64,000 bases of DNA from Bryobacteraceae bacterium CoA2 C42 (GTDB lineage Bacteria > Acidobacteriota > Terriglobia > Bryobacterales > Bryobacteraceae): NCBI GenBank assembly GCA_019931245.1, contig JAINDL010000116.1:1-64000 (forward strand), in the 5' to 3' direction. How positions within the stretch are numbered: the first letter of the stretch is position 1; the number at the start of each line of letters is the position of its first letter. The notes under the pieces are model-generated. The model had not been told where the DNA came from, did not search any database, and worked only from the letters and a program-made list of their open reading frames with translations. A program made the position numbers and the translations under genes. This document shows, piece after piece, positions 1 through 64,000 of this stretch.

Positions 1-26
1 AATGTGAACTTTGGTGAGGCAAACAG

Positions 27-56
27 TTGCCAAACGGCTGCTCCCCTTGCTACTAT
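27..56 (+). promoter_or_regulatory. Candidate promoter of the initiator tRNA
   Basis: TTGCCA at 27-32 and TACTAT at 51-56 are separated by 18 nt and resemble -35 and -10 elements of the housekeeping sigma factor. A start six to seven bases after the -10 box would fall at 62-63, which is the mature 5' end of the tRNA. The match is by eye only. Confidence 0.45.
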
Positions 57-61
57 CAAAG

Positions 62-138
<77 letters not shown>

Positions 139-195
139 ACCCCATAGCTCTCCGCACTGGGTAGTCGGCCGAAAACCTGGCCGCCGGATTGAACG

Positions 196-244
196 GCAAA
201 ATGCTTCGTTTAATCTCTGGGTTCGTTTCGCAAAATGACTCGTT
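196..244 (+). repeat. Pair of direct repeats GCAAAATG-N3-CGTT
   Basis: The 15-nt element GCAAAATG-N3-CGTT occurs at 196-210 and again at 230-244, identical at 12 of 15 positions, with starts 34 nt apart. It lies in the otherwise empty gap between the tRNA and apbE and could be an operator pair. No other gene or signal is evident in 139-289. Confidence 0.35.
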
Positions 245-343
245 CCGGTACGAAATCCTGCTGACAAACGCTGGCCCGCCTGATAGCCTGTGAATGGGCA
301 AGTCTATTCCATTGTGTCAGTTAGGCAGGGTTTCGCCATCTTT

Positions 344-1339
344 GTGAAAATTTCGAGACGCATCTGGCACGCTGTGATACCTTTAGTGGTAGCTCCAGCG
401 TTGGCGGCGGCGGCGGATCTACTCCGCTACGAATCCAGCGTGGATGCGATGGGCTCAACGTTCTCTGTTGCTGCTTACGGGCCGGACCGCGATTCGCTCG
501 CCGCCGCCGTCGAGCAAGCGCTCGAGGAAGCCAAGCGCCTCGATCACATGCTCTCCAACTATCGCCACGATAGCGAGTGGAGCCAAGTGAACCGATTCGC
601 CGGCCAGCGCGAGTTCACCGTCAGCCAGGAGTTGTTTGACCTGCTCGCCGCCTGTTACGCCTATAGTCAACACAGCCAAGGAACCTTCGACATCACGGTC
701 GGTCCGCTCATGAAAGTCTGGGGCTTCTATAAAGGTAGCGGCCGGATGCCGCACCGGGCCGAAATCCGCACCGCCCTGGGGCGTATTGGATATGAGAATC
801 TGCTCTTGAACCCGACGCAGCGCACAATCCGCTTTGCCAAAAATGGCTTGGAGATCGATCCCGGGGGGATCGGCAAGGGCTATGCGGTCGATCGCATGGC
901 GGAGATCCTGCGCCGCGCCGGGGTACGGTCGGCTCTGATCAACGCGGGTGGGTCCTCGATGCTCGCCATCGGGACGCCGCCGGGCAAGCCGGGTTGGGAA
1001 GTCAAGATCCGGGACCCGCGCGACAGTCGGCAGACTGTGCAGGACCTCGCATTGAAAGACGAGTCGATGGCCACCTCCGGCAGCTATGAAAAGTTCTTTA
1101 CGGTGCGACGCAAGACCTACTCGCACATTATGGATCCGCGGACGGGTTACCCGGCCGAGGGTATGTTCTCCGTTTCCGTAATCGCCCCTCGCGGCATTGA
1201 CAGCGAGGCCTGGACGAAACCGGTTTATATCAATGGCCGCTCCTGGGCGGCCCGAAACATTCCAAAGGGGTTCCGCGCCTATCTCTGTGAAGGGCGCTCG
1301 GAGTACCCCGGGGAGGCTAAATGCGCGTGGCTCCAATGA
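344..1339 (+). CDS. apbE: FAD:protein FMN transferase (ApbE family)
   Basis: ApbE enzymes attach FMN covalently to threonine residues of periplasmic electron-transfer proteins such as Nqr/Rnf subunits. The chain has a positively charged N-terminus and a hydrophobic segment ending in an alanine-rich stretch, so it is probably exported. The family motif DPGGIGKGYAVD lies in the middle and HIMDPRTGYP near the C-terminus (metal and flavin site). The GTG at 344 gives the most typical signal peptide; an upstream in-frame GTG at 290 would add 18 residues. About 331 residues is normal for the family. The stop codon overlaps the start region of hemE, so the two are probably co-transcribed. No Rnf or Nqr partner is visible in the window. 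Confidence 0.9.
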   Translation: MKISRRIWHAVIPLVVAPALAAAADLLRYESSVDAMGSTFSVAAYGPDRDSLAAAVEQALEEAKRLDHMLSNYRHDSEWSQVNRFAGQREFTVSQELFDLLAACYAYSQHSQGTFDITVGPLMKVWGFYKGSGRMPHRAEIRTALGRIGYENLLLNPTQRTIRFAKNGLEIDPGGIGKGYAVDRMAEILRRAGVRSALINAGGSSMLAIGTPPGKPGWEVKIRDPRDSRQTVQDLALKDESMATSGSYEKFFTVRRKTYSHIMDPRTGYPAEGMFSVSVIAPRGIDSEAWTKPVYINGRSWAARNIPKGFRAYLCEGRSEYPGEAKCAWLQ

Positions 1340-2358
1340 GCAGCCGTTTCCTCGATGCATGCCGCCGCCGGCCCACGGACGTCCGTCCGGTATGGTTCAT
1401 GCGGCAGGCTGGTCGTTACATGAAGCAGTACCGGGATATCCGCGCCCGGCATACGATTCTTGAGATGTGCAAGCGGCCCGATCTGGCGGCCGCCGTCACG
1501 CTCCAGCCCATCGAGGTGCTCGATGTCGATGCCGCCATCATCTTCGCGGACCTGCTGCTGCCCGTCGAACCGATGGGGCTGAAGCTTGACTATCGCACCG
1601 GCGAGGGCCCGCACATCGACAATCCGGTGCGCGACTCGGCCGATGTCGATTCGCTGTCGATCTCGAACGTCGACGACCTCGGCTACGTCGGCGAGTCGAT
1701 CCAGATGGTCCACAAGGCGCTCGCCAACAAGATTCCGATCATCGGCTTTGTCGGCGCGCCGTTTACCCTCGCCAGCTACATGATTGAGGGCGGCCCGTCG
1801 AAGAGTTTCCTCCACACCAAACGTCTGATGTACTCGGACGAGACGCTTTGGCGCCGGCTGATGGGCAAGATCGTCGACGTGCTCGGGCCCTTCGCCATCA
1901 TGCAGGTGGCCAACGGCGCCCGCGCCATTCAGGTGTTCGACTCCTGGGTCGGCGCGCTCTCGCCCGACGACTATGTCCGCTACGTCGCCCCCTACTCCCG
2001 CGCGCTCATCGAACGCATCCGGTCGACCAGCGTCCCGGTGATCCACTTCGGCACCGGTGCGAGCGGCTTCTTCAAGGAGCTTCACGCCGCGGGCGGCGAT
2101 GTGATGGGCGTCGATTGGCGCGTCAATATCGACCAGGCCTGGATGGACATCTCCTACCGCAGCGCCGTGCAGGGCAACCTCGACCCCGCCGCCCTGTTCG
2201 CCCCGCTGCCGGAGTTGAAAGCCAAGGTCCACGAACTGCTCAAACGTACCGGCACCCGCCCCGGCCACATCTTCAACCTCGGCCACGGCATCCTGCCCGA
2301 AACCCCGGTCGAAAACGTCAAAGCGGTGGTGCAGATTGTCCGCGACTTCCGGCCCTGA
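1321..2358 (+). CDS. hemE: Uroporphyrinogen decarboxylase
   Basis: This cytoplasmic enzyme decarboxylates the four acetate side chains of uroporphyrinogen III to give coproporphyrinogen III in heme synthesis. The signature RPVWFMRQAGRYM lies at residues 22-34, followed by the conserved GFVGAPFTLASYMIEGG segment and the C-terminal NLGHGI motif. The 345-residue length is typical. The ATG at 1321 follows GGGAGG (1311-1316) at a short spacing; a second ATG at 1336 forms an ATGA overlap with the apbE stop and could be the true start. The 3' end overlaps the next gene, so heme genes are translated in a chain. Confidence 0.95.
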   Translation: MRVAPMSSRFLDACRRRPTDVRPVWFMRQAGRYMKQYRDIRARHTILEMCKRPDLAAAVTLQPIEVLDVDAAIIFADLLLPVEPMGLKLDYRTGEGPHIDNPVRDSADVDSLSISNVDDLGYVGESIQMVHKALANKIPIIGFVGAPFTLASYMIEGGPSKSFLHTKRLMYSDETLWRRLMGKIVDVLGPFAIMQVANGARAIQVFDSWVGALSPDDYVRYVAPYSRALIERIRSTSVPVIHFGTGASGFFKELHAAGGDVMGVDWRVNIDQAWMDISYRSAVQGNLDPAALFAPLPELKAKVHELLKRTGTRPGHIFNLGHGILPETPVENVKAVVQIVRDFRP

Positions 2359-3706
2359 CCGGACCGCGATCCTCGGCGGCGGCATCTCCGGACTCGCCGC
2401 CGCCTGGGAACTCGCCAAGGCCGGCCAGCCGGCCGTGCTCATTGAACAGGACGCCGCGCTGGGCGGGGTCATCCGCACCAACGTTTTCCACGACTGCGTC
2501 ATCGAGGCCGGGCCCGACAGTTTTCTGGCCGCCAAGCCGGCCGCCCTCGAGCTGATCCGGGAGATGGGTCTCGAAGACCAGGTGATCGGCTCGAACGACC
2601 ATCTGCGCGTCACCTACATCCTCCGCCACGGCCGGCTCATCCCCATGCCCGACGGGCTGATGATGATGATCCCGACGCGCCTGCTGCCGGTAGCCCTCAG
2701 CCCGCTGCTCGGCTGGGGCACCAAGATCCGCATGGGTCTTGAGTACTTCGCCGCCAGCCGCGCCGACGCGCCCGAGCGCTCGGTGGCGCAGTTGGTGCGC
2801 GAACACTACGGGCAGGAGGCGGTAGACTATCTCGCCGAGCCGCTCCTGTCGGGCGTCTACGGCGGCGACCCGGAGACGCTGAGCGCCAACGCCGTGCTCG
2901 GGCAGTTCGTCGAACTCGAAAAAAAGTATGGCTCGCTGACCAAGGGCACGCTGGCGCTCCGGGCGCAGCGAAAAGGGGGCCCGGGCGGGTCGCTGTTCAA
3001 AACGCTCAAGGGCGGCCTGGGGCAGCTCATCGACGCGCTGACGCAGCGGCTCGAAGGCCGGATAGAACGCGTGACCGCCGCCGCGGTGGCGCTCGACCGC
3101 ACGGCGGCCGGCTGGCGCATCGGCCTCGCCGGCGGGGCGACGGTCGAGGCCGCGCGGGTGATCCTGGCCGTGCCCGCGGGCCCGGCGGCGCGGATCGTCG
3201 CCGGCCTCGACGCCGAGCTGGCGGCTCAACTGGCCGCCATTCCCTACAACAGCTCGATGACCATCGCCCTCGGTTACGACCGGGAGAGCCTCGGACACCC
3301 GTTGAACGGCTTCGGGTTTCTCGTGCCGAAGGTGGAGCGCCGGAAGCTGGTGGCCTGCACCTGGGTCGGCACGAAGTTCAACCACCGGGTGCCGTCCGAT
3401 AAGGCCGTGCTGCGCTGCTTTCTCGGCGGGGCGCATATTGACGCGCCGGACGAGGAGCTGCTCGCGGCCATCCGCGACGAACTGCGGGACCTAATGGGGG
3501 TGACGGCCGCGCCGGCGTTCCATACGGTCCAGCGCTGGCGCCGTGCCATGGCGCAGTATACGCTCGGCCATGGCGAGCGGGTGCGGCAGATCCGGACCCT
3601 GGCCGGCCGCCATTCGGGCCTGGCCCTGGCGGGCAACTTTCTTGAGGGCATCGGCATTCCGGACTGCATCCGCAGCGGGCAGGCGGCCGTGCAACAGCTG
3701 CGGTAA
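2336..3706 (+). CDS. hemY: Protoporphyrinogen oxidase (HemY type)
   Basis: HemY is an FAD-dependent oxidase acting on protoporphyrinogen or coproporphyrinogen late in heme synthesis. The FAD-binding motif GGGISGLAAAWELA begins at residue 14, an IEAGPDSF motif follows, and the C-terminus carries the LAGNFLEGIGIPDCIRSG segment found in this family. The length of 456 residues fits. The start is a TTG inside the 3' end of hemE, giving a 23-bp overlap; no better start is seen. Unlike the Bacillus hemEHY order, no hemH lies between hemE and hemY here, so ferrochelatase or the coproheme branch must be encoded elsewhere. Confidence 0.9.
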   Translation: MSATSGPDRTAILGGGISGLAAAWELAKAGQPAVLIEQDAALGGVIRTNVFHDCVIEAGPDSFLAAKPAALELIREMGLEDQVIGSNDHLRVTYILRHGRLIPMPDGLMMMIPTRLLPVALSPLLGWGTKIRMGLEYFAASRADAPERSVAQLVREHYGQEAVDYLAEPLLSGVYGGDPETLSANAVLGQFVELEKKYGSLTKGTLALRAQRKGGPGGSLFKTLKGGLGQLIDALTQRLEGRIERVTAAAVALDRTAAGWRIGLAGGATVEAARVILAVPAGPAARIVAGLDAELAAQLAAIPYNSSMTIALGYDRESLGHPLNGFGFLVPKVERRKLVACTWVGTKFNHRVPSDKAVLRCFLGGAHIDAPDEELLAAIRDELRDLMGVTAAPAFHTVQRWRRAMAQYTLGHGERVRQIRTLAGRHSGLALAGNFLEGIGIPDCIRSGQAAVQQLR

Positions 3707-3730
3707 ATCCCCCCCCTTCCGGCCCCTTGC

Positions 3731-3739
3731 TGCTACAAT
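3731..3739 (+). promoter_or_regulatory. Extended -10 element before purQ
   Basis: TGCTACAAT is a TG-n-TACAAT extended -10 box whose hexamer (3734-3739) begins 15 nt before the purQ ATG. Transcription would start just a few bases before the start codon. No convincing -35 is seen. Confidence 0.4.
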
Positions 3740-3748
3740 TAAGGTTCA

Positions 3749-4420
3749 ATGAAAGCGGGCGTGGTAGTCTTTCCGGGTAGCAATTGCGATCACGATGCAT
3801 ACTACGCCGTGACGCAGAATGTCGGTGCGCAGGCGGCCTTTCTCTGGCACCAACAGGCGGCAATTCCAGGCGATATTGATGTCGTCATTCTTCCCGGCGG
3901 CTTCAGCTACGGGGACTATCTCCGCTGCGGCGCCATCGCGAAGTTCTCGCCGATCATCGGCGCCGTCAAGCAGTTCGCCGCCGCCGGCGGCATCGTCATG
4001 GGCTTCTGCAACGGCTTTCAGATTCTCACCGAATCGGGCCTGCTGCCGGGGGCGCTGATTCGCAACACGGGTCTGAAGTTCCGCTGCCACCCCGTTGACC
4101 TCCGCGTCGAAACGACGCAAACGCCGTTTACGAGCCTCGCCGAAAAGGGCCAGATTCTCAACATTCCGATCGCGCACGGCGAGGGGTGCTACACCGCCGA
4201 ACCGCATGTCCTCGATCAACTCGAAGCCGAAGACCGCATCGTCTTTCGCTACGTGCGGAACCCGAATGGTTCCGCGCGCGACATCGCCGGCATCTGCAAC
4301 GCCGGCCGCAATGTCCTCGGCATGATGCCGCATCCGGAACGGGCCGCCGATCCTTTGATGGGGTCGACGGACGGTCTTGTGCTGTTCCGGTCTCTCCTGT
4401 CCGTCCTCGCCGCCAAATAA
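3749..4420 (+). CDS. purQ: Phosphoribosylformylglycinamidine synthase, glutaminase subunit PurQ
   Basis: PurQ hydrolyses glutamine and passes ammonia to PurL in the fourth step of purine synthesis. It is a class I glutamine amidotransferase: the nucleophile Cys87 sits in GFCNGFQ, and the His/Glu pair is in the C-terminal HPERA segment. The HGEG motif also matches PurQ. At 223 residues it is the free-standing glutaminase that works with a small PurL and a PurS subunit. It is 17 nt upstream of purL and appears to lead a purQ-purL-purF operon, with an extended -10 box close to its start. Confidence 0.95.
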
Positions 4421-4437
4421 CCGCCGCTGAATAATCA

Positions 4438-6631
<2,194 letters not shown>

Positions 6632-6639
<8 letters not shown>

Positions 6640-8077
6640 GACGCCGTTCGATCCCGAGACACCGTTCGATGACAAGCTCCACGAAGAGTGCGGTGTCTTT
6701 GCGGTCTATGGTCATGAGGAGGCGGCCAAGCTGGCCTACCTCGGCCTGTACGCCCTGCAGCACCGGGGTCAGGAATCGGCCGGAATTGCTTCAAGCGACG
6801 GCCGCCATCTGATTTGCCACAAGGCCATGGGCTACGTGGCGGACGTGTTCCCGCCGGCGCAGCTGGCCGCGCTGCCCGGTCACATGGCGATTGGCCACAC
6901 CCGCTACTCGACGACGGGCGACTCGAAGATGCTGAACGCGCAGCCCTTCAGCGTGGCCTGCAACAAGGGGCTGATCGCGGTGGCTCACAACGGCAACATC
7001 ACCAACGCGGCGGAGCTGCGGCGGGAGTTGGAGGCCGAAGGGTCCATTTTTCAGGCCTCGAGCGATACGGAGGTGATTCTCCATCTGGTGGCCAAGTCGC
7101 GGGAACGCACGCTGGCCGGGGCGCTGCGCGAAGCGCTGCTGCAGTTGGAGGGCGCCTATTCGCTCGTCTTTCTGGCGCAGGACCGGATTATCGTCGCCCG
7201 CGACCCGCACGGCTTCCGCCCGCTGGCCATGGGCAAGATGGAGATCTCCAAGCACAAGATCGGCTACGTGTTTGCCTCGGAAACCTGTGCGTTTGATCTG
7301 GTCAACGCCGTCTACCAGGCCGATGTGGAGCCGGGCGAGATGGTGATTGTCGGGCCGGAGGGCGTCACGCGCGAACAGTGGGCGCCGCGTCGGAACAGGG
7401 CGCATTGCGTGTTTGAGCACGTCTACTTCGCGCGTCCCGATTCGCTCGTCTTCGGCCGTCCGGTGCAGAAGTCGCGGGAACGCATGGGCAGACTGCTCGC
7501 CCTCGAGCATCCGGCCGCGGCCGATATCGTCGTGCCCGTGCCGGACTCGGGGGTGGCCGCCGCGCTCGGCTACGCCAGTGAAACCGGCATTCCCTACGGC
7601 CAGGCGCTGATCCGCAACCATTACGTCGGCCGCACATTCATTGAACCGTCGCAGGCGATCCGTGATTTTGGCGTCAAGCTGAAGCTCAATCCCGTGCGCC
7701 ACCTGCTCGAAGGCAAGCGCGTCGTGCTCGTGGATGACTCGATTGTGCGCGGCACCACTTCGCGCAAGATTGTCCGCATGGTACGGCAGGCCGGGGCGCG
7801 CGAGGTGCACCTGCGGATCTCGTGTCCGCCCACCATCAGCCCGTGTTTCTACGGCGTCGATACCCCCAACAAACAGCAGTTGATCGCGGCGAACTCCTCG
7901 AACGAGGAGATCCGGAAGTTTGTCGAAGCGGACTCGCTCGGCTACCTGTCGATCGGCAACCTGACCGAGTCGGTCGAAGACCATAACCGGGATTTCTGCT
8001 ACGCCTGCTACAGCGGAAACTATCCGACGCTGATCCACATCGACGAAATGTCTGCCGACAATCCCCCGCTCGGGTAG
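6632..8077 (+). CDS. purF: Amidophosphoribosyltransferase
   Basis: PurF converts PRPP and glutamine to phosphoribosylamine, the first committed step of purine synthesis. The ATG at 6632 overlaps the purL stop and follows GGAGAG (6618-6623) with 8-nt spacing. It predicts a 19-residue propeptide before the N-terminal nucleophile Cys20 of CGVFAVYG. The PRPP site is [13 protein letters not shown]. Cysteines in HCVFEH, in SCPPTISPC and in the CYAC pair near the C-terminus match the iron-sulfur ligands of Bacillus-type PurF, so an oxygen-sensitive 4Fe-4S form is likely. Length is 481 residues. A longer upstream reading frame lies inside purL and is not needed. Confidence 0.95.
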
Positions 8078-8082
8078 CGCGT

Positions 8083-9249
8083 ATGCCGGCCAGCGTCTCC
8101 TCCTCCGCGCAAGCTGTGGCGCCCTCCCGGATCCGGGAGATCGCCGAAATCGCCATGACGATGGAGGGGGTGCAGAAGCTCTACTTTGGCGAGTCGAACC
8201 TGCCGACGCCGGAGTTTCTCAAGGAGGCGGCGGCCGCCGCCATGGCCGCCGGCTACACCACCTACACCTCCAACGCCGGCCTGCTTTCCACGCGCGAAGC
8301 CGTGGCCGAGCACTACCACCGGCGGCACGGGGTCACCCTCGATCCCGCGCGGGAGATCGTCATTACGAGCTCCGGGGTCCAGGCGCTGAACCTCTCCATC
8401 GGCTGCCTGCTCGACCCGGGCGACGAGGCGCTGATTCTGACCCCGGCGTGGCCGAACGCCTGCTCGATTGTGGCGATGAACCAGGCGCGGGCGATCGAAA
8501 TGGCGCAGCCGCTGGCCGGGGACCGCTACGCGATTGACTTTGCGGCGCTCGAGGCCGCCGTGGGGCCGCGGACGCGGTTTCTGATGTACACCTCGCCGTC
8601 GAATCCGCTCGGCTGGGTGGCGACGCGGGAAGACCAGGAGCGGCTGCTTGCCTTTACTCGCCGCCACGGGCTGTGGCTGCTGGCCGATGAGGTCTACGAG
8701 CGGTTGACGTATGGCCCGGCCAACCCGGAGCCTTCCATTCTGCGGCTGGCCACGCGGGAGGATGCCGTCCTGGTGGCGCAGTCGTTTTCGAAGTCCTACT
8801 GCATGACGGGATGGCGCCTGGGCTGGCTGGTGGGGCGGGCGGATCTGATCGCCAAGGCGACGCAGCGGAATGAGTTCATCGTCTCCTGCGCGCCGGCCTT
8901 TGTGCAGAAGACGGGCGAGGCGGCGCTGAGCGAAGGCGAGCCGTTTATCTCCGAACTGCTGGCCATGCTGCGGGCCAACCGGGACTACTGCGTGGGCGAA
9001 CTGCGGTCGATGCCGGGGGTCACGGTGCCGGAGCCGGACGGCGCCTTCTATCTGTTCCCGCGGATTGCGGGGTTGACGGACTCGTTCGGCTTTGCCAAGC
9101 GGCTGCTGCTTGAAACCAAAGTGGGTCTGGCGCCGGGGGTGGCGTTTGGCGCCGGGGGCGAGGGGTCGGTGCGGATCTGTTACGCGGTGGAGCGTCCGAT
9201 TCTTGAAGCGGCACTGGGGGCGCTGCGCGGATTTCTGGGGGCTGGGTAG
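8083..9249 (+). CDS. Class I/II pyridoxal-phosphate aminotransferase
   Basis: This is a fold-type I aminotransferase of the aspartate/aromatic aminotransferase group. The PLP lysine is Lys237 in SFSKSYCMTGWRLG, and the YTSPSNPLG motif and a C-terminal arginine in the VRICYA segment are present. The protein is 388 residues, normal for the family. It begins 5 nt after the purF stop and is likely expressed with the purine genes, although the substrate cannot be told from the sequence. A second, more divergent member is encoded at 40339-41499. Confidence 0.85.
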   Translation: MPASVSSSAQAVAPSRIREIAEIAMTMEGVQKLYFGESNLPTPEFLKEAAAAAMAAGYTTYTSNAGLLSTREAVAEHYHRRHGVTLDPAREIVITSSGVQALNLSIGCLLDPGDEALILTPAWPNACSIVAMNQARAIEMAQPLAGDRYAIDFAALEAAVGPRTRFLMYTSPSNPLGWVATREDQERLLAFTRRHGLWLLADEVYERLTYGPANPEPSILRLATREDAVLVAQSFSKSYCMTGWRLGWLVGRADLIAKATQRNEFIVSCAPAFVQKTGEAALSEGEPFISELLAMLRANRDYCVGELRSMPGVTVPEPDGAFYLFPRIAGLTDSFGFAKRLLLETKVGLAPGVAFGAGGEGSVRICYAVERPILEAALGALRGFLGAG

Positions 9250-9253
9250 GACG

Positions 9254-12200
9254 ATGGCGGCTCGGACGATTGCGGAAAAGATGGCGGTATTCTTCGACCG
9301 GGAGACACGGAACCGGGGATGGGAATATGTGCGCAGCAACCGGATCACGATCCGGCAGGGGAGCAAGTACGCCATCAAGGGCGTGGCGCGGGGCATGCAG
9401 GAGTACCGCTTCACCATCCGGCTCGACGGGTCGGACGTCCACATCTTTTGCGGGTGCGATGCCTACCGGAAGTTCGGACCGTGTAAGCACCTCTGGGCGG
9501 CGGCGATTGAGGCCGAGCGGCTCGGCTTCCTCTCGGAGATTCGGTGGACGAGCCTGGATCTGAATCTCGAAGAGGACCACGATCCCGATGCGTTGCCCGG
9601 CGAGGCGGCGCTGCCCAACTGGCGGTTTTATCTCCGGGAGATCGACGCCAAAGCGCCCTATGTCCAAGCCCAGCGCCCGGAGGAGCGGCCGGATGAGGAG
9701 CAGATTCTCTATCTGATTGATCCGCTCGATACCCTGCGCAACGCCCGGGCCGTTTCGCTGCAGATTCTGGCCCGCACGCCAAACCGGAAGTCGGGCGGGT
9801 GGAACCGCACCTCGCCGCTGCGGCTTTCGCACGACCAGCTGCAGGCGATGCCATCCGGCGAGGACCGCGAGATTCTGCTCAGTCTGGCCGGATCGCGCGG
9901 GGTGGTGTCGACCTATGCCACCTACACCCCGGAGGATATCCCGACCGCCTACGAACTGACGGCGGCGTTGGGCCACAAGCTGCTGCCGGTGCTTTGCGGT
10001 ACCGGGCGGTGTTTCTTGAAGAGTCCGGCCGCCGAGGACCGCTTCCTGCAGCAGCCGCTCGGATGGGATCCGGAGCCGTTCTCCTTCCGGCTGTTGTGGC
10101 AGCAGGGCGGCGATGGCGGCTGGCAGGTCTCCTCGGAGTACTGCCGGGAGGAGGAGATGCTGGCGCTCGATGCGTCGACGCAGATCATCGCCGGGGCGTT
10201 CCTGCTGCGCGGGCACACCATTGGCCCGCTGCTCGCGGCCAAGGCGCTGCCGTGGATTCAGTTCTTCCGCGTGCAGGGGCAGATAGCCATCAGCGCGGCC
10301 GACACCGATGAGTTTGTGCGGGAGGCGATGAAACGGCTGCCGGAAGCGGTGCTGCACCTGCCGCTGGCGCTGCGCTACGAACGGGTGGCGGGCGCGCCGC
10401 ATCCGAGCCTGAAGCTGCGGCAGGCGCAGCGGCGGATGGAGCAGGACCCGTTCACGGGCCGCCCCGAGTTTGTGTACGCCGATGGCGTGGTGGCGCACGC
10501 CGAAACGCAGTCGGAAGTGCTGTTTCATCAGTCGGAGCGGCAGCTGATTGAGCGCGATCTGGCGGCCGAACGGGTCGCCCTGCAGGTGTTGACCGATGCC
10601 GGATTCCGGCCGACGCAGTACGTGGGCGTCGAGGGGCAGAGCTGGGATATCGCTCCCGGCAAGCTGCTGCCGGCGCTGCGGCGGCTGTTTCAGGCGGGCT
10701 GGTACGTCGAATTGCAGGGGCTGCCGATGCGGTCGGCGACGAAGATGAACGCCGCGGTCAGCACGGGGATCGACTGGTTCGAGCTGACCGGCGAGGTGCA
10801 GTTCGATGACCTCTCCGTGCCGCTGCCGCAGCTGCTCAAGGCCATGCAGCAGGGCGATTCGATGTTCAAACTCGACGATGGCAGCATTGCGATTCTCGAC
10901 GAGGGGCAGTTGGGACGGCTGAAGTCGCTGCTGCAGCTGGCGGACATCGAAAAGGGGCAGGTGCGCTTTCAGCGCAACCAGGTGGCGCTGCTGGACGCGC
11001 TGCTCGCTTCGCAGCCCGAGATCGCGGTCGACGCGAAGCTCGAACACGCCCGCGAGGAGCTGCGCAACTTTAAGGGCATCGGCATGGCGGAGCAGCCCGC
11101 CGGCTTTACCGGGGAGCTGCGCGGCTATCAACGGGAGGGGCTCGGCTGGCTCCAGTTTCTGAACCGTTTCCAGTTCGGCGGCTGCCTGGCGGACGATATG
11201 GGCGTCGGCAAGACCGCGCAGGTGCTGGCGCTGCTCGAGACGCGGCGGGCGGCCCGGGCGGCCGGCGAGGCGATCGGCCCTTCGCTGGTGGTGGCGCCGC
11301 GGTCGCTGATCTTCAACTGGCAGCGGGAGGCCGCGCGGTTCACGCCGCAGATGCGGACGCTGGACTTCACGGGCCTGGGGCGGTCGCTCGAACAGATCGG
11401 CGAGGTCGATGTCATCCTGACGACCTACGGTACGCTCCGGCGGGACATCGTCACGCTGCAGAGCCAGCCGTTCGATTACGTGATTCTCGACGAGGCGCAG
11501 GCGATCAAAAACTTCGGGTCGGCCTCGGCCAAGGCGGCGCGGCTGTTGAAGGCCAGTCACCGGTTGACCATGACGGGCACGCCGGTGGAGAACCATCTGG
11601 GCGAGCTGTGGAGCCTGTTTGAGTTTCTGAACCCGGGCATGCTGGGCAAGGCGTCGGTGCTGCGGCTTTCGGGCGCCGGGTCGCGCACCGTGGCGCCGGA
11701 GACGCGGGAGCTGCTGGCGGCCGGGCTGCGGCCGTTTCTGCTGCGGCGGACCAAGGAGCAGGTGGCCCGCGAACTGCCGGCGAAGGTGGAGCAGACGCTG
11801 TTCTGCGAACTCGAACCGGACGAGCGGAAGCTCTACAACGAACTGCGGGACCACTACCGGTCCTCGCTGCTCGGGGGCAACTCGCGCACCTGGAACAAGC
11901 GGAAGCTGCAGGTGCTCGAGGCGCTGCTGCGGCTACGGCAGGCGTCCTGCCATCCGGGCCTCGTCGATAAGAAGCGCGCGACCGGGTCGAGCACGAAGCT
12001 CGATACGCTGCTGAGTCAGCTCGAAGAGGTCCTGCAGGAGGGGCATAAGGCGCTCATCTTTTCGCAGTTCACCTCGCTGCTGGCCCTCGTCCGGGCGCAG
12101 CTGGACGCGCAGGGCGTAACCTACGAGTACCTCGACGGCAAGACGCGGGACCGCCAGGCGCCCGTCGAACGATTCCAGACCGACCCCGCTTGCAAGCTTT

Positions 12201-12496
12201 TCCTGATCAGTCTCAAGGCCGGCGGGGTGGGCCTGAACCTGACCGCGGCCGACTACGTGTTTCTGCTCGATCCGTGGTGGAACCCGGCGGTCGAAGCGCA
12301 GGCGATTGACCGGACGCACCGCATCGGGCAGGATAAGGCCGTGTTTGCCTACCGCCTCATCGCCAAGGATACGGTAGAGGAGCGGGTGCTCGAACTGCAG
12401 AGCTCCAAGCGGGAGCTGGCCACGGCGATCCTCAACGAGGACAATGCCCTCGTGTCGAACCTGAAGCCGGAAGACCTCGAACTCCTGCTTTCCTAA
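9254..12496 (+). CDS. SWIM-domain SNF2-family DNA translocase
   Basis: The start ATG at 9254, just past the aminotransferase stop, gives a 1080-residue protein. An N-terminal SWIM zinc motif has the ligands Cys66, Cys68, Cys77 and His79 (C-x-C-x8-C-x-H). A long middle region of unknown function follows. The C-terminal third is a complete SNF2 ATPase: DDMGVGKT (Walker A, about residue 648), DEAQ (about residue 745), the MTGTPVENHLGELW motif and the final QAIDRTHRIGQ. Bacterial SWIM-SNF2 proteins are RapA/HepA-like enzymes that move on DNA or remodel transcription complexes. The precise role is unknown. There is no restriction or defence gene next to it, so a housekeeping role is more likely. 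Confidence 0.9.
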   Translation: MAARTIAEKMAVFFDRETRNRGWEYVRSNRITIRQGSKYAIKGVARGMQEYRFTIRLDGSDVHIFCGCDAYRKFGPCKHLWAAAIEAERLGFLSEIRWTSLDLNLEEDHDPDALPGEAALPNWRFYLREIDAKAPYVQAQRPEERPDEEQILYLIDPLDTLRNARAVSLQILARTPNRKSGGWNRTSPLRLSHDQLQAMPSGEDREILLSLAGSRGVVSTYATYTPEDIPTAYELTAALGHKLLPVLCGTGRCFLKSPAAEDRFLQQPLGWDPEPFSFRLLWQQGGDGGWQVSSEYCREEEMLALDASTQIIAGAFLLRGHTIGPLLAAKALPWIQFFRVQGQIAISAADTDEFVREAMKRLPEAVLHLPLALRYERVAGAPHPSLKLRQAQRRMEQDPFTGRPEFVYADGVVAHAETQSEVLFHQSERQLIERDLAAERVALQVLTDAGFRPTQYVGVEGQSWDIAPGKLLPALRRLFQAGWYVELQGLPMRSATKMNAAVSTGIDWFELTGEVQFDDLSVPLPQLLKAMQQGDSMFKLDDGSIAILDEGQLGRLKSLLQLADIEKGQVRFQRNQVALLDALLASQPEIAVDAKLEHAREELRNFKGIGMAEQPAGFTGELRGYQREGLGWLQFLNRFQFGGCLADDMGVGKTAQVLALLETRRAARAAGEAIGPSLVVAPRSLIFNWQREAARFTPQMRTLDFTGLGRSLEQIGEVDVILTTYGTLRRDIVTLQSQPFDYVILDEAQAIKNFGSASAKAARLLKASHRLTMTGTPVENHLGELWSLFEFLNPGMLGKASVLRLSGAGSRTVAPETRELLAAGLRPFLLRRTKEQVARELPAKVEQTLFCELEPDERKLYNELRDHYRSSLLGGNSRTWNKRKLQVLEALLRLRQASCHPGLVDKKRATGSSTKLDTLLSQLEEVLQEGHKALIFSQFTSLLALVRAQLDAQGVTYEYLDGKTRDRQAPVERFQTDPACKLFLISLKAGGVGLNLTAADYVFLLDPWWNPAVEAQAIDRTHRIGQDKAVFAYRLIAKDTVEERVLELQSSKRELATAILNEDNALVSNLKPEDLELLLS

Positions 12497-12503
12497 AATT
12501 CGC

Positions 12504-12509
12504 TACCGT
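12504..12509 (+). promoter_or_regulatory. -10-like hexamer TACCGT
   Basis: TACCGT begins 12 nt before the ATG of the next gene, in the 19-nt gap after the SNF2 gene. The spacing matches that seen upstream of several other leading genes in the window. It is a weak match on its own. Confidence 0.25.
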
Positions 12510-12515
12510 ATCTGT

Positions 12516-13757
12516 ATGCAGCTTACGCGCCGGCAGATCCTCGCTTCGGCGGCACTCCCCTGGGCTCCCAACAGGCCCAGGATCGCCGCCCTCGTCACCG
12601 AATACCGCAAGTTCTCCCACGGCCAGCATATCGTCGATCGCTTCCTCGAAGGCTACGGCTGGGACGGCGAACACCACCATCCCGCCATGGACCTGGTGGC
12701 GCTCTACGTCGACCAGCACCCCAACGGCGACCTCACCGCGGACCGCGCCAAGCGTTTCCCCGGCATGAAGGTCTACCCGACCATCGCCGAGGCGCTCACC
12801 GGCGGCACGGGCAAGCTGGCCGTCGACGGCGTCATGCTCGTCGGCGAACACGGCAAGTACGAACGCAACGAGAAGGGGCAGACGAAGTACCCGCGCTACG
12901 AGTTCTTCAAAGAGATCGTCAAGGTGTTTGCATCGAGCGGGCGCGTGGTGCCCGTGTTCAACGACAAACACCTGTCGTGGAACTGGGAGTGGGCCAAGGA
13001 GATGTACGACACCGCCCGGCGGATGAAGTTTCCGCTGATGGCCGGCTCGAGTCTGCCGGTGACGTGGCGGACGCCGTCGCTCGAGTTCCCGGCGGGCGTG
13101 AAGGTGGAAGAGGCGATGTGCGTCTGTTACGGCGGCGTGGACAGCTACGACTTCCATGGCCTTGAGACCGCGCAGTGCATGGTGGAGCGGCGGCGCGGCG
13201 GCGAGGCGGGCGTCGAATGGGTGCAGGCCTACCGCGGCGAAAACTTCTGGAAGGCCTATCAGGAGAAAGTCTGGCCCACGGAGCTGGTTGAAGCCGCGCT
13301 GTGCCGCAGCCATACGCTGGTGCCGGCGCGCGAGGGCTTCAACAATATCTTTCCCACCGTCGACGACATGAAACGGATTGTGAAGAACCCGGTGGCCTAC
13401 CGCTACCGCCACGCCGATGGGTTGCACTCGACGATGATCCTGATGAGCGGACTGATCCGCGACTTCAACTTCTCGGCCAAAATCAGCGGGCAGAAGGACC
13501 TCTTCTCGACGCAGATGTACCTGCCGATGCCGGACGGCCGCACCACGCTCGCCAACTTCTTCAGCCCGCTTGTCTACAACGCTGAGCTGATGTATCTGAC
13601 GGGCAAGGAGACCTATCCGCTCGAACGGACGCTGCTGACCACCGGGCTCACCGCGGCCGGCGTCGAGAGCCTCTATCAGGGCCAGAAGCAGCTGGCCACG
13701 CCCCATCTCGGCATCCGCTACCAGCCGACGAAAGAGTCCACCTTCTGGAGAAGCTAA
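12516..13757 (+). CDS. Uncharacterised exported protein, first of a tandem paralogue pair
   Basis: The N-terminus has a twin-arginine-like signal (TRRQILASAALPWA), so Tat export or membrane attachment is likely. The 413-residue protein is clearly paralogous to the next gene: both contain YVDQ, VYPTIAEAL/ETLRCGT-type, KLAVDGV, PRYEFFK, VYNDKHLS-type, MAGSSLPVTWR and a C-terminal LATPHLGIRY/GVRY motif. No ATP, NAD or metal signature is obvious, and the only faint resemblance is to the overall layout of oxidoreductase-like proteins. I do not recognise the family. The stop overlaps the next start (ATGA-type), so the two proteins are made together and may form a complex. Confidence 0.8.
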   Translation: MQLTRRQILASAALPWAPNRPRIAALVTEYRKFSHGQHIVDRFLEGYGWDGEHHHPAMDLVALYVDQHPNGDLTADRAKRFPGMKVYPTIAEALTGGTGKLAVDGVMLVGEHGKYERNEKGQTKYPRYEFFKEIVKVFASSGRVVPVFNDKHLSWNWEWAKEMYDTARRMKFPLMAGSSLPVTWRTPSLEFPAGVKVEEAMCVCYGGVDSYDFHGLETAQCMVERRRGGEAGVEWVQAYRGENFWKAYQEKVWPTELVEAALCRSHTLVPAREGFNNIFPTVDDMKRIVKNPVAYRYRHADGLHSTMILMSGLIRDFNFSAKISGQKDLFSTQMYLPMPDGRTTLANFFSPLVYNAELMYLTGKETYPLERTLLTTGLTAAGVESLYQGQKQLATPHLGIRYQPTKESTFWRS

Positions 13758-14917
13758 TGAAGCGCATCGCCATTGTCTCGAGTATCTATCGCTATCTGTC
13801 GCACGCGCAGCACATGGGCGACCGCTTCCTGATCGGCTATCCGCACGAAGGCAAGTGGCACAAGCCGGACGTGCAGGTGGTCTCGCTCTACGTCGACCAG
13901 AAGCCCCCGGGCGACCAGAGCGCGGAGCGGGCCAAGGAGTTCGGCTTCACCGTCTATCCCACCATCGCCGAAACGCTGCGCTGCGGCACGGACAAGCTCG
14001 CCGTCGACGGCGTCGTGATCATTTGCGAGCACGGCGAGTATCCGCGCAATGAACTTGGGCAGGTGCTCTATCCGCGCTACGAGTTCTTCAAAGCCTGCAC
14101 GGAGGTGTTTGAAAAAGACGGGCGGGCCGTGCCGGTCTATAACGACAAGCACTTGTCGTTCAGCTTCACCAAAGCGAAGTGGATGCTCGACGAGGCCCGG
14201 CGGCTGCAGTTCCCCGTGCTGGCGGGTTCGTCGCTGCCGGTGACCTGGCGGCTGCCGGATATCGAGATTCCGCTGGGCAGCCAGATTGACGAGGCGCTGA
14301 TGGTCGGCGTGGGCGGGTCGGACCCGATGGACTACCACGCGCTCGAAGCCATGCAGTGCATGATTGAGCGGCGCAAGGGCGGCGAGACGGGGATCAAGTC
14401 CGTGCAGTTGATCGACGGCGAGGCGGCGTGGAAGGCCCCGTATTCGCAGGAGCTGCTGATTGCCGCGCTGTCGCGCAGCGACACGCCCCTGGGGCTCACC
14501 GACAAGGACGGACGCACGCAGGACCTCGTCCGGACGGGCGAACTGAAGCGCCTGGTGGCCAAGCCCGCGGCCTATCTGATTGAACACAACGATGGCCTGA
14601 AGACCACGCTGCTGATGTTGAACGGCGCCGTGAAGGACTACACCTTCGCGGCCAAGGTGCGGGGCCACGGGACCATGTCGACGCAGTTCTTGCTGACGCC
14701 GGTGCCGAACGTGACCTACTCGGCGTGTCTCGTCAGCAAGATTGAAGAGATGATGGTGACGGGCCGGGCGCCGTACCCGGCCGCGCGGACGCTGATCGTC
14801 TCCGGGATGCTCGAAAGCTGTTTGCAGTCGCGGCAGAAGGGCGGCGAAAAGCTAGCGACCCCCCACTTAGGCGTCCGTTACAACGCCCCGGCGCAGAGCC
14901 AGCACGCGCGGCGGTAA
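13757..14917 (+). CDS. Uncharacterised protein, second of a tandem paralogue pair
   Basis: This 386-residue protein aligns along its whole length with the preceding gene product. It lacks the twin-arginine leader and starts directly at the mature region (KRIAIVSSIYRYLSHAQH). Shared blocks include a conserved glutamate/histidine motif (CEHGEYPRNE here, GEHGKYERNE in the partner), the NDKHLS block and the SSLPVTWR block. Conservation of acidic and histidine residues would suit a metal or sugar ligand, but this is only inference. If the first copy is exported and this one is not, they act in different compartments. An M20 hydrolase follows 11 nt downstream. Confidence 0.8.
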   Translation: MKRIAIVSSIYRYLSHAQHMGDRFLIGYPHEGKWHKPDVQVVSLYVDQKPPGDQSAERAKEFGFTVYPTIAETLRCGTDKLAVDGVVIICEHGEYPRNELGQVLYPRYEFFKACTEVFEKDGRAVPVYNDKHLSFSFTKAKWMLDEARRLQFPVLAGSSLPVTWRLPDIEIPLGSQIDEALMVGVGGSDPMDYHALEAMQCMIERRKGGETGIKSVQLIDGEAAWKAPYSQELLIAALSRSDTPLGLTDKDGRTQDLVRTGELKRLVAKPAAYLIEHNDGLKTTLLMLNGAVKDYTFAAKVRGHGTMSTQFLLTPVPNVTYSACLVSKIEEMMVTGRAPYPAARTLIVSGMLESCLQSRQKGGEKLATPHLGVRYNAPAQSQHARR

Positions 14918-14928
14918 GCTGAATAGCT

Positions 14929-16485
14929 ATGAAGATCCCCGCTCTATTCTGTCTGGCGAGCGCGCTGCTGGCGCAGGCGCCTAGCCTTGAGCAGTTGAAG
15001 AATGAGGCCGTTGCCGGCGTCGAAGCCCGGCAGAAGATGGTGCAGGAGATCGTCGATTCGGTCTTCAGTTTCGGCGAACTGGGCTTTCAAGAGGTAGAGA
15101 CGTCGAAGTATCTGACGGGGATCCTCGAGAAGAACGGGTTCACCGTGCAGCGGGGCGTGGCGGGCATGCCGACGGCGTGGATTGCCACCTACGGGCAGGG
15201 CAAGCCGGTGATCGGGTTCATCACCGATCTGGACGGTATTCCGCGGGCTTCGCAGAAGCCGGGCGTGGCGTATCACGATCCGTTGATTGAGGGCGCGCCG
15301 GGCCACGGCGAAGGGCATAACACGGGCAACGCCGTGAACGTGGTGGCCGCGATTGTTTTAAAGGAGCTCATGATCAAGTACAAGATCAAGGGCACGCTGA
15401 AGCTGTTTCCGGGCGTGGCCGAAGAGCTGGTGGCCACCAAGGCTTATTACATCCGCGCCGGGCTGATGAAGGATCTCGACATCATGCTGGGCTGCCACGT
15501 GGGGCACGAGTTGGCGACCGACTACGGCCATGCGCACAACAACAGCGGCCTCATCTCGATTCAGTTCACCTTCAAGGGCGAGTCGGCGCACGCGGCGGGG
15601 GCGCCGTGGCGCGGACGCAGCGCGCTTGACGCCGTAGAGCTGATGAATACGATGTGGAACTTCAAGCGCGAGCATCTGCGGCCGGAGCAGCGTTCGCACT
15701 ACGTGATCACCAACGGCGGCGACCAGCCGAACGTGGTGCCGCAGGAGGCGACGGTCTGGTATTACTTCCGCGAGGAGGATTATCCGCGGATCAAAGAGCT
15801 GCAGGAGTTCGGGTCGACCATGGCGAAGGCGGCTTCGATGGCGACCAGCACGACCTTTTCGCAGCGCGTGGTGGGGCAGGCCTGGCCGACCCACTTCAAC
15901 AAGCCGCTGGCCGAGACGCAGTACAAGAACATGCAGATGGTGGGTATGCCGTCATGGAGCGAGGCCGACCAGCTGCTGGCGCGCGAGCTGCAGCGGGAGA
16001 TCCGGGCACCGAAGGTGGAGCCGTTGAAGGATAAGCCGCAGGAGCTGAAGCCGCCGGAGGCGTGGAAGGGCGGCGGGACCGATGACGTGGGAGACATCTC
16101 GTGGGTGGTGCCGATGACCTATCTGCGTTACCCGGCCAATATTCCGAACCTGCCCGGGCACCACTGGGCTAACGCGATTGCCGAAGCGACGCCGATTGCG
16201 CACAAGGGCTCGGCGGTGGGGGCGAAGGTGCAGGCCGCGACGGCGCTCGACTACCTGCTGCGGCCGGAGTTGCTCACCGAGGCCTGGAAGTACTTCAACG
16301 AGGTGCAGACCAAGGAGCTGAAGTATCAGCCGCTGATGGCCGAGACGGACCAGCCGGCCGTGGAGCTGAACCTCGAGAAGATGACCAAGTACCGGGAGCA
16401 GATGCGGAAGTTCTACTACGACCCGACGAAGTACGGGACCTATCTCGAACAGCTGGGCATCACCTATCCGACGTTGAAGAAGTAG
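14929..16485 (+). CDS. Secreted M20-family amidohydrolase, AbgB-like
   Basis: M20D enzymes remove amide-linked groups from amino acids or peptides; AbgB cleaves p-aminobenzoyl-glutamate. The first 16 residues (hydrophobic, ending AQA) look like a signal peptide, so the enzyme is probably periplasmic. The metal site GHGEGHNTG aligns with the family GHGCGHN, with Glu in place of the usual Cys. The VAEE pair and the HVGHE segment supply further ligands, and a late GHHWANA motif supplies the last histidine. Length is 518 residues, close to AbgB. The preceding tandem paralogues may act on the same substrate, but nothing proves this. Confidence 0.85.
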   Translation: MKIPALFCLASALLAQAPSLEQLKNEAVAGVEARQKMVQEIVDSVFSFGELGFQEVETSKYLTGILEKNGFTVQRGVAGMPTAWIATYGQGKPVIGFITDLDGIPRASQKPGVAYHDPLIEGAPGHGEGHNTGNAVNVVAAIVLKELMIKYKIKGTLKLFPGVAEELVATKAYYIRAGLMKDLDIMLGCHVGHELATDYGHAHNNSGLISIQFTFKGESAHAAGAPWRGRSALDAVELMNTMWNFKREHLRPEQRSHYVITNGGDQPNVVPQEATVWYYFREEDYPRIKELQEFGSTMAKAASMATSTTFSQRVVGQAWPTHFNKPLAETQYKNMQMVGMPSWSEADQLLARELQREIRAPKVEPLKDKPQELKPPEAWKGGGTDDVGDISWVVPMTYLRYPANIPNLPGHHWANAIAEATPIAHKGSAVGAKVQAATALDYLLRPELLTEAWKYFNEVQTKELKYQPLMAETDQPAVELNLEKMTKYREQMRKFYYDPTKYGTYLEQLGITYPTLKK

Positions 16486-16490
16486 CGGGT

Positions 16491-17753
16491 TTACTCGCCG
16501 CGGACGAGGTCTTCGTAGGTTTCGCGGCGACGGACGACACGCCAGTGGGCGCCGTCGACAAGCACTTCGGCGGCGCGGGGGCGGGTGTTGTAGTTGCTCG
16601 CCAGCACGAAGCCGTAAGCTCCGGCGGTGACGAGCGCGAGGAAGTCGCCGGGCAGGCACTGGGCCATCTCGCGGTCGCGGGCAAAGAAGTCGCCGGATTC
16701 GCAGACGGGGCCGACGACGTCGGCGACGAAGGTGCCGGGGAAGGCGCGGCGCAGGGGGACGATCTCGTGGTGCGCCTCGTAGAGAGAGGGGCGGATGAGG
16801 TCGTTCATCGCGGCGTCGACGATGACGAACTCTTTGGTTTCGGTTTTCTTGCGGTAGAGGACGCGGGTGAGCAGTACGCCGGCGGGTCCGACGATGGAGC
16901 GGCCGGGTTCGGTGAGCAGCATCAGGCCCAGGCCGGCGCAGCGGGCGCAAACGGCGGCGAGATGGTCGGCGACAACGGGCTCGACCTGGCCTTCGCGATA
17001 GGGGACGCCGAGCCCGCCGCCGATGTCGAGGTGGGTGATGGGGACGCCGGCCGCGCGGAGGCGCGCGATGAGGGCGAGCAGGGCGTCGAGGGCGGCCAGG
17101 AGCGGTTGGGTGTCGAGGAGTTGCGACCCGATGTGGGCGCTGACGCCTTCGAGTTGCAGGTGGGGCAGCGTGAGCGCGCGCTGATAGACGGCTTCGACGG
17201 CGGTGATGTCGATGCCGAATTTATGGTCGCGGAGGCCGGTGGAGATGTAGGGGTGCGTGGCGGCGTCGACGTGGGGGTTAACGCGGAGCGCGACGCGGGC
17301 GACTTTGTTCAGGCGGGCGGCGATGGAGCTGAGCAGGGAGAGTTCGGCCTCGCTCTCGCAGTTGAAGGAGTGGATGCCGGATTCGAGGGCGTATTCGATC
17401 TCTTCGCGCGTCTTGCCGACGCCGGAGAAGACGACCTTGGCCGGGTTGCCGCCGGCTTGGAGGACGCGGTAAAGTTCGCCGCCCGAGACGATGTCGAAGC
17501 CGGCGCCGGCTTCGGCGAGCAGGCGCAGGAGGGAGAGGTTCGAGTTGGCCTTGACGGCGTAGCAGATCTGATGCGGGAAGGTGCCGAAGCCGGCCTCGTA
17601 GGCGTGGTAGCGGGAGAGGATCGCCTGCTTCGAGTAGACGTAGAGCGGGGTGCCTTCGCGGCGGGCGATGGCTTCGAGGTCGCAATCTTCAACGAACAGG
17701 TTCTGATTGCGGTAGGCAAACGGGGGCAGGAGCATGAAAGGGGTAAATCCCAT
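16491..17753 (-). CDS. lysA: Diaminopimelate decarboxylase
   Basis: LysA removes CO2 from meso-diaminopimelate to make lysine. It is a fold-type III PLP enzyme: the PLP lysine is Lys68 in CYAVKANSN, with SGGELYR, SAHIGSQL, the GGGLGVPY glycine loop and GPVCESGD (catalytic Cys) all in order. The ATG at 17753 gives 420 residues, the usual size; an internal ATG at 17735 is possible. A longer frame reaching upstream runs into the neighbouring cytochrome gene and has no homology. It follows the cytochrome gene by 16 nt on the minus strand. Confidence 0.95.
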   Translation of the reverse strand: MGFTPFMLLPPFAYRNQNLFVEDCDLEAIARREGTPLYVYSKQAILSRYHAYEAGFGTFPHQICYAVKANSNLSLLRLLAEAGAGFDIVSGGELYRVLQAGGNPAKVVFSGVGKTREEIEYALESGIHSFNCESEAELSLLSSIAARLNKVARVALRVNPHVDAATHPYISTGLRDHKFGIDITAVEAVYQRALTLPHLQLEGVSAHIGSQLLDTQPLLAALDALLALIARLRAAGVPITHLDIGGGLGVPYREGQVEPVVADHLAAVCARCAGLGLMLLTEPGRSIVGPAGVLLTRVLYRKKTETKEFVIVDAAMNDLIRPSLYEAHHEIVPLRRAFPGTFVADVVGPVCESGDFFARDREMAQCLPGDFLALVTAGAYGFVLASNYNTRPRAAEVLVDGAHWRVVRRRETYEDLVRGE

Positions 17754-17769
17754 GGTAGCCGAGGGCGGG

Positions 17770-18417
17770 CTAGCGGCGGACGAGGGCCGTGGCGGCACCC
17801 GTGCCGGCGAGGCGGGCTCCGGCGGGGAGGCGGAGCGGTTCGCGGAGAAGTAGCCAGCGGGGGCTGGGGCGGAGGCCCCAGACGAGGGGCGTCGCGGCGG
17901 TCCAGAGTTTGCCGGGGCGGTCGATGCGGAGGGCGAGGATGGTGGTGGGCCCGGACAGGATTTGGCCGGGGCGGAGCGGCAGTATATCGCCGCGCGGAAG
18001 TGCGGCGGGGATCGGCGCGGGGGAGACGTTTGGCGGCTTGAGAAAGGCGGGGTCGCCTTCGGGGGCGCCGCCTTCGACCCATTCGGCGATGCGGACGATC
18101 TCTTCCTGCGTGAGCGAGAGGTCGTGGGCAAACTCGCCGAAGCCCTTGGCGGCGGGCCAGGGCGGCATCTGGCGGGTGAGGACCGCCTCTTTGATGGCGA
18201 CGGCCCAGGGTTTGGCTTCGGCGAAGGTGGTGAGGGCCATGGGGGCGGGGCCGGCTTCGCGATGGCAGGATTGGCAACGCTGGGCGAAGATGCGGGAGAT
18301 TTCGCGGGTCCAGGTGAGGGAGGTGGAGACGGGGTCGTGGGCCAGGGCGAGGGCGGGCGTCAGCAGCAGGATGCTGAGCCCGCCCGGAGGGAGGAGTTGC
18401 CGCGAGCGGTTAGTCAC
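17770..18417 (-). CDS. Exported cytochrome c-like protein
   Basis: The protein has a signal peptide (hydrophobic stretch to about residue 26) and one heme-binding CQSCH at residues 48-52. The RQMPPW segment likely supplies the distal methionine. The region from residue 42 to about 120 closely matches the N-terminal cytochrome domain of the upstream gene product, including the LTQ...EWV/AWADTGAEEG-type helix. The remaining 90 residues are unassigned. The GTG start overlaps the upstream stop codon, so the two genes are translationally coupled. It is probably an electron carrier for its partner. Confidence 0.75.
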   Translation of the reverse strand: MTNRSRQLLPPGGLSILLLTPALALAHDPVSTSLTWTREISRIFAQRCQSCHREAGPAPMALTTFAEAKPWAVAIKEAVLTRQMPPWPAAKGFGEFAHDLSLTQEEIVRIAEWVEGGAPEGDPAFLKPPNVSPAPIPAALPRGDILPLRPGQILSGPTTILALRIDRPGKLWTAATPLVWGLRPSPRWLLLREPLRLPAGARLAGTGAATALVRR

Positions 18418-19675
18418 CGGCGGGCTTTCGTTTGGGCTGGAGCAGGTCGCGCTCGGTGGTGCCGGGCGGGACGGAGACGTCGAAGAAGCCGATCATCATC
18501 TCCTCCCAGCTCTGCTCGCCGAAGCGGACGGGCTGGGTAGGGTCGGGATTGGCCTTGTTGTTGGCGGAGTTGTCGAAGTGGGCAACGGCCTGGATCCGGG
18601 TGCCCTTGGGGAGCAGTTTTTCGCCGGCGGGTTCGTAGATGAGCTGCCAGGCGAAATCGTAGCGGGGAACGCTGAGCAGAACTTCGGATTCGCCGGTGGG
18701 GTAGGTGGCGCGGAAGAGGAAGTCTTTGCCGCGGAGGTGCATGTGGGGCATCAGGGCCGAAAGTTTAGCGTCTTGTTGGAGGACGAGTTCGGCTTTCACC
18801 TCGTGGTTGGCGTCATGCGGGGGAATCGTGAAGCGATTGTTTTGAACGGCGAGGGTGACGACCTGTTCCTGCGGCGGCTGTTTGGCGAAGATGAGTCCGA
18901 CTTTGGAGGCGTCGGTCTGCTCTTTGCCGTTGGCGGTGTAGTGCATTTGCAGGACGATGTCGGAGCCGGCCGGGAGCTTGCGGGCTTTGCCGGGGGCGAG
19001 GATCTGGGGAGGCATGCCGGGGGCGTAGGCGGTGAGCCACTGGCCGCCGAAGATGCTTTCGCGGGGAATAAACGGTTCGCCGGGGACGGCGTTTTTGAGC
19101 CAGCGGCTGCCCGGGGGGCGGACGAAGGCGATGACATGGTGGAGGACGACGCGATTGCCGGGGCGGACCTCGGCGCATTCCACCCAGACGTCCTCTTTGT
19201 TCCCGACGGGGATGACGTAGTGGACGTACTCGATGGTGCCTTTCGCGGGAACGGTGAAGGGTTTCGGCATTTCGAGGACGAGATCGGGTTTACCGATGTT
19301 CCAGCCGTCGACGAAGGAGACGGGCTGGGGAGCGTCTTTGGGGTTTCCTTCTTCGGCGCCGGTGTCTGCCCAGGCGGTGAGGGTGTTGATTTCGGTCTGC
19401 GTCAGGGATTTGTCGTTCGAGAACTTGCCGAAGTGGGGATCGGCGTGCCAGGGAGGCATGCGGCGCGTGGAGGCGGCTTCTTTGATGGCTTTGGCGAAGG
19501 GGCGGGTGGATTTGTAGGTGAGGAAGGACATGGGGGCCGCCTCGCCGGGGCGATGGCAGCCTTGGCAATTCTTTTGCAGAATCGGTTGGACGTCCTTGTG
19601 GAACGTCACTTGCAAGGGCTTAGGTGCCGCCAGCGCGGCCACGGATAGAGATAGCATGGCTAAGAGAGATCGCAT
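18410..19675 (-). CDS. Cytochrome c fused to a copper type II monooxygenase-like domain
   Basis: A signal peptide is followed by a cytochrome c domain with CQGCH at residues 37-41 and RRMPPW as likely axial Met region. The C-terminal 280 residues show the spacing of the PHM/DBM copper monooxygenase fold: His179-His180 (LHHV), His245 (QMHY), His311-x-His313 (PHMHLRG) and Met393/394 (EEMMIGF). In peptidylglycine monooxygenase these positions ligate the CuH and CuM sites. The natural inference is a periplasmic oxygenase that receives electrons through its own heme. The substrate is unknown. Length is 421 residues. Confidence 0.8.
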   Translation of the reverse strand: MRSLLAMLSLSVAALAAPKPLQVTFHKDVQPILQKNCQGCHRPGEAAPMSFLTYKSTRPFAKAIKEAASTRRMPPWHADPHFGKFSNDKSLTQTEINTLTAWADTGAEEGNPKDAPQPVSFVDGWNIGKPDLVLEMPKPFTVPAKGTIEYVHYVIPVGNKEDVWVECAEVRPGNRVVLHHVIAFVRPPGSRWLKNAVPGEPFIPRESIFGGQWLTAYAPGMPPQILAPGKARKLPAGSDIVLQMHYTANGKEQTDASKVGLIFAKQPPQEQVVTLAVQNNRFTIPPHDANHEVKAELVLQQDAKLSALMPHMHLRGKDFLFRATYPTGESEVLLSVPRYDFAWQLIYEPAGEKLLPKGTRIQAVAHFDNSANNKANPDPTQPVRFGEQSWEEMMIGFFDVSVPPGTTERDLLQPKRKPAGD

Positions 19676-19738
19676 AAAAAGACACTACCTTCCATCATAC
19701 GGATTCCCGGATCAGATAGTTCTGGCCAGAAAAAAGTT

Positions 19739-19764
19739 TAAGCTTCGCGCTATTCTTCCGATTA
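19739..19764 (+). promoter_or_regulatory. Candidate sigma-28 (flagellar) promoter
   Basis: TAAG at 19739-19742 and TCCGATTA at 19757-19764 are 14 nt apart. The flagellar sigma-28 consensus is TAAA-N15-GCCGATAA, so this is a near match (3 of 4 and 6 of 8). It lies 41 nt upstream of flgM, where a late-class flagellar promoter is expected. Confidence 0.5.
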
Positions 19765-19805
19765 GTACTGTGAAGGCGTACTAGGTATCCGACTCGAGGT
19801 GCTCT

Positions 19806-20129
19806 ATGAAGATCAATGATTTGTATACGAGTTCGCAGGCGGCCGCGACCTACCAGAGCCAGACCCAGAAGACCGAGGGTGTGCAGGGTGCGGGGACGGG
19901 GAAGGTCAATGGAAACAAGGGAAACAGCGGCTCGGATGAGGTGAACTTATCGAGTCTGGCGAATGTGCTGCAGGATGCGGTCACCGAATCTCCCGAGAAG
20001 GCGGCGTATCTCGAGAAGTTGGCGGCCCAGTACGCCAAGGGATCCTATCAGGCGGATCCGGGTGCGGTGGCGAAATCGCTGATTGGCGAAACGTTAGCGG
20101 ACAATACGGGCGGCAAGGGTGGCATCTAG
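19806..20129 (+). CDS. flgM: Anti-sigma-28 factor FlgM
   Basis: FlgM binds the flagellar sigma factor until the hook is finished and the protein is exported. The N-terminal half is low-complexity, rich in Gly, Ser, Thr and Asn, as is usual for this natively unfolded exported protein. The C-terminal region has the family pattern KAAYLEKLAAQYAKGSYQAD followed by PGAVAKSLI. At 107 residues it is of normal size. It is the first gene of a flgM-flgN-flgK-flgL set and is preceded by a sigma-28-like promoter, which fits the known feedback loop. Confidence 0.85.
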   Translation: MKINDLYTSSQAAATYQSQTQKTEGVQGAGTGKVNGNKGNSGSDEVNLSSLANVLQDAVTESPEKAAYLEKLAAQYAKGSYQADPGAVAKSLIGETLADNTGGKGGI

Positions 20130-20149
20130 CCGCCGCTGAGTAGGCGTGT

Positions 20150-20515
20150 ATGAGTGATTTACCAAAATCCGATCTGATCAAAGTTCCTAATTTGGAACCG
20201 GTGATCGGGGATCTGTCCCAGTTTGAGACGGGCTCGGCGCTCCAGCACCTGGAGAGGGCGCTGGGGGCGCTTCGCGGGCTGGCGGGAAATCTGGAGCGCG
20301 GCAGACCGCTAGATCCAACGGAACAGCGGGCTACCGAACGGGCGTTACTCGCATTGCGGGAGCAGTTGCGGGTGGCCAATTTACTGACGCGGCAAGGTCT
20401 CGCCTACTGCCGGAACTGGTCCGATGCACTGGTGCCGCCGGCCGACTCCTACGGGAGTCAGGGCCAGGAATGCCGGAACGAGCTTTCGTATCACGCGGTG
20501 AGGCTGGACGGTTAG
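20150..20515 (+). CDS. Probable FlgN-like flagellar export chaperone
   Basis: The 121-residue, mainly helical and charged protein sits exactly between flgM and flgK, where FlgN (the chaperone for FlgK and FlgL) is normally encoded. FlgN proteins are poorly conserved, and the assignment rests mostly on position, size and helical repeat character (residues 25-85). It ends 1 nt before the flgK start. Confidence in the function is moderate. Confidence 0.5.
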   Translation: MSDLPKSDLIKVPNLEPVIGDLSQFETGSALQHLERALGALRGLAGNLERGRPLDPTEQRATERALLALREQLRVANLLTRQGLAYCRNWSDALVPPADSYGSQGQECRNELSYHAVRLDG

Positions 20516-20516
20516 G

Positions 20517-21881
20517 ATGGGAAGTATTTCTTCAGCAATGATGTCGACCGCAGAGGCGATGCGGGTAATTCAGCGCCAGGTGGGGGTGGTGCAGAACAAC
20601 ATTGTGAACGCTTCGACGCCGAACTACGCACGTCTGGATCAGGCGACGATGGCCAACCGCTATAACCCGAACTCGGAGTCCTCTTCAGGCGGGATCAGCG
20701 TGGCGCCCCTGATTTCGGGGCGGGACCGGTTTCTCGAAGGGGCGGTGTGGGAGCGACAGTCCGCGGCCGGATACTCCGATCAGTCGTTGCGCGGTCTGCG
20801 GGCGATTGAAGCGGCGGTCTCGGTGACGGCGGATGATGGGATCCCGGGAGCGCTGAGCAAGTTTTTTAACAGCGCCGCGCAGCTGGCCCTCTCGCCGAAT
20901 TCGGATCTTGCCCGTCAAGCGGTGCTCGACCGGGCGCGGACGGCGGCGCTGAGCTTCAATGAGGCCGCCACCGAGTTTGGGACCTTAACGGCGAGAGCGG
21001 GGACGGAGCTGGGCTACGCCGTGCGGGACATCAATGCCGTGGCCAAGGAGATTGCGGCCATTAACGGCCAGCGCAAGGGCGATTTTCGCAATGTCACCGA
21101 TGCCGGGCTGGATTCTCGGCTACACGAGGCCCTCGAGAAGCTCTCCACGCTGGTGGATCACAATACGCTGACCCAGGAGGATGGGTCCGTGGTCGTTTTT
21201 GCCTCCGGGCAGGTTCCGCTCGTGGCAGGGGATCAGGCCTATCCGCTCTCGACCTCTTTCAGCAATGGGCAGTATCAGATTGTCGATGGCCGGGGTGAGA
21301 GTGTTACAGGCACGGTCGCGACGGGCAAGTTGGGAGCGCTACTTGAGATGCGCAACCAAACCATGCCGGCCTACAGCGCCCAGCTCGATACGCTTGCCCG
21401 GGGCTTCGCCGACCAGGTAAACGGCATTCTGGCAGGGGGCCTTGCGGCGAACGGATTGCCGCCCGTGCAGAACCTCTACACATATGACGCGGTTACCGGG
21501 GCCGCAGCCACCTTAGCCGTCACCGGAATGACGACGGGGGGATTGGCGGCGGCAGGAGCCGGGGAGCCTGGCGGCAACGCCAATGCCAACAGGTTGGCGC
21601 AGCTTTCGAACAAACCAGCCATCAACGGTCTGACCCTGTCCGGGTACTACGGTGCCATGGCAACGGGCCTCGGAACACAGGTTGAATCGGTCCGGGGCCG
21701 GAATTCGTCCGATCAACAACTGCTGTTGCAGGCTCGAACCTTGCGCCAGCAGGTCTCGGGCGTTTCGGTGGACCAGGAGGCGGCCAAACTGCTGGAATAT
21801 CAGCGCGGATTCCAGGCCGTTGGACAGGTCATGGGAATCCTCAATGAGATGACCGACACACTGTTCACCATGCTGCGCTAG
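20517..21881 (+). CDS. flgK: Flagellar hook-associated protein 1 FlgK
   Basis: FlgK joins the hook to the filament. The N-terminal helix motif QVGVVQNNIVNASTPNYAR is diagnostic of axial flagellar proteins, followed by RDRFLEGAVWERQS. The C-terminal coiled region SVDQEAAKLLEYQRGFQA matches the end of FlgK and FlgE. At 454 residues it is slightly short for FlgK, mainly in the variable middle domain. No signal peptide is present because export uses the flagellar type III apparatus. It starts 1 nt after the upstream chaperone-like gene. Confidence 0.9.
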   Translation: MGSISSAMMSTAEAMRVIQRQVGVVQNNIVNASTPNYARLDQATMANRYNPNSESSSGGISVAPLISGRDRFLEGAVWERQSAAGYSDQSLRGLRAIEAAVSVTADDGIPGALSKFFNSAAQLALSPNSDLARQAVLDRARTAALSFNEAATEFGTLTARAGTELGYAVRDINAVAKEIAAINGQRKGDFRNVTDAGLDSRLHEALEKLSTLVDHNTLTQEDGSVVVFASGQVPLVAGDQAYPLSTSFSNGQYQIVDGRGESVTGTVATGKLGALLEMRNQTMPAYSAQLDTLARGFADQVNGILAGGLAANGLPPVQNLYTYDAVTGAAATLAVTGMTTGGLAAAGAGEPGGNANANRLAQLSNKPAINGLTLSGYYGAMATGLGTQVESVRGRNSSDQQLLLQARTLRQQVSGVSVDQEAAKLLEYQRGFQAVGQVMGILNEMTDTLFTMLR

Positions 21882-21895
21882 GCAGGGAGACCGTC

Positions 21896-22801
21896 ATGAT
21901 CAAAAATCTGAATACCCGGGACGAGCTGTTCTTAAGCAATCTACAGCGGATTCAGGGCAGGATCGACCGGGCGAACGCACAGGTCTCGAGTGGGCTGCGG
22001 GTGACGGCGGCTTCCGACGCGCCGGATGAGATCGGTCCGCTTCTGCAGAGCCGGGCAGAGCTTGCGCTTACTGAGCAGGCCCAGTCGAACCTGAACCGGG
22101 TGAAGGGCGAGGTCGATTCCGCCGAGGCCGCCCTGCGCAGCGTGATTCAGTTGGCCGAGAGGGTCAGGGTACTGGGAACCCAGGGGCAAACCGGGACGCA
22201 GACAGCGGTGACGCGGGAGACGATCGCCGCGGAGCTACAGGGCGTCTTCCGCCAGATCGTCGGCGCGGCGAACTCGAACTACGATGGCAGGTTTCTGTTT
22301 GCCGGGAACAACGATCAGGTGGAACCCTACACCTTCGACCTCTCGCAGCCGGATGGGGTCACTCCCTACGCCGGTACCGCGGCCACGCGGAGTGTCCCGG
22401 ATGCCAACGGCGTGCTGATTCCCATTGGCCGCAGCGGACAGGAGATCTTCAATTCGCCAACGCCAGGGAAGAACCTGTTCGGGGCCATCAATTCGCTCCG
22501 TCTTGCTCTTCTGGCTAACGACGATGCGGCTTTGTCGGTCGCCAATGAGAATCTCGGTTCGGCGCTGAACCATGTCAACGTCCAACTTACCCGTTACGGA
22601 CATACCCAAAACGAGATTGCCACTGCGATGGAGATTGCCACCCAGCGCACCCTGGATCTCAAGGGCAAAATCTCCGCTATTCAAGACACCGATCTGGCGG
22701 ATGCGATTCTGGAGCTGCAGACCGGGCAGACCGCCCGTCAGGCAGCTCTGCAGGCCAAAGGACAGGAGGATCGCCGCACGCTGTTCGATTTCCTGCGCTA
22801 A
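21896..22801 (+). CDS. flgL: Flagellar hook-associated protein 3 FlgL
   Basis: FlgL is the second hook-filament junction protein and is related to flagellin. The N-terminal helix contains the flagellin-like block RANAQVSSGLRVTAASDAPDE, and the C-terminal helix contains the ISAIQDTDLADAILELQTGQ block. The length (301 residues) is typical. It follows flgK by 14 nt. Flagellin itself, fliA and the motor genes are not in the window, so the rest of the system must lie elsewhere. Confidence 0.9.
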   Translation: MIKNLNTRDELFLSNLQRIQGRIDRANAQVSSGLRVTAASDAPDEIGPLLQSRAELALTEQAQSNLNRVKGEVDSAEAALRSVIQLAERVRVLGTQGQTGTQTAVTRETIAAELQGVFRQIVGAANSNYDGRFLFAGNNDQVEPYTFDLSQPDGVTPYAGTAATRSVPDANGVLIPIGRSGQEIFNSPTPGKNLFGAINSLRLALLANDDAALSVANENLGSALNHVNVQLTRYGHTQNEIATAMEIATQRTLDLKGKISAIQDTDLADAILELQTGQTARQAALQAKGQEDRRTLFDFLR

Positions 22802-22819
22802 GACGTCTTCGCCTTGGTC

Positions 22820-23883
22820 ATGTTGCCCCTCCTCGCTTTACCCCTGGCCCCGGTGTTCCGGGTCGACGTTCCCTCGCCGACCGCGAACGAAGCGCAATCC
22901 CGCGGACAAAGCGCAATCCAAGATCTGGTTCGCGCAGGGTGGCTGGTGCGCCTGGCTGCCGGTGCAGGGCGGGAGCAGTATCTGGAGGCGGGGTGCCGAT
23001 GCGGTCTGGGTTCGCCAGAAGCCGCTCGACGGGGGGCTGCGCGGCACGCCGGGGCGGGCCGATGTCTGGGCCGATGAGGAAACAGCCTGCGCCGTGCTGT
23101 TGGAGGACCGGCGCTTGGCCGTTGCTTGCCTCGAATGGCGGGGTGATGGCCACTCCCTGGCGTGGCGGCCGGCAGAGATTCCGATGGACGGCCGATTGGA
23201 GACGGCGACCGTTGCCCGGGACGGGCGGGGCACGAGATGGGTCGCCGACGGTCTGGGGCCGCAAATGTGGGCGCAGCGTTCGACGGACAGCTGGCGGCGG
23301 GCCGTGAAGGTCAGCGCGACACCGGCGGCGGAGGATGACATCTGCGCAGTCGTCGCCGTGAGCGACGGGGTGGGGTCATCTGGTGCGATCCGGCGGCTGA
23401 TACGGTCTGGTTCCGGTGGCGGCGGGACGGAGCGCTACGGTGGGAGCCGACCGAGGTGGTTGAGCAGGGTGGAAAGACGGCAGACGATCATATCCGGGCA
23501 TCGGCATCGACCGATAGCCAGTTACTGGTGGCCATGAAGAATCCCGGGGATCGGATTGGCACCCCGCAGCTTGTCCTACGGGAATGGAGCCCCGCGGGAA
23601 AGTGGAGCAGCCGGCCGTATGCTCCAAGGACCAGTGTGGAGGAGTTAACCCGGCCCGCCGTGCTACTGGAGGGCGTACCGGAGCGGATTTTTCTTCTGCA
23701 CGGCCGATACCCAAAAGCAGGCCGCAAATTTGTCCGCCGGGAAGACGGCCGCGAGGAAGTGCTGCCTCCCGTCAGCGGTCTAAACCACGTAACCGGACCC
23801 AAGGCCGCTTCCCGGCCGGGCATCCGTGGATTGTGCTGGCCTCCGACCGGGAAGGCCACATTCATGAGGTACAGCTCCATTAA
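22820..23883 (+). pseudogene. Decayed secreted protein gene with three frame disruptions
   Basis: An ATG at 22820 begins a signal-peptide-like segment (MLPLLALPLAP). Continuous protein-like sequence can be followed only by changing frame three times: +1 at 22890-22919, caused by a 19-nt duplication; -1 at the G run near 23372-23375; and one more between about 23790 and 23815. The joined reading has repeated beta-strand blocks (KIWFAQGGWCAWLPVQGG, then DTVWFRWRRDGALRW and WIVLASDREGHIHEV), suggesting a beta-propeller-like exported protein. It ends at TAA 23881-23883. Two of the shifts could be sequencing errors; the duplication looks like real decay. Confidence 0.65.
22890..22919 (+). repeat. 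19-nt duplication, AAGCGCAATCC twice
   Basis: AAGCGCAATCC occurs at 22890-22900 and 22909-22919. Removing one 19-nt unit restores a single frame running from the signal peptide into the propeller-like body, so the duplication explains the first frameshift. Confidence 0.7.
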
Positions 23884-24404
23884 AAACCTGCCGGAGCCAG
23901 GCAAAAAGTTCCGGTTTGGAGGAGTGACCGCAGCATATACTCGGTGTCATCCCAGTCTGCGTCCTTTGCCGCGGGATGTCCTTGGCCCGGAAAGGCCAGT
24001 TCCGCGATGGAACTCACCGGGGAATCGGGCAGCGTCCGATGTCCCGGCTTCAGGCCCTCCTTTCGTGCCGCCTCCAGTACGCCGCCTCGTTCGGCGTAAG
24101 GCAGGCCGGAACCCAATGCCGGGCCTGGCCCCGCAAAAGCCTGCTTGCTACACAAAAACATCACCACATCCCCGCCTCCGGCCAGCCACCGCTGCCACCT
24201 CTTCTCAGGCCCGCTGCCGTAGCTCAAATTCACAACGACGGCGCTCAAAAAACGAGGCAGCAACCCGGCACCCTGCCCGTCGCGGCGGGAGCCTCCCATC
24301 GCCCGGCCCCTCAGAGAACCCCGCAACGCGACATCGCGTCGTTTCGGCCATCGTGGTCCTCCCTCGGCCATCGATACACGGCCCCCACGGCACCTGCAGC
24401 CAGC
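23884..24404. other. About 520 nt with no supported gene
   Basis: The only sizeable open frame is on the minus strand (23880-24371, 163 codons). Its codon use and composition do not match its neighbours, and I recognise no family in it. Neighbouring frames show fragments of protein-like sequence, so this may be debris of a second decayed gene. The stretch coincides with a switch in strand composition from G-rich to C-rich on the plus strand. Confidence 0.4.
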
Positions 24405-25253
24405 CTATACCGTGCAGGCCTCAATCGCCTCGAGCAGCGCCTCCCGCGCACTCTTCACAACCGGCGTGTACTCGTGGCAAATATACCCCGTGTAGCCCAA
24501 ATCGGCAATCTTCTTGCAGACAGCCTTATAGTTGATCTCCTGATCGACACTCAACTCATGCCGCCCCGGATTCCCCGCCGTATGGAAGTGCCCGAACCAC
24601 TGCATGTTCTGCTCAATCGTCCGGATAATGTCGCCTTCCATGATCTGCATATGGTAGATGTCATACAGCAGCTTCACCCGCGGCGAACCGACGCGCTTGC
24701 AAACCTCCACGCCCCACGCCGTCCGGTCGCACTGGTAATCCGGATGGTTCACCTTGCTGTTCAGTAACTCCATACACAGCGTGACGCCCTTATCCTCAGC
24801 GTATTTCTTCACGGCGTTCAACAGCTTCACCGTGTTCTCAATCCCCTGCTCATCCGTCTTGCCCCGCCGGTTGCCCGACAGCATGATCAGATTCGGCGCC
24901 CCGGCCGCCGCCGCCGCATCGAGCAGCTCCCGCGTGTTCTTGATAATCTCCGGGTGCAGCGCCGGATCGTTGCAGCCATCGCTCAGCTTGCTGCTGCCTG
25001 GCACGAGCGTCGGCACAATCCCGTACTTCTTCAACGTCGGAAACCGATCCGGGCCCACCAGGTCATAACCCACCAGCCCCAACTCCGCCGCCAACCGGCA
25101 TTGGCCGTCAAAATCCAGGTTCGACCCGCGGAAAACCCCGCCGCAAACCCCCTGCTTCAACCGCCCCTTTTTCGCAGGAAGCGTCTGCGCCGATCCCGTC
25201 GTTGCAAGCGCTGCGCCCGCGGCCACCGCAGTGGCAAAACTCCGTCTGTTCAT
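24405..25253 (-). CDS. Tat-exported hydroxypyruvate isomerase-like TIM-barrel protein
   Basis: The N-terminus is a twin-arginine signal (NRRSFATAVAAGAALA), so the protein is exported folded. The body matches the xylose isomerase-like / hydroxypyruvate isomerase superfamily: a metal-binding CMELLNSK segment, KLLYDIYHMQIMEGD, HFHTAGNPGRHEL and a final YICHEYTP block, which provide the usual Glu, Asp/His and Glu metal ligands. Length is 282 residues from the ATG at 25253; an ATG at 25274 would add seven residues. It is divergent from the small gene at 25273. The substrate is a sugar or sugar acid but cannot be named. Confidence 0.85.
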   Translation of the reverse strand: MNRRSFATAVAAGAALATTGSAQTLPAKKGRLKQGVCGGVFRGSNLDFDGQCRLAAELGLVGYDLVGPDRFPTLKKYGIVPTLVPGSSKLSDGCNDPALHPEIIKNTRELLDAAAAAGAPNLIMLSGNRRGKTDEQGIENTVKLLNAVKKYAEDKGVTLCMELLNSKVNHPDYQCDRTAWGVEVCKRVGSPRVKLLYDIYHMQIMEGDIIRTIEQNMQWFGHFHTAGNPGRHELSVDQEINYKAVCKKIADLGYTGYICHEYTPVVKSAREALLEAIEACTV

Positions 25254-25272
25254 GCGCTCGATAATATCATTC

Positions 25273-25536
25273 ATGGGCTTCGCACTCTGGATCGACAATC
25301 AACAGGCCTGGGCCGCCGGCACCCACGAATACCGCCCTATGGGCGCCGCCGTCATCGCCGAAAACGGCTGCTTCCGCGCTCGCGACTTCTCCCGCGACCG
25401 CCGCGCCCCCGGCCGCCGCCACCCCAGCTTCATCGGCCTGTTCGGCTCGCTCGAAGAGGTCAACGTCTTCCTCCGCAAACGCCCCGCCGCCCGCCGCCCG
25501 CCGAGCGACGCCATTCGCCAGCTCCTCGACGACTAA
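25273..25536 (+). CDS. Small uncharacterised protein (87 aa)
   Basis: An open frame from ATG 25273 to TAA 25536 encodes a basic protein beginning MGFALWIDNQQAWAAGTHEY. The C-rich third codon position matches neighbouring real genes. Aromatic and hydrophobic residues alternate plausibly in the first half, while the second half is Arg/Pro-rich. It diverges from the isomerase-like gene and its stop overlaps the czcA stop by four bases. No family is recognised. Confidence 0.5.
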   Translation: MGFALWIDNQQAWAAGTHEYRPMGAAVIAENGCFRARDFSRDRRAPGRRHPSFIGLFGSLEEVNVFLRKRPAARRPPSDAIRQLLDD

Positions 25537-28500
25537 GCCTCCACCCGCGCCCCGTCCTCCTCCTCAAAGCTCTCGGCCGGACCCAAAATCTCCCGGCCCT
25601 CAAAAATACCGTACAGCGTCGGCACCACAATCAGCGTCAGCAGCGTCGAGGTGATCAACCCACCAATCACCACAATCGCCAGCGGCCGCTGCACCTCGCT
25701 CCCCGGCCCCGTCGCAAACAAAAACGGCACCAGTCCCAGCGCCGCCACCGTCGCCGTCATCATCACCGGCCGGAACCGCAGCTTGGTCCCTTCGGCAATC
25801 GCCGTCCGCTGGTCCATGCCCTCCTCCCGCAGCTTCCGGATGTAGGAAACCAGCACGACGCCATTCAGCACCGCAATCCCCCACAGCGCGATAAACCCCA
25901 CCGAAGCCGGCACCGACAGATACTCGCCCGAGACAAACAACGCCACAATCCCGCCAATCGAAGCAAACGGCAGCACCGTAATAATCAACCCGGCAAACCG
26001 CAGCGAGCCAAACAACAGGAACAACAAAAAGAAGATCGCCCCAATGGTAATCGGCACAATAATCCGCAAGTGGTTCAGCGCCCGCTCCATGTTCTGAAAC
26101 TGCCCGCCCCACTCAATCGTGTACCCCGTCGGCAGCTGCACCTCCCGCTCCACCCGCTCCTGCAGCTCCTTCACAAACCCCCCCAGGTCCCGGTCCTGCA
26201 CATTGATTCCGATCACAATCCGCCGCTTCGCCGTATCCCGGTTGATCTGCGCCGGACCTTCCTTCACGCTCACCGTCGCCAGCGCCTTCATCATCACCTT
26301 CGATCCGGACGGCGTGTTGATCAGCAGATTCTCCACATCCTCCCGGCTGTTGCGCAGCGTCTCCGGGTAGCGCACCACCAGTTGGAATCGCCGCTCGCCC
26401 TCGTAGATCTCCGTCGCCACCTTGCCGCCAATCGCCGTCTCAATCACATCGTGAATATCGGCCGCGTTCAGGTCATGCCGCGCAATCGCCTGCCGGTCGA
26501 TATCGATGTTCAGATACTGCTGCCCACCCACCCGGTCCACCCGCGAATCACGCATCCCCCGAATCGTCGACGCCACCTTGGCCACCTCGTTCGCCTTCCC
26601 GATCAGCATCTCGAGATCATCACCAAAGATCTTCACCGCCACATCGGCACGCACCCCCGTCACCATCTCGTCCACCCGGTCCGAAATCGGCTGCGCCATC
26701 ACCAGATTCACCCCCGGCACGCTCGCCAGCCGCCGCCGAATCTCCTCGGCAATCGTATCCTGCGTCATCCCCTTCGGCCGCCGCTCCACCGGCGCGAGCG
26801 TCGCAATCACGTCCGCCTCGTTCTGCCCCGCCGCGTCCGCCGGCGATTCCCCCCGCCCGATCCGCGACACTACCCGCTCCACCCCCGGCACCCCCCGCAC
26901 CGCCCGCATCGCCGCCATCTCCATCTTGATCGACTCCTCGAGCGAGATGTTCGGCACCCGGTCAATGTTCGGGGAAATCGACCCCTCCTTCATCTCCGGA
27001 ATAAACGCCGTCCCCAGATACGGGAACAACGAAACCGACGCGACAAAGGCGATCATCACCGTCACAATCGTCTTGTACGGATTCCCCAGCGCCAACCCCA
27101 ACAGCCACTCAAACGGCCGCTTCAGCATCCGCACCAAAAACGTATCGTGCTCGGCGCCCCCCTTCAAGAGCAGGAACGACAGCACCGGCGACAGCGTCAG
27201 CGACAGCACCAGCGAAATCCCCAGCGCAATGGCAATCGTATACGCCAGCGGAGAGAACATCTTGCCCTCCATGCCCTCAAGCGTCATCAGCGGCAGGAAC
27301 ACGAGAATGATGATGCCAATGCCGAAGATCACCGGCGTACCCACCTCCATCACCGCCTCCCGCACAATCTGCAGCCGGTCCTGCCGCCCGCCGTGCGCCA
27401 GCTTGGCGAACACATTCTCCACCACCACCACCGACCCGTCCACCATCAGCCCGATCGCAATCGCCAACCCGCCCAGCGACATCAGGTTCGCCGACAACCC
27501 GTACTGATTCATCACGAGAAACGTCAGCAGCGGCGTCAATACCAGCGTCGCAATCACAATCACGCTGCTCCGCAAATCCCCCAGAAAAAGGAACAGGATC
27601 ACGATCACCAGCACAATCCCTTCCACCAGCACCTTCGCCACCGTCATCAATGCCGCGTCCACCAGCTCCGACCGGTCATAGTAAGGCACAATCTGCAGCC
27701 CCGCCGGCAGCATCCCCTTCTCGTTGATCTCCTTCACCCGGGCCTTGATCTTCTCCACCACCGCCTTGGCGTTGCCGCTGGCGATCATGATCACAATGCC
27801 TCCGGCGGCCTCCGTGTAGCCGCCCTTGATCATGGCCCCGTAGCGCACCTCCTCCCCCAGCTGCACCGTCGCCACCTGCCGCAGATAAACCGGCGTGCCC
27901 CGCACCTCTTTCACGATGATCGAGCGAATATCGTCCAGATTTCGCACCAGACCAATGCCGCGAATCAGATACTGCTCGGCGTGCTGCCGCAGAATCCCGC
28001 CGCCCGCGTTCGCGTTGTTCCGCGCCAGCGCCTGCGGTACCTCCTGCAACCCGATGCCGTAGTGCAGCAGCCGGTCCGGGTCCACCAGCACCTGATACTG
28101 CCGCACATACCCACCCGTCGAGTTGATCTCCGCCACCCCGGGAATCGAACGCAGCAGCGGCCGCACCACCCAGTCCTGCACCATCCGCCGGTCTACCAAC
28201 TCTTCCTTGGTCAGCGCCCGCTCGCCGTCCCCCGGCTTCTCGAGCGTGTACTGATACACCTCGCCCAGCGCCGTCGAAACCGGCCCCAGCACCGGCGTCA
28301 CATCCTCCGGCAGCCGGCCCCGCACCTCCGCCAGCCGCTCCATCAGCAGCTGCCGCGCAAAGTAAACATCGGTTGAGTCCGTAAACACCAGAGTGATCAG
28401 CGACAGACCCGGCTTGTTCAGCGACCGCATCTCCGTCAACCCCGGCAGCCCCGTCATCGCAATCTCCACCGGCACCGTGACAAACCGCTCCACCTCCTCG

Positions 28501-28673
28501 GGCGACCTCCCCGGCGCCTCGGTGGCAATCTGCACCTGCACATTCGTCACATCCGGGAAAGCGTCCACCGATAGCTTCCGCGACGCATCGAGACCAAACA
28601 CGAGCAGAATCAGCGCGACCACCACCACCACAATACGCTGCTCTAAACAGGCACGGACCAGAGCACCCAGCAT
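25533..28673 (-). CDS. czcA: Heavy-metal efflux RND pump, CzcA/CusA type
   Basis: This is the inner-membrane proton antiporter of a tripartite metal efflux system. The N-terminal TM segment is followed by VDAFPDVTNVQVQI, the metal-RND marker. The periplasmic EVYQYTLE region and the SLGGLAIAIGLMVDGSVVVVEN block in the fourth TM segment hold the proton-relay acidic residues. Twelve TM segments in two halves fit the 1046-residue length. The stop overlaps that of the preceding small plus-strand gene. It is the last gene of a minus-strand operon with the fusion protein and outer-membrane factor; the metal (Co/Zn/Cd or Cu/Ag) is not decided by the sequence. Confidence 0.92.
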   Translation of the reverse strand: MLGALVRACLEQRIVVVVVALILLVFGLDASRKLSVDAFPDVTNVQVQIATEAPGRSPEEVERFVTVPVEIAMTGLPGLTEMRSLNKPGLSLITLVFTDSTDVYFARQLLMERLAEVRGRLPEDVTPVLGPVSTALGEVYQYTLEKPGDGERALTKEELVDRRMVQDWVVRPLLRSIPGVAEINSTGGYVRQYQVLVDPDRLLHYGIGLQEVPQALARNNANAGGGILRQHAEQYLIRGIGLVRNLDDIRSIIVKEVRGTPVYLRQVATVQLGEEVRYGAMIKGGYTEAAGGIVIMIASGNAKAVVEKIKARVKEINEKGMLPAGLQIVPYYDRSELVDAALMTVAKVLVEGIVLVIVILFLFLGDLRSSVIVIATLVLTPLLTFLVMNQYGLSANLMSLGGLAIAIGLMVDGSVVVVENVFAKLAHGGRQDRLQIVREAVMEVGTPVIFGIGIIILVFLPLMTLEGMEGKMFSPLAYTIAIALGISLVLSLTLSPVLSFLLLKGGAEHDTFLVRMLKRPFEWLLGLALGNPYKTIVTVMIAFVASVSLFPYLGTAFIPEMKEGSISPNIDRVPNISLEESIKMEMAAMRAVRGVPGVERVVSRIGRGESPADAAGQNEADVIATLAPVERRPKGMTQDTIAEEIRRRLASVPGVNLVMAQPISDRVDEMVTGVRADVAVKIFGDDLEMLIGKANEVAKVASTIRGMRDSRVDRVGGQQYLNIDIDRQAIARHDLNAADIHDVIETAIGGKVATEIYEGERRFQLVVRYPETLRNSREDVENLLINTPSGSKVMMKALATVSVKEGPAQINRDTAKRRIVIGINVQDRDLGGFVKELQERVEREVQLPTGYTIEWGGQFQNMERALNHLRIIVPITIGAIFFLLFLLFGSLRFAGLIITVLPFASIGGIVALFVSGEYLSVPASVGFIALWGIAVLNGVVLVSYIRKLREEGMDQRTAIAEGTKLRFRPVMMTATVAALGLVPFLFATGPGSEVQRPLAIVVIGGLITSTLLTLIVVPTLYGIFEGREILGPAESFEEEDGARVEA

Positions 28674-28677
28674 CGTC

Positions 28678-29844
28678 TCAGCTCCCCTGCGTCGCCAGCC
28701 GCCGCCGCTCGTTGTTCAAGTGAAACGCGCCGTCCAGCACCAGGCGCTGCCCGGCCGGCCACGGCTCCTCCAGCACGCGCGCGTCCGCATGCTCGGCCCC
28801 CAGCTTCACCGTCCGCATCACAAACTCGCCCGGCGCCTTCTCGATAAAGACGTAGTCCTTGTCCTCCTCCCGCACCACCGCCGTCAACGGAATCACCGTC
28901 TCCTGCCGCGGGTTGTCTTTGAGCTCCATCACGGCCAGCATCGCCGGCTTGTACCGCCCCCGCGGGTTCGCCAGATCCATCCGGGTCCGCACCGTCCGCG
29001 TCTCGGGGTCGATGATCGCACTGACGAAACTCAACCGGCCGCGGATCTTCTCGCCCGGAAACGCCGAAACCTCCGCCTCCACGGACTTGCCCATCTCAAT
29101 AGCTCCCCCCTGCTGCTCCGGCACATCGGCCACCAGCCACACCCGCGACAGATCCGCAATCACAAACAACGTATCCGCCGGCTGCACCACCTGCCCGGTC
29201 GTCACCTTCCGCTCAAGCACCGTACCGTCAATCGTCGCCACGATCTGCGTCAGGCTGTTCACCGTCCGCCCCTGCTGCAGCTGCGTAATCGCCTCTTCAC
29301 TCATCCCCAACACCCGCAGCTGATCGTGCGCCGAAGAGAGCTCCGCGTTGGCCTCGAGCAGTTCCGCCTCCCGCCGCTGCACCTCGGCCGCGCCAATCAC
29401 ATCGGCCTTCAAAAGCTGCTGGGCCCGCGCCGCCGCCCGCTGCATCAGCCCCTGCTGCGAAACCGCCTTGACGAAGGCAAACTGCGCCGTCGACAGCTCC
29501 GTGCCGTAGAGCTTCGCCAACACCTGCCCCCGCTTGACGGTCTGGCCCGGAAACACCTCCAACTCCATCACCCGGCCCGTGGCCGGCGCGCTCACCCGCG
29601 CCATCCGCGTCTCGTCTGCCTCCACGCGCCCGGAAACCCGCAGGCTCGCCGTCGTCGCCTTCACCACCGGTACCCCCACGGTCAGCTGCCGCAACAGATC
29701 CCCGTTTGGCCGCACTGCCATCGGGTCCTTCGCCGGCACCGGCGCCTCGGCCGGCTTGGCCGCCTCCTTGGGCAACATCCCACAACCCGCCAGCAGGGCA
29801 CAAAGCCCCCATCCACCCAACCATCCCGCCGATCGTTTCCTCAT
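28678..29844 (-). CDS. czcB: Periplasmic adaptor (membrane fusion) protein, CzcB type
   Basis: The adaptor links the inner-membrane pump to the outer-membrane channel. A lipoprotein signal ends in LLAGC with the acylated Cys at residue 21. The lipoyl/barrel-sandwich halves are GRVMELEVFPGQTVKRGQ and GTVLERKVTTGQVVQ, flanking a helical hairpin (residues 115-185). The C-terminal beta-barrel and membrane-proximal domains follow. It is 4 nt upstream of czcA and overlaps czcC by 4 nt, so the three are one transcript. Confidence 0.9.
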   Translation of the reverse strand: MRKRSAGWLGGWGLCALLAGCGMLPKEAAKPAEAPVPAKDPMAVRPNGDLLRQLTVGVPVVKATTASLRVSGRVEADETRMARVSAPATGRVMELEVFPGQTVKRGQVLAKLYGTELSTAQFAFVKAVSQQGLMQRAAARAQQLLKADVIGAAEVQRREAELLEANAELSSAHDQLRVLGMSEEAITQLQQGRTVNSLTQIVATIDGTVLERKVTTGQVVQPADTLFVIADLSRVWLVADVPEQQGGAIEMGKSVEAEVSAFPGEKIRGRLSFVSAIIDPETRTVRTRMDLANPRGRYKPAMLAVMELKDNPRQETVIPLTAVVREEDKDYVFIEKAPGEFVMRTVKLGAEHADARVLEEPWPAGQRLVLDGAFHLNNERRRLATQGS

Positions 29845-31091
29845 TTCTGCTCCGGATCCACTGCGCGCAACTGTTCAATCTCAATCAGCGCGGCCTGCAG
29901 GTCGTACTGCGCGCTCAAGTAGTCCGTGCGCACCGTACGCAAAACCCGCTGCGCGTCCAACACGTCCAGAATGCCCCGCTCCCCAAACCGGTAGGCCGCC
30001 TCCGCCGCCTTCACCGCCGCCTCGGCTTCCCGCAGCACGCCATCTTCAAAGGCCACCAACTGCTGCGTGGCAACCTCGTACATCCCGTACGCCCGTTCCA
30101 GGTTCGCGTTGATCTCCAGCCGCCGCAGATCGGCCAGCGCCGAAGCCTGCCGCAATCCCGCCGCCGCCTCGCCAATCGGGCCCTCGCGCTTATTCCACAA
30201 CGGTAGCGGCACCGAAATCCCGGCGCGATAAAACTGCAGATCCGGCTGGTGCTCGTACTCAGAGTGCGCCGTCAACCCCGGCCGCCGCAGCGCCTGCTCC
30301 GTCCGCAACCGCCCCTCCGCCCGCCGAATCTCCGCCTTCGCCACCGCGAGAGACGGATGACGCGCCGCCACCTCCTCGCGCAGCGACTCAAGCGCCGGCA
30401 GCGGCTGCCGCGTGTCCAACTGCCCTTCCAACTCCACGTTCGCCCCCAGCGGCGCCCCCACCACCGTCCGCAGATACGCGAGCGCGTTCGTGTACCGCAG
30501 CTGCGCGCTGGTGGCCAGTGTCCGCGCCGTCGCCACCTCCGCATCCGCCCGGATCAACTCCAGCTTCGCCGCCTCCCCCACCTCCACCTGCACCTGAATC
30601 CGTCGGCGCAAATCTTCAATCAGCTTCAGATTCTCCATCGCCAGAACAATTTCGTTCCGCCGCCGCAGCACCTGGAAAAAGGCCTGCTTCACCATCGCCC
30701 GCACCGCCAACCGCGCCTCCTGCAACGCGTACAGGCTCCCCTCCCGTCCCGCCTCCGCCGTGCGCAGACGCGCCGCCCGCACCGCCGGCAGCTCAATCGG
30801 CTGGTGAATGCTGTAGTGCTGCAGCAAGCCCCGCGCCCCCGGGCCCGTCAACGCGTTCGGCCGCGAAAACTGCGGACCCACCATCGTCGTCATCTCCGGG
30901 TTCGGATAGGCGCGAGCCGTTACGATTCCCGCCTCAGCACCATCCCGCTGCGCCGACGCCACCCGCAATTGCGGATTATGCTCCAAAGCCAGCGCCAGGG
31001 CCCGCTCCAACGTCAACCGTTGCGGCGCCTGAGCAACGATCAGTCCTGCGCCGGAAAGGCAAACCACCACGAGGCGGGAAAGTAATCGCAT
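29841..31091 (-). CDS. czcC: Outer-membrane channel, TolC/CzcC family
   Basis: This is the outer-membrane factor of the metal efflux system. A signal peptide (hydrophobic to about residue 20, ending AQA) precedes a LTLERALALALEHNPQL start typical of the OEP family. Two copies of the family's long helical repeat can be seen, each ending with a GERGILDVLDAQR-type turn in the second half. Length is 416 residues, usual for CzcC. It is the first gene of the operon; its start lies in an AT-rich gap that also holds the ridA-like promoter. Confidence 0.9.
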   Translation of the reverse strand: MRLLSRLVVVCLSGAGLIVAQAPQRLTLERALALALEHNPQLRVASAQRDGAEAGIVTARAYPNPEMTTMVGPQFSRPNALTGPGARGLLQHYSIHQPIELPAVRAARLRTAEAGREGSLYALQEARLAVRAMVKQAFFQVLRRRNEIVLAMENLKLIEDLRRRIQVQVEVGEAAKLELIRADAEVATARTLATSAQLRYTNALAYLRTVVGAPLGANVELEGQLDTRQPLPALESLREEVAARHPSLAVAKAEIRRAEGRLRTEQALRRPGLTAHSEYEHQPDLQFYRAGISVPLPLWNKREGPIGEAAAGLRQASALADLRRLEINANLERAYGMYEVATQQLVAFEDGVLREAEAAVKAAEAAYRFGERGILDVLDAQRVLRTVRTDYLSAQYDLQAALIEIEQLRAVDPEQK

Positions 31092-31185
31092 AGATAAAGA
31101 AGAAACTTTAACTTACGGAGCCACTTATAAGAGTAACCTATCTGCTGCTCTCTACGCCACCGGCACCGTCTACAAGCGAACCCAT

Positions 31186-31191
31186 TACAAT
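31186..31191 (+). promoter_or_regulatory. -10-like TACAAT before the RidA-like gene
   Basis: TACAAT at 31186-31191 begins 12 nt before the ATG at 31198. The predicted transcription start falls at or next to the start codon, so the message may be leaderless. Confidence 0.4.
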
Positions 31192-31197
31192 GAAGCG

Positions 31198-31635
31198 ATG
31201 ACCCCCCAACAACGCGCCGAAAGCCTCGGCCTCGTCTTTGAAAAACAGACCCCCGGCTACCTCAACCTCTGCATCCGCTCCGGCAACCAGCTGCTCAGCT
31301 CCGGCCACGTCAGCAGCCTCAAGGGCAAACTCGGCGCCGGCGTCACCACCGAAGAAGGCTACGCCGCCGCCCGCGAATGCGCCGCCCGCATCCTAAACTC
31401 CGTCTGGAACACCCACGGCACCCTCGACGGCCTCCGCGTCCTCAAAGTCCTCGGCTGCGTCAACTCCGCTCCCGAGTTCATCGAACAGCACCTGGTCATC
31501 AATGGCGCCTCCGACCTCCTCCACGAGGTCTTCGGCAAAACCGGCGACGGCTTTCACGCCCGCTCCGCCCTGGGCTTCGCCTCGCTGCCCACCGGCGCCG
31601 CCGTCGAAGTCGAAGCCATCTTCGAAATCCTCTAA
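31198..31635 (+). CDS. RidA/YjgF/UK114-family protein
   Basis: RidA proteins are small trimeric enzymes that hydrolyse reactive enamine/imine intermediates of PLP enzymes. The 145-residue sequence has the family layout with LLSSGHVSS near residue 38 and the C-terminal block RSALGFASLPTGAAVEVEA, which includes the conserved arginine of the active site. It belongs to the longer YjgF-like subgroup. The gene stands alone between divergent czcC and convergent DUF1501, whose stop codons overlap by four bases. Confidence 0.85.
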   Translation: MTPQQRAESLGLVFEKQTPGYLNLCIRSGNQLLSSGHVSSLKGKLGAGVTTEEGYAAARECAARILNSVWNTHGTLDGLRVLKVLGCVNSAPEFIEQHLVINGASDLLHEVFGKTGDGFHARSALGFASLPTGAAVEVEAIFEIL

Positions 31636-33011
31636 CGCAGAATCGCCTGGATCGGCCCGGTGCCTTCCTCGATCAGATGGAAGGCCCGGCCGTTCGTGTT
31701 GAAGTCCATCTTCTTATAATTCAGGCCCATCTGCTGCAAAATCGTCGCCTGCAGGTCGCTGATGTAGTGCGGCTTGTCCACCGCCTTGTAGCCCACCTCG
31801 TCCGTCGCCCCTTCCACCACGCCGCCCTTCACCCCGCCCCCGGCCAGCAGCGTTGAAAACCCCTTGCCGTTGTGGTCCCGCCCGGTCGTGTTCTGCGACC
31901 ACGGCGTCCGCCCGAACTCGCTCGTAAACACCACCAGCGTCTCATCGAGCAGACCCCGCTGCTTCAGGTCCTGCACCAGCCCGGCCACCGGCTTATCCAC
32001 CGCCCGGCACAGCGGCGCGTGCGTCTCCATATCCCCGTGCGCGTCCCAGGATCCGTTGCCGCCCCCGGCGTGACACAACTGAATGAACCGGACCCCGTTC
32101 TCCACCAGCCGCCGCGCCAGCAGCAGCTGCCGGCCGAAGTCGTCGGTCTCCTTCTCGCCAATCCCGTAGAGCGCCTTCACATGGCCGGGCTCTTTTGCAA
32201 AATCGACAATCGCCGGCGCCGTCCGCATCAGGCTCCCGGCCAGCTCATAGGCCTGCACCCGCGCCGCAATCTCCGAGTCCAGCGCGTACTCGGCCCGGAA
32301 CTCCGCGTTCAACGCAGTCAGCGTCTCCACCTGCCGGTCCCGCTCGGCGCGCGTGGCCGAGGCCGGCGCGGCCAGGTTCGGAATCGGCGTATCCCCCGGC
32401 TGAAACGGCGTTGCCGAGTACCGCGCCCCCAGGTAGCCGCCGGTCAGCTGCACCGGCGACGAAGGCCGCCCGATGTTCACAAAACTCGGCAGGTTCTTAT
32501 TCGCCGACCCCAGCGCGTACGTCACCCAACTGCCGAGCGACGGGTGTTCAAACTGCCGCAGCGGCTTGCCCGTGCTGTGCTCAATCACCGCCGGAAAATG
32601 GTTCGTCTGGTGGCAGTACATCGACCGCACCACGGCAAACTCGTCAATCACCCCGCCCACGTGCGGAAACCAGTCCGACACCGGAATCCCCGCCTGGCCG
32701 TACCGCTTATAGGTCCGCAGAATCGGGATCACCGGCCGCTTCATCGGCGCGTTGTTGTCGCCAAAGCCGATGGCGTCCATCATCGTCCCGGCGTACTTGT
32801 TGTCCTTCGGGTCGAAGGTGTCGATGTGGCTCATGCCGCCGCACAGGAAGATGTAGATGACCGATTTGGCCCGCGGCGTCCCCGGCAGCAGCGCGGCGGG
32901 CAACCGGCCGTCGGCCGCCCACAGGCTGCCCACGGCGGTGCCCAGAAAACCGTTGGCCAGGCGGAGGAGTTTGCGTCGGGTCAGCATTGGCTTCGTTTCG
33001 TCAGCGGACAA
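31632..33011 (-). CDS. DUF1501 Tat-exported protein
   Basis: DUF1501 proteins are alkaline phosphatase-fold exported enzymes of unknown substrate, often paired with DUF1549/DUF1553 proteins in Planctomycetes and Acidobacteria. A twin-arginine signal (LTRRKLLRLANGFLGTAVGS) is followed by IYIFLCGGMSHIDTFDPKD, the typical first metal-site motif, and GGGNGSWDAHGDMETH and TSEFGRTPWSQ later in the chain. The 459 residues are complete. The start overlaps the upstream partner's stop by about 11 nt, supporting a shared function, probably at the cell envelope or with imported glycans. Confidence 0.9.
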   Translation of the reverse strand: MSADETKPMLTRRKLLRLANGFLGTAVGSLWAADGRLPAALLPGTPRAKSVIYIFLCGGMSHIDTFDPKDNKYAGTMMDAIGFGDNNAPMKRPVIPILRTYKRYGQAGIPVSDWFPHVGGVIDEFAVVRSMYCHQTNHFPAVIEHSTGKPLRQFEHPSLGSWVTYALGSANKNLPSFVNIGRPSSPVQLTGGYLGARYSATPFQPGDTPIPNLAAPASATRAERDRQVETLTALNAEFRAEYALDSEIAARVQAYELAGSLMRTAPAIVDFAKEPGHVKALYGIGEKETDDFGRQLLLARRLVENGVRFIQLCHAGGGNGSWDAHGDMETHAPLCRAVDKPVAGLVQDLKQRGLLDETLVVFTSEFGRTPWSQNTTGRDHNGKGFSTLLAGGGVKGGVVEGATDEVGYKAVDKPHYISDLQATILQQMGLNYKKMDFNTNGRAFHLIEEGTGPIQAILR

Positions 33012-35124
33012 ACAGGAACTCGTCCAGGTTATAGAGCATCCACGCCAGGCCCTTCAACTTCGCGGCATCCCCGCCAAGGTAGCTCAGCGCCCGGTCCAGT
33101 TCGGCTGGCGAGGGCGGACGGCCGATCGTTTCGCGATACGCCAGGTGCACCGCCGCCGGCAGCTCCCCGGCCTTCTGCGCCCGCGTGGCCAGCTTGGCCG
33201 TGGCGTCTTCAATCAGCGGATCGTTCATTGAAAACAGCGCCTGCGGCGCCGTCACGGTCTGCGTCCGCACCGGGCATGGCGTCCGGCCGTCATCGACGTC
33301 GAACGACTGCAGGAAGTGCGCCATCACCTCGGTGCTCGGAATATAGCCCCGCGTCATGTACGCCGCCCGGCGATTCTTCCGCGCTGCAAACGTGCCGTCC
33401 TTCGGCAGGAAAATACTCTGCTTGCTGTCGGTCTTCACAATCTGAAAGGATTTGCCGCCCACGGTCCGGTCGAGTTCGCCGGCGCTCGACAGAATCGCGT
33501 CCCACAGCGGTTCGGCTTCGAGACGCTGCAGCCGGAAGCGCCAGAGCAGGTCATTGGCCGGGTCGATCTTCTGATTGGCCGCAACGGGCCGGGAGTCCAT
33601 CCGGTAGGCCGCCGAGGTCATCAGAAACTTGTGCAGCCACTTCATGCTGTAGTTGTGGCGCGTGAACTCGCTGGCCAGGTAGTCGAGCAGCAGCGGATGG
33701 CTCGGCCGGCCGCCGAGCAGCCCGAAGTCGCTCGGCGACTTCTGCAGCCCCTGGCCGAAATGCCACTGCCACACGCGGTTCACCGCCACCCGGGCAAACA
33801 GCGGATTCTCCTTGTCCGTCAGCCAGTCCACGAAGCCTTCGCGGCGGCCGTAGCGGAAGTCCGTGTCCGCCGGTTGGAACGGAAAGCCCGGGGCCACCGG
33901 CTTGTCCTTCTCCGGCTTGGCCGGATCGCCGGAGGTCAGAATGTAGGTGGGCCGCTGCAGGCGCGCCGCGTCCTCTTCGACAATGACGTGCGACTCCAAG
34001 CCAGCCGGCGCCTTGATCTCCCGCTGCTCTTTGAGCAGCGCGTCGTAGGCCTTCACCACCTCGGCCGACATGATGGCCTTCATCTTCGGCGGATCGATGC
34101 GGAGCACCGGAAAGTAGTCGTCGGCAATCTTCTGTTCGGCTTCGGTGCGTTTGCGTTCGGGCTTCAGCACGATCGCCCGGACGTCGGGCGGCAACATCGA
34201 AACGCGCTCGGCGTAGAGCTTCTCGTGGTAGGGGGCGATCAGCTTCTCAATCGCCTGATCCACGGGCTCCTTCCGCCGCCGGTAAGCTTCCACCGCCTTG
34301 CCGTAGGCGTAGATCTGTTCGGGGGTCGCCAGCGGCACCGTCCGCAGCGCCAGCGGATCGAACAGCGCTTTCATGGCGTAGTAGTCGGACTGCTTGATCG
34401 GGTCGAAGCGATGGTCGTGGCATTTGGCGCAGGCCACGGTCATACCCAGGAAGGCCGAGGAGATGGTTTCGACGGCTTGAATCGCGATGTCCTGATCCCG
34501 GTCGTTACCGGTGAGCGCGGCGCGGGAGAGAAAGCCCAGCGCGAACTGATCCTGCGGCATCGCCTCGGCGCGGGCGCGGGTGCCGAAGACGGTCAGCGTG
34601 GGCCGGCCGCCGTGGCGGTTGCCCAGGATCTGCGCCCGGACAAATTGATCGTAGGGCAGATCGTCGTTGAGCGCCTGAATCATCCAGTCGCGCCAGCGCC
34701 AGATGCTGCCGGCGGCCGGCATCACCCCGCCGTCGTTGCCATCCATATCGGCGTAGCGCAGGACGTCGAGCCAGTGGCGGGCGTAGCGAACGCCGTGCTG
34801 CTCGTCGGCCAGCAGACGGTCGAGCAGCTTTTCGTAGGCCGCGGGGGAGTCGTCGGTCAGGAAGGCCTCCTGTTCGGCGCGGGTCGGCGGCAGCCCGGTC
34901 AGGTCAAACGTCGCGCGGCGCAGCAGCGTCAGCTTATCGGCCGGGCCGTTGGGCCGCAGGCCTTTGGCCCGGTGCTGCACCCCGATAAAGGCGTCCACCG
35001 GATGCGCGGCGCCGGCCGGAACGGCGGGCCGGGCCACGGGCTGCAGCGACCACAGCTTCAGCTTGGGGGGCTGCGCCGGAAGGGCGGCGACGAACAGAAA
35101 GAGACCGAAAATCCGCGGGGTCAC
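33001..35124 (-). CDS. DUF1549/DUF1553 (PSD1-type) exported protein
   Basis: This is the usual partner of DUF1501 proteins. A short signal peptide precedes a DUF1549 region (LRRATFDLTGLPPT, WLDVLRYADMDG, VACAKCHDHRFDPI) and a C-terminal DUF1553 region (VNRVWQWHFGQGLQKSPSDFG). Many relatives have an N-terminal cytochrome c domain with a CxxCH; here the first 40 residues hold none, and the only such motif is the family's internal CAKCH. Length is 707 residues. It leads the two-gene unit and is followed upstream by lacI-type regulator on the same strand, a likely controller. Confidence 0.88.
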   Translation of the reverse strand: MTPRIFGLFLFVAALPAQPPKLKLWSLQPVARPAVPAGAAHPVDAFIGVQHRAKGLRPNGPADKLTLLRRATFDLTGLPPTRAEQEAFLTDDSPAAYEKLLDRLLADEQHGVRYARHWLDVLRYADMDGNDGGVMPAAGSIWRWRDWMIQALNDDLPYDQFVRAQILGNRHGGRPTLTVFGTRARAEAMPQDQFALGFLSRAALTGNDRDQDIAIQAVETISSAFLGMTVACAKCHDHRFDPIKQSDYYAMKALFDPLALRTVPLATPEQIYAYGKAVEAYRRRKEPVDQAIEKLIAPYHEKLYAERVSMLPPDVRAIVLKPERKRTEAEQKIADDYFPVLRIDPPKMKAIMSAEVVKAYDALLKEQREIKAPAGLESHVIVEEDAARLQRPTYILTSGDPAKPEKDKPVAPGFPFQPADTDFRYGRREGFVDWLTDKENPLFARVAVNRVWQWHFGQGLQKSPSDFGLLGGRPSHPLLLDYLASEFTRHNYSMKWLHKFLMTSAAYRMDSRPVAANQKIDPANDLLWRFRLQRLEAEPLWDAILSSAGELDRTVGGKSFQIVKTDSKQSIFLPKDGTFAARKNRRAAYMTRGYIPSTEVMAHFLQSFDVDDGRTPCPVRTQTVTAPQALFSMNDPLIEDATAKLATRAQKAGELPAAVHLAYRETIGRPPSPAELDRALSYLGGDAAKLKGLAWMLYNLDEFLFVR

Positions 35125-35136
35125 CCGTCCATTATT

Positions 35137-36132
35137 TCATGGCGCGCTTTGGCCGCGGATGCGCAGATGGGGCTCCATCACCGTCTGCTGAAACGGCCGT
35201 TCCGGCTGCCGGATGCGCTGCAGCACCATCCGGGCGGCCTCTTCGCCCATATTGTAGTTGTGCTGGATGATGGTCGAGATCGGCGGATGGAACAGGTCGA
35301 GCCAGTCGTAGTCGTCCGAACAGGCGACCTCGACATCTTCGGGGCAGCGCAAGCCCGCCTCGCGAATCGCCCGTAGCGCGCCGGTCAGCATGGGAAAGTT
35401 CACGGCAAAGATCGCCGTCGGCCGCCCCGGCAGCCGCAGCAGCCCCTGCGTCGCGGCGTAGGCTGAAGCCTCGCTCCAATCGCCTTCTATAATCAGCTCC
35501 CGCCGCGCTTTGATGCCGTGCCGCTTCATCGCCTTCTTCCAGCCCTCGACGCGGTCGGTGACCGTCGAGAGCGAATGTTGGCCGAGCAGCAAGGCGATGT
35601 CGCGGTGCCCCTTGCCGATCAGATGATCGAGCATGAGTTGGACGCCCTTCACGTTATCCACCGTAATCGAGTCGGCCGTGTAGCCGCGTGGAAGCCGGCC
35701 GACGAAGACTACCGGCTTGCGCGCCTCGACCAGACGCTGCACCTCGGTCTGGTCCCCGGCGGCGATGTAGATCAACAACCCGTCAATCAGCTTGGACCGG
35801 AACACGCCCAGATACCGCGCCTGCTCTTCGACATGGTCGTAAGTGCTGCCGAGGATCAGTGAGTACCCCTCTTGGCGGAGCGTATCTTCTACCCCCTGCG
35901 CGACGATGGCGTAGAAGGGATTGCCGATGTCGGGGATCAGCATGCCGATGGTCCGGGTGTTCCGCGTTTGCAGGCTGCGGGCGACGGCATTCGGGGTGTA
36001 ATCGAGCTCCTGGACGGCCTTCTCGACACGCGCCGTGAGTTCGGGACTGACGAAGGCCGATTTGTTGAGCACGGAACTAACTGTGTAAGTCGAGACGCCG
36101 GCCCGTTTGGCGACGTCATAGATAGTCGGCAT
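35137..36132 (-). CDS. LacI-family transcriptional regulator
   Basis: The N-terminal helix-turn-helix begins PTIYDVAKRAGVSTYTVSSVLN and continues to the hinge region LQTRNTRTIGMLIPDI, after which a periplasmic-binding-type sensor domain runs to the end. The ATG at 36132 follows GAGGT and gives 331 residues, the family size. It is a repressor or activator of sugar uptake or breakdown genes. It is 12 nt upstream of the DUF1549 gene on the same strand and probably controls it. A TATACT box and an inverted repeat lie just upstream, as expected for autoregulation. Confidence 0.92.
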   Translation of the reverse strand: MPTIYDVAKRAGVSTYTVSSVLNKSAFVSPELTARVEKAVQELDYTPNAVARSLQTRNTRTIGMLIPDIGNPFYAIVAQGVEDTLRQEGYSLILGSTYDHVEEQARYLGVFRSKLIDGLLIYIAAGDQTEVQRLVEARKPVVFVGRLPRGYTADSITVDNVKGVQLMLDHLIGKGHRDIALLLGQHSLSTVTDRVEGWKKAMKRHGIKARRELIIEGDWSEASAYAATQGLLRLPGRPTAIFAVNFPMLTGALRAIREAGLRCPEDVEVACSDDYDWLDLFHPPISTIIQHNYNMGEEAARMVLQRIRQPERPFQQTVMEPHLRIRGQSAP

Positions 36133-36137
36133 CGTTA

Positions 36138-36155
36138 CCTCGTAGTATAGCGAGG
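36138..36155 (-). promoter_or_regulatory. lacI promoter with CCTCG-N8-CGAGG inverted repeat
   Basis: On the minus strand, TATACT (36149-36144) begins 17 nt before the lacI ATG. The inverted repeat CCTCG (36138-36142) / CGAGG (36151-36155) surrounds it. Overlap of the repeat with the -10 and ribosome-binding site suggests a self-binding operator. Confidence 0.35.
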
Positions 36156-36191
36156 CGGCCGGCCCTCCCACGCGGCGTCCGGATGGGGCAT

Positions 36192-36197
36192 TATGGT
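36192..36197 (+). promoter_or_regulatory. -10-like TATGGT before the thioesterase gene
   Basis: TATGGT begins 15 nt before the ATG at 36207. It follows the same spacing as other first genes in the window. The hexamer itself is a modest match. Confidence 0.25.
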
Positions 36198-36206
36198 TGG
36201 TTGATC

Positions 36207-36599
36207 ATGTTCTTCATTCCCGTTGGGGTCAAACACGAGATCCAGGTCACGGTGGACGACAAAAACGCCATTCGTTTTCTGGGCCACGAAAATGCTCGGG
36301 TGCTGGGCACGCCGTGGATGATCGCCTCGATGGAGATGACGGCGCGGGACGCCATCGTCGAGCTGTTGCCGGAGGGTTACGACACGGTGGGCACGATGGT
36401 GAACGTCCGGCATGTCTCGGCCGCGCCGCTGGGGGCCACGGTCCGCTTTACGGCCGAAGTGCTCGAAGCGCGGGAGCGGCGGGTTTACTACCGCGTCGAG
36501 TGCCACGGCCCGCACGGGATCGTGGGCGAGGGCACGCACGAACGGTTCATCCTTAACGTCGAGCGCTTCGCTGCTCGCCTGGTGAAGCAGTCGGCGTAA
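36207..36599 (+). CDS. FlK-like hotdog thioesterase
   Basis: Fluoroacetyl-CoA thioesterase (FlK) and relatives are single-domain hotdog enzymes that hydrolyse small acyl-CoA. The 130-residue chain has the family pattern: TPWMIASMEMTARDA (with the active Glu), GTMVNVRHVSAAPLGATV (with the active His) and a C-terminal GEGTHERFIL block. The ATG at 36207 is preferred; an upstream in-frame ATG at 36183 is also possible. It diverges from lacI and has no acyl-CoA pathway genes next to it, so the natural substrate is unknown. Confidence 0.8.
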   Translation: MFFIPVGVKHEIQVTVDDKNAIRFLGHENARVLGTPWMIASMEMTARDAIVELLPEGYDTVGTMVNVRHVSAAPLGATVRFTAEVLEARERRVYYRVECHGPHGIVGEGTHERFILNVERFAARLVKQSA

Positions 36600-36642
36600 G
36601 CGGCGAAGCATTGGCGCCGGGCCCCGGGTGCAGAACGCCGCG

Positions 36643-36870
36643 CTAATAAGCCGGGGTGAAGGGCAGGAACTCGTACTCGCCGGGGTTCAGCCCGCGCCGC
36701 TGGAGCTGCCGGGCGCAGTCGGCGACCGTGGGCCCAATCGCGGCAATCTCCCGTAGCGCCAGATTCTGGGGCGTGTAGAGCAGATACGCCCCCCACAGCC
36801 CCGTCAAGGCCCGACGCTGGGCGATGGAAAGCTGCTCGGGCGAGGTTCCAATGAGGCTCGAAAAGTCCAC
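36643..36870 (-). CDS. Small uncharacterised protein (75 aa) in the ECF operon
   Basis: The GTG at 36870 lies 4 nt after the stop of the 380-residue secreted protein. The product (start VDFSSLIGTSPEQLSIAQRR) is an even mix of charged and hydrophobic residues with several aromatics and a final EYEFLPFTPAY. Codon use is that of a real gene. It has no signal peptide and is presumably cytoplasmic. A longer frame upstream in this phase lies inside the neighbouring gene. No family is recognised; the position suggests a last member of the sigma-factor operon. Confidence 0.5.
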   Translation of the reverse strand: MDFSSLIGTSPEQLSIAQRRALTGLWGAYLLYTPQNLALREIAAIGPTVADCARQLQRRGLNPGEYEFLPFTPAY

Positions 36871-36874
36871 GCGT

Positions 36875-38017
36875 CTATTTTCGCAGGTCGGCCAGCAGCG
36901 CTTTGAGGCCGAACTTCCGGTATAGCTCCACCAACCGCTGCTCTTCCGGCGACGGCGGAAGCAGCCGGGCCAGCCGGGGATCTTCAAGAGCCGCCCGCGA
37001 CGGAATCCACAATTGGCCATCGGCAAACTCCACCGAGTGCGCAAAACCCACCAGATTATCGATGACCACCCGCGAACCCGTCCGGCTCGTCAACCGCAAC
37101 GCCGCCTCGTCCAGAATCGACGTCCGGCCGTTCCCGGCCAGTTGGACATCGGCCGGCAGCGTTCCGGCCAGAAACTCGACGCCATCGCGCGTCCCCACCA
37201 CCCAACCAAGCTCGAGATGGCGAATCGCCTTACCCTGCTTGTTGACAATATCAATGCTCGGAGCCTTAGCCTCGTTGCCGGCCACTTTGGCCGCGCCGCC
37301 GGTCAATTCAATCGGGGCGTCCGGTAGGCGGAGGAAGGAGAACTGCACGGGCCGCTCCGGCTCAAAGACCGTCGCCGGCGCCCCGGCCGGGCGCGGCAGG
37401 AGGCCGCGCCGGGAGATCTGCACGTCCAGCCGCGGCCGCTCCTGCAGACGGCTGACGGAAGCCACCAATTCCCGCTGCAGCGCCTCCGGCCCGCGGGCTT
37501 CGAGGAGTTGTTGAAAATGCCTGCGGTCCCGCCGGGCTTCGAGTTCCCAAACCGTCAGCGAACGGCGCGAGTTCAGCCGGTTTTCCCCAAAAAACGATAA
37601 ATCCTCAAACAGCACGCCATCGAGCAGCACCTGCACCAGGGGCCCGTTGCCCGCCGCGAGCGGCCGCAACATCCGCAGGTCGATCCGGACCGGAAAGTTT
37701 TCCCCCGGCGCCGCATCCACCGCCGGCACCGCCACCGAACCCCGCCCGCCCGGCGAGAAGTCCTGCGCCAGCACGAGCAGCGTCACGCCCCGAATCCGCT
37801 TGCCGGAACTGTTCCGCAACAGCAGACCGGAGTTGAGGTCCAGGGCCATCGCCCCGCCGCGCACGGTCGCCTTCGAACCGCCCAGATCGAAGCTCACCAG
37901 CGTCACCGGCGAATCCTGCGGGAAGTTGATCTTGAACGAAGACGCCGGGTCCAGCGCCGTCTCCTGCCCGAGGGCGGAGACGGCCAGGAGAAGAGCGACG
38001 AGGAGGATTCTAGTCAT
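36875..38017 (-). CDS. Uncharacterised secreted protein encoded with an ECF sigma factor
   Basis: The ATG at 38017 overlaps the end of the anti-sigma gene (ATGACTAG), giving 380 residues. The first 19 residues are a clean signal peptide (MTRILLVALLLAVSALG). The mature part is rich in beta-strand patterns, with VTLVSFDLGG near the start and paired repeats about residues 20-130 and 210-320. No catalytic motif is seen. As part of a sigma/anti-sigma transcript it may be a sensor partner or a stress-induced envelope protein. Confidence 0.7.
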   Translation of the reverse strand: MTRILLVALLLAVSALGQETALDPASSFKINFPQDSPVTLVSFDLGGSKATVRGGAMALDLNSGLLLRNSSGKRIRGVTLLVLAQDFSPGGRGSVAVPAVDAAPGENFPVRIDLRMLRPLAAGNGPLVQVLLDGVLFEDLSFFGENRLNSRRSLTVWELEARRDRRHFQQLLEARGPEALQRELVASVSRLQERPRLDVQISRRGLLPRPAGAPATVFEPERPVQFSFLRLPDAPIELTGGAAKVAGNEAKAPSIDIVNKQGKAIRHLELGWVVGTRDGVEFLAGTLPADVQLAGNGRTSILDEAALRLTSRTGSRVVIDNLVGFAHSVEFADGQLWIPSRAALEDPRLARLLPPSPEEQRLVELYRKFGLKALLADLRK

Positions 38018-38591
38018 CCAGATAGACATGATTGATGGTAATTTGGCCGGTTTCGGCATCGGTATACCGCGTGGCCGCGGCACCGCGGGTGGTCACGGTG
38101 ACAAACGAGGCTCGCGAGGCGGGTGTCCGCAACTCAAGCGTCAGTTTGCCGTCCGTAATTTCGACCCCGGAATCGCTCGTCTCCACCACCGGCGCTGCCT
38201 CGGCCACGGCGACCGGCTCGGTGAGTTTCTTCGCGCTTACGGCAAACCACCAGCCGGTGCTCGCCACCACGGTGAGCGAAGCAACCAGCGCGGCCGCGCG
38301 CCAGTTCAACCAGCGCTCCTCGGCCGGCTCCGGGTGCCGGTAGGCGGCGATCGCCTCGGACGCCTCGAGGCCCAACCGAATATTGGCGCTCATCTCGGAC
38401 GCCAGCGGCTCCCAGGCGACCGGCGGCAGCATCTCGCCTTTGAGCTCCGTCGATAGCATTTTGCGAAACGAAGCCAACTCGGCCGTACAGGCCGGACAGC
38501 CGGAGACGTGGCGGCCCACCGTCCACTGCTTGAACCACGGAAGGTCTCGGCCGGCAAACAGGGCCAGATCGGCAAGATCAGGATGTTGCAT
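38010..38591 (-). CDS. Zinc-finger anti-sigma factor
   Basis: The protein is 193 residues. The zf-HC2 anti-sigma motif H-x3-C-x2-C is seen at His28, Cys32 and Cys35 (RHVSGCPAC). One TM segment is at about residues 97-119 (ALVASLTVVASTGWWFAV), leaving the N-terminal domain in the cytoplasm to hold the sigma factor. The C-terminal 75 residues are periplasmic. The ATG overlaps the sigma-factor stop as TGATG, a tight coupling typical of such pairs. Confidence 0.85.
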   Translation of the reverse strand: MQHPDLADLALFAGRDLPWFKQWTVGRHVSGCPACTAELASFRKMLSTELKGEMLPPVAWEPLASEMSANIRLGLEASEAIAAYRHPEPAEERWLNWRAAALVASLTVVASTGWWFAVSAKKLTEPVAVAEAAPVVETSDSGVEITDGKLTLELRTPASRASFVTVTTRGAAATRYTDAETGQITINHVYLDD

Positions 38592-39142
38592 CAGGCTCTC
38601 CTCCTTTCGATATACCGCTTGAACTTGATGCGGGCGTTGGCGATGTGGCTGCGGACGGTCGCCATCGAACAACCCAGGCGCTGCGCCACCTGCTCGGCGG
38701 GAAGATCTTCGACGTCACGCAGCAGCAGCGCGGTCCGCTCCTTCACCGTCAGCAGCCGCAGACCGTCTTCGAGATACTTCTGTTGTTCGCCCCGGAGCAG
38801 CTGGCTCTCCGGACTCCGCTCGGCGGGCACCCGCAGGGGATCGACCAGAGCGTCAATTTGGGTGAAATTCACCCGGCCGTGGCGCCGGAGAAAGTCAATC
38901 GCCGTGTTGTGCGCAATACGCGACAGCCATTGGGCCGCCTTTTGCGTGTCCTTCAACTGGTCGCCGCGCTGCAGCGCCTTGATGAAGGCCTCCTGCGTTA
39001 AGTCCTGCGCATCCGCCACGTTACCGACAATCCGATAGATGATTAAGAACACGCGGCGCAGGTTGTCCTGCACGAAGCGGTTCTGCCGCTCCGCCTCCTC
39101 CGGGCTATTGACGCCGGTTGAGTCGCGGGTGGGGTCGGGCAT
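38591..39142 (-). CDS. ECF-type RNA polymerase sigma factor
   Basis: Region 2 is seen as VFLIIYRIVGNVADAQDLTQEAF, with the QDLTQEAFIKAL promoter-melting helix, and region 4 as LTVKERTALLLRDVEDLPAEQ followed by MATVRSHIANARIKF. There is no region 1.1 or 3, as is normal for ECF factors. The ATG at 39142 gives 183 residues; an upstream in-frame GTG at 39172 is possible. The anti-sigma gene overlaps its end, so signals at the envelope should control its activity. Confidence 0.92.
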   Translation of the reverse strand: MPDPTRDSTGVNSPEEAERQNRFVQDNLRRVFLIIYRIVGNVADAQDLTQEAFIKALQRGDQLKDTQKAAQWLSRIAHNTAIDFLRRHGRVNFTQIDALVDPLRVPAERSPESQLLRGEQQKYLEDGLRLLTVKERTALLLRDVEDLPAEQVAQRLGCSMATVRSHIANARIKFKRYIERRRA

Positions 39143-39227
39143 GCGGATGTTTTCCTGAGCCGTATGAATCACCTTACACGCCGAGACGGTTAGGGTCCCG
39201 GAAGCGTGGAGGGTTTTTTTCCGGCGC

Positions 39228-39233
39228 TATTCT
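39228..39233 (+). promoter_or_regulatory. -10-like TATTCT before the thiolase gene
   Basis: TATTCT begins 12 nt before the ATG at 39240. The transcript would be leaderless or nearly so. A run of T residues lies about 15 nt upstream, but no clear -35 is seen. Confidence 0.35.
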
Positions 39234-39239
39234 GAGTAT

Positions 39240-40328
39240 ATGAGACCCGTTGGGATCATCGGCACCGGAAAAACCCCGTTTGGGGCCTTCCCCGGCCAGG
39301 GCATTCGCTCGCTGGCGCAAACGGCTGTTGCCGCGGCGCTCGCCGATGCCGGGCTCTCCCCCGGACAGGTGGAGGCCTTTTACCTCGGCAACTTCGCAGG
39401 GCCCAGCTTTACGGGACAAAGTCATTTGGCTCCCTACGTGGCCGGCGCCTGCGGGCTGGCCGGGATTCCGGCCACGCGGTTTGAAGACGCCTGCGCCTCC
39501 TCCGGCGTTGCCTTCCACCACGCCTGGCAGGCGGTGGCGGCCGGGGTGTACGACCTGGTGGTCGTCTGCGGGGTCGAAAAGATGACCAACCAGCCAACCG
39601 AACGCGTCGGCGAGATTCTCGCCATGGCGGGCGACGTCGAGCAGGACCGGCAAACCTTCCCGGAGCTGTTTGCCCGCATCGCGCGCGCCCACATGGCCCG
39701 GTACGGGACGACGCGGGAGCAGATGGCCGCCGTGGCGGTAAAGAACCACCGGCACGGCTTCAACAACCCGTACGCGCACCTGCGCAAGCTGATCACGCTC
39801 GAACAGGCGCTGGCGGGCCGCGTGATCGCCGACCCGCTGACGCTCTATGACTGCTCGCTGGTCTCCGATGGCGCTGCCGCCGTGGTTCTGGCGCCCGAGG
39901 GCCGCTGCCGCGTCCTCGGTATCGCCCAGACCTCGGACGCGGTGGCGCTGGCCGGCAAGCCGGACCTGACGCGTCTGCCCGCCGTGGGGCGCTCGGCCGA
40001 AAAGGCCTACCGGATGGCCGGGGTCGCCGCCGCCGATATCCAGTTTGCCGAAGTGCACGACTGCTTCACCATCGCCGAGATCCTCGCGATGGAGGAGCTT
40101 GGCTTCTGCCCGCGCGGCGAAGGCGGCGCTTATGCCGCCAGCGAAGCCCGGCCCGTTAACCGCAGCGGCGGCCTGAAGAGCAAGGGCCACCCGGTGGGGG
40201 CGACCGGGGTGGCGCAGATTGTGGACGTCGTCGGACAGTTGCGCGACGGGCTCGGCGACCTGGGTCTGGCGCAGAATCTGGGCGGCACAGGCGCGACCAG
40301 TGTGGTGACAGTGTTAGGAAGGGTATAA
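39240..40328 (+). CDS. Thiolase, SCP2/acetyl-CoA acetyltransferase type
   Basis: Thiolases exchange acyl groups between CoA and beta-ketoacyl-CoA in fatty-acid or ketone metabolism. The nucleophile Cys85 lies in EDACASSG. His in HDCFTIAE and His in SKGHPVGATG complete the active site. The 362-residue length and the lack of the extra loop place it in the SCP2-like group. It is 10 nt upstream of an aminotransferase and probably co-transcribed. Substrate chain length is not evident. Confidence 0.85.
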   Translation: MRPVGIIGTGKTPFGAFPGQGIRSLAQTAVAAALADAGLSPGQVEAFYLGNFAGPSFTGQSHLAPYVAGACGLAGIPATRFEDACASSGVAFHHAWQAVAAGVYDLVVVCGVEKMTNQPTERVGEILAMAGDVEQDRQTFPELFARIARAHMARYGTTREQMAAVAVKNHRHGFNNPYAHLRKLITLEQALAGRVIADPLTLYDCSLVSDGAAAVVLAPEGRCRVLGIAQTSDAVALAGKPDLTRLPAVGRSAEKAYRMAGVAAADIQFAEVHDCFTIAEILAMEELGFCPRGEGGAYAASEARPVNRSGGLKSKGHPVGATGVAQIVDVVGQLRDGLGDLGLAQNLGGTGATSVVTVLGRV

Positions 40329-40338
40329 CTAAAAGCTG

Positions 40339-41499
40339 ATGAAACTCGCATCGCGGATGGACCGCATTCTCATCGAGACGGCCTTTGAAGTCCTGGTGAA
40401 GGCCCGGGCGCTCGAGGCGCAGGGCAAGCACATCGTGCACCTGGAGATTGGGGAACCGGACTTTGAGACGCCGGCGCACGTGATCGCCGCCGGCAAGCGG
40501 GCGCTGGACGAGGGCTGGACCCACTACGGCCCGACGCAGGGCTACCCGGAGTTCCGGGAGGCCATTGCCGCCCACGTCAGTGAGACCCGCGGCATTCCGG
40601 CCAAAGCTTCGCAGGTTTGCGTGGTGCCCGGGGGCAAGCCGATCCTCTTCTTCCCGATGATGGCGCTGCTCGAAGAGGGCGACGAGGTGATCTACCCCAA
40701 TCCGGGCTTCCCGATCTATGAGTCGATGACCCGGTTCCTGGGCGCGACGCCGGTGCCGATTCCGCTGGTCGAAAGCCGGGGCTTCAGCTTCGACCTCGAC
40801 CGGTTCCGCGACAGCCTGACGCCGCGGACGAAGATGGTGATCCTGAACTCGCCGCAGAACCCGACCGGCGGGGTGATTCCTCCCGACGACCTGCGCGTGA
40901 TCGCCGATCTGGTGCGCGACCGCGATCTGATGGTGCTCAGCGACGAGATCTACTCCCGGATCTACTACGGCGAACCGCCACTGTCGATCGCCTCGCTGCC
41001 CGGGATGCAGGAGAAGACGATTATCCTGGACGGGTTTTCGAAGATCTACGCCATGACCGGCTGGCGCCTGGGCTACGGCGTGATGCCGGAGTGGCTGGTG
41101 GAGGCCGTCAATAAGCTGATGGTGAACTCCAACTCCTGCACGGCGAGCTTTACGCAGCGCGCCGGCCTGGCCGCGCTTACCGGGCCGCAGGACGAACCGC
41201 TGGCCATGGTGGCCGAGTTCCACCGCCGCCGCGACGCCTTCATCGACGGCCTGAACACGCTGCCCGGCTTCCGCTGCGCCAAGCCCGCGGGCGCCTTTTA
41301 CGCGTTTCCGAACATCGAAGGCACGGGCCGGACCTCGAAGCAGCTGGCCGATGAGCTGCTGTACGAAGCCGGGGTGGCGTCGCTCAACGGCGGCTCATTC
41401 GGCGAGTTCGGCAACGGGTACCTGCGCTTCAGCTACGCGAACTCGCTCGAAAACCTGATGGAGGCCGTTGACCGGATGCGGCGGCACCTGACGCGCTAG
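40339..41499 (+). CDS. Class I aminotransferase
   Basis: A fold-type I PLP enzyme of 386 residues. Lys235 in GFSKIYAMTGWRLGY is the Schiff-base lysine; NSPQNPTGGV binds PLP phosphate and the final FSYANSLENL segment supplies the substrate-carboxylate arginine region. It is closest by eye to the aspartate/alanine aminotransferase group. It follows the thiolase by 10 nt. Its stop overlaps the ceramidase-like gene's stop on the other strand (CTAG). Confidence 0.85.
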   Translation: MKLASRMDRILIETAFEVLVKARALEAQGKHIVHLEIGEPDFETPAHVIAAGKRALDEGWTHYGPTQGYPEFREAIAAHVSETRGIPAKASQVCVVPGGKPILFFPMMALLEEGDEVIYPNPGFPIYESMTRFLGATPVPIPLVESRGFSFDLDRFRDSLTPRTKMVILNSPQNPTGGVIPPDDLRVIADLVRDRDLMVLSDEIYSRIYYGEPPLSIASLPGMQEKTIILDGFSKIYAMTGWRLGYGVMPEWLVEAVNKLMVNSNSCTASFTQRAGLAALTGPQDEPLAMVAEFHRRRDAFIDGLNTLPGFRCAKPAGAFYAFPNIEGTGRTSKQLADELLYEAGVASLNGGSFGEFGNGYLRFSYANSLENLMEAVDRMRRHLTR

Positions 41500-42830
41500 C
41501 GTTTGCGGCCGAGGCGGTCCATCACTTTATAAACCATCTGCATCACCCGGTCCTCGACGTCTTCGGCAAAGGGGCCGGGCTGGCCGTAGTAGATCATGCT
41601 GTCGTTGGCTTCGTAGCCGCCTTCCTTCAAGACCCGCAGCGATGGGATGTAGCACATGACGTCGTTCGAGTAGCCGGCGACGATGAGCTCTTCGCCGGGG
41701 AACTCGCGCTTCAGGCGCAGGTTGTAGTCGACCACCACTTCGCCGCCAAGGGCGACGAGGGTGAGCGACTTGCCGAGGCGGATGCCCTGCACGGGGTAGG
41801 TGACCGAGCGGACGGGGGCGCGGCGGTCGTAGGCGGCGAGCATCTCGGCGGCGCGCTGCTGCTTGAACCAGTTGGACTCTTTGCTTTCGGCTTCAAAGGT
41901 TTCGCGGGTGTGCGGCGCAAAGGCGAGTTCGGCGGTGTGGAAGGCGCTGCGGAGGTGGCCGGTGACCGGGGTGAGTTTGCCGGCGAGCACGCGGGTGACC
42001 TCTTTGGCGAGCGAGGCGCCGTGCTGCTCGGCGAGGGCCACCGTGCTGCGCGGATTGGGGTTGGCATCGGCGCCGCACAGGAGCATAAACATGGCCGTCG
42101 CGTTCGGGTGGGCCGCTTCGAAGTTGGCCTGCGCAAAGCCGGCGTAGTCGCCGTTGATCTTGTACAAATCGCCGCCGAGGGTTGTATTGTGGCAGGCGTA
42201 GCCGAACAGGACGCCGAGCAGTTGGCCGTTCACCCCGGCGACGCGGAGCACGGGAACGTCCTGGTCAACGGGGCCGGCCGGGTTGACGCCGCCTTTGACG
42301 CCGGTGGGGGTAAGGACGCGGCGGTTGACGGCGAAGCTGCCGGTGCCGTGGCCGAGATCGAGGCGGGCGGCCTGCATGTTGCCGAGCGCGGCGCCGACGA
42401 CGTCGGCGATCTGCCTGGCCAGGGTCTGGCTATAGTTGGTGATGGTCCGCTTCTGTTCGGGGGTGAGGTCGAACATGGTCATCAGGTTGTCCCGCAGCAC
42501 CGGGCCGCTGTGCGTGTGCGAGGAGTTGAGCAGAAGTTGATTGCGGCGGAGGCGGTAACGCTTTTCCACTTCGGCGCCAATCTGATCGGCCAAGGTGCGG
42601 GGGAGTCCGATGAGGTCGGTGGTGACGATGACGACGCGGTTGCCTTTGTTGTCCTCAATGGCGAGGGCCTTGGCCCAGATCTTCTGGAGCACGCCGTCGC
42701 TCGGCTTCTTGCGGGCGGCATAGCCGGAGAGGTAGATGGACTGGGCCGGGGTAATGTCGATGCGGCCGAAGCCGGCTTTGTAGTCGGCGGCGAGCAGCGG
42801 CAGCGCGAGGAGGAACAGAAGAGATTTCAT
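41496..42830 (-). CDS. Neutral/alkaline ceramidase-family secreted hydrolase
   Basis: A signal peptide (hydrophobic, ending LAAD) is followed by GFGRIDITPAQSIYLSGYA, the N-terminal motif of the neutral ceramidase family. Zinc ligands are suggested by LNSSHTHSGP and the later GYACHNTTL. The protein is 444 residues, close to the catalytic domain alone; many relatives carry an extra C-terminal domain. Ceramidases cut the amide bond of ceramide, but many bacterial members act on unknown amides. It overlaps pyrE by ATGA on the minus strand. Confidence 0.82.
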   Translation of the reverse strand: MKSLLFLLALPLLAADYKAGFGRIDITPAQSIYLSGYAARKKPSDGVLQKIWAKALAIEDNKGNRVVIVTTDLIGLPRTLADQIGAEVEKRYRLRRNQLLLNSSHTHSGPVLRDNLMTMFDLTPEQKRTITNYSQTLARQIADVVGAALGNMQAARLDLGHGTGSFAVNRRVLTPTGVKGGVNPAGPVDQDVPVLRVAGVNGQLLGVLFGYACHNTTLGGDLYKINGDYAGFAQANFEAAHPNATAMFMLLCGADANPNPRSTVALAEQHGASLAKEVTRVLAGKLTPVTGHLRSAFHTAELAFAPHTRETFEAESKESNWFKQQRAAEMLAAYDRRAPVRSVTYPVQGIRLGKSLTLVALGGEVVVDYNLRLKREFPGEELIVAGYSNDVMCYIPSLRVLKEGGYEANDSMIYYGQPGPFAEDVEDRVMQMVYKVMDRLGRKR

Positions 42831-43441
42831 GCGCGGATGATCTCCACGGGTTGATCGGGATATTTGAGGCTGTTCTTGGTGGCGTCGAACAGGTAGAGCG
42901 GGTCGAGGGTAGCCAGCGAGTAGACGGGAATGGGGGCGAAGTCGGGGCAGCCTGGCGCGGGTTGGGCGACGATGACGGCGATGCCGACGACTTCGGCTCC
43001 GGCGTCTTCCACCATCTTCTTGAGTTCGAGGAGTTTGGCGCCGGTGCGGAGGATGTCGTCGACGAGGAGGACTTTTTCGCCGGGGTCGATGTCGAAGAAC
43101 TGGCGGAGCTGGAGCGGTTCGTCGGCGTTCTGGCGTTCGGCCCAGTAGACTTCGTAGGCCCGCAGCGCTTCACAGACGCCGAAGGCGATGGGCAGGCCGC
43201 CGCCGGCGGGGGTGAAGATGCTGAGCTTGTCGATGTTGGCGCGAATTTCGGGGTTGGCGCGCACCTTGCGGCTGAGCGCGACGCTCAGCATTTTGGCGTG
43301 CTGGAAGTAGCGGAAGGCGAGGGGGATCTGCAGGAACTGGTCCGAGTGGAGACCGTTCGGATAGGCGAAATTGCCCTCGCGTAACGCGCCGGTCTGGCGC
43401 AGCAGCTTCAATACCTCTTCCTGAGTGGGAATCAGTTCCAT
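42827..43441 (-). CDS. pyrE: Orotate phosphoribosyltransferase-like protein
   Basis: PyrE adds PRPP to orotate in pyrimidine synthesis. The 204-residue chain has the family order: LLRQTGALREGNFAYPNGLHSD, the FTPAGGGLPIAFGV segment, RQFFDIDPGEKVLLVDDILRTG (PRPP-binding loop) and a final short C-terminal tail. The PRPP loop reads DDILRTGAK, while most PyrE have EDVVTTGGS, so another pyrimidine or purine phosphoribosyltransferase remains possible. It is upstream of and overlaps the ceramidase-like gene. Confidence 0.7.
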   Translation of the reverse strand: MELIPTQEEVLKLLRQTGALREGNFAYPNGLHSDQFLQIPLAFRYFQHAKMLSVALSRKVRANPEIRANIDKLSIFTPAGGGLPIAFGVCEALRAYEVYWAERQNADEPLQLRQFFDIDPGEKVLLVDDILRTGAKLLELKKMVEDAGAEVVGIAVIVAQPAPGCPDFAPIPVYSLATLDPLYLFDATKNSLKYPDQPVEIIRA

Positions 43442-43444
43442 ATC

Positions 43445-44863
43445 TTAATGAGCTCCTCGGCCGATGACGACCTGGGGGATGGTGCGCAGGATGATTTTCC
43501 AGTCGAGGGCTAAAGACCAGTTATCGATGTAGCGCATGTCCAGGGTCATCCAAGTTTCAAAGTCGACGGTGTCGCGGCCCTCTACTACCCAGAGGCAGGT
43601 GAGGCCCGGGCGCATCCGCAGACGGCGCCGCTGCCACCGCTTATATTGTTCCACTTCTTCGGGGATGGCCGGCCGGGGGCCGACCAGGGACATGTTGCCG
43701 GCGAGGACGTTCCACAGCTGCGGAAGCTCGTCGATTGAGAACTTGCGCAGCCACTTGCCGATGGGGGTAAGCCGGGGGTCGTTGCGGATTTTGAAGACGA
43801 GTTCGCGTTCGTTGCGGCTCATCAACTGCTGCTTCAGCGCTTCGGCGTTGGCGACCATGGAGCGGAACTTATAGAGCCGGAAGCGGCGGCCGTTGAGGCC
43901 GCAGCGGATTTGTGAAAAGATCACCGGCCCGGGCGAGGTGAGCTTGACGGCGAGGGCGACGGCGAGCAGCATTGGCGCGAGCGCCACGAGGGCGAGGGCG
44001 CTGCAGGCGATGTCGGTGGCGCGCTTGAGCAGCAGGCGGAGTTCGTCGTGCGGTGCGCCGGAGAAGGTGAGCAGGGGGGCGGGGCCGAGGCGGTCGAGGT
44101 AGACATCGCTGTGGACATGCGGAAAGATGTCGAGCGCGACGCGGGTGCGGACGCCCTCCTCGTCGCACAGCAGGAGCGTCTCTTCGAGGCGGGGCAGGTC
44201 GGCGGCGGGGACGGCGAAGATCACTTCGTCGATGACGCGGCGGCGGAGGATCTGCGGCAGTTCGTCGAGGGGGTGCACGGGATACTCGTTAGCGAGTTGG
44301 AGAGCCGCGACGGCGGGCCGCTCTTCGAGAAACCCGAGCAGGCGCATGCCGAACGATTCGGCCTCTTCGACCAGGTGGGCCAGGCGGCGGGCGCTTTCGC
44401 CGGTACCGGCGATCATCACATAATGCTGCGCCCCGAAGCGCTGGCGGAACCAGCGCAGCAGGGGGCCGGCGTTCCAGCGGAAGACAAGCAGGCCGAGGCA
44501 GGCCAGGGCGCCGAACAGGCCGAGGAAGGCGCGGCTGACGTCGAGCCGGAGCAGAAACTGAGTCAGCACGACGATGACGACGGCAAACAGGGTCTGCCGG
44601 AGGGTCTCTTTGACCACGTCGCGGCGGCGGGCGGATTCGAGGCGCTCGTAGGTGCCGAACCAGGCGGCGGCGCCGAGAAAGGCGAGGGCGGCGACGAGCA
44701 GCAGCAGGTACTTCATCGGGGTATCGATGTAGAACTGCCGGGCGAGGTGCCAGCCGCTGCGGGTCTGGTAGGCCAGTTCATATGCCGCCCAAACGAGGGC
44801 GGCATCGGCGAGTCCAAAAAATAAACGGAGCTTTCGCTGACGCCGGGAGTACACTTCGCTCAT
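43445..44863 (-). CDS. Polyprenyl-phosphate sugar-1-phosphate transferase
   Basis: This is a membrane enzyme of the WbaP/exopolysaccharide priming glycosyltransferase group, which moves a sugar phosphate from a nucleotide sugar to undecaprenyl phosphate. The N-terminal half has about four TM segments (residues 10-140), then a cytoplasmic CoA-like domain with FVAL-type GxGxS motif (IAGTGESARRL). The C-terminal transferase core has RATDIACSALALVALAP, SQIRCGLNGRRFRLYKFRSM and SIDELPQLWNVLAGNMSLVGPRP. The ATG at 44863 gives 472 residues. Polymer type is unknown; no other surface-polysaccharide genes are nearby. Confidence 0.88.
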   Translation of the reverse strand: MSEVYSRRQRKLRLFFGLADAALVWAAYELAYQTRSGWHLARQFYIDTPMKYLLLLVAALAFLGAAAWFGTYERLESARRRDVVKETLRQTLFAVVIVVLTQFLLRLDVSRAFLGLFGALACLGLLVFRWNAGPLLRWFRQRFGAQHYVMIAGTGESARRLAHLVEEAESFGMRLLGFLEERPAVAALQLANEYPVHPLDELPQILRRRVIDEVIFAVPAADLPRLEETLLLCDEEGVRTRVALDIFPHVHSDVYLDRLGPAPLLTFSGAPHDELRLLLKRATDIACSALALVALAPMLLAVALAVKLTSPGPVIFSQIRCGLNGRRFRLYKFRSMVANAEALKQQLMSRNERELVFKIRNDPRLTPIGKWLRKFSIDELPQLWNVLAGNMSLVGPRPAIPEEVEQYKRWQRRRLRMRPGLTCLWVVEGRDTVDFETWMTLDMRYIDNWSLALDWKIILRTIPQVVIGRGAH

Positions 44864-44894
44864 CAGACTAACAGATCGGGCCCTGCGCCCGTTA

Positions 44895-44924
44895 CCTAGC
44901 AAATGCTAACCTAGTGAATGCTAA
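44895..44924 (+). promoter_or_regulatory. Contiguous 15-nt tandem repeat over the tetR start
   Basis: CCTAGCAAATGCTAA (44895-44909) is followed directly by CCTAGTGAATGCTAA (44910-44924), identical at 13 of 15 bases. The first copy contains a perfect inverted repeat TAGCA-AA-TGCTA. The pair covers the tetR start codon and faces the divergent sugar transferase, as expected for a TetR operator. Confidence 0.5.
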
Positions 44925-45538
44925 TGGCCGGAAAAACCAAGCTCAATCGCGCCGAGCGGCGGCAGGTGATTGTCGATACGGCCTCGGCGCTGTTTGCCGA
45001 ACGGGGCTTTCGGGGCGTGACGACGCGCGAGTTGGCGCGCAGCGCCGGCGTATCCGAGCCCGTGCTGTACGAGCATTTCCGCACCAAGGAAGACCTCTAT
45101 TCGGCTATCATCGACCGCTCGCAGCAAAAGGTGGGCGGCGAAGACCCGCACGTGCTGCTCGACGCCCTGGCGGCGATTGAGGATCCGCGCGTTTACTTTC
45201 AGAAACTGGCGCAGTTGATCGCCGAGTTTCATACCACCAACCCGGAGTACATCCGGCAGGTGTTGTTTGCCGCGCTCGAAGGGCATGCGCTGGCCGATTT
45301 GTGTTTTGAGCGGAACTCGGGCCCCGTCTACGCCAAAGTATCCGCCTATCTGAAGGCGCGAATGGCGGCCGGGCAGTTACGCCCGCTCGATCCGACGATT
45401 GCCGCCCGGGCCATTGTCGGCGCCGTGATGCAGTACTGCCTGTTTGAACTTCACTTTGGCTTCCGCACGGTGCGCGCGAGTAAGAAGCGCGCTCTCGAAG
45501 GCATTGTGGACCTCTTCTTGAATGGAATTCTGAAATGA
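44918..45538 (+). CDS. TetR-family regulator of the efflux operon
   Basis: The N-terminal domain has the TetR helix-turn-helix (ASALFAERGFRGVTTRELARSAGVSEPVLYEHF, residues 24-56), and the rest is a helical ligand-binding and dimer domain of usual size. The ATG at 44918 gives 206 residues; the ATG at 44924 is equally likely. Its stop overlaps the membrane fusion protein start as ATGA, so the regulator is translated with the pump it controls. The tandem repeat over its own start is the likely operator. Confidence 0.9.
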   Translation: MLMAGKTKLNRAERRQVIVDTASALFAERGFRGVTTRELARSAGVSEPVLYEHFRTKEDLYSAIIDRSQQKVGGEDPHVLLDALAAIEDPRVYFQKLAQLIAEFHTTNPEYIRQVLFAALEGHALADLCFERNSGPVYAKVSAYLKARMAAGQLRPLDPTIAARAIVGAVMQYCLFELHFGFRTVRASKKRALEGIVDLFLNGILK

Positions 45539-46746
45539 AACTCTCTCTTACTTTGTTGTGCGCGTTGTTTGGTTTGTGGGCGGCCGGCTGCGGACGCCAG
45601 GCCGCTCCGGCGGCCGCCGGGAAGAGCGAAGCCACCCCCCGGCCGGAGGCGGCGCCGGTGGCGGTCCGCACGGCGGCGGCCGAGCAACGGAGCGTGGAGC
45701 GCTCGATTGTGGCCACCGGTTCGCTGCTGCCGGACGATACGGTGACGCTTAGCTCGGAGGTGCAGGGTCGCGTAGCGAAGATTCACTACGACTTCGGCCA
45801 GGCCGTGCGGCAGGGCGCCGTGCTGGTGGAGCTCGACCCGACCGAGTACGACCTGCAGATTGAGCGGTCGCGCGGGGCGTTGAACCAAGCTTTGGCGCGG
45901 TTGGGTCTCCCGGCGTACGCGGGAAAGATGAGCCCGCCGGAGTCGACGCCCGCGCTGCGGCAGGTACTGGCGCAGCTCGAGGACACGCGGTTCAAGTACG
46001 AGAGCGCGGCCAAGCTGGTGAAGACCGGCGATGTTTCGCAGGAGCGGTTCACCGAGGCCGAGAAGGCCTACCGGGCCCGGCAGGCGGCCGTCGAACTGGC
46101 GCGGGACGAGATGCGGGTGGCGTGGATGAACGCGACGGCGCTCGAGGCCGATTTGAAGATTGTGCAAAAGCGGCGCAACGATACGGTGGTGCGGGCGCCG
46201 TTCGACGCCGAAGTGGGCGAGAAGGTGGCGGCGGTGGGGCAGTTCGTCAAGGACAATACGCCGCTGATTCGCCTCGTGAAGACCAACCCGCTGCGGCTGC
46301 GGGCGGAGATTCCAGAGGCGGCTTCGGACGCCGTGAAGCTGGGCACGCAGCTCACCTTCACCACCGATGCCCTGCCGGGGGCGGAGTTTACGGCCGTAGT
46401 GCGGCAGCGGAACCCGGGGCTCGACGCGCGTTCGCGGACTTTATCGGTGGAGGCGCGGCTGGTGCGGGGCGATGCGCGGCTGCGGCCGGGGATGTTCGTG
46501 CAGGTAAAGCTGGTGACGCAGGCGGCGGCCGCCATGGTGGCCGTGCCGCGGCAGGCGCTCTACAGCGTCGCGGGTTTGACGAAACTGTTTGTCATTGAGA
46601 ACGGGGCGGCGCGGCTGGTGACCTTTACCCCCGGCTTTGAGGCCGATGGGTGGGTGGAGGTACCGAACGGGGCGGTGAGGCCCGGCGACCGGGTGGCGGT
46701 CTCCGAACTGGCCACGCTGACCAACGGCACCAAGGTGAGGTTGTAA
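45535..46746 (+). CDS. RND efflux periplasmic adaptor (membrane fusion) lipoprotein
   Basis: The adaptor clamps the RND pump to the outer-membrane channel. A lipoprotein signal ends WAAGC, with the acylated Cys at about residue 19. Barrel-sandwich halves are GRVAKIHYDFGQAVRQGAVL and the later DTVVRAPFDAEVGEKVAAVGQ, with a long helical hairpin in between (residues about 105-200). Length 403. It overlaps tetR by ATGA and is 3 nt from the pump gene. Confidence 0.9.
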   Translation: MKLSLTLLCALFGLWAAGCGRQAAPAAAGKSEATPRPEAAPVAVRTAAAEQRSVERSIVATGSLLPDDTVTLSSEVQGRVAKIHYDFGQAVRQGAVLVELDPTEYDLQIERSRGALNQALARLGLPAYAGKMSPPESTPALRQVLAQLEDTRFKYESAAKLVKTGDVSQERFTEAEKAYRARQAAVELARDEMRVAWMNATALEADLKIVQKRRNDTVVRAPFDAEVGEKVAAVGQFVKDNTPLIRLVKTNPLRLRAEIPEAASDAVKLGTQLTFTTDALPGAEFTAVVRQRNPGLDARSRTLSVEARLVRGDARLRPGMFVQVKLVTQAAAAMVAVPRQALYSVAGLTKLFVIENGAARLVTFTPGFEADGWVEVPNGAVRPGDRVAVSELATLTNGTKVRL

Positions 46747-46749
46747 GCC

Positions 46750-49700
46750 ATGCAAACTCTGGCAGAGATCTGCATCAAACGTCCGGTGTTTGCGACGATG
46801 CTCATTCTGATGCTCGTCGTGCTGGGCCTGGACGGCTACCGGAAGCTGGGCGTCGACCTGTTTCCGAAGATCGAGTTTCCGATCGTCTCGATTACGACCA
46901 CGCTGCGCGGCGCTTCGCCCGAAGAGGTGGAGACGCAGCTATCGAAGCGCATTGAAGAGGCCGTCAACACGGTCTCCGGCATCGATGAACTGTTTTCGAA
47001 CTCCTCGGAGGGCCTGTCGCGGGTGACCATTCAGTTCACCCTCGAAAAAGATGCCGAGGTGGCCGCGCAGGAGGTGCGCGATAAGATCTCGACCATTCTC
47101 GGCCAACTACCGCAGGACGCCGATCCGCCGGTGGTGGAGAAGGTCTCCACCGACGCTTCGCCCGTGATCAACGTGGTGGTCTCGGCCAACCGCGACCTGC
47201 GAGAGACGACCAAGTTGGTCGATGACCGGATCAAGAAGAGCATTGAGTCGCTCGATGGCGTAGGGCAGGTGCGTTTTATTGGCGACCGGGAGCGGGCGAT
47301 TCAGATCTGGCTCGACGGCCAGAAGCTGTACTCCTACAACCTGAACATCGACCAGATTCGGGCTTCGATTGGCGCACAGAACGCCGAGATTCCGGGCGGG
47401 CGTCTTGACCAGGGCAACCGCGAGCTGAGCGTCCGGACGCTGGGCCGGATCCTGCGTCCGGGCGATTTTTCAACTCTGATTGTCGCCAATACACCGGGCG
47501 GGCCAATCCGGGTGGAGGACATCGGCGCGGTTCAGGACGGCTTCAAGGAGCAGCGGACACTGGCGCGGCTCGATGGCCGGGATGCGGTGGTGCTGCAGAT
47601 CCGGAAACAGGCCGGGACGAACACGCTGGCCGTGATTGAAAAGGTGAAGGAGCGCATCGACGAGATCCGTCCGCTGCTGCCGCCGGACTTCGAGATCGCC
47701 TATATCGGCGACCAGTCGTTCTTCATCGTCGAGTCGTTCCACGCCGTGCAGGAGCACCTGATCCTGGGCGGGGTGCTGGCCGGGGTGGTGGTGCTGCTGT
47801 TTATGCGGAGCTGGCGGTCGACGCTGATTGCGGCGGTGGCCATCCCGACCTCAATTATTGCGACCTACACGCTGATGAACCTGATGGGCTTTACGCTCAA
47901 TCAGATTACGATGCTGGCGTTGACGCTGATGGTGGGCATTGTGATTGACGATGCGATTGTGGTGCTCGAGAACATCTTCCGGTTTCTTGAAGAGAAGCGG
48001 ATGACGCCGATTGAGGCCGCCATTGAGGGCACGCGCGACATTGGCCTGGCGGTGCTGGCGACGACGCTGTCGCTGGCGGTCGTCTTTCTGCCGGTGGCGT
48101 TCATGAGCGGCATTGTAGGCCGTTTCATGTCGAGCTTCGGGTTCACGGCGGCCTTTGCGATCCTGGTCTCGCTCGTCGTGAGCTTCACGCTGACGCCGAT
48201 GCTCTGCTCCCGCTTTCTGAAGCTGACGCCGGGCCACGACGCCAACGCCACTAAGCAGACGTTGATCTTCAAGATGGTTGATGTGCCGTACCAGGCGATG
48301 CTGCGCTGGTCGATGCGGCACCGGTGGGTGATTGTGACCATCTCGGTGGCGACGTTTCTGTCGACCGGTCTGCTGTTCAAGTTCCTTGGCGTGGACTTTT
48401 TGCCGCAGGATGACCAGAGCGAGTTTGAAGTCACGGTGCGCATGCCGGCCGGCTCCTCGCTGGCTGGTACCGACCAGTTGATGCGGCAGGTGGAGGCGGA
48501 CCTGCGGCGCTTGCCGGGGGTGAAGAACCTGCTGACGCAGATTGGCAGCGACCCGCGGCAGCAGGTGGACCGCGGCACGATTCTGGTGGCCCTGGTGCAG
48601 CCCGGCCAGCGGCGCGAGAACCAGTTTCAGGTGATGGATATGGCGCGGGAGACGCTGCGGAAGTATAAAGACCTGATCATCGCCGTGCAGTTGCCGGCGG
48701 TGATTCAGGGCGCCGGGCCGAACCGGGATTTTCAGTACTTTCTGCAGGGTTCGGACCTGGCGCAATTGGACGGTTACGCCCGCAAACTGATGGCGAAGCT
48801 GGCGGCGACGCCAGGGGTGGCGGACCTGGAAAGCTCCTACGAGGCGGGGAAACCGGAGGTGCGGGTGCTGGTGAACCGGGAGAAGGCGGCCAACTTGAAC
48901 GTGAATGTGGCTTCGATTGCGACGGCGCTGCGGACGCTGGTGGCCGGCGATGAGCAGGTAACCACCTACCGCGAAGGCGACGACCGCTACGACGTCGGCC
49001 TGCGCGTGACGCGTGAGTTTCGCAACTCGCCGGACGCGATGAGCCGGCTGTATGTGCCGTCGGCTACGCTCGGCAACGTGGCGCTGTCGAACGTCGCCAC
49101 GCTGCGGGAGGACACGGGCCCCATCGGCATCGACCGGCGGAACCGGCAGCGGCAGATTCTGATCAGCGCGAGCGTGGTGGGAGGGCAGTCCCTGTCGACG
49201 GTGCTGGCAGTGGCGGATAACACAATCAAGGAGCTGCAGATGCCGCCTGATTACCGCAGCGGCACCATCGGACGGAGCAAGGAGTTGGGCCGCGCCGGCG
49301 CCAGCTTCGTCATTGCGTTTTTGCTGTCCATCATCTTCATGTACATGATTCTGGCGGCGCAGTTTGAGAGCTTCGTCGACCCGATTGTGATTCTGCTCAG
49401 TCTGCCGTTGTCGATGCCGTTTGCGCTGCTGTCGCTGATTATCATGCGGGAGAATTTTTCGATTATTTACAGCTCCGTGGGGATTCTCGTGTTGTTTGGC
49501 ATTGTGAAGAAGAATTCGATTTTGCAGTTGGACCACATTAAGGCGCTGCGCCGCGAGGGCCTGCCGCGGCTCGAGGCGATTCTCAAGGGTTGCGAGGACC
49601 GGCTGCGGCCGATTCTGATGACCACGGCGGCGCTGGTGGCCGGTATGCTGCCGCTGGCGCTCGGCCAGGGCGCGGGCGCGGGGACGCGGCGGACGGTGGC

Positions 49701-51495
49701 GATTGTTGTCATTGGGGGCCAGACGCTCTGCCTGCTGCTGACGCTGTTGATTACGCCCGTCTCCTACAGTCTGTTTGACGACTTGGCGAGCACGTCGTGG
49801 CTCCGCCGCTGGAGCCGGTGGTTGCCGTGGCGGAAGGCGGCCGGCCCGACGGCGGCGCTGCTGGCGCTCGTCGCCGTGCTCGCGCCGGTGGCGCACGGGG
49901 CCGAGGAGTTGAACAAGCAGCGGGTGGGCGTGACTTTGGCGGCGCGGAAGCTGAGTTTGAAAGAAGCCGTCGAAGCGGCGCTGCAGAACAACCTCGAGAT
50001 CGAGATCGAACGGACCAACATCGCCACCGCCCAGCAACTGCTGAACGCGGCCAAGGGCGTCTTCGACCCCGTCTTCTCCTACACGCCCAGCTACGAACGG
50101 CGGGACACCCCGGCCGCCTCCGTCCTGCAGGCCGCCACGGGTAAGCTCGAAGAGCGGTTTATCAACAACAACGCCGGGGTGCGCACGCGGGCGCCCTGGC
50201 AGGGCATGAGCCTGGGCGTGAGTTTCGATAACACCCGGACCCAGACCAACAACCCGTTCGTGAATCTGAATCCGTTTCTGAGCTCGCGGCTGCTGCTCAC
50301 CTACACGCAGCCGCTGCTGCGGAACCGGTTGATTGACCGCGAACGCGCGCAGATCAAAATTCGCAGCAAGCAGGTGGGGATCTCGGAGACCGACTTTGAG
50401 CTGCGCGTGATCGACGTGGTGGCCCGCGTCGAACAGGCCTATTGGGACCTGGTCGCCGCCCGGCAGGCGGTGCAGGTGGCCGAAGACGGGGTGAAACTCG
50501 GGCAGGAGCAGTTGGCGCGCACCGAACGGCAGATTGCGGCCGGCACGCTGGCGCCGGTCGAGATTTCGCTCGCGCGGTCCGAGTTCGAACGGCGCCGGGA
50601 CTCCTTCTACGCGACGCAGGACATTCTGACCGCCGCCGAAAACAATCTGAAGCTGCTGCTGGCCAACGGACGGGCGAACGCCGTTTGGGGCGAGGAGGTG
50701 GTGCCGGCCGACGCGGAAATCACCGGCAAGCCGGAGGCGGAGGAGTTGGGCGCGGTTGTGCAGACCGCCCTCGCCAAGCGGCCCGAACTGCGGCTGTTGA
50801 GCCAACGGCGGACGGTGAATGAGATCGAAAAAGAGCTGAACCGGGACCAGTTGAAGCCGCAGGTGAACCTGGTGGCCGGCTACGCCAACAGCGGCTTGGC
50901 GGGGACGCTGAGCACGGCGCCCAATCCGTTTGAAGGGCAGAGCGCGGGGATCTACAGCCGGCTGAACCAACTGAGCGGCCTGGCGGGTCTGGCGCCGGTG
51001 CTGCCGCCGGTGCAGGGTTCGCTGCCGCCGTTTCTGCTGGGCGGGTACGGGTCGGCGCTGTCGAACGTGTTCACGGGCCGGTTTCCGACCGTGCAGGTAG
51101 GCATGCAGTTCGAGCTCAATCTGCGCAACCGGACCGCGGAGGCGGCGCTGGCGCAGACGGCGATTGCCGAAAAACGGCTGGGGCTCGAACGGACGCGCCT
51201 TGAACAGGCCATTGACGCGCAGGTGCGCAACGCGCTGCAGGGGCTGGTGGCTTCCCGCGAGCGGATTGCGGCGGCCGAGGCGTCGGCCAAGGCGGCCGAA
51301 GAGAAGTTGAACAGCGAAGTCCGGCTCTTTCAGACGGGCGAATCGACCAACTTTTTCGTCCTGCAGCGGCAGAACGAGCTGCTCGAATCGCGCCGCCGGG
51401 CCGTGGTGGCGCATTTGGAGTACAACAAGTCGGCCGCGCGCCTCGAACAGGCGCGGGGGCGGACGCTTGAAACCAAGGAGATCCGGCTGCGGTAG
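46750..51495 (+). CDS. RND multidrug pump fused in frame to a TolC-family outer-membrane factor
   Basis: The open frame encodes 1581 residues with no stop. Residues 1-1024 form a complete HAE1-type RND pump: TM1, VDLFPKIEFPIVSITT, the TM4 acidic block LTLMVGIVIDDAIVVLENI, and twelve TM segments ending in LITPVSYSLFDDLAS. Residues about 1025-1050 have a basic start (PWRK), a hydrophobic core and AHGAEE, like a signal peptide. Residues 1050-1581 form a TolC/OEP-type protein with two helical repeats (YTQPLLRNRLIDRERAQIK; RNALQGLVASRERIAAAEAS). A one-chain inner-membrane/outer-membrane fusion is structurally unusual; cleavage at AHGA or internal translation (TTG 49822) could split it. The fusion is continuous by sequence; its processing is inference. 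Confidence 0.85.
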   Translation: MQTLAEICIKRPVFATMLILMLVVLGLDGYRKLGVDLFPKIEFPIVSITTTLRGASPEEVETQLSKRIEEAVNTVSGIDELFSNSSEGLSRVTIQFTLEKDAEVAAQEVRDKISTILGQLPQDADPPVVEKVSTDASPVINVVVSANRDLRETTKLVDDRIKKSIESLDGVGQVRFIGDRERAIQIWLDGQKLYSYNLNIDQIRASIGAQNAEIPGGRLDQGNRELSVRTLGRILRPGDFSTLIVANTPGGPIRVEDIGAVQDGFKEQRTLARLDGRDAVVLQIRKQAGTNTLAVIEKVKERIDEIRPLLPPDFEIAYIGDQSFFIVESFHAVQEHLILGGVLAGVVVLLFMRSWRSTLIAAVAIPTSIIATYTLMNLMGFTLNQITMLALTLMVGIVIDDAIVVLENIFRFLEEKRMTPIEAAIEGTRDIGLAVLATTLSLAVVFLPVAFMSGIVGRFMSSFGFTAAFAILVSLVVSFTLTPMLCSRFLKLTPGHDANATKQTLIFKMVDVPYQAMLRWSMRHRWVIVTISVATFLSTGLLFKFLGVDFLPQDDQSEFEVTVRMPAGSSLAGTDQLMRQVEADLRRLPGVKNLLTQIGSDPRQQVDRGTILVALVQPGQRRENQFQVMDMARETLRKYKDLIIAVQLPAVIQGAGPNRDFQYFLQGSDLAQLDGYARKLMAKLAATPGVADLESSYEAGKPEVRVLVNREKAANLNVNVASIATALRTLVAGDEQVTTYREGDDRYDVGLRVTREFRNSPDAMSRLYVPSATLGNVALSNVATLREDTGPIGIDRRNRQRQILISASVVGGQSLSTVLAVADNTIKELQMPPDYRSGTIGRSKELGRAGASFVIAFLLSIIFMYMILAAQFESFVDPIVILLSLPLSMPFALLSLIIMRENFSIIYSSVGILVLFGIVKKNSILQLDHIKALRREGLPRLEAILKGCEDRLRPILMTTAALVAGMLPLALGQGAGAGTRRTVAIVVIGGQTLCLLLTLLITPVSYSLFDDLASTSWLRRWSRWLPWRKAAGPTAALLALVAVLAPVAHGAEELNKQRVGVTLAARKLSLKEAVEAALQNNLEIEIERTNIATAQQLLNAAKGVFDPVFSYTPSYERRDTPAASVLQAATGKLEERFINNNAGVRTRAPWQGMSLGVSFDNTRTQTNNPFVNLNPFLSSRLLLTYTQPLLRNRLIDRERAQIKIRSKQVGISETDFELRVIDVVARVEQAYWDLVAARQAVQVAEDGVKLGQEQLARTERQIAAGTLAPVEISLARSEFERRRDSFYATQDILTAAENNLKLLLANGRANAVWGEEVVPADAEITGKPEAEELGAVVQTALAKRPELRLLSQRRTVNEIEKELNRDQLKPQVNLVAGYANSGLAGTLSTAPNPFEGQSAGIYSRLNQLSGLAGLAPVLPPVQGSLPPFLLGGYGSALSNVFTGRFPTVQVGMQFELNLRNRTAEAALAQTAIAEKRLGLERTRLEQAIDAQVRNALQGLVASRERIAAAEASAKAAEEKLNSEVRLFQTGESTNFFVLQRQNELLESRRRAVVAHLEYNKSAARLEQARGRTLETKEIRLR
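49811..49824 (+). promoter_or_regulatory. Possible internal ribosome-binding site and TTG start for the outer-membrane factor
   Basis: GGAG at 49811-49814 lies 7 nt upstream of an in-frame TTG at 49822. Starting there would give a protein beginning MPWRKAAGP, followed by a hydrophobic core and AHGAEE, a textbook signal peptide. This would let the outer-membrane part be made separately from the fusion. Confidence 0.4.
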
Positions 51496-51551
51496 GCCAC
51501 CTGTGGAAAACCTGAGGACAGCCGGCTTTTGCGCCGCGCGCCGGAGTCGGC

Positions 51552-51557
51552 TACTTT
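51552..51557 (+). promoter_or_regulatory. -10-like TACTTT before dnaB
   Basis: TACTTT begins 12 nt before the ATG at 51564 in a 68-nt gap after the pump gene. A leaderless or very short-leader transcript is predicted. No clear -35 is present. Confidence 0.35.
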
Positions 51558-51563
51558 CGTTTT

Positions 51564-52940
51564 ATGGCTGCCAATGATCTTGTCCTTCAGAAAGGCCTAC
51601 CGGCCAATCTGGAGATTGAACGCTACCTGCTGGGCGCGATCCTCGTCGACCCCTCGGCGTTTCTCAACGTCGCCAGCCTGATTCAGCCCACCGACTTTTC
51701 CGTACAGTCCCATCAGCTGATCTTCACGCGGATGATTGAGCTGTCGGAGGCCAACAGCCACATCGACCGCGTCACGCTGGCCAATGAGCTGATGCGCCAC
51801 GGGGAGCTGGAAACCGTGGGCGGGTTGAGCTATCTGGTTTCGCTCGACGACGGGATGCCCAAGCTGTACGATCTCGAGCGCTACGCGACCATCGTCAGGG
51901 AGCATTCGCTGCGGCGGCGGCTGATTCTGACGAGCCAGGCCCTGATTGACCGGGCCGTGGGCGGGCAGGAGAGCGCCGATGAGATTCTGGCCAGTGCCGA
52001 GACCGATCTGCTGCAGTTGGGCGAGTCCCACGTCGCCAATAAGCTGCTGCACGCCCGCGATATTCTGAGCAAGGCCGAGGGCGGCGTCAATGCGTTTCTC
52101 GATCCGACCAAGCGCATCCGCGGCACGGCCACCGGCTTCCTGAAGCTGGACGAGATGACCGGCGGCTTCCGCCCCGGCGAGCTGATTATTCTGGCGGCCC
52201 GGCCGGCGATGGGTAAAACGGCGTTGGCGCTGAATGTGGCGCAGCATGTGGCGATGAACCCGACTAATCCGCGGGCGGTGGCCGTGTTTTCGCTCGAAAT
52301 GTCGAGCGAGTCGCTGCTGCAGCGCATGGTGTGCGCGCAGGCTCGGGTGTCGCAGACGAAGTTCCGGGAAGGGTTCCTCGATAACGACGAACGCCGCCGG
52401 CTGCAGAAGGGCCTCGTCGATATCGTCAAGGCGCCGATTTTTATCAATGACAGTTCGACGATCGGCCTGATGGAGATCCACGCCGAACTGCGCCGGCTGA
52501 AGTCGCAGGCTGATCTTGGCCTGGTGGTGGTCGACTATCTGCAGCTGATGACGAGCAAGGGGCGCGTTGAGAACCGCAACCAGGAGGTCAGCGCGTTGTC
52601 GCGCGGCCTGAAGCTGCTGTCAAAAGAGTTGGAGTGCCCGTTCCTAGTGCTTTCGCAGCTGAGCCGTGCGAGCGAGACGCGCCCCGGGGATCACCGGCCG
52701 GTGCTGAGCGACCTGCGCGAATCCGGGTCGATCGAGCAGGACGCCGACATGGTGGCCTTCGTCTTCCGTGAAGAGTACTACAAGCGCTTCGACGCCTCGC
52801 TGCACGGGCTGGCCGAGCTGATTCTGGCCAAGCAGCGCAACGGCCCCACCGGGATCGTGAAACTGAGCTTTATGCATGAGTTCACCCGGTTTGAAAACCG
52901 CCTGGACGATATTCCGGGCGAGGACGGTCCGCCCAATTAG
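51564..52940 (+). CDS. dnaB: Replicative DNA helicase DnaB
   Basis: DnaB unwinds DNA ahead of the replication fork as a ring hexamer. The N-terminal collar domain (residues 1-115) has LEIERYLLGAILVDPSAF; the RecA-like domain has the Walker A ARPAMGKTAL (about residue 211), AVFSLEMSSESL (Walker B region), VVVDYLQLM and the terminal QNGPTGIVKLSF-type segment. Length 458 is typical. It lies alone between the pump operon and a convergent SRPBCC gene; its stop shares four bases (TTAG) with the neighbour's. Confidence 0.95.
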   Translation: MAANDLVLQKGLPANLEIERYLLGAILVDPSAFLNVASLIQPTDFSVQSHQLIFTRMIELSEANSHIDRVTLANELMRHGELETVGGLSYLVSLDDGMPKLYDLERYATIVREHSLRRRLILTSQALIDRAVGGQESADEILASAETDLLQLGESHVANKLLHARDILSKAEGGVNAFLDPTKRIRGTATGFLKLDEMTGGFRPGELIILAARPAMGKTALALNVAQHVAMNPTNPRAVAVFSLEMSSESLLQRMVCAQARVSQTKFREGFLDNDERRRLQKGLVDIVKAPIFINDSSTIGLMEIHAELRRLKSQADLGLVVVDYLQLMTSKGRVENRNQEVSALSRGLKLLSKELECPFLVLSQLSRASETRPGDHRPVLSDLRESGSIEQDADMVAFVFREEYYKRFDASLHGLAELILAKQRNGPTGIVKLSFMHEFTRFENRLDDIPGEDGPPN

Positions 52941-53380
52941 GCTTCGCAGAGCCGTTTGGTGACGGCGTGGCGGTGGCGGAACATGAGGGTCAACTGGATT
53001 TTGGCTGCCCAGCCAAACAGGAGATCGGCCACGGGACCGCCCTTCAACCGGAATTCGATCCGGTCGGCGAGTACGGAGCCGGCGCCTTGCGGGAGGAACT
53101 CGTGGCGGTGTTTCCAGTAAGCGAAGGGGCCGCTCTCCTGTTCATCGACAAACAGGCGGTTCTTTTCGTAATCGGTGTGGACGGCGACCCAGGTGACGGG
53201 AAAGGGGCCCAGAAACGCCCGGAAGACCACGCGCGCGCCGGTTTCAAGGCCCCCCTGGCGGCTGACGAGTTGGACCTTCTGCCAGGGCGGGGTCAGCAGG
53301 GCAAAGATGTCGGCGCGCTCGTGGAAGGCGAAAACTTTCTCCGCCGGGGCGTTAATTTGCGTGATCATTTCGAAACGCAT
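52937..53380 (-). CDS. SRPBCC (START/Bet v1-like) superfamily protein
   Basis: These small proteins bind hydrophobic ligands such as polyketides or lipids. The pattern INAPAEKVFAFHERADIFALLTPPW near the start and the periodic beta-strand/helix order with a final FRHRHAVTKRLCEA match the superfamily. Length 147 is usual. Its start is 20 nt from the divergent ABC transporter gene, with which it shares a promoter region. Ligand unknown. Confidence 0.72.
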   Translation of the reverse strand: MRFEMITQINAPAEKVFAFHERADIFALLTPPWQKVQLVSRQGGLETGARVVFRAFLGPFPVTWVAVHTDYEKNRLFVDEQESGPFAYWKHRHEFLPQGAGSVLADRIEFRLKGGPVADLLFGWAAKIQLTLMFRHRHAVTKRLCEA

Positions 53381-53400
53381 TGTAAACTGGGGAATTCGTT

Positions 53401-54900
53401 ATGTTGCTGCAAATGAAGGGCGTCGAGAAACGCTTCGGAGGGGTGACGGCACTCCGGCAGGGGGATCTCGAAATCCGGGCGGGGGAGGTCCATCTGGTGA
53501 TGGGCGAGAACGGCGCCGGTAAGTCTACGATGATGAAAATCATCGCCGGGATGCAGAAGCGCGATGGCGGCGCGATGATCTGGCAGGGGCAGACCGTCGA
53601 TTTCGAAAACCCGAAGCAGGCAGCGCAGATGGGCATTGCGATGGTGCACCAGGAGTCGCTGCTGGCGCCGCACTTGAGCGTGGCGGAGAACATTTTTCTG
53701 GGGCGGGAGATCCCTGGGCCGCTCGGGACGGTGAACCGGCGCAAGATGCTGGCCGAGGCGGCGCGGTTGATCGCCCAGTACGGCTTTCGCCTGCAGGCCG
53801 ACTGGATGGTGGGCCGTTTGAGTCCGGCGGGCAAGCAACTGGTCGAGATCTGCCGGGCGATTCAGAACGGGACGTCGCTGCTGATCTTTGACGAACCGAC
53901 CTCGTCGCTGTCGGAAGCCGAGACGCACGAGGTCTTCCGCATCGTGCGGGAGCTGCGCGAGCGCGGCACGGGGGTGATCTACATCACCCACCGCATGGAG
54001 GAGTTGCGCAGCGTGGGCGACCGCGTGACCATTTTGCGCGACGGCGCCACGGTGCACACCGAGGCGCTGGCCACCCTCACCCGGGACCGGATGATTCAGT
54101 ACATGGTCGGCCGGGCGGTAAATTCGATCTACAGCCGGGAGCCGTTGCCCCCGGGTGAGCCGCTGCTGACGGTCACCGGGGTTTCGACGCCCTCCCTGCT
54201 GCGCCACGTCAGCCTGACGCTGCGCGCCGGGGAGATTGTCGGCCTCGGCGGCCTGATGGGCGCCGGGCGCACGGAGCTGTGCCGGGCGATTTTTGGCTTG
54301 GACCCGGTGAGCAGCGGCAGCGTGGAGGTGGCCGGCCGGCCGCTGGCGCTGCGTAACCCCCGCGAGGCCGTCGCCGCCGGCGTTGCGCTGATTCCGGAAG
54401 ATCGCCAGCGCACGGGCCTCGCCCGCGACCTGCCCATCGGCTGGAACGTCACCCTGGCGAATCTGGACGCCGTCAGCCCCGGCGGGGTGATCCGGCATCC
54501 GGAGGAGGAGCGCGTGACGCGCGAGGCGATCGACCGCCTGCGCATCCGCTGCGAGAACGGGCGGCAGCGTGCCGGCCGGCTGAGCGGGGGCAACCAGCAG
54601 AAGGTGGTGATTTCGAAGTGGGTGAACCGCGGGGCGCGGGTGTTTTTGTTCGACGAACCGACGCGGGGCATCGATGTGGGCGCGAAAGTTGAGGTTTTTG
54701 CCGTGATGGACGAGTTGGCGCGCCAAGGCGCCGCGATCCTGATGGTGAGTTCCGAACTGCCGGAACTGTTGCAGGTGGCTGACCGGATTCTGGTGATGAG
54801 CCAGGGCCATCTGGTGGGCGAACTCCCGCGCGGCTGTTCGCAGGAAGACATTATGCGGCTGGCCACGGCGCCGCCGGAGTCGGGAGATCTGTTGCAATGA
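53401..54900 (+). CDS. Sugar ABC transporter ATPase, RbsA/MglA type
   Basis: The protein has two ATPase domains in one chain, as in ribose/galactose importers. Domain one has Walker A GENGAGKST (residues 36-44) and a Walker B LLIFDEPTSSLS. Domain two has a degenerate Walker A (GLMGAGRTE, about residue 287) and the signature LSGGNQQKV, then VFLFDEPTRGIDVG. Length 499 matches. Its stop overlaps the permease start by four bases. No substrate-binding protein gene is in the window, so the sugar is not identified. Confidence 0.92.
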   Translation: MLLQMKGVEKRFGGVTALRQGDLEIRAGEVHLVMGENGAGKSTMMKIIAGMQKRDGGAMIWQGQTVDFENPKQAAQMGIAMVHQESLLAPHLSVAENIFLGREIPGPLGTVNRRKMLAEAARLIAQYGFRLQADWMVGRLSPAGKQLVEICRAIQNGTSLLIFDEPTSSLSEAETHEVFRIVRELRERGTGVIYITHRMEELRSVGDRVTILRDGATVHTEALATLTRDRMIQYMVGRAVNSIYSREPLPPGEPLLTVTGVSTPSLLRHVSLTLRAGEIVGLGGLMGAGRTELCRAIFGLDPVSSGSVEVAGRPLALRNPREAVAAGVALIPEDRQRTGLARDLPIGWNVTLANLDAVSPGGVIRHPEEERVTREAIDRLRIRCENGRQRAGRLSGGNQQKVVISKWVNRGARVFLFDEPTRGIDVGAKVEVFAVMDELARQGAAILMVSSELPELLQVADRILVMSQGHLVGELPRGCSQEDIMRLATAPPESGDLLQ

Positions 54901-55820
54901 TTAAGCGTTTGCTGCCTTTTCTGGCGTTGCTCACCCTGTTTGTGACCTTGAGCATCGCCAGTCCCTCGTTTCTGACCTCGCAGAACCTGTCGAGCGTGGT
55001 CCGGCAGACGGCGGTGTTCAATACCCTCGCTCTGGGGATGACGCTCATTATCATTTCGGGCGGCATCGATCTCTCGGTCGGCTCGATTGTCGCCCTGGGT
55101 GGACTCGGCGGCACGATGGCCATGGCCAAGGGGGTGCCCATCCCGCTCGGGGTGCTGCTGGGCATCGCCACCGGCCTGCTTTGCGGCTTGCTGAACGGGA
55201 TTTTGATTACGCAGCTGCGGATTATTCCCTTCATCGTGACGCTCGGCATGATGGGGGTGCTGCGGGGCTTCGCGTTGATTATCTCGGACGGCATGCCCGT
55301 CCATGACGTCCCGAAAGGCTTCCAGTTTCTGGGGGAGGGGACGGTGTTTGGCTTCCCCTTTGTGCTCGTGGTGCTGATCGCCTGCGCCGCTTTGGTGCAC
55401 TTCATTCTCGAACACACCCGGCTGGGCCGCTATGTATTTGCGATTGGCAGCAATGCCGAGGCGGCCGTCTACGCGGGTATTCCGGTGAACTTTCATACGG
55501 TGGCCATCTATGCGCTGTGCGGCGGTCTGGCCGGTCTGGCCGGACTGATTGAAGCCAGCCGGCTGTCGACCGGGCAGCCCACCGCGGGCCAAGGCTATGA
55601 GCTGCAGGCGATTGCCGCGGTCGTCATCGGCGGCGGTTCGTTGCGGGGCGGTGAGGGTACAGTGATCGGGACGCTGGTCGGCGGCTTCATCATGGGTTTG
55701 CTCGCCAACGGCAGCGACCTGCTCGGCATCAATCCCTATGTGCAGCAGGCGCTGATCGGGGCGATGATTATTGTCTTTGTTGCCGTCGATGAGTTCCGCA
55801 AGCGCCGCGTGCCTTCCTAG
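54897..55820 (+). CDS. Sugar ABC transporter permease, RbsC type
   Basis: About eight to nine TM segments can be traced in 307 residues. The early GGIDLSVGSIVALGGLGG motif and the loop NAEAAVYAGIPVNFHT are typical of RbsC/XylH permeases. The start overlaps the ATPase stop as ATGA. With the ATPase it would form a transporter, but the periplasmic binding protein is not present in this window and must be elsewhere. Confidence 0.9.
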   Translation: MIKRLLPFLALLTLFVTLSIASPSFLTSQNLSSVVRQTAVFNTLALGMTLIIISGGIDLSVGSIVALGGLGGTMAMAKGVPIPLGVLLGIATGLLCGLLNGILITQLRIIPFIVTLGMMGVLRGFALIISDGMPVHDVPKGFQFLGEGTVFGFPFVLVVLIACAALVHFILEHTRLGRYVFAIGSNAEAAVYAGIPVNFHTVAIYALCGGLAGLAGLIEASRLSTGQPTAGQGYELQAIAAVVIGGGSLRGGEGTVIGTLVGGFIMGLLANGSDLLGINPYVQQALIGAMIIVFVAVDEFRKRRVPS

Positions 55821-55824
55821 CGCT

Positions 55825-57141
55825 TCACGCTACCTCATCGAGACTCTTGAGTTTTGCGCTCAGGGTTGTTCGCTTCAGCCGGAGCATATCCGCCGCCTGC
55901 TTCTTGTTTCCATTACTGCGGCGTAGCGCCTGTTCAATGAGCGTTCGCTCCAGGCGTTGAATGGTGGCCGTGAAGTCTAACCCCTGCTCGGGCAGGTTTG
56001 GCGCCGACTCCGGCTGCGGCGCCGGGGGGCTCACGTTACCGCTGACGCTGGTGCGTACCGGCAGACTAAAATCGCCGAAATGAAGCATCGGCCGGTCTCC
56101 GCTCAGCGCCACCGCCCGCTCAACCGTATTCTCCAGCTGGCGCACGTTCCCCGGCCAACCATACTCCTGCAGCCGCTCGAGCGCATCGGCGGTCACCCGT
56201 TTCCGCGGCAACTCCTCGGCGCGGCAGACCTTGTCGACGAAGTGCTCGAGCAGCATGGGGATATCCTCCGCCCTTTCCCGCAGCGGCGGCAGCAGCAGCG
56301 GCACCACGTTGAGCCGGTAGTAGAGATCCTCCCGGAACCGGCCCCGGTCGATCCGCTCTTCGAGATTGGCGTTGGTGGCCGAAACGACGCGCACGTCCAG
56401 CTTGACCATTTCGCTCGACCCCAGCCGCTGGCACTCCCGTTCCTGCAGCACCCGCAACAGCTTCGCCTGAGTCTCAATCGGCATGTCGCCGATCTCGTCC
56501 AGGAAGATCGTCCCCTTGTCCGCCTCCTCAAAACGCCCTTTTCGGGCCTGAAAGGCTCCCGTATACGCCCCCTTCACGTGGCCGAACAGTTCGGCCTCGA
56601 GCAGCGCCTCCGGCAGGGCGGTGCAGTTGACCGATACCATCGCCTCCCGCGCCCGCAGGCTGGCGGCGTGGATGGCCTTGGCGACCACCTCTTTCCCGGT
56701 CCCGGTCTCCCCGGAGATCAGAACCGTGCTCCGGCGTGGCCCCAGCAACCGGATCGTGTCGAGCACGGGCCGCATCGCCGCGCTGTCCCCAATCAGCAAC
56801 CGCCGCCACGGCTCGGGCGCTCGGGGGGGGGGCGCGGGCAGCCGCGCCGCCGAAGCCAAAGCCGCATCCCGGCTCTCTACGTAATCGCTGGCGCCGGACC
56901 GCAGCAACGCCACCGCCTCCCGCACATGACGGCCAAGAAAGATCACCCGCAGCGCCGGCCGCAGCCGCAACGCCGCCCCCAGCCAGTCCTCCGGGCTCAT
57001 CCCGACAATCGGCAACTCCACAATCGCCACGGCAAAGCCATGCTGCTGGAGCAGTTGCAGCCCCTGCCAGCCGCTCGTACCGCACTCCCACCCCGGCGGC
57101 GCGGGGAGAGATCCGTCCAGGTGAAGGTACAGATTCCGCAT
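55825..57141 (-). CDS. Sigma-54-dependent activator with a degenerate receiver domain
   Basis: The C-terminal part is a normal NtrC-type activator: Walker A GETGTGKE (residues 144-151), GAYTGA (191-196) in place of GAFTGA, FLDEIGDM (213-220) and a Fis-type HTH at the end (GNKKQAADMLRLKRTTLSAK). The N-terminal 100 residues resemble a receiver, but the acceptor position reads Glu42 (AIVELP) instead of Asp, and the conserved lysine after DYV is lost. Glu may mimic phosphorylation, so the protein may be always active or tuned by another input. Length 438. It is convergent with rbsC and divergent from the TPR gene. Confidence 0.9.
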   Translation of the reverse strand: MRNLYLHLDGSLPAPPGWECGTSGWQGLQLLQQHGFAVAIVELPIVGMSPEDWLGAALRLRPALRVIFLGRHVREAVALLRSGASDYVESRDAALASAARLPAPPPRAPEPWRRLLIGDSAAMRPVLDTIRLLGPRRSTVLISGETGTGKEVVAKAIHAASLRAREAMVSVNCTALPEALLEAELFGHVKGAYTGAFQARKGRFEEADKGTIFLDEIGDMPIETQAKLLRVLQERECQRLGSSEMVKLDVRVVSATNANLEERIDRGRFREDLYYRLNVVPLLLPPLRERAEDIPMLLEHFVDKVCRAEELPRKRVTADALERLQEYGWPGNVRQLENTVERAVALSGDRPMLHFGDFSLPVRTSVSGNVSPPAPQPESAPNLPEQGLDFTATIQRLERTLIEQALRRSNGNKKQAADMLRLKRTTLSAKLKSLDEVA

Positions 57142-57338
57142 GCTTGCTACCGGAACTATCGGCCCCGGCGGCCAACCCCAGGAGATCAGATTGTCCTGAG
57201 TGCTAAACTACACAGTGCGTGGTGGCCTTCTGCCAAGCTCCGGACTCCTTTGCTAACTCTGCTCCGTTCCGATCCACTCCGAAGCCGTCCTCGCCTTCGG
57301 CCCGTCCTGGGTCGGCCGCACGGCCAGCAGGCAGGGTA
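57142..57338. other. Gap between the sigma-54 activator and the TPR gene
   Basis: A TG-n-TAAACT extended -10 (hexamer 57204-57209) lies 15 nt before a GTG at 57219. That GTG is in frame with the TPR gene, but the first 40 codons lack the composition of the rest. No other gene is seen. Confidence 0.35.
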
Positions 57339-58979
57339 GTGGCAGCACGGCTGCGCCTGCTCACGGGCGCTCTTCTGCTCTGCTCCACGTTGGCGCAGGC
57401 CAGCCAGACCGATCCCAAGCGCTCGCAAAAGGCCTACGAACTCGGGGTGGCCGCCGCGGCCCAGAACCGCCCCGCCGAGGCCCTCGAGGCATTTACCACC
57501 GCCATCCTCTACGGCCCCGACTTCGCCGATGCCTACCGCGAGCGCGGCAAGGCGTTCCTCCAGCGCAAAGAACCCGCCCGCGCCGCCGCCGACCTTGAAC
57601 ATGCCCTCCGCCTCAAACCGGCCGACGCCGACTCCCTCCAGGCCCTCGGACTCCTGCACCTCGAGCGCGGCCGCTGGGAACTCGCCATCAGCCGCCTCAC
57701 CCAGGCCATCGAAGCCGGCGCCACGAACACCCGGACCTTCTACGGCCGCGCCCAGGCCCGCCTTAAGCAAAAGCAGTACCCCGAAGCCATTACCGACCTC
57801 ACCGCCGCCATCCGCCTCCGCCTCGACGACCCCCAACCCTACTTCGACCGCGCCAAAGCCGCCATGGAACTCCAGCGCTGGCGCGACGCCATCGACGACC
57901 TCAACCGCTGCATCGACTTCCGTCCCGACTGGGCCGAACCCTTCCTCGAACGCGGCTTCGCCCACGGCCAGATGGGCCTGTTTGAAAACTCCGTTGCTGA
58001 CCTCTCCCACGCCATCCAGCTCAATCCCCGCCTCGTCCGCGCCCTCTTCCTACGCGGCGAGGCCCGCAAGCGCCTCAGCCAGTGGCAGGAGTCCGTTGAC
58101 GATCTCTCCGCCGCCATCGAACTCACCCCCGACGACGCCAATCTCTACATGGCCCGCTCCGGCGCCCTCGTCCAGTTGGGAAAAATCGAGGCCTCCCTCG
58201 CCGACCGCTCCGCGGCCATTCGCCTGCAGCCCGATAATCCCCGCGCCTACATCGCCCGCGGTGGCTCCTACCACCTGCTCGGCCGCCATGAAGAGGGCTT
58301 CGCCGATCGGACCAAAGCCATTGAACTCGCCCCGCGCCTCGCCGAATGCTGGCTGGCCCGCGGCAGCGCCTACTACCTCACCGGCGCCTTCGACAAGGCC
58401 AAGGAAGACCTTGAAGAGGCGCTGCGCCTCGACCCGGACAGCGCAGAGATCCCCCCGATTCTCGACCGCACCGTCGAGCGCCTCGCCGCCAGCAACGCCC
58501 CGCCCCCTGTACCCCCGGAGCCCACCCCCGCTCCCACCCCCGCCCTCAACCCCGCCCTCAACCCCGAACCCGCCCCGGCACCGCTCCCACCACCACCGGA
58601 CATCGCCAAAACCGCCCCACCGCCTTCCCGCCCGGCCCCGGCAACCAAGCCCGCGCCCCCGGCAACCCCCACCGCCGACAGCGCTCACGAACGCGCCCGG
58701 GTCCTCTCCCGGGCCAACCGGTTCGCCGAAGCGATAGTCGAGTTTGACCACGCCATCTCCCTGCGCCCCAACTTCCCCCTCGCCTTCAACGGGCGCGGTT
58801 ATGCCAAAATTCGGCTCGGACAGTACGACAAAGCGATCGCTGACTTCACCGAAGCCATCCGGCTCAATCCCCGATACGCCAACGCCTATCGCAATCGCGC
58901 CGCCTCCCACCGCGCCCTCGGACAAGCCGTCCGCGCCGACGAGGATCTCGCCAAAGCCATCGCGCTCTCGGCCCCATAG
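57339..58979 (+). CDS. Exported TPR-repeat protein with proline-rich linker
   Basis: A signal peptide (VAARLRLLTGALLLCSTLAQA) is followed by about eleven tetratricopeptide repeats from residue 30 to 385, each of the YFDRAKAAMELQRWRDAIDDL type. A proline-rich spacer (roughly residues 390-450, many PAP and PPP) separates a further two or three repeats that end the chain. The GTG at 57339 is preferred; GTG 57219 would add 40 residues. TPR arrays bind partner proteins, here in the periplasm. The gene is markedly C-rich on the plus strand. Partner unknown. Confidence 0.8.
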   Translation: MAARLRLLTGALLLCSTLAQASQTDPKRSQKAYELGVAAAAQNRPAEALEAFTTAILYGPDFADAYRERGKAFLQRKEPARAAADLEHALRLKPADADSLQALGLLHLERGRWELAISRLTQAIEAGATNTRTFYGRAQARLKQKQYPEAITDLTAAIRLRLDDPQPYFDRAKAAMELQRWRDAIDDLNRCIDFRPDWAEPFLERGFAHGQMGLFENSVADLSHAIQLNPRLVRALFLRGEARKRLSQWQESVDDLSAAIELTPDDANLYMARSGALVQLGKIEASLADRSAAIRLQPDNPRAYIARGGSYHLLGRHEEGFADRTKAIELAPRLAECWLARGSAYYLTGAFDKAKEDLEEALRLDPDSAEIPPILDRTVERLAASNAPPPVPPEPTPAPTPALNPALNPEPAPAPLPPPPDIAKTAPPPSRPAPATKPAPPATPTADSAHERARVLSRANRFAEAIVEFDHAISLRPNFPLAFNGRGYAKIRLGQYDKAIADFTEAIRLNPRYANAYRNRAASHRALGQAVRADEDLAKAIALSAP

Positions 58980-59001
58980 GTTGACTTCCCCCTTGGCCTC
59001 T

Positions 59002-59094
59002 GCGGACAATTAGAGAGCAAACTCATACTTGGGAACCATTTGCCTGCAGGGTACGTCTGCCTTGACGGGAAACAGGTTTCCTTCCCTTGTCCGC
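59002..59094 (+). ncRNA. Candidate structured RNA element in the gap before 59154
   Basis: GCGGACAA (59002-59009) can pair with TTGTCCGC (59087-59094), enclosing the palindrome CCTGCAGG (59043-59050) and a tight hairpin GGAAAC-AG-GTTTCC (59068-59081). A closing stem with inner hairpins suggests a structured 5' leader of the next gene or a terminator of the TPR gene. No known riboswitch class is recognised. Confidence 0.3.
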
Positions 59095-59153
59095 TCTCCA
59101 ATCTACCTTAAGCTTTCCGCTCAAACTGCCGATTGATCCCTATAACGACGCTG

Positions 59154-60080
59154 ATGTCAACCTCCTGCGCCTCCTACACGCGACGTCTGTTCCTGCAGGC
59201 TCTCGCCGCCGCTTCCGTTCCGGTTCCCGCGGTGTTTGCCATGAAGCCGCTCCTGCGCCGCGACTACCGCGCCGACGCCGTCATTCTTCTCTTCTCGCTG
59301 CCCATCTACACCCGGGAGGGCGTGGGCGGTGGATTTGCTGCTGCCCGCCTGCAGGATGAGTCCGGGCAGACCATCGAATCGCTCCAGTTCGCCGCCGGTT
59401 CCGACCCGGAACGCGCCCGCGGGCTGAACCGGCTGGGCTTCATTCAGGAGACGGTAAAGTCCGAAGGCGGCGCCCCCGCCGAGACCGTCTACACCGGTTT
59501 CATGACCGCCTCCGATGAACAGAGCTTCGCGCAGGCCAAATCGGCGCTCGAAGCCAGCGCCGAAAAGCTGCAGTACCAGGCCATCGAAGGTCAGATCCAA
59601 TCGGGTGCCGCCCGCTCCCGCTCCGTCCGCTTTGAAACCCCCGCCGCGTGGAATTGGACCCGTTTCGAAGAGCTGTACCCCTTCGCCGAACAGATGATCC
59701 GCCAGGCCGCGCCCAAAGGCAAAGAGGTGGTTCTCTACGCCCGCAGCGCCTCGCGGTCGTTCCTGTCCGCGATTATGCAGACCATCCGCGACCCGGCCGA
59801 AAAGACCGAATGCACCTTTGTCTACGGCGGCGGCGAGCACAAACTGGTCGCCGAAAAGCGCGGGGACGAAAAGGTCGCCAAACGCCTCGCCGCCCGCGGC
59901 CTTACCCGCTTCCCGGAACGTATCATCGCCGTCCACGGCCGCCTGCAGGAGCTTCGCGGCTCCCGCGGCAGCAAGTTCCGCCTCTGGTTTGAGAAGGGAT
60001 CGGACAATCCGCTCCCGCTCCGCATCGAGTTCCAACCCAAAGCCTTCCTCGCGCTCGCCTTCGAAGCCAAGACGACTTGA
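59154..60080 (+). CDS. Uncharacterised Tat-exported protein
   Basis: The ATG at 59154 gives 308 residues beginning with a twin-arginine-like leader (YTRRLFLQALAAASVPVPAVFA). The mature protein starts KPLLRRDYRADAVILLFSLP and is a mix of beta-strand and helix with no cysteine motif or known catalytic signature. A block with NRLGFIQETVKSEGG, then a helical stretch (residues 120-160), then alternating strands to the C-terminus can be followed. I do not recognise the family. It is alone, preceded by a structured 150-nt gap. Confidence 0.65.
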   Translation: MSTSCASYTRRLFLQALAAASVPVPAVFAMKPLLRRDYRADAVILLFSLPIYTREGVGGGFAAARLQDESGQTIESLQFAAGSDPERARGLNRLGFIQETVKSEGGAPAETVYTGFMTASDEQSFAQAKSALEASAEKLQYQAIEGQIQSGAARSRSVRFETPAAWNWTRFEELYPFAEQMIRQAAPKGKEVVLYARSASRSFLSAIMQTIRDPAEKTECTFVYGGGEHKLVAEKRGDEKVAKRLAARGLTRFPERIIAVHGRLQELRGSRGSKFRLWFEKGSDNPLPLRIEFQPKAFLALAFEAKTT

Positions 60081-60123
60081 TAGAGAAGAGGATCTGATAG
60101 GGAAGACGACCTGATCTCCCGGC

Positions 60124-62388
60124 TCAATACCGCGCGTTCGTCCGCCGGCCAGCCATTTCGCCCCGCAGCCAGATAAAGAGCGGCGCGTGCGGCGCCGGCG
60201 ATGGCCAAGGCACCGCCAGGCGCAGCCGCTGCCGCCCCTCGCTGTTAGCCGGCAGCTCCGTCACCGCGACCCCTTCCCGCTCATTCCAGCCCACCCGGAC
60301 AATCCGCTCGAGGCCGTTACCCGTGAGTTCGCCCCAGTACTGATTCGGCCCCGCCGCCTCGCCGCTCAAGGCAAATCCCAACACCTCCGGACGCCGGACC
60401 AGCTCCCCCAACTCCACCACCGCTCCCCCGGGCTCCACCTCCAACGTCACCGGACACCCGTCGGCCCCCTCCGGTCGCACCACCACAAACCACTCCCGGT
60501 CGCTCAACCGGTCGGCCCGCTCCAGCTTGGCGCACTGCCCCGCCCGCGGCGCCTCCGCCAAGGCACCCGAAAGCCGGAGCGCCACGCTCACCGGTCCCCC
60601 GGCGTCCACCTCCTTCTCCCGCAGTTCCACCGAACCGGCGGGCGGCGCGGCCCGCTGCACACTTTGTACCGTCACCGCCGGAGGTAGCACCAGCACCGCA
60701 TTCGGCCACTTCACCGGCAGATTCCTGCCGCCTACCCAGGCATGCAGCTCCCAGCTCGTCCCCGGCTGCGCCTGCGGATGCAGCCGTACCTCGGCCTCCT
60801 GCCGCTCCCGCTGCCACTGCACCGTCCCGCCCGCAAACTCCCACCGCTCCACCTGCTCAAGACGCTCCCCTGTTAACCGGATCCGCTGCGCCGAACCGTC
60901 CTGCCGGATCCGCCACGGACCCCCGGTCAGCTGCGGCGCCGGGCCGTGCACCATCGCCGCAAACGCATGGGTCGCCCCGTCGGCGCGCGTCAGCCACACC
61001 CGGTGCGCCCCCTGCCGCAACCGGTCCGTATCCACCTCCAGCTCTAACTCCAGCCCCGGCCCCGCCAACGGGACAAACCGCGCCGCCACCCGCTCGGCCA
61101 GCGCATCAGCCGCCGATTCGAGCTCGACTTTGGTCACAAACTGCAGGTCTGCGCCGTGCAGGCGCAGCCGCACCCGGCCCCGCCCGGCCTCCAGCGCATC
61201 CGCCGACGCCTCCGTCAGCCGGATCGCCGCCAAATCCGGCAGCTCATGCACCGTCACCGCCTGCGGCGCCCGCAACTCCTGCCACTCCCAGTCCCCCGCC
61301 AGCGCATAGCGCCCCGGCGCCGGCGGCATGGCCAACTGCAGCGCACCGCCCTGCACCGTTCCCCCCACCGGCGCCGACCCCCCCGCCGCATCCAGCCAGC
61401 GCCACTGCCGTACCTGGCTCCACGCCGCCGCTGGCTCGGAAAACTCGATCCGCGCCGGCAAACCCGCGCCCAGATGCAGCGGCGCGCGCAGCGCCAATGC
61501 CGGCGTCTTCGCCTCCGGCAGCCGCCGCGCCCACAGATAAGCGAACCGCACCCCGCTGCCCGACTCCCGCTTGGCGCACAGCGCCGCGTCCCGGCGCAGC
61601 GCGCTGCGGAACTCCGTCCGCGGAAACGCCACGCTACGGAGATTCAAAAACAGCGAGGCGCTCGTCGCCGCCACCGCCACCGTGTTTCCCAGAAACAGCC
61701 CCGCCACCGCCGCCGCCAGCCCCGCCGATTGCTGCCAGCGCACCCGCGGCTCCGGTGACAGCGGGTCGTAGGCCGCCAGCGCCGGGTTCACCGCCCGCAG
61801 CATGGTCAGCGTCTGCTGGTCGAGCGTCGCATTGCGATCAAGACGCGTGCCGCCCGCCCCGCTCGCGGCAAAGCCCCGCAGCGCCGCCTCCATCGTCTCG
61901 CTATCGGTCGAAGGCCGGCTCATGGCCGCCAGCAGCGTCTCCACCTGCGTCGTCCGCTCCCCGTACTCGGCCAGTTGCACCACCAACTCCGGATCCTTTT
62001 TCACCATGTCGCGGACCCGTTCCGCCCGCAGCCCCGCCGGGCCGTAGGCGACCGCCACCACCGCGGCATCGTAGCCCAACTCCCACCGCTGCCGCCCCAG
62101 TGCCGGCTTCCGCTCCATTACCTGCAACTCCTGCCCCTCTTTCGGCGCCACCAGCAGCACGACTTCGGCCTTGTCGAGATCCTCGCCCGGCACGGGATCG
62201 CCGGGCACATAAACCACCGTATCCCCCTTCCGGAGCGTGTTGACGTTCTCTATCGGTAGGGCGCCCGTCTCCCCGGGCCGCTCTACGCGCAAACGAAAAT
62301 GCGCCACGGCCGAACCACCTGGACAAATCGGTTCGGCCGTGGCGTATACACAGGAGAACGTTATCAGGAGAAGAACAGTTTCACGCAC
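60124..62388 (-). CDS. Uncharacterised exported protein (754 aa)
   Basis: A signal peptide (hydrophobic to about residue 18) starts the chain. The first 215 residues are charged and helical/beta mixed, with a hydrophobic segment at about 220-245 that may span a membrane. The remaining two thirds are beta-rich with repeated strand patterns (PGRYALAGDWEWQ, RVRLRLHGADLQFV, GPWRIRQDGSAQRIRL), like tandem immunoglobulin-like or beta-sandwich domains. No enzyme motif is visible. It probably acts in the envelope. The family is unknown to me. Confidence 0.65.
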   Translation of the reverse strand: MRETVLLLITFSCVYATAEPICPGGSAVAHFRLRVERPGETGALPIENVNTLRKGDTVVYVPGDPVPGEDLDKAEVVLLVAPKEGQELQVMERKPALGRQRWELGYDAAVVAVAYGPAGLRAERVRDMVKKDPELVVQLAEYGERTTQVETLLAAMSRPSTDSETMEAALRGFAASGAGGTRLDRNATLDQQTLTMLRAVNPALAAYDPLSPEPRVRWQQSAGLAAAVAGLFLGNTVAVAATSASLFLNLRSVAFPRTEFRSALRRDAALCAKRESGSGVRFAYLWARRLPEAKTPALALRAPLHLGAGLPARIEFSEPAAAWSQVRQWRWLDAAGGSAPVGGTVQGGALQLAMPPAPGRYALAGDWEWQELRAPQAVTVHELPDLAAIRLTEASADALEAGRGRVRLRLHGADLQFVTKVELESAADALAERVAARFVPLAGPGLELELEVDTDRLRQGAHRVWLTRADGATHAFAAMVHGPAPQLTGGPWRIRQDGSAQRIRLTGERLEQVERWEFAGGTVQWQRERQEAEVRLHPQAQPGTSWELHAWVGGRNLPVKWPNAVLVLPPAVTVQSVQRAAPPAGSVELREKEVDAGGPVSVALRLSGALAEAPRAGQCAKLERADRLSDREWFVVVRPEGADGCPVTLEVEPGGAVVELGELVRRPEVLGFALSGEAAGPNQYWGELTGNGLERIVRVGWNEREGVAVTELPANSEGRQRLRLAVPWPSPAPHAPLFIWLRGEMAGRRTNARY

Positions 62389-62443
62389 TCACTTCTAGCA
62401 GACGCGGCCGAGCGGAAAAAGGTTTTATTGTGGTTGGGGTTTC

Positions 62444-62638
62444 TTAATCAAGGCAGTGGTAGCCGTTTTCGTCGATCACCATCCGGACCGGCTTCTCTGC
62501 GAGGTTCTTCCGGGCGATGGCCTCGTTGACCGGACCAGTTTTGGCGTCTCCACCGGCGAATCAGCCAGTTCCCCCGGGCAGCCGCTCTTTTTCGGCGAGC
62601 CGGGCCAGGGTCAGACGGATCGCGCCCCAAGGTCGCAT
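62444..62638 (-). pseudogene. Small broken reading frame with an in-frame TGA
   Basis: From ATG 62638 the frame runs 25 codons to a TGA at 62563-62561, then continues in the same frame to TAA at 62446-62444. The second part (NEAIARKNLAEKPVRMVIDE, then NGYHCLD) looks protein-coding. One fewer G in the run near codon 22 and one more A near codon 35 would bypass the TGA, giving GELADSPVETPKTGP. It is either a decayed small gene or an effect of homopolymer errors. No family is recognised. The rest of 62389-62659 appears empty. Confidence 0.35.
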
Positions 62639-62645
62639 CTCAGGC

Positions 62646-62651
62646 TACGAT
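62646..62651 (+). promoter_or_regulatory. -10-like TACGAT before the TIP30-like gene
   Basis: TACGAT begins 14 nt before the ATG at 62660, with GC just upstream (GCTACGAT) as in several other starts in the window. Confidence 0.3.
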
Positions 62652-62659
62652 ACCAGTCA

Positions 62660-63316
62660 ATGGCCTCTACCCTCCTCCTCGGCTCCACCGGCCTCATCGG
62701 CCGCGCTCTCCGCGACCTCCTCCTCGCCCACTCCCCCTTCCACCCCCTCACCGCCCTCGTCCGCCGTCCCTCCGGCCTCTCGCACCCCCACCTCGTTGAA
62801 ATCGTCTCCAACTTCGCAGACCTCGACGCCCTCCCGCCCCCCGTCACCCTCTTCTGCTCCCTCGGCACCACCCTCAAAGCCGCCGGCTCCCCCGAAGCCT
62901 TCCGCCGCATCGACTACGAAATTCCCCTCCGCCTCGCCCAATGGGCCCGCCGCCACGGCGCCCAACACCTCCTCCTCGTCTCCTCCATCGGCGCCGATCC
63001 CCACTCCTCCAACCTCTACCTCCGCGTCAAAGGCGAACTCGAACGCGACCTCACCGCGCTCCACTTTCCCTCCCTCGATATCTTCCAGCCCAGCGTCCTG
63101 CTCGGCCCCCGCCCCGCACTCCGCCCCGCCGAATGGATCAGCCAGCGCGTCCTCAAGGCCCTGCCCTTCCTGCTCCCCGGTCCGCTCCGGCCCTACCGCG
63201 CCACCCCCGCCGCCACCGTCGCCGCCGCCATGGCCGCCGCCGCCCGCTCCCCCCTACCCGGCCTCCGCCGCCACCGCTACGACGAAATCCTCAACTTAGC
63301 AGCACGCGCCACGTAA
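62660..63316 (+). CDS. TIP30/HTATIP2-like NAD(P)-binding protein
   Basis: The N-terminal LLGSTGLIGRALRDLLL is a Rossmann nucleotide-binding loop. FCSLGTTLKAAGS, then the RIDYE block, LLVSSIGAD and the later YLRVKGELERDL (Tyr/Lys pair) place it in the atypical short-chain dehydrogenase group with HTATIP2-like proteins. Length 218 residues from ATG 62660; longer upstream reading is not needed. Substrate unknown. Its 3' end overlaps the convergent membrane-protein gene by 26 bp. Confidence 0.8.
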   Translation: MASTLLLGSTGLIGRALRDLLLAHSPFHPLTALVRRPSGLSHPHLVEIVSNFADLDALPPPVTLFCSLGTTLKAAGSPEAFRRIDYEIPLRLAQWARRHGAQHLLLVSSIGADPHSSNLYLRVKGELERDLTALHFPSLDIFQPSVLLGPRPALRPAEWISQRVLKALPFLLPGPLRPYRATPAATVAAAMAAAARSPLPGLRRHRYDEILNLAARAT

Positions 63317-63992
63317 CCACCACCAGCGCGTGGCACACCATCGCCGCCCGGATGCTCCCCGCCTCCAAAAACGCCCGCCCATACACCCAATGCGCCAGGG
63401 CGGCCAGCAACGCAAACCGCCAGTTCGGAAACTGCCGGAATGGCAAATGCGCCGCCCCGCACAACAGCGCCACCCCCAACTGCGCCCCCCGCCAACTCCC
63501 CATCCACTCGGCAAACCACGGCAGCAGCATCCCCCGAAACAAAAAATTCTCCCGCAGCGCCACGAAAATATAGATTCCGAAAAACGTCCCCAGCGCGTTC
63601 AACAAGAGCTTTTCCCAAATCCACGGCCCCTGCCGCAACCCCGTAAACCCGATCGCCCAACCCACCGCCGCCCCCACCGGCAAAAACAGCGCATACCACC
63701 GCAGCCCAATCCCCACCTCCCGCCAACTCGGTACAAACCCGAAGCCCACGCCCGCCTGCCCCCGCACCTCCAGCACCGCCCAGATCAAAATCCGCGCCCA
63801 CGCCAGCTCTCCCAGAATCGCCAGCGGCAGCTTCGCCAGCGGCGCCGGGTACAGATGCTCGCTCAGCTTGCCCAGCGTAATCGCCCCGTACAGCAGCGCG
63901 TATAGCGCATCCGTCCACCGGCTCGCCGGCAGCACGACGAACCAGAAGGCCATGACCCCGGCTACCGCTAGTACGAGAGGATGCGCCCCCAC
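63291..63992 (-). CDS. CPBP-family membrane protein, 5' end near the window edge
   Basis: The 233-residue sequence has about six TM segments. The CPBP (CAAX protease-like) motif 1 appears as ENFLFR at residues 148-153, where the usual second Glu is Asn149; the motif 2 histidine is in GAAHLP (His182). The altered acidic pair may weaken or abolish protease activity. The reading frame is open to the window edge past the GTG at 63992, so the true start may lie outside. CPBP proteins are intramembrane proteases or their inactive relatives. Confidence 0.72.
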   Translation of the reverse strand: MGAHPLVLAVAGVMAFWFVVLPASRWTDALYALLYGAITLGKLSEHLYPAPLAKLPLAILGELAWARILIWAVLEVRGQAGVGFGFVPSWREVGIGLRWYALFLPVGAAVGWAIGFTGLRQGPWIWEKLLLNALGTFFGIYIFVALRENFLFRGMLLPWFAEWMGSWRGAQLGVALLCGAAHLPFRQFPNWRFALLAALAHWVYGRAFLEAGSIRAAMVCHALVVVTWRVLLS

Positions 63993-64000
63993 CAGCAGCG

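Follow-up and report, generated by a model that had tools for sequence, protein, structure and literature searches.

A probable unitary pseudogene of a secreted beta-propeller protein next to the flgL gene of a Bryobacteraceae genome

Directly 3' of the flgM-flgN-flgK-flgL genes of genome G000 (FlgM, FlgK and flagellin domains; the label flgN is by position only) and on the same plus strand lies a gene that appears to encode a secreted protein and whose reading frame is interrupted three times. Has this gene decayed, is it intact in the organism and broken only in the assembly, or does it retain a part of its function? The stretch analyzed here (hereinafter the window) spans 64 kb (G000:C12:1-64000) of a 6.07-Mb assembly that comprises 237 contigs and is 97.7% complete. 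The closest relative compared (G010) belongs to the same genus, is 93-95% identical over three long aligned segments and, likewise after flgL, contains an intact open reading frame (ORF) of 348 codons (L032:961-2007). The locus is very probably a unitary pseudogene: intact homologues are found in relatives, the frame is broken, no second intact copy was found in the assembly, and constraint is relaxed. The secreted propeller protein that it encoded was, on this reading, dispensable and probably has to do with glycans.

The locus and its three frame breaks

The features of the locus are as follows (positions in the window).

21896-22801, plus strand: flgL, intact, upstream neighbor; Flagellin_N domain, 94% amino acid identity to G010
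22820-23883, plus strand: very probable unitary pseudogene of a secreted seven-bladed beta-propeller protein; intact orthologue (348 amino acids) at the same site in G010, three-break alignment, matched in the genome by two pieces only
22820-23077, plus strand: 85-codon ORF from the original start; the first ~27 codons are native (signal-peptide-like start and N-terminus)
22881-22899, plus strand: unit 1 of the 19-nt tandem; two of its letters are derived compared with unit 2 and with six intact relatives
22900-22918, plus strand: unit 2 of the 19-nt tandem; agrees with the six intact relatives at the two sites that distinguish it from unit 1
23366-23378, plus strand: second frame break; 1 nt fewer than the G010 copy at 23373, in a G-rich run
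23797-23812, plus strand: third frame break; 1 nt fewer than the G010 copy at 23805
23884-24404, no strand: intergenic stretch of 521 bp, unmatched in 20 relatives; the genes on either side are 203 bp apart in G010

The frame opened by the ATG at 22820 is 85 codons long and closes with a stop at 23077; beyond it, family similarity goes on in further registers up to the stop of the family frame at 23881-23883. An earlier note, made from the sequence of the window, had attributed the first break to a 19-nt duplication and had predicted two further shifts, in a G-run near 23373 and near 23800. The comparison with an intact orthologue that it called for bears out all three: the alignment to the G010 copy at the same site places a 19-nt excess at 22883 and single-nucleotide gaps at 23373 and 23805. 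The duplication is not fresh, given that the two units (22881-22899 and 22900-22918) form an imperfect tandem with 17 of the 19 positions identical. A period-19 tandem of such quality was found in none of 60 first-order Markov windows of 64 kb, a lenient control because real coding DNA repeats more than such windows do. Tandems with periods of 12 to 60 and ~90% identity occupy 9 places in the window, compared with 0-2 per simulated window (n=20), and the remaining eight of these places have a period of 12 or 15.

The order of some of the lesions can be read from the repeat. Each of the six intact congeners compared (6/6) has a single 19-nt unit, and the duplication has gathered two changes in 38 nt, both in unit 1. 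Furthermore, both units encode alanine where all 54 aligned members of the family have proline 25. Being common to both units, the change of proline 25 in the simplest reading predates the duplication; given that this proline is invariant in the family, the duplication probably followed an earlier lesion, and constraint was, as judged from these letters, probably already slipping when it arose, although a working gene may have tolerated the proline-25 change alone. Under this scenario, the tandem would have originated through replication slippage or unequal exchange, probably once constraint had begun to slip, and unit 1 would then have acquired two more changes; the single-base losses are undatable.

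Downstream of the pseudogene, a minus-strand gene for a TIM-barrel protein is followed by an AcrB-type efflux gene with an HlyD-type partner. The intervening tail (23884-24404) was considered as a recognizable gene and rejected: its minus-strand ORF has no Pfam match, and the tail itself is unmatched in the 20 relatives. An RNA gene was likewise rejected, with no Rfam family reaching the gathering threshold within 19600-25400. Promoter and terminator signals (1 and 3 found compared with 0.9 and 4.1 in shuffled sequences) include none worth reporting, and a repeat search of the window yielded nothing resembling a mobile element at the pseudogene site. The composition switch that had been noticed beside the gene is a change in the sign of the GC skew near 24000, from +0.14 in 23001-24000 to -0.24 in 24001-25000, where minus-strand genes begin; a link to the decay was not found. 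The minus-strand genes at 16491-19675 show positive skew and those at 24405-31091 strongly negative skew, so skew does not track gene orientation throughout the window.

Synonymous divergence from G010 varies along the window as well. In the block 19806-24404, the third codon positions that differ amount to 25-37% in flgM, flgN, flgK and flgL and to 33% in the pseudogene, compared with ~5-15% in most genes of the 1-16 kb and 24-38 kb portions; the right edge of this block is sharp, at 24404. The flgM-flgL block could be either an imported allele block, i.e., a result of recombination, or a region with a locally fast synonymous rate. A second block of raised third-position divergence spans 39240-46746 (0.08-0.26, with 6 of the 7 ORF spans above 0.15). 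At 62456-62675, G010 contains ~680 bp more, in five pieces, possibly reflecting a deletion in the window genome or an insertion in G010.

Decay, sequencing error or partial function

Substitutions were assigned to the window branch and to the G010 branch by codon position, using a codon alignment of the pseudogene with G010 that is one codon short at the start. With G016 as the outgroup, the counts at positions 1/2/3 are 33/22/38 on the window branch and 10/14/40 on the G010 branch (Fisher p 0.009); taking the majority of five outgroups instead gives 32/27/46 and 10/13/56, respectively (p 0.0003). The counts on the window branch only just agree with uniform rates (p 0.12 and 0.06), so the gene probably still worked during part of this branch, and a loss part-way along it fits best. 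The five other intact copies have 182 invariant columns in common, of which 31 differ in the window and 12 differ in G010. When each of these five copies is left out in turn, the respective values are 10/180, 3/173, 4/174, 8/178 and, for G006, the most distant copy, 36/206; because G006 is intact, this measure alone is not decisive. The family frame in the window contains no in-frame stop, which indicates that decay is not far advanced.

An assembly or sequencing error, such that the organism has an intact gene and all breaks are artefactual, has to be weighed against decay given that the assembly consists of 237 contigs, that two of the breaks are single-base differences, one of them in a G-rich run, and that, according to PMC11017572, purported pseudogenes are in many cases real genes, with technical artefacts as a possible source of some. 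However, gaps relative to G010 that are not multiples of three number three in the pseudogene and zero in all 41 other ORF spans, a set chosen by us that omits 1-1320, 38084-39239, 58011-59156, 62389-64000 and smaller gaps; at least three of these spans (16491, 57186 and 59157) have a wrong frame or end, so their gap counts were kept and their codon-position figures were not used. Outside the ORF spans, frame-breaking gaps relative to G010 occur at 186, 210, 17737, 20135 and 31119 and in a cluster at 62456-62569; the gap at 17737 lies upstream of the likelier start of lysA (17735) but would be inside the gene if the start is at 17753. The two differences between the tandem units also are not expected from a simple assembly copy, and errors would hardly account for the excess of first- and second-position substitutions or for the 31 changed residues among 182 invariant ones. 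Thus, an error appears highly improbable, and the decay that the earlier note had proposed is supported by the intact G010 orthologue, by the constraint that is relaxed on the window branch only, compared with G010, and by the 41 spans free of such gaps.

Slightly less probable still is a partly functional locus, one from which a short peptide of the N-terminus is secreted, part of the propeller is made or recoding restores the complete frame. The persistence of the 85-codon ORF with its signal-peptide-like start and the lack of in-frame stops in the family frame are compatible with this possibility, but the three separate breaks argue against it, as do the first- and second-position changes, which on the window branch are spread over all three thirds of the gene, and the changes of proline 25 (invariant in 54/54 members) and of the nearly invariant S183 and Q185.

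The decay of a unitary pseudogene also agrees with the distribution of the gene. A match was found in 9 of the 19 genomes of the genus, eight of which have a single open match, with only G000 having the gene in pieces; completeness is at least 93% in six of the ten genomes that lack a match and 58-83% in the other four. Given this patchy presence, absence of the gene is tolerated in the genus, which suggests, with much less certainty, that the protein is dispensable in the lineage of the window. In G000, the search for a second copy returned only the two broken pieces, in an assembly that is 97.7% complete and whose uncovered part could contain a further copy. A FliS-like gene was detected in 4 of the 7 congeners searched (L168-L171, from G009, G001, G017 and G006), always divergently oriented beside the intact propeller gene; the match in G001 contains a stop. 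The propeller gene hence has two flagellar neighborhoods, one beside the FliS-like gene and the other after flgL, as in the window and G010.

The intact protein, its fold and its neighbors

A profile built from an alignment of ten intact proteins was used to scan the genome contigs and identified 179 stretches encoding a relative. The best 80 of these 179 stretches, comprising 78 loci, were retained, so all neighbor counts below concern the closer relatives; the titles of these 80 include Acidobacteria, Bacteroidota genera, Planctomycetaceae, Opitutaceae, Actinomycetes and others. For the alignment, 56 of the 78 loci were examined; two (L085 and L130), in which the joined match was not open, were left out, and 54 aligned members remained. 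K28, D167, H218, K234 and R272 are among the invariant residues.

The structure model of the G010 protein (mean pLDDT 94.8) contains 28 strands and, by count, seven blades, in agreement with the description of the gene as secreted and propeller-like in the earlier note; on the basis of this model, we confidently predict that the family consists of seven-bladed beta-propellers, i.e., circular arrays of four-stranded blades. In the copies of Pfam and NCBIfam that were searched, the intact protein has no family to itself, and a PDB sequence search was likewise unproductive. Single members match Reg_prop (8/54), BNR_2 (3/54) and four other Pfam families (1/54 each), and these matches indicate at most a propeller. 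A full-text literature search for the motif DKPQSK returned no paper. The top Foldseek rows are GH145 proteins, with BT3686 first (E 1.1e-08, TM 0.57). In a second structural comparison, CylK (Z 27.3) and Photorhabdus lectins (Z 25.5-26.9, rmsd 2.7-3.0) are accompanied by GH145 proteins (Z 22.6-24.6), the FoRham1 lyase (Z 23.5-23.6) and the PL25 ulvan lyase (Z 23.1-23.3), and the same list includes propellers of the Elongator (Elp123), histone-methylase (Swd1) and spliceosome complexes at Z 22-24. The matches to propellers extend over the full length of the protein. Given that propellers with several unrelated functions score alike, the fold does not reveal a function.

Some indication of a function comes from gene neighborhoods. 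Receptor genes were searched for with seven query proteins (E 1e-8) in the flanks of the 78 loci. A gene for a SusC-, TonB- or Oar-like receptor is present in the flank of 19 of the 78 loci, as a raw count, and a SusD gene in 10; at 59 loci there is no receptor gene in the flank. In L092, L099, L100, L114 and L122, the receptor gene is kilobases away rather than adjacent. Nine Bacteroidota loci (L102, L106, L110, L111, L112, L115, L117, L118 and L127) have susC and susD just upstream of the propeller gene, as confirmed by Pfam for L102, L112, L115, L117 and L127; these nine belong to 14 loci with Bacteroidota titles in L102-L127, or to 22 when the more distant L131-L143 are included. An OMP_b-brl_4 receptor gene adjoins the propeller gene in L056 (G016), L065 (G015) and L095. 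Neither in the window nor in G010 is there a receptor gene beside the propeller gene. Separation from a receptor was considered as the cause of the loss and rejected: G010, G009 and G001 keep the propeller gene intact without an adjacent receptor, so such separation does not by itself explain the loss.

SusC/SusD systems in general function in glycan use. By this association, the likeliest role of the intact protein would be the binding or cleavage of a glycan. Much less surely, the protein may work together with TonB-dependent outer-membrane receptors in binding or processing a glycan, with SusC/SusD as the proposed partners in Bacteroidota and receptors of the OMP_b-brl_4 type in Acidobacteriota. 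The complete proposal, namely that the family with the DKPQSK-W and ADDH motifs comprises undescribed secreted seven-bladed propellers that are glycan-binding or glycan-cleaving partners of TonB-dependent receptors, is a tentative one, possible but on the whole doubtful.

Comparison with known propellers and pseudogenes

The decay event is ordinary but clean because the intact copy at the same site allows the lesions to be counted and partly ordered. Of wider interest than the decay is the un-named propeller family, which is represented in several phyla and in part encoded next to genes for SusC/SusD or other TonB-linked receptors: its members are candidates for binding or acting on glycans, and the copies of Pfam and NCBIfam that were searched contain no family for them.

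The catalytic histidine is posterior in BT3686 (His48) and anterior in FoRham1 (His85). The GH145 rhamnosidase BT3686 and the rhamnose-glucuronate lyase FoRham1 are both seven-bladed propellers, and FoRham1 belongs to BNR_4, as described in PMC8377490. The present family shares with these enzymes the propeller fold (5mum, Z 24.6, 327 residues aligned, rmsd 4.1), a likeness at the level of the fold alone, and some of its Bacteroidota relatives adjoin SusC/SusD; in contrast to them, it shows no match to BNR_4 (PF15892; 0/54 at E 0.01), and the identity is 10-12%. The Photorhabdus PLL/PHL lectins, which have conserved sugar-binding sites between the blades, provide the best size-matched rows (6rgg_B, Z 26.9, 293 residues aligned, rmsd 2.7), again a likeness of the fold only, whereas their identity to the propeller family is ~14%.

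As for the locus itself, it resembles frameshifted bacterial pseudogenes in general (e.g., the survey PMC522871) in its intact homologue in relatives, its small insertions and deletions and its relaxed constraint. It differs from these in nothing substantial, and here the order of two changes is readable from both units of the repeat.
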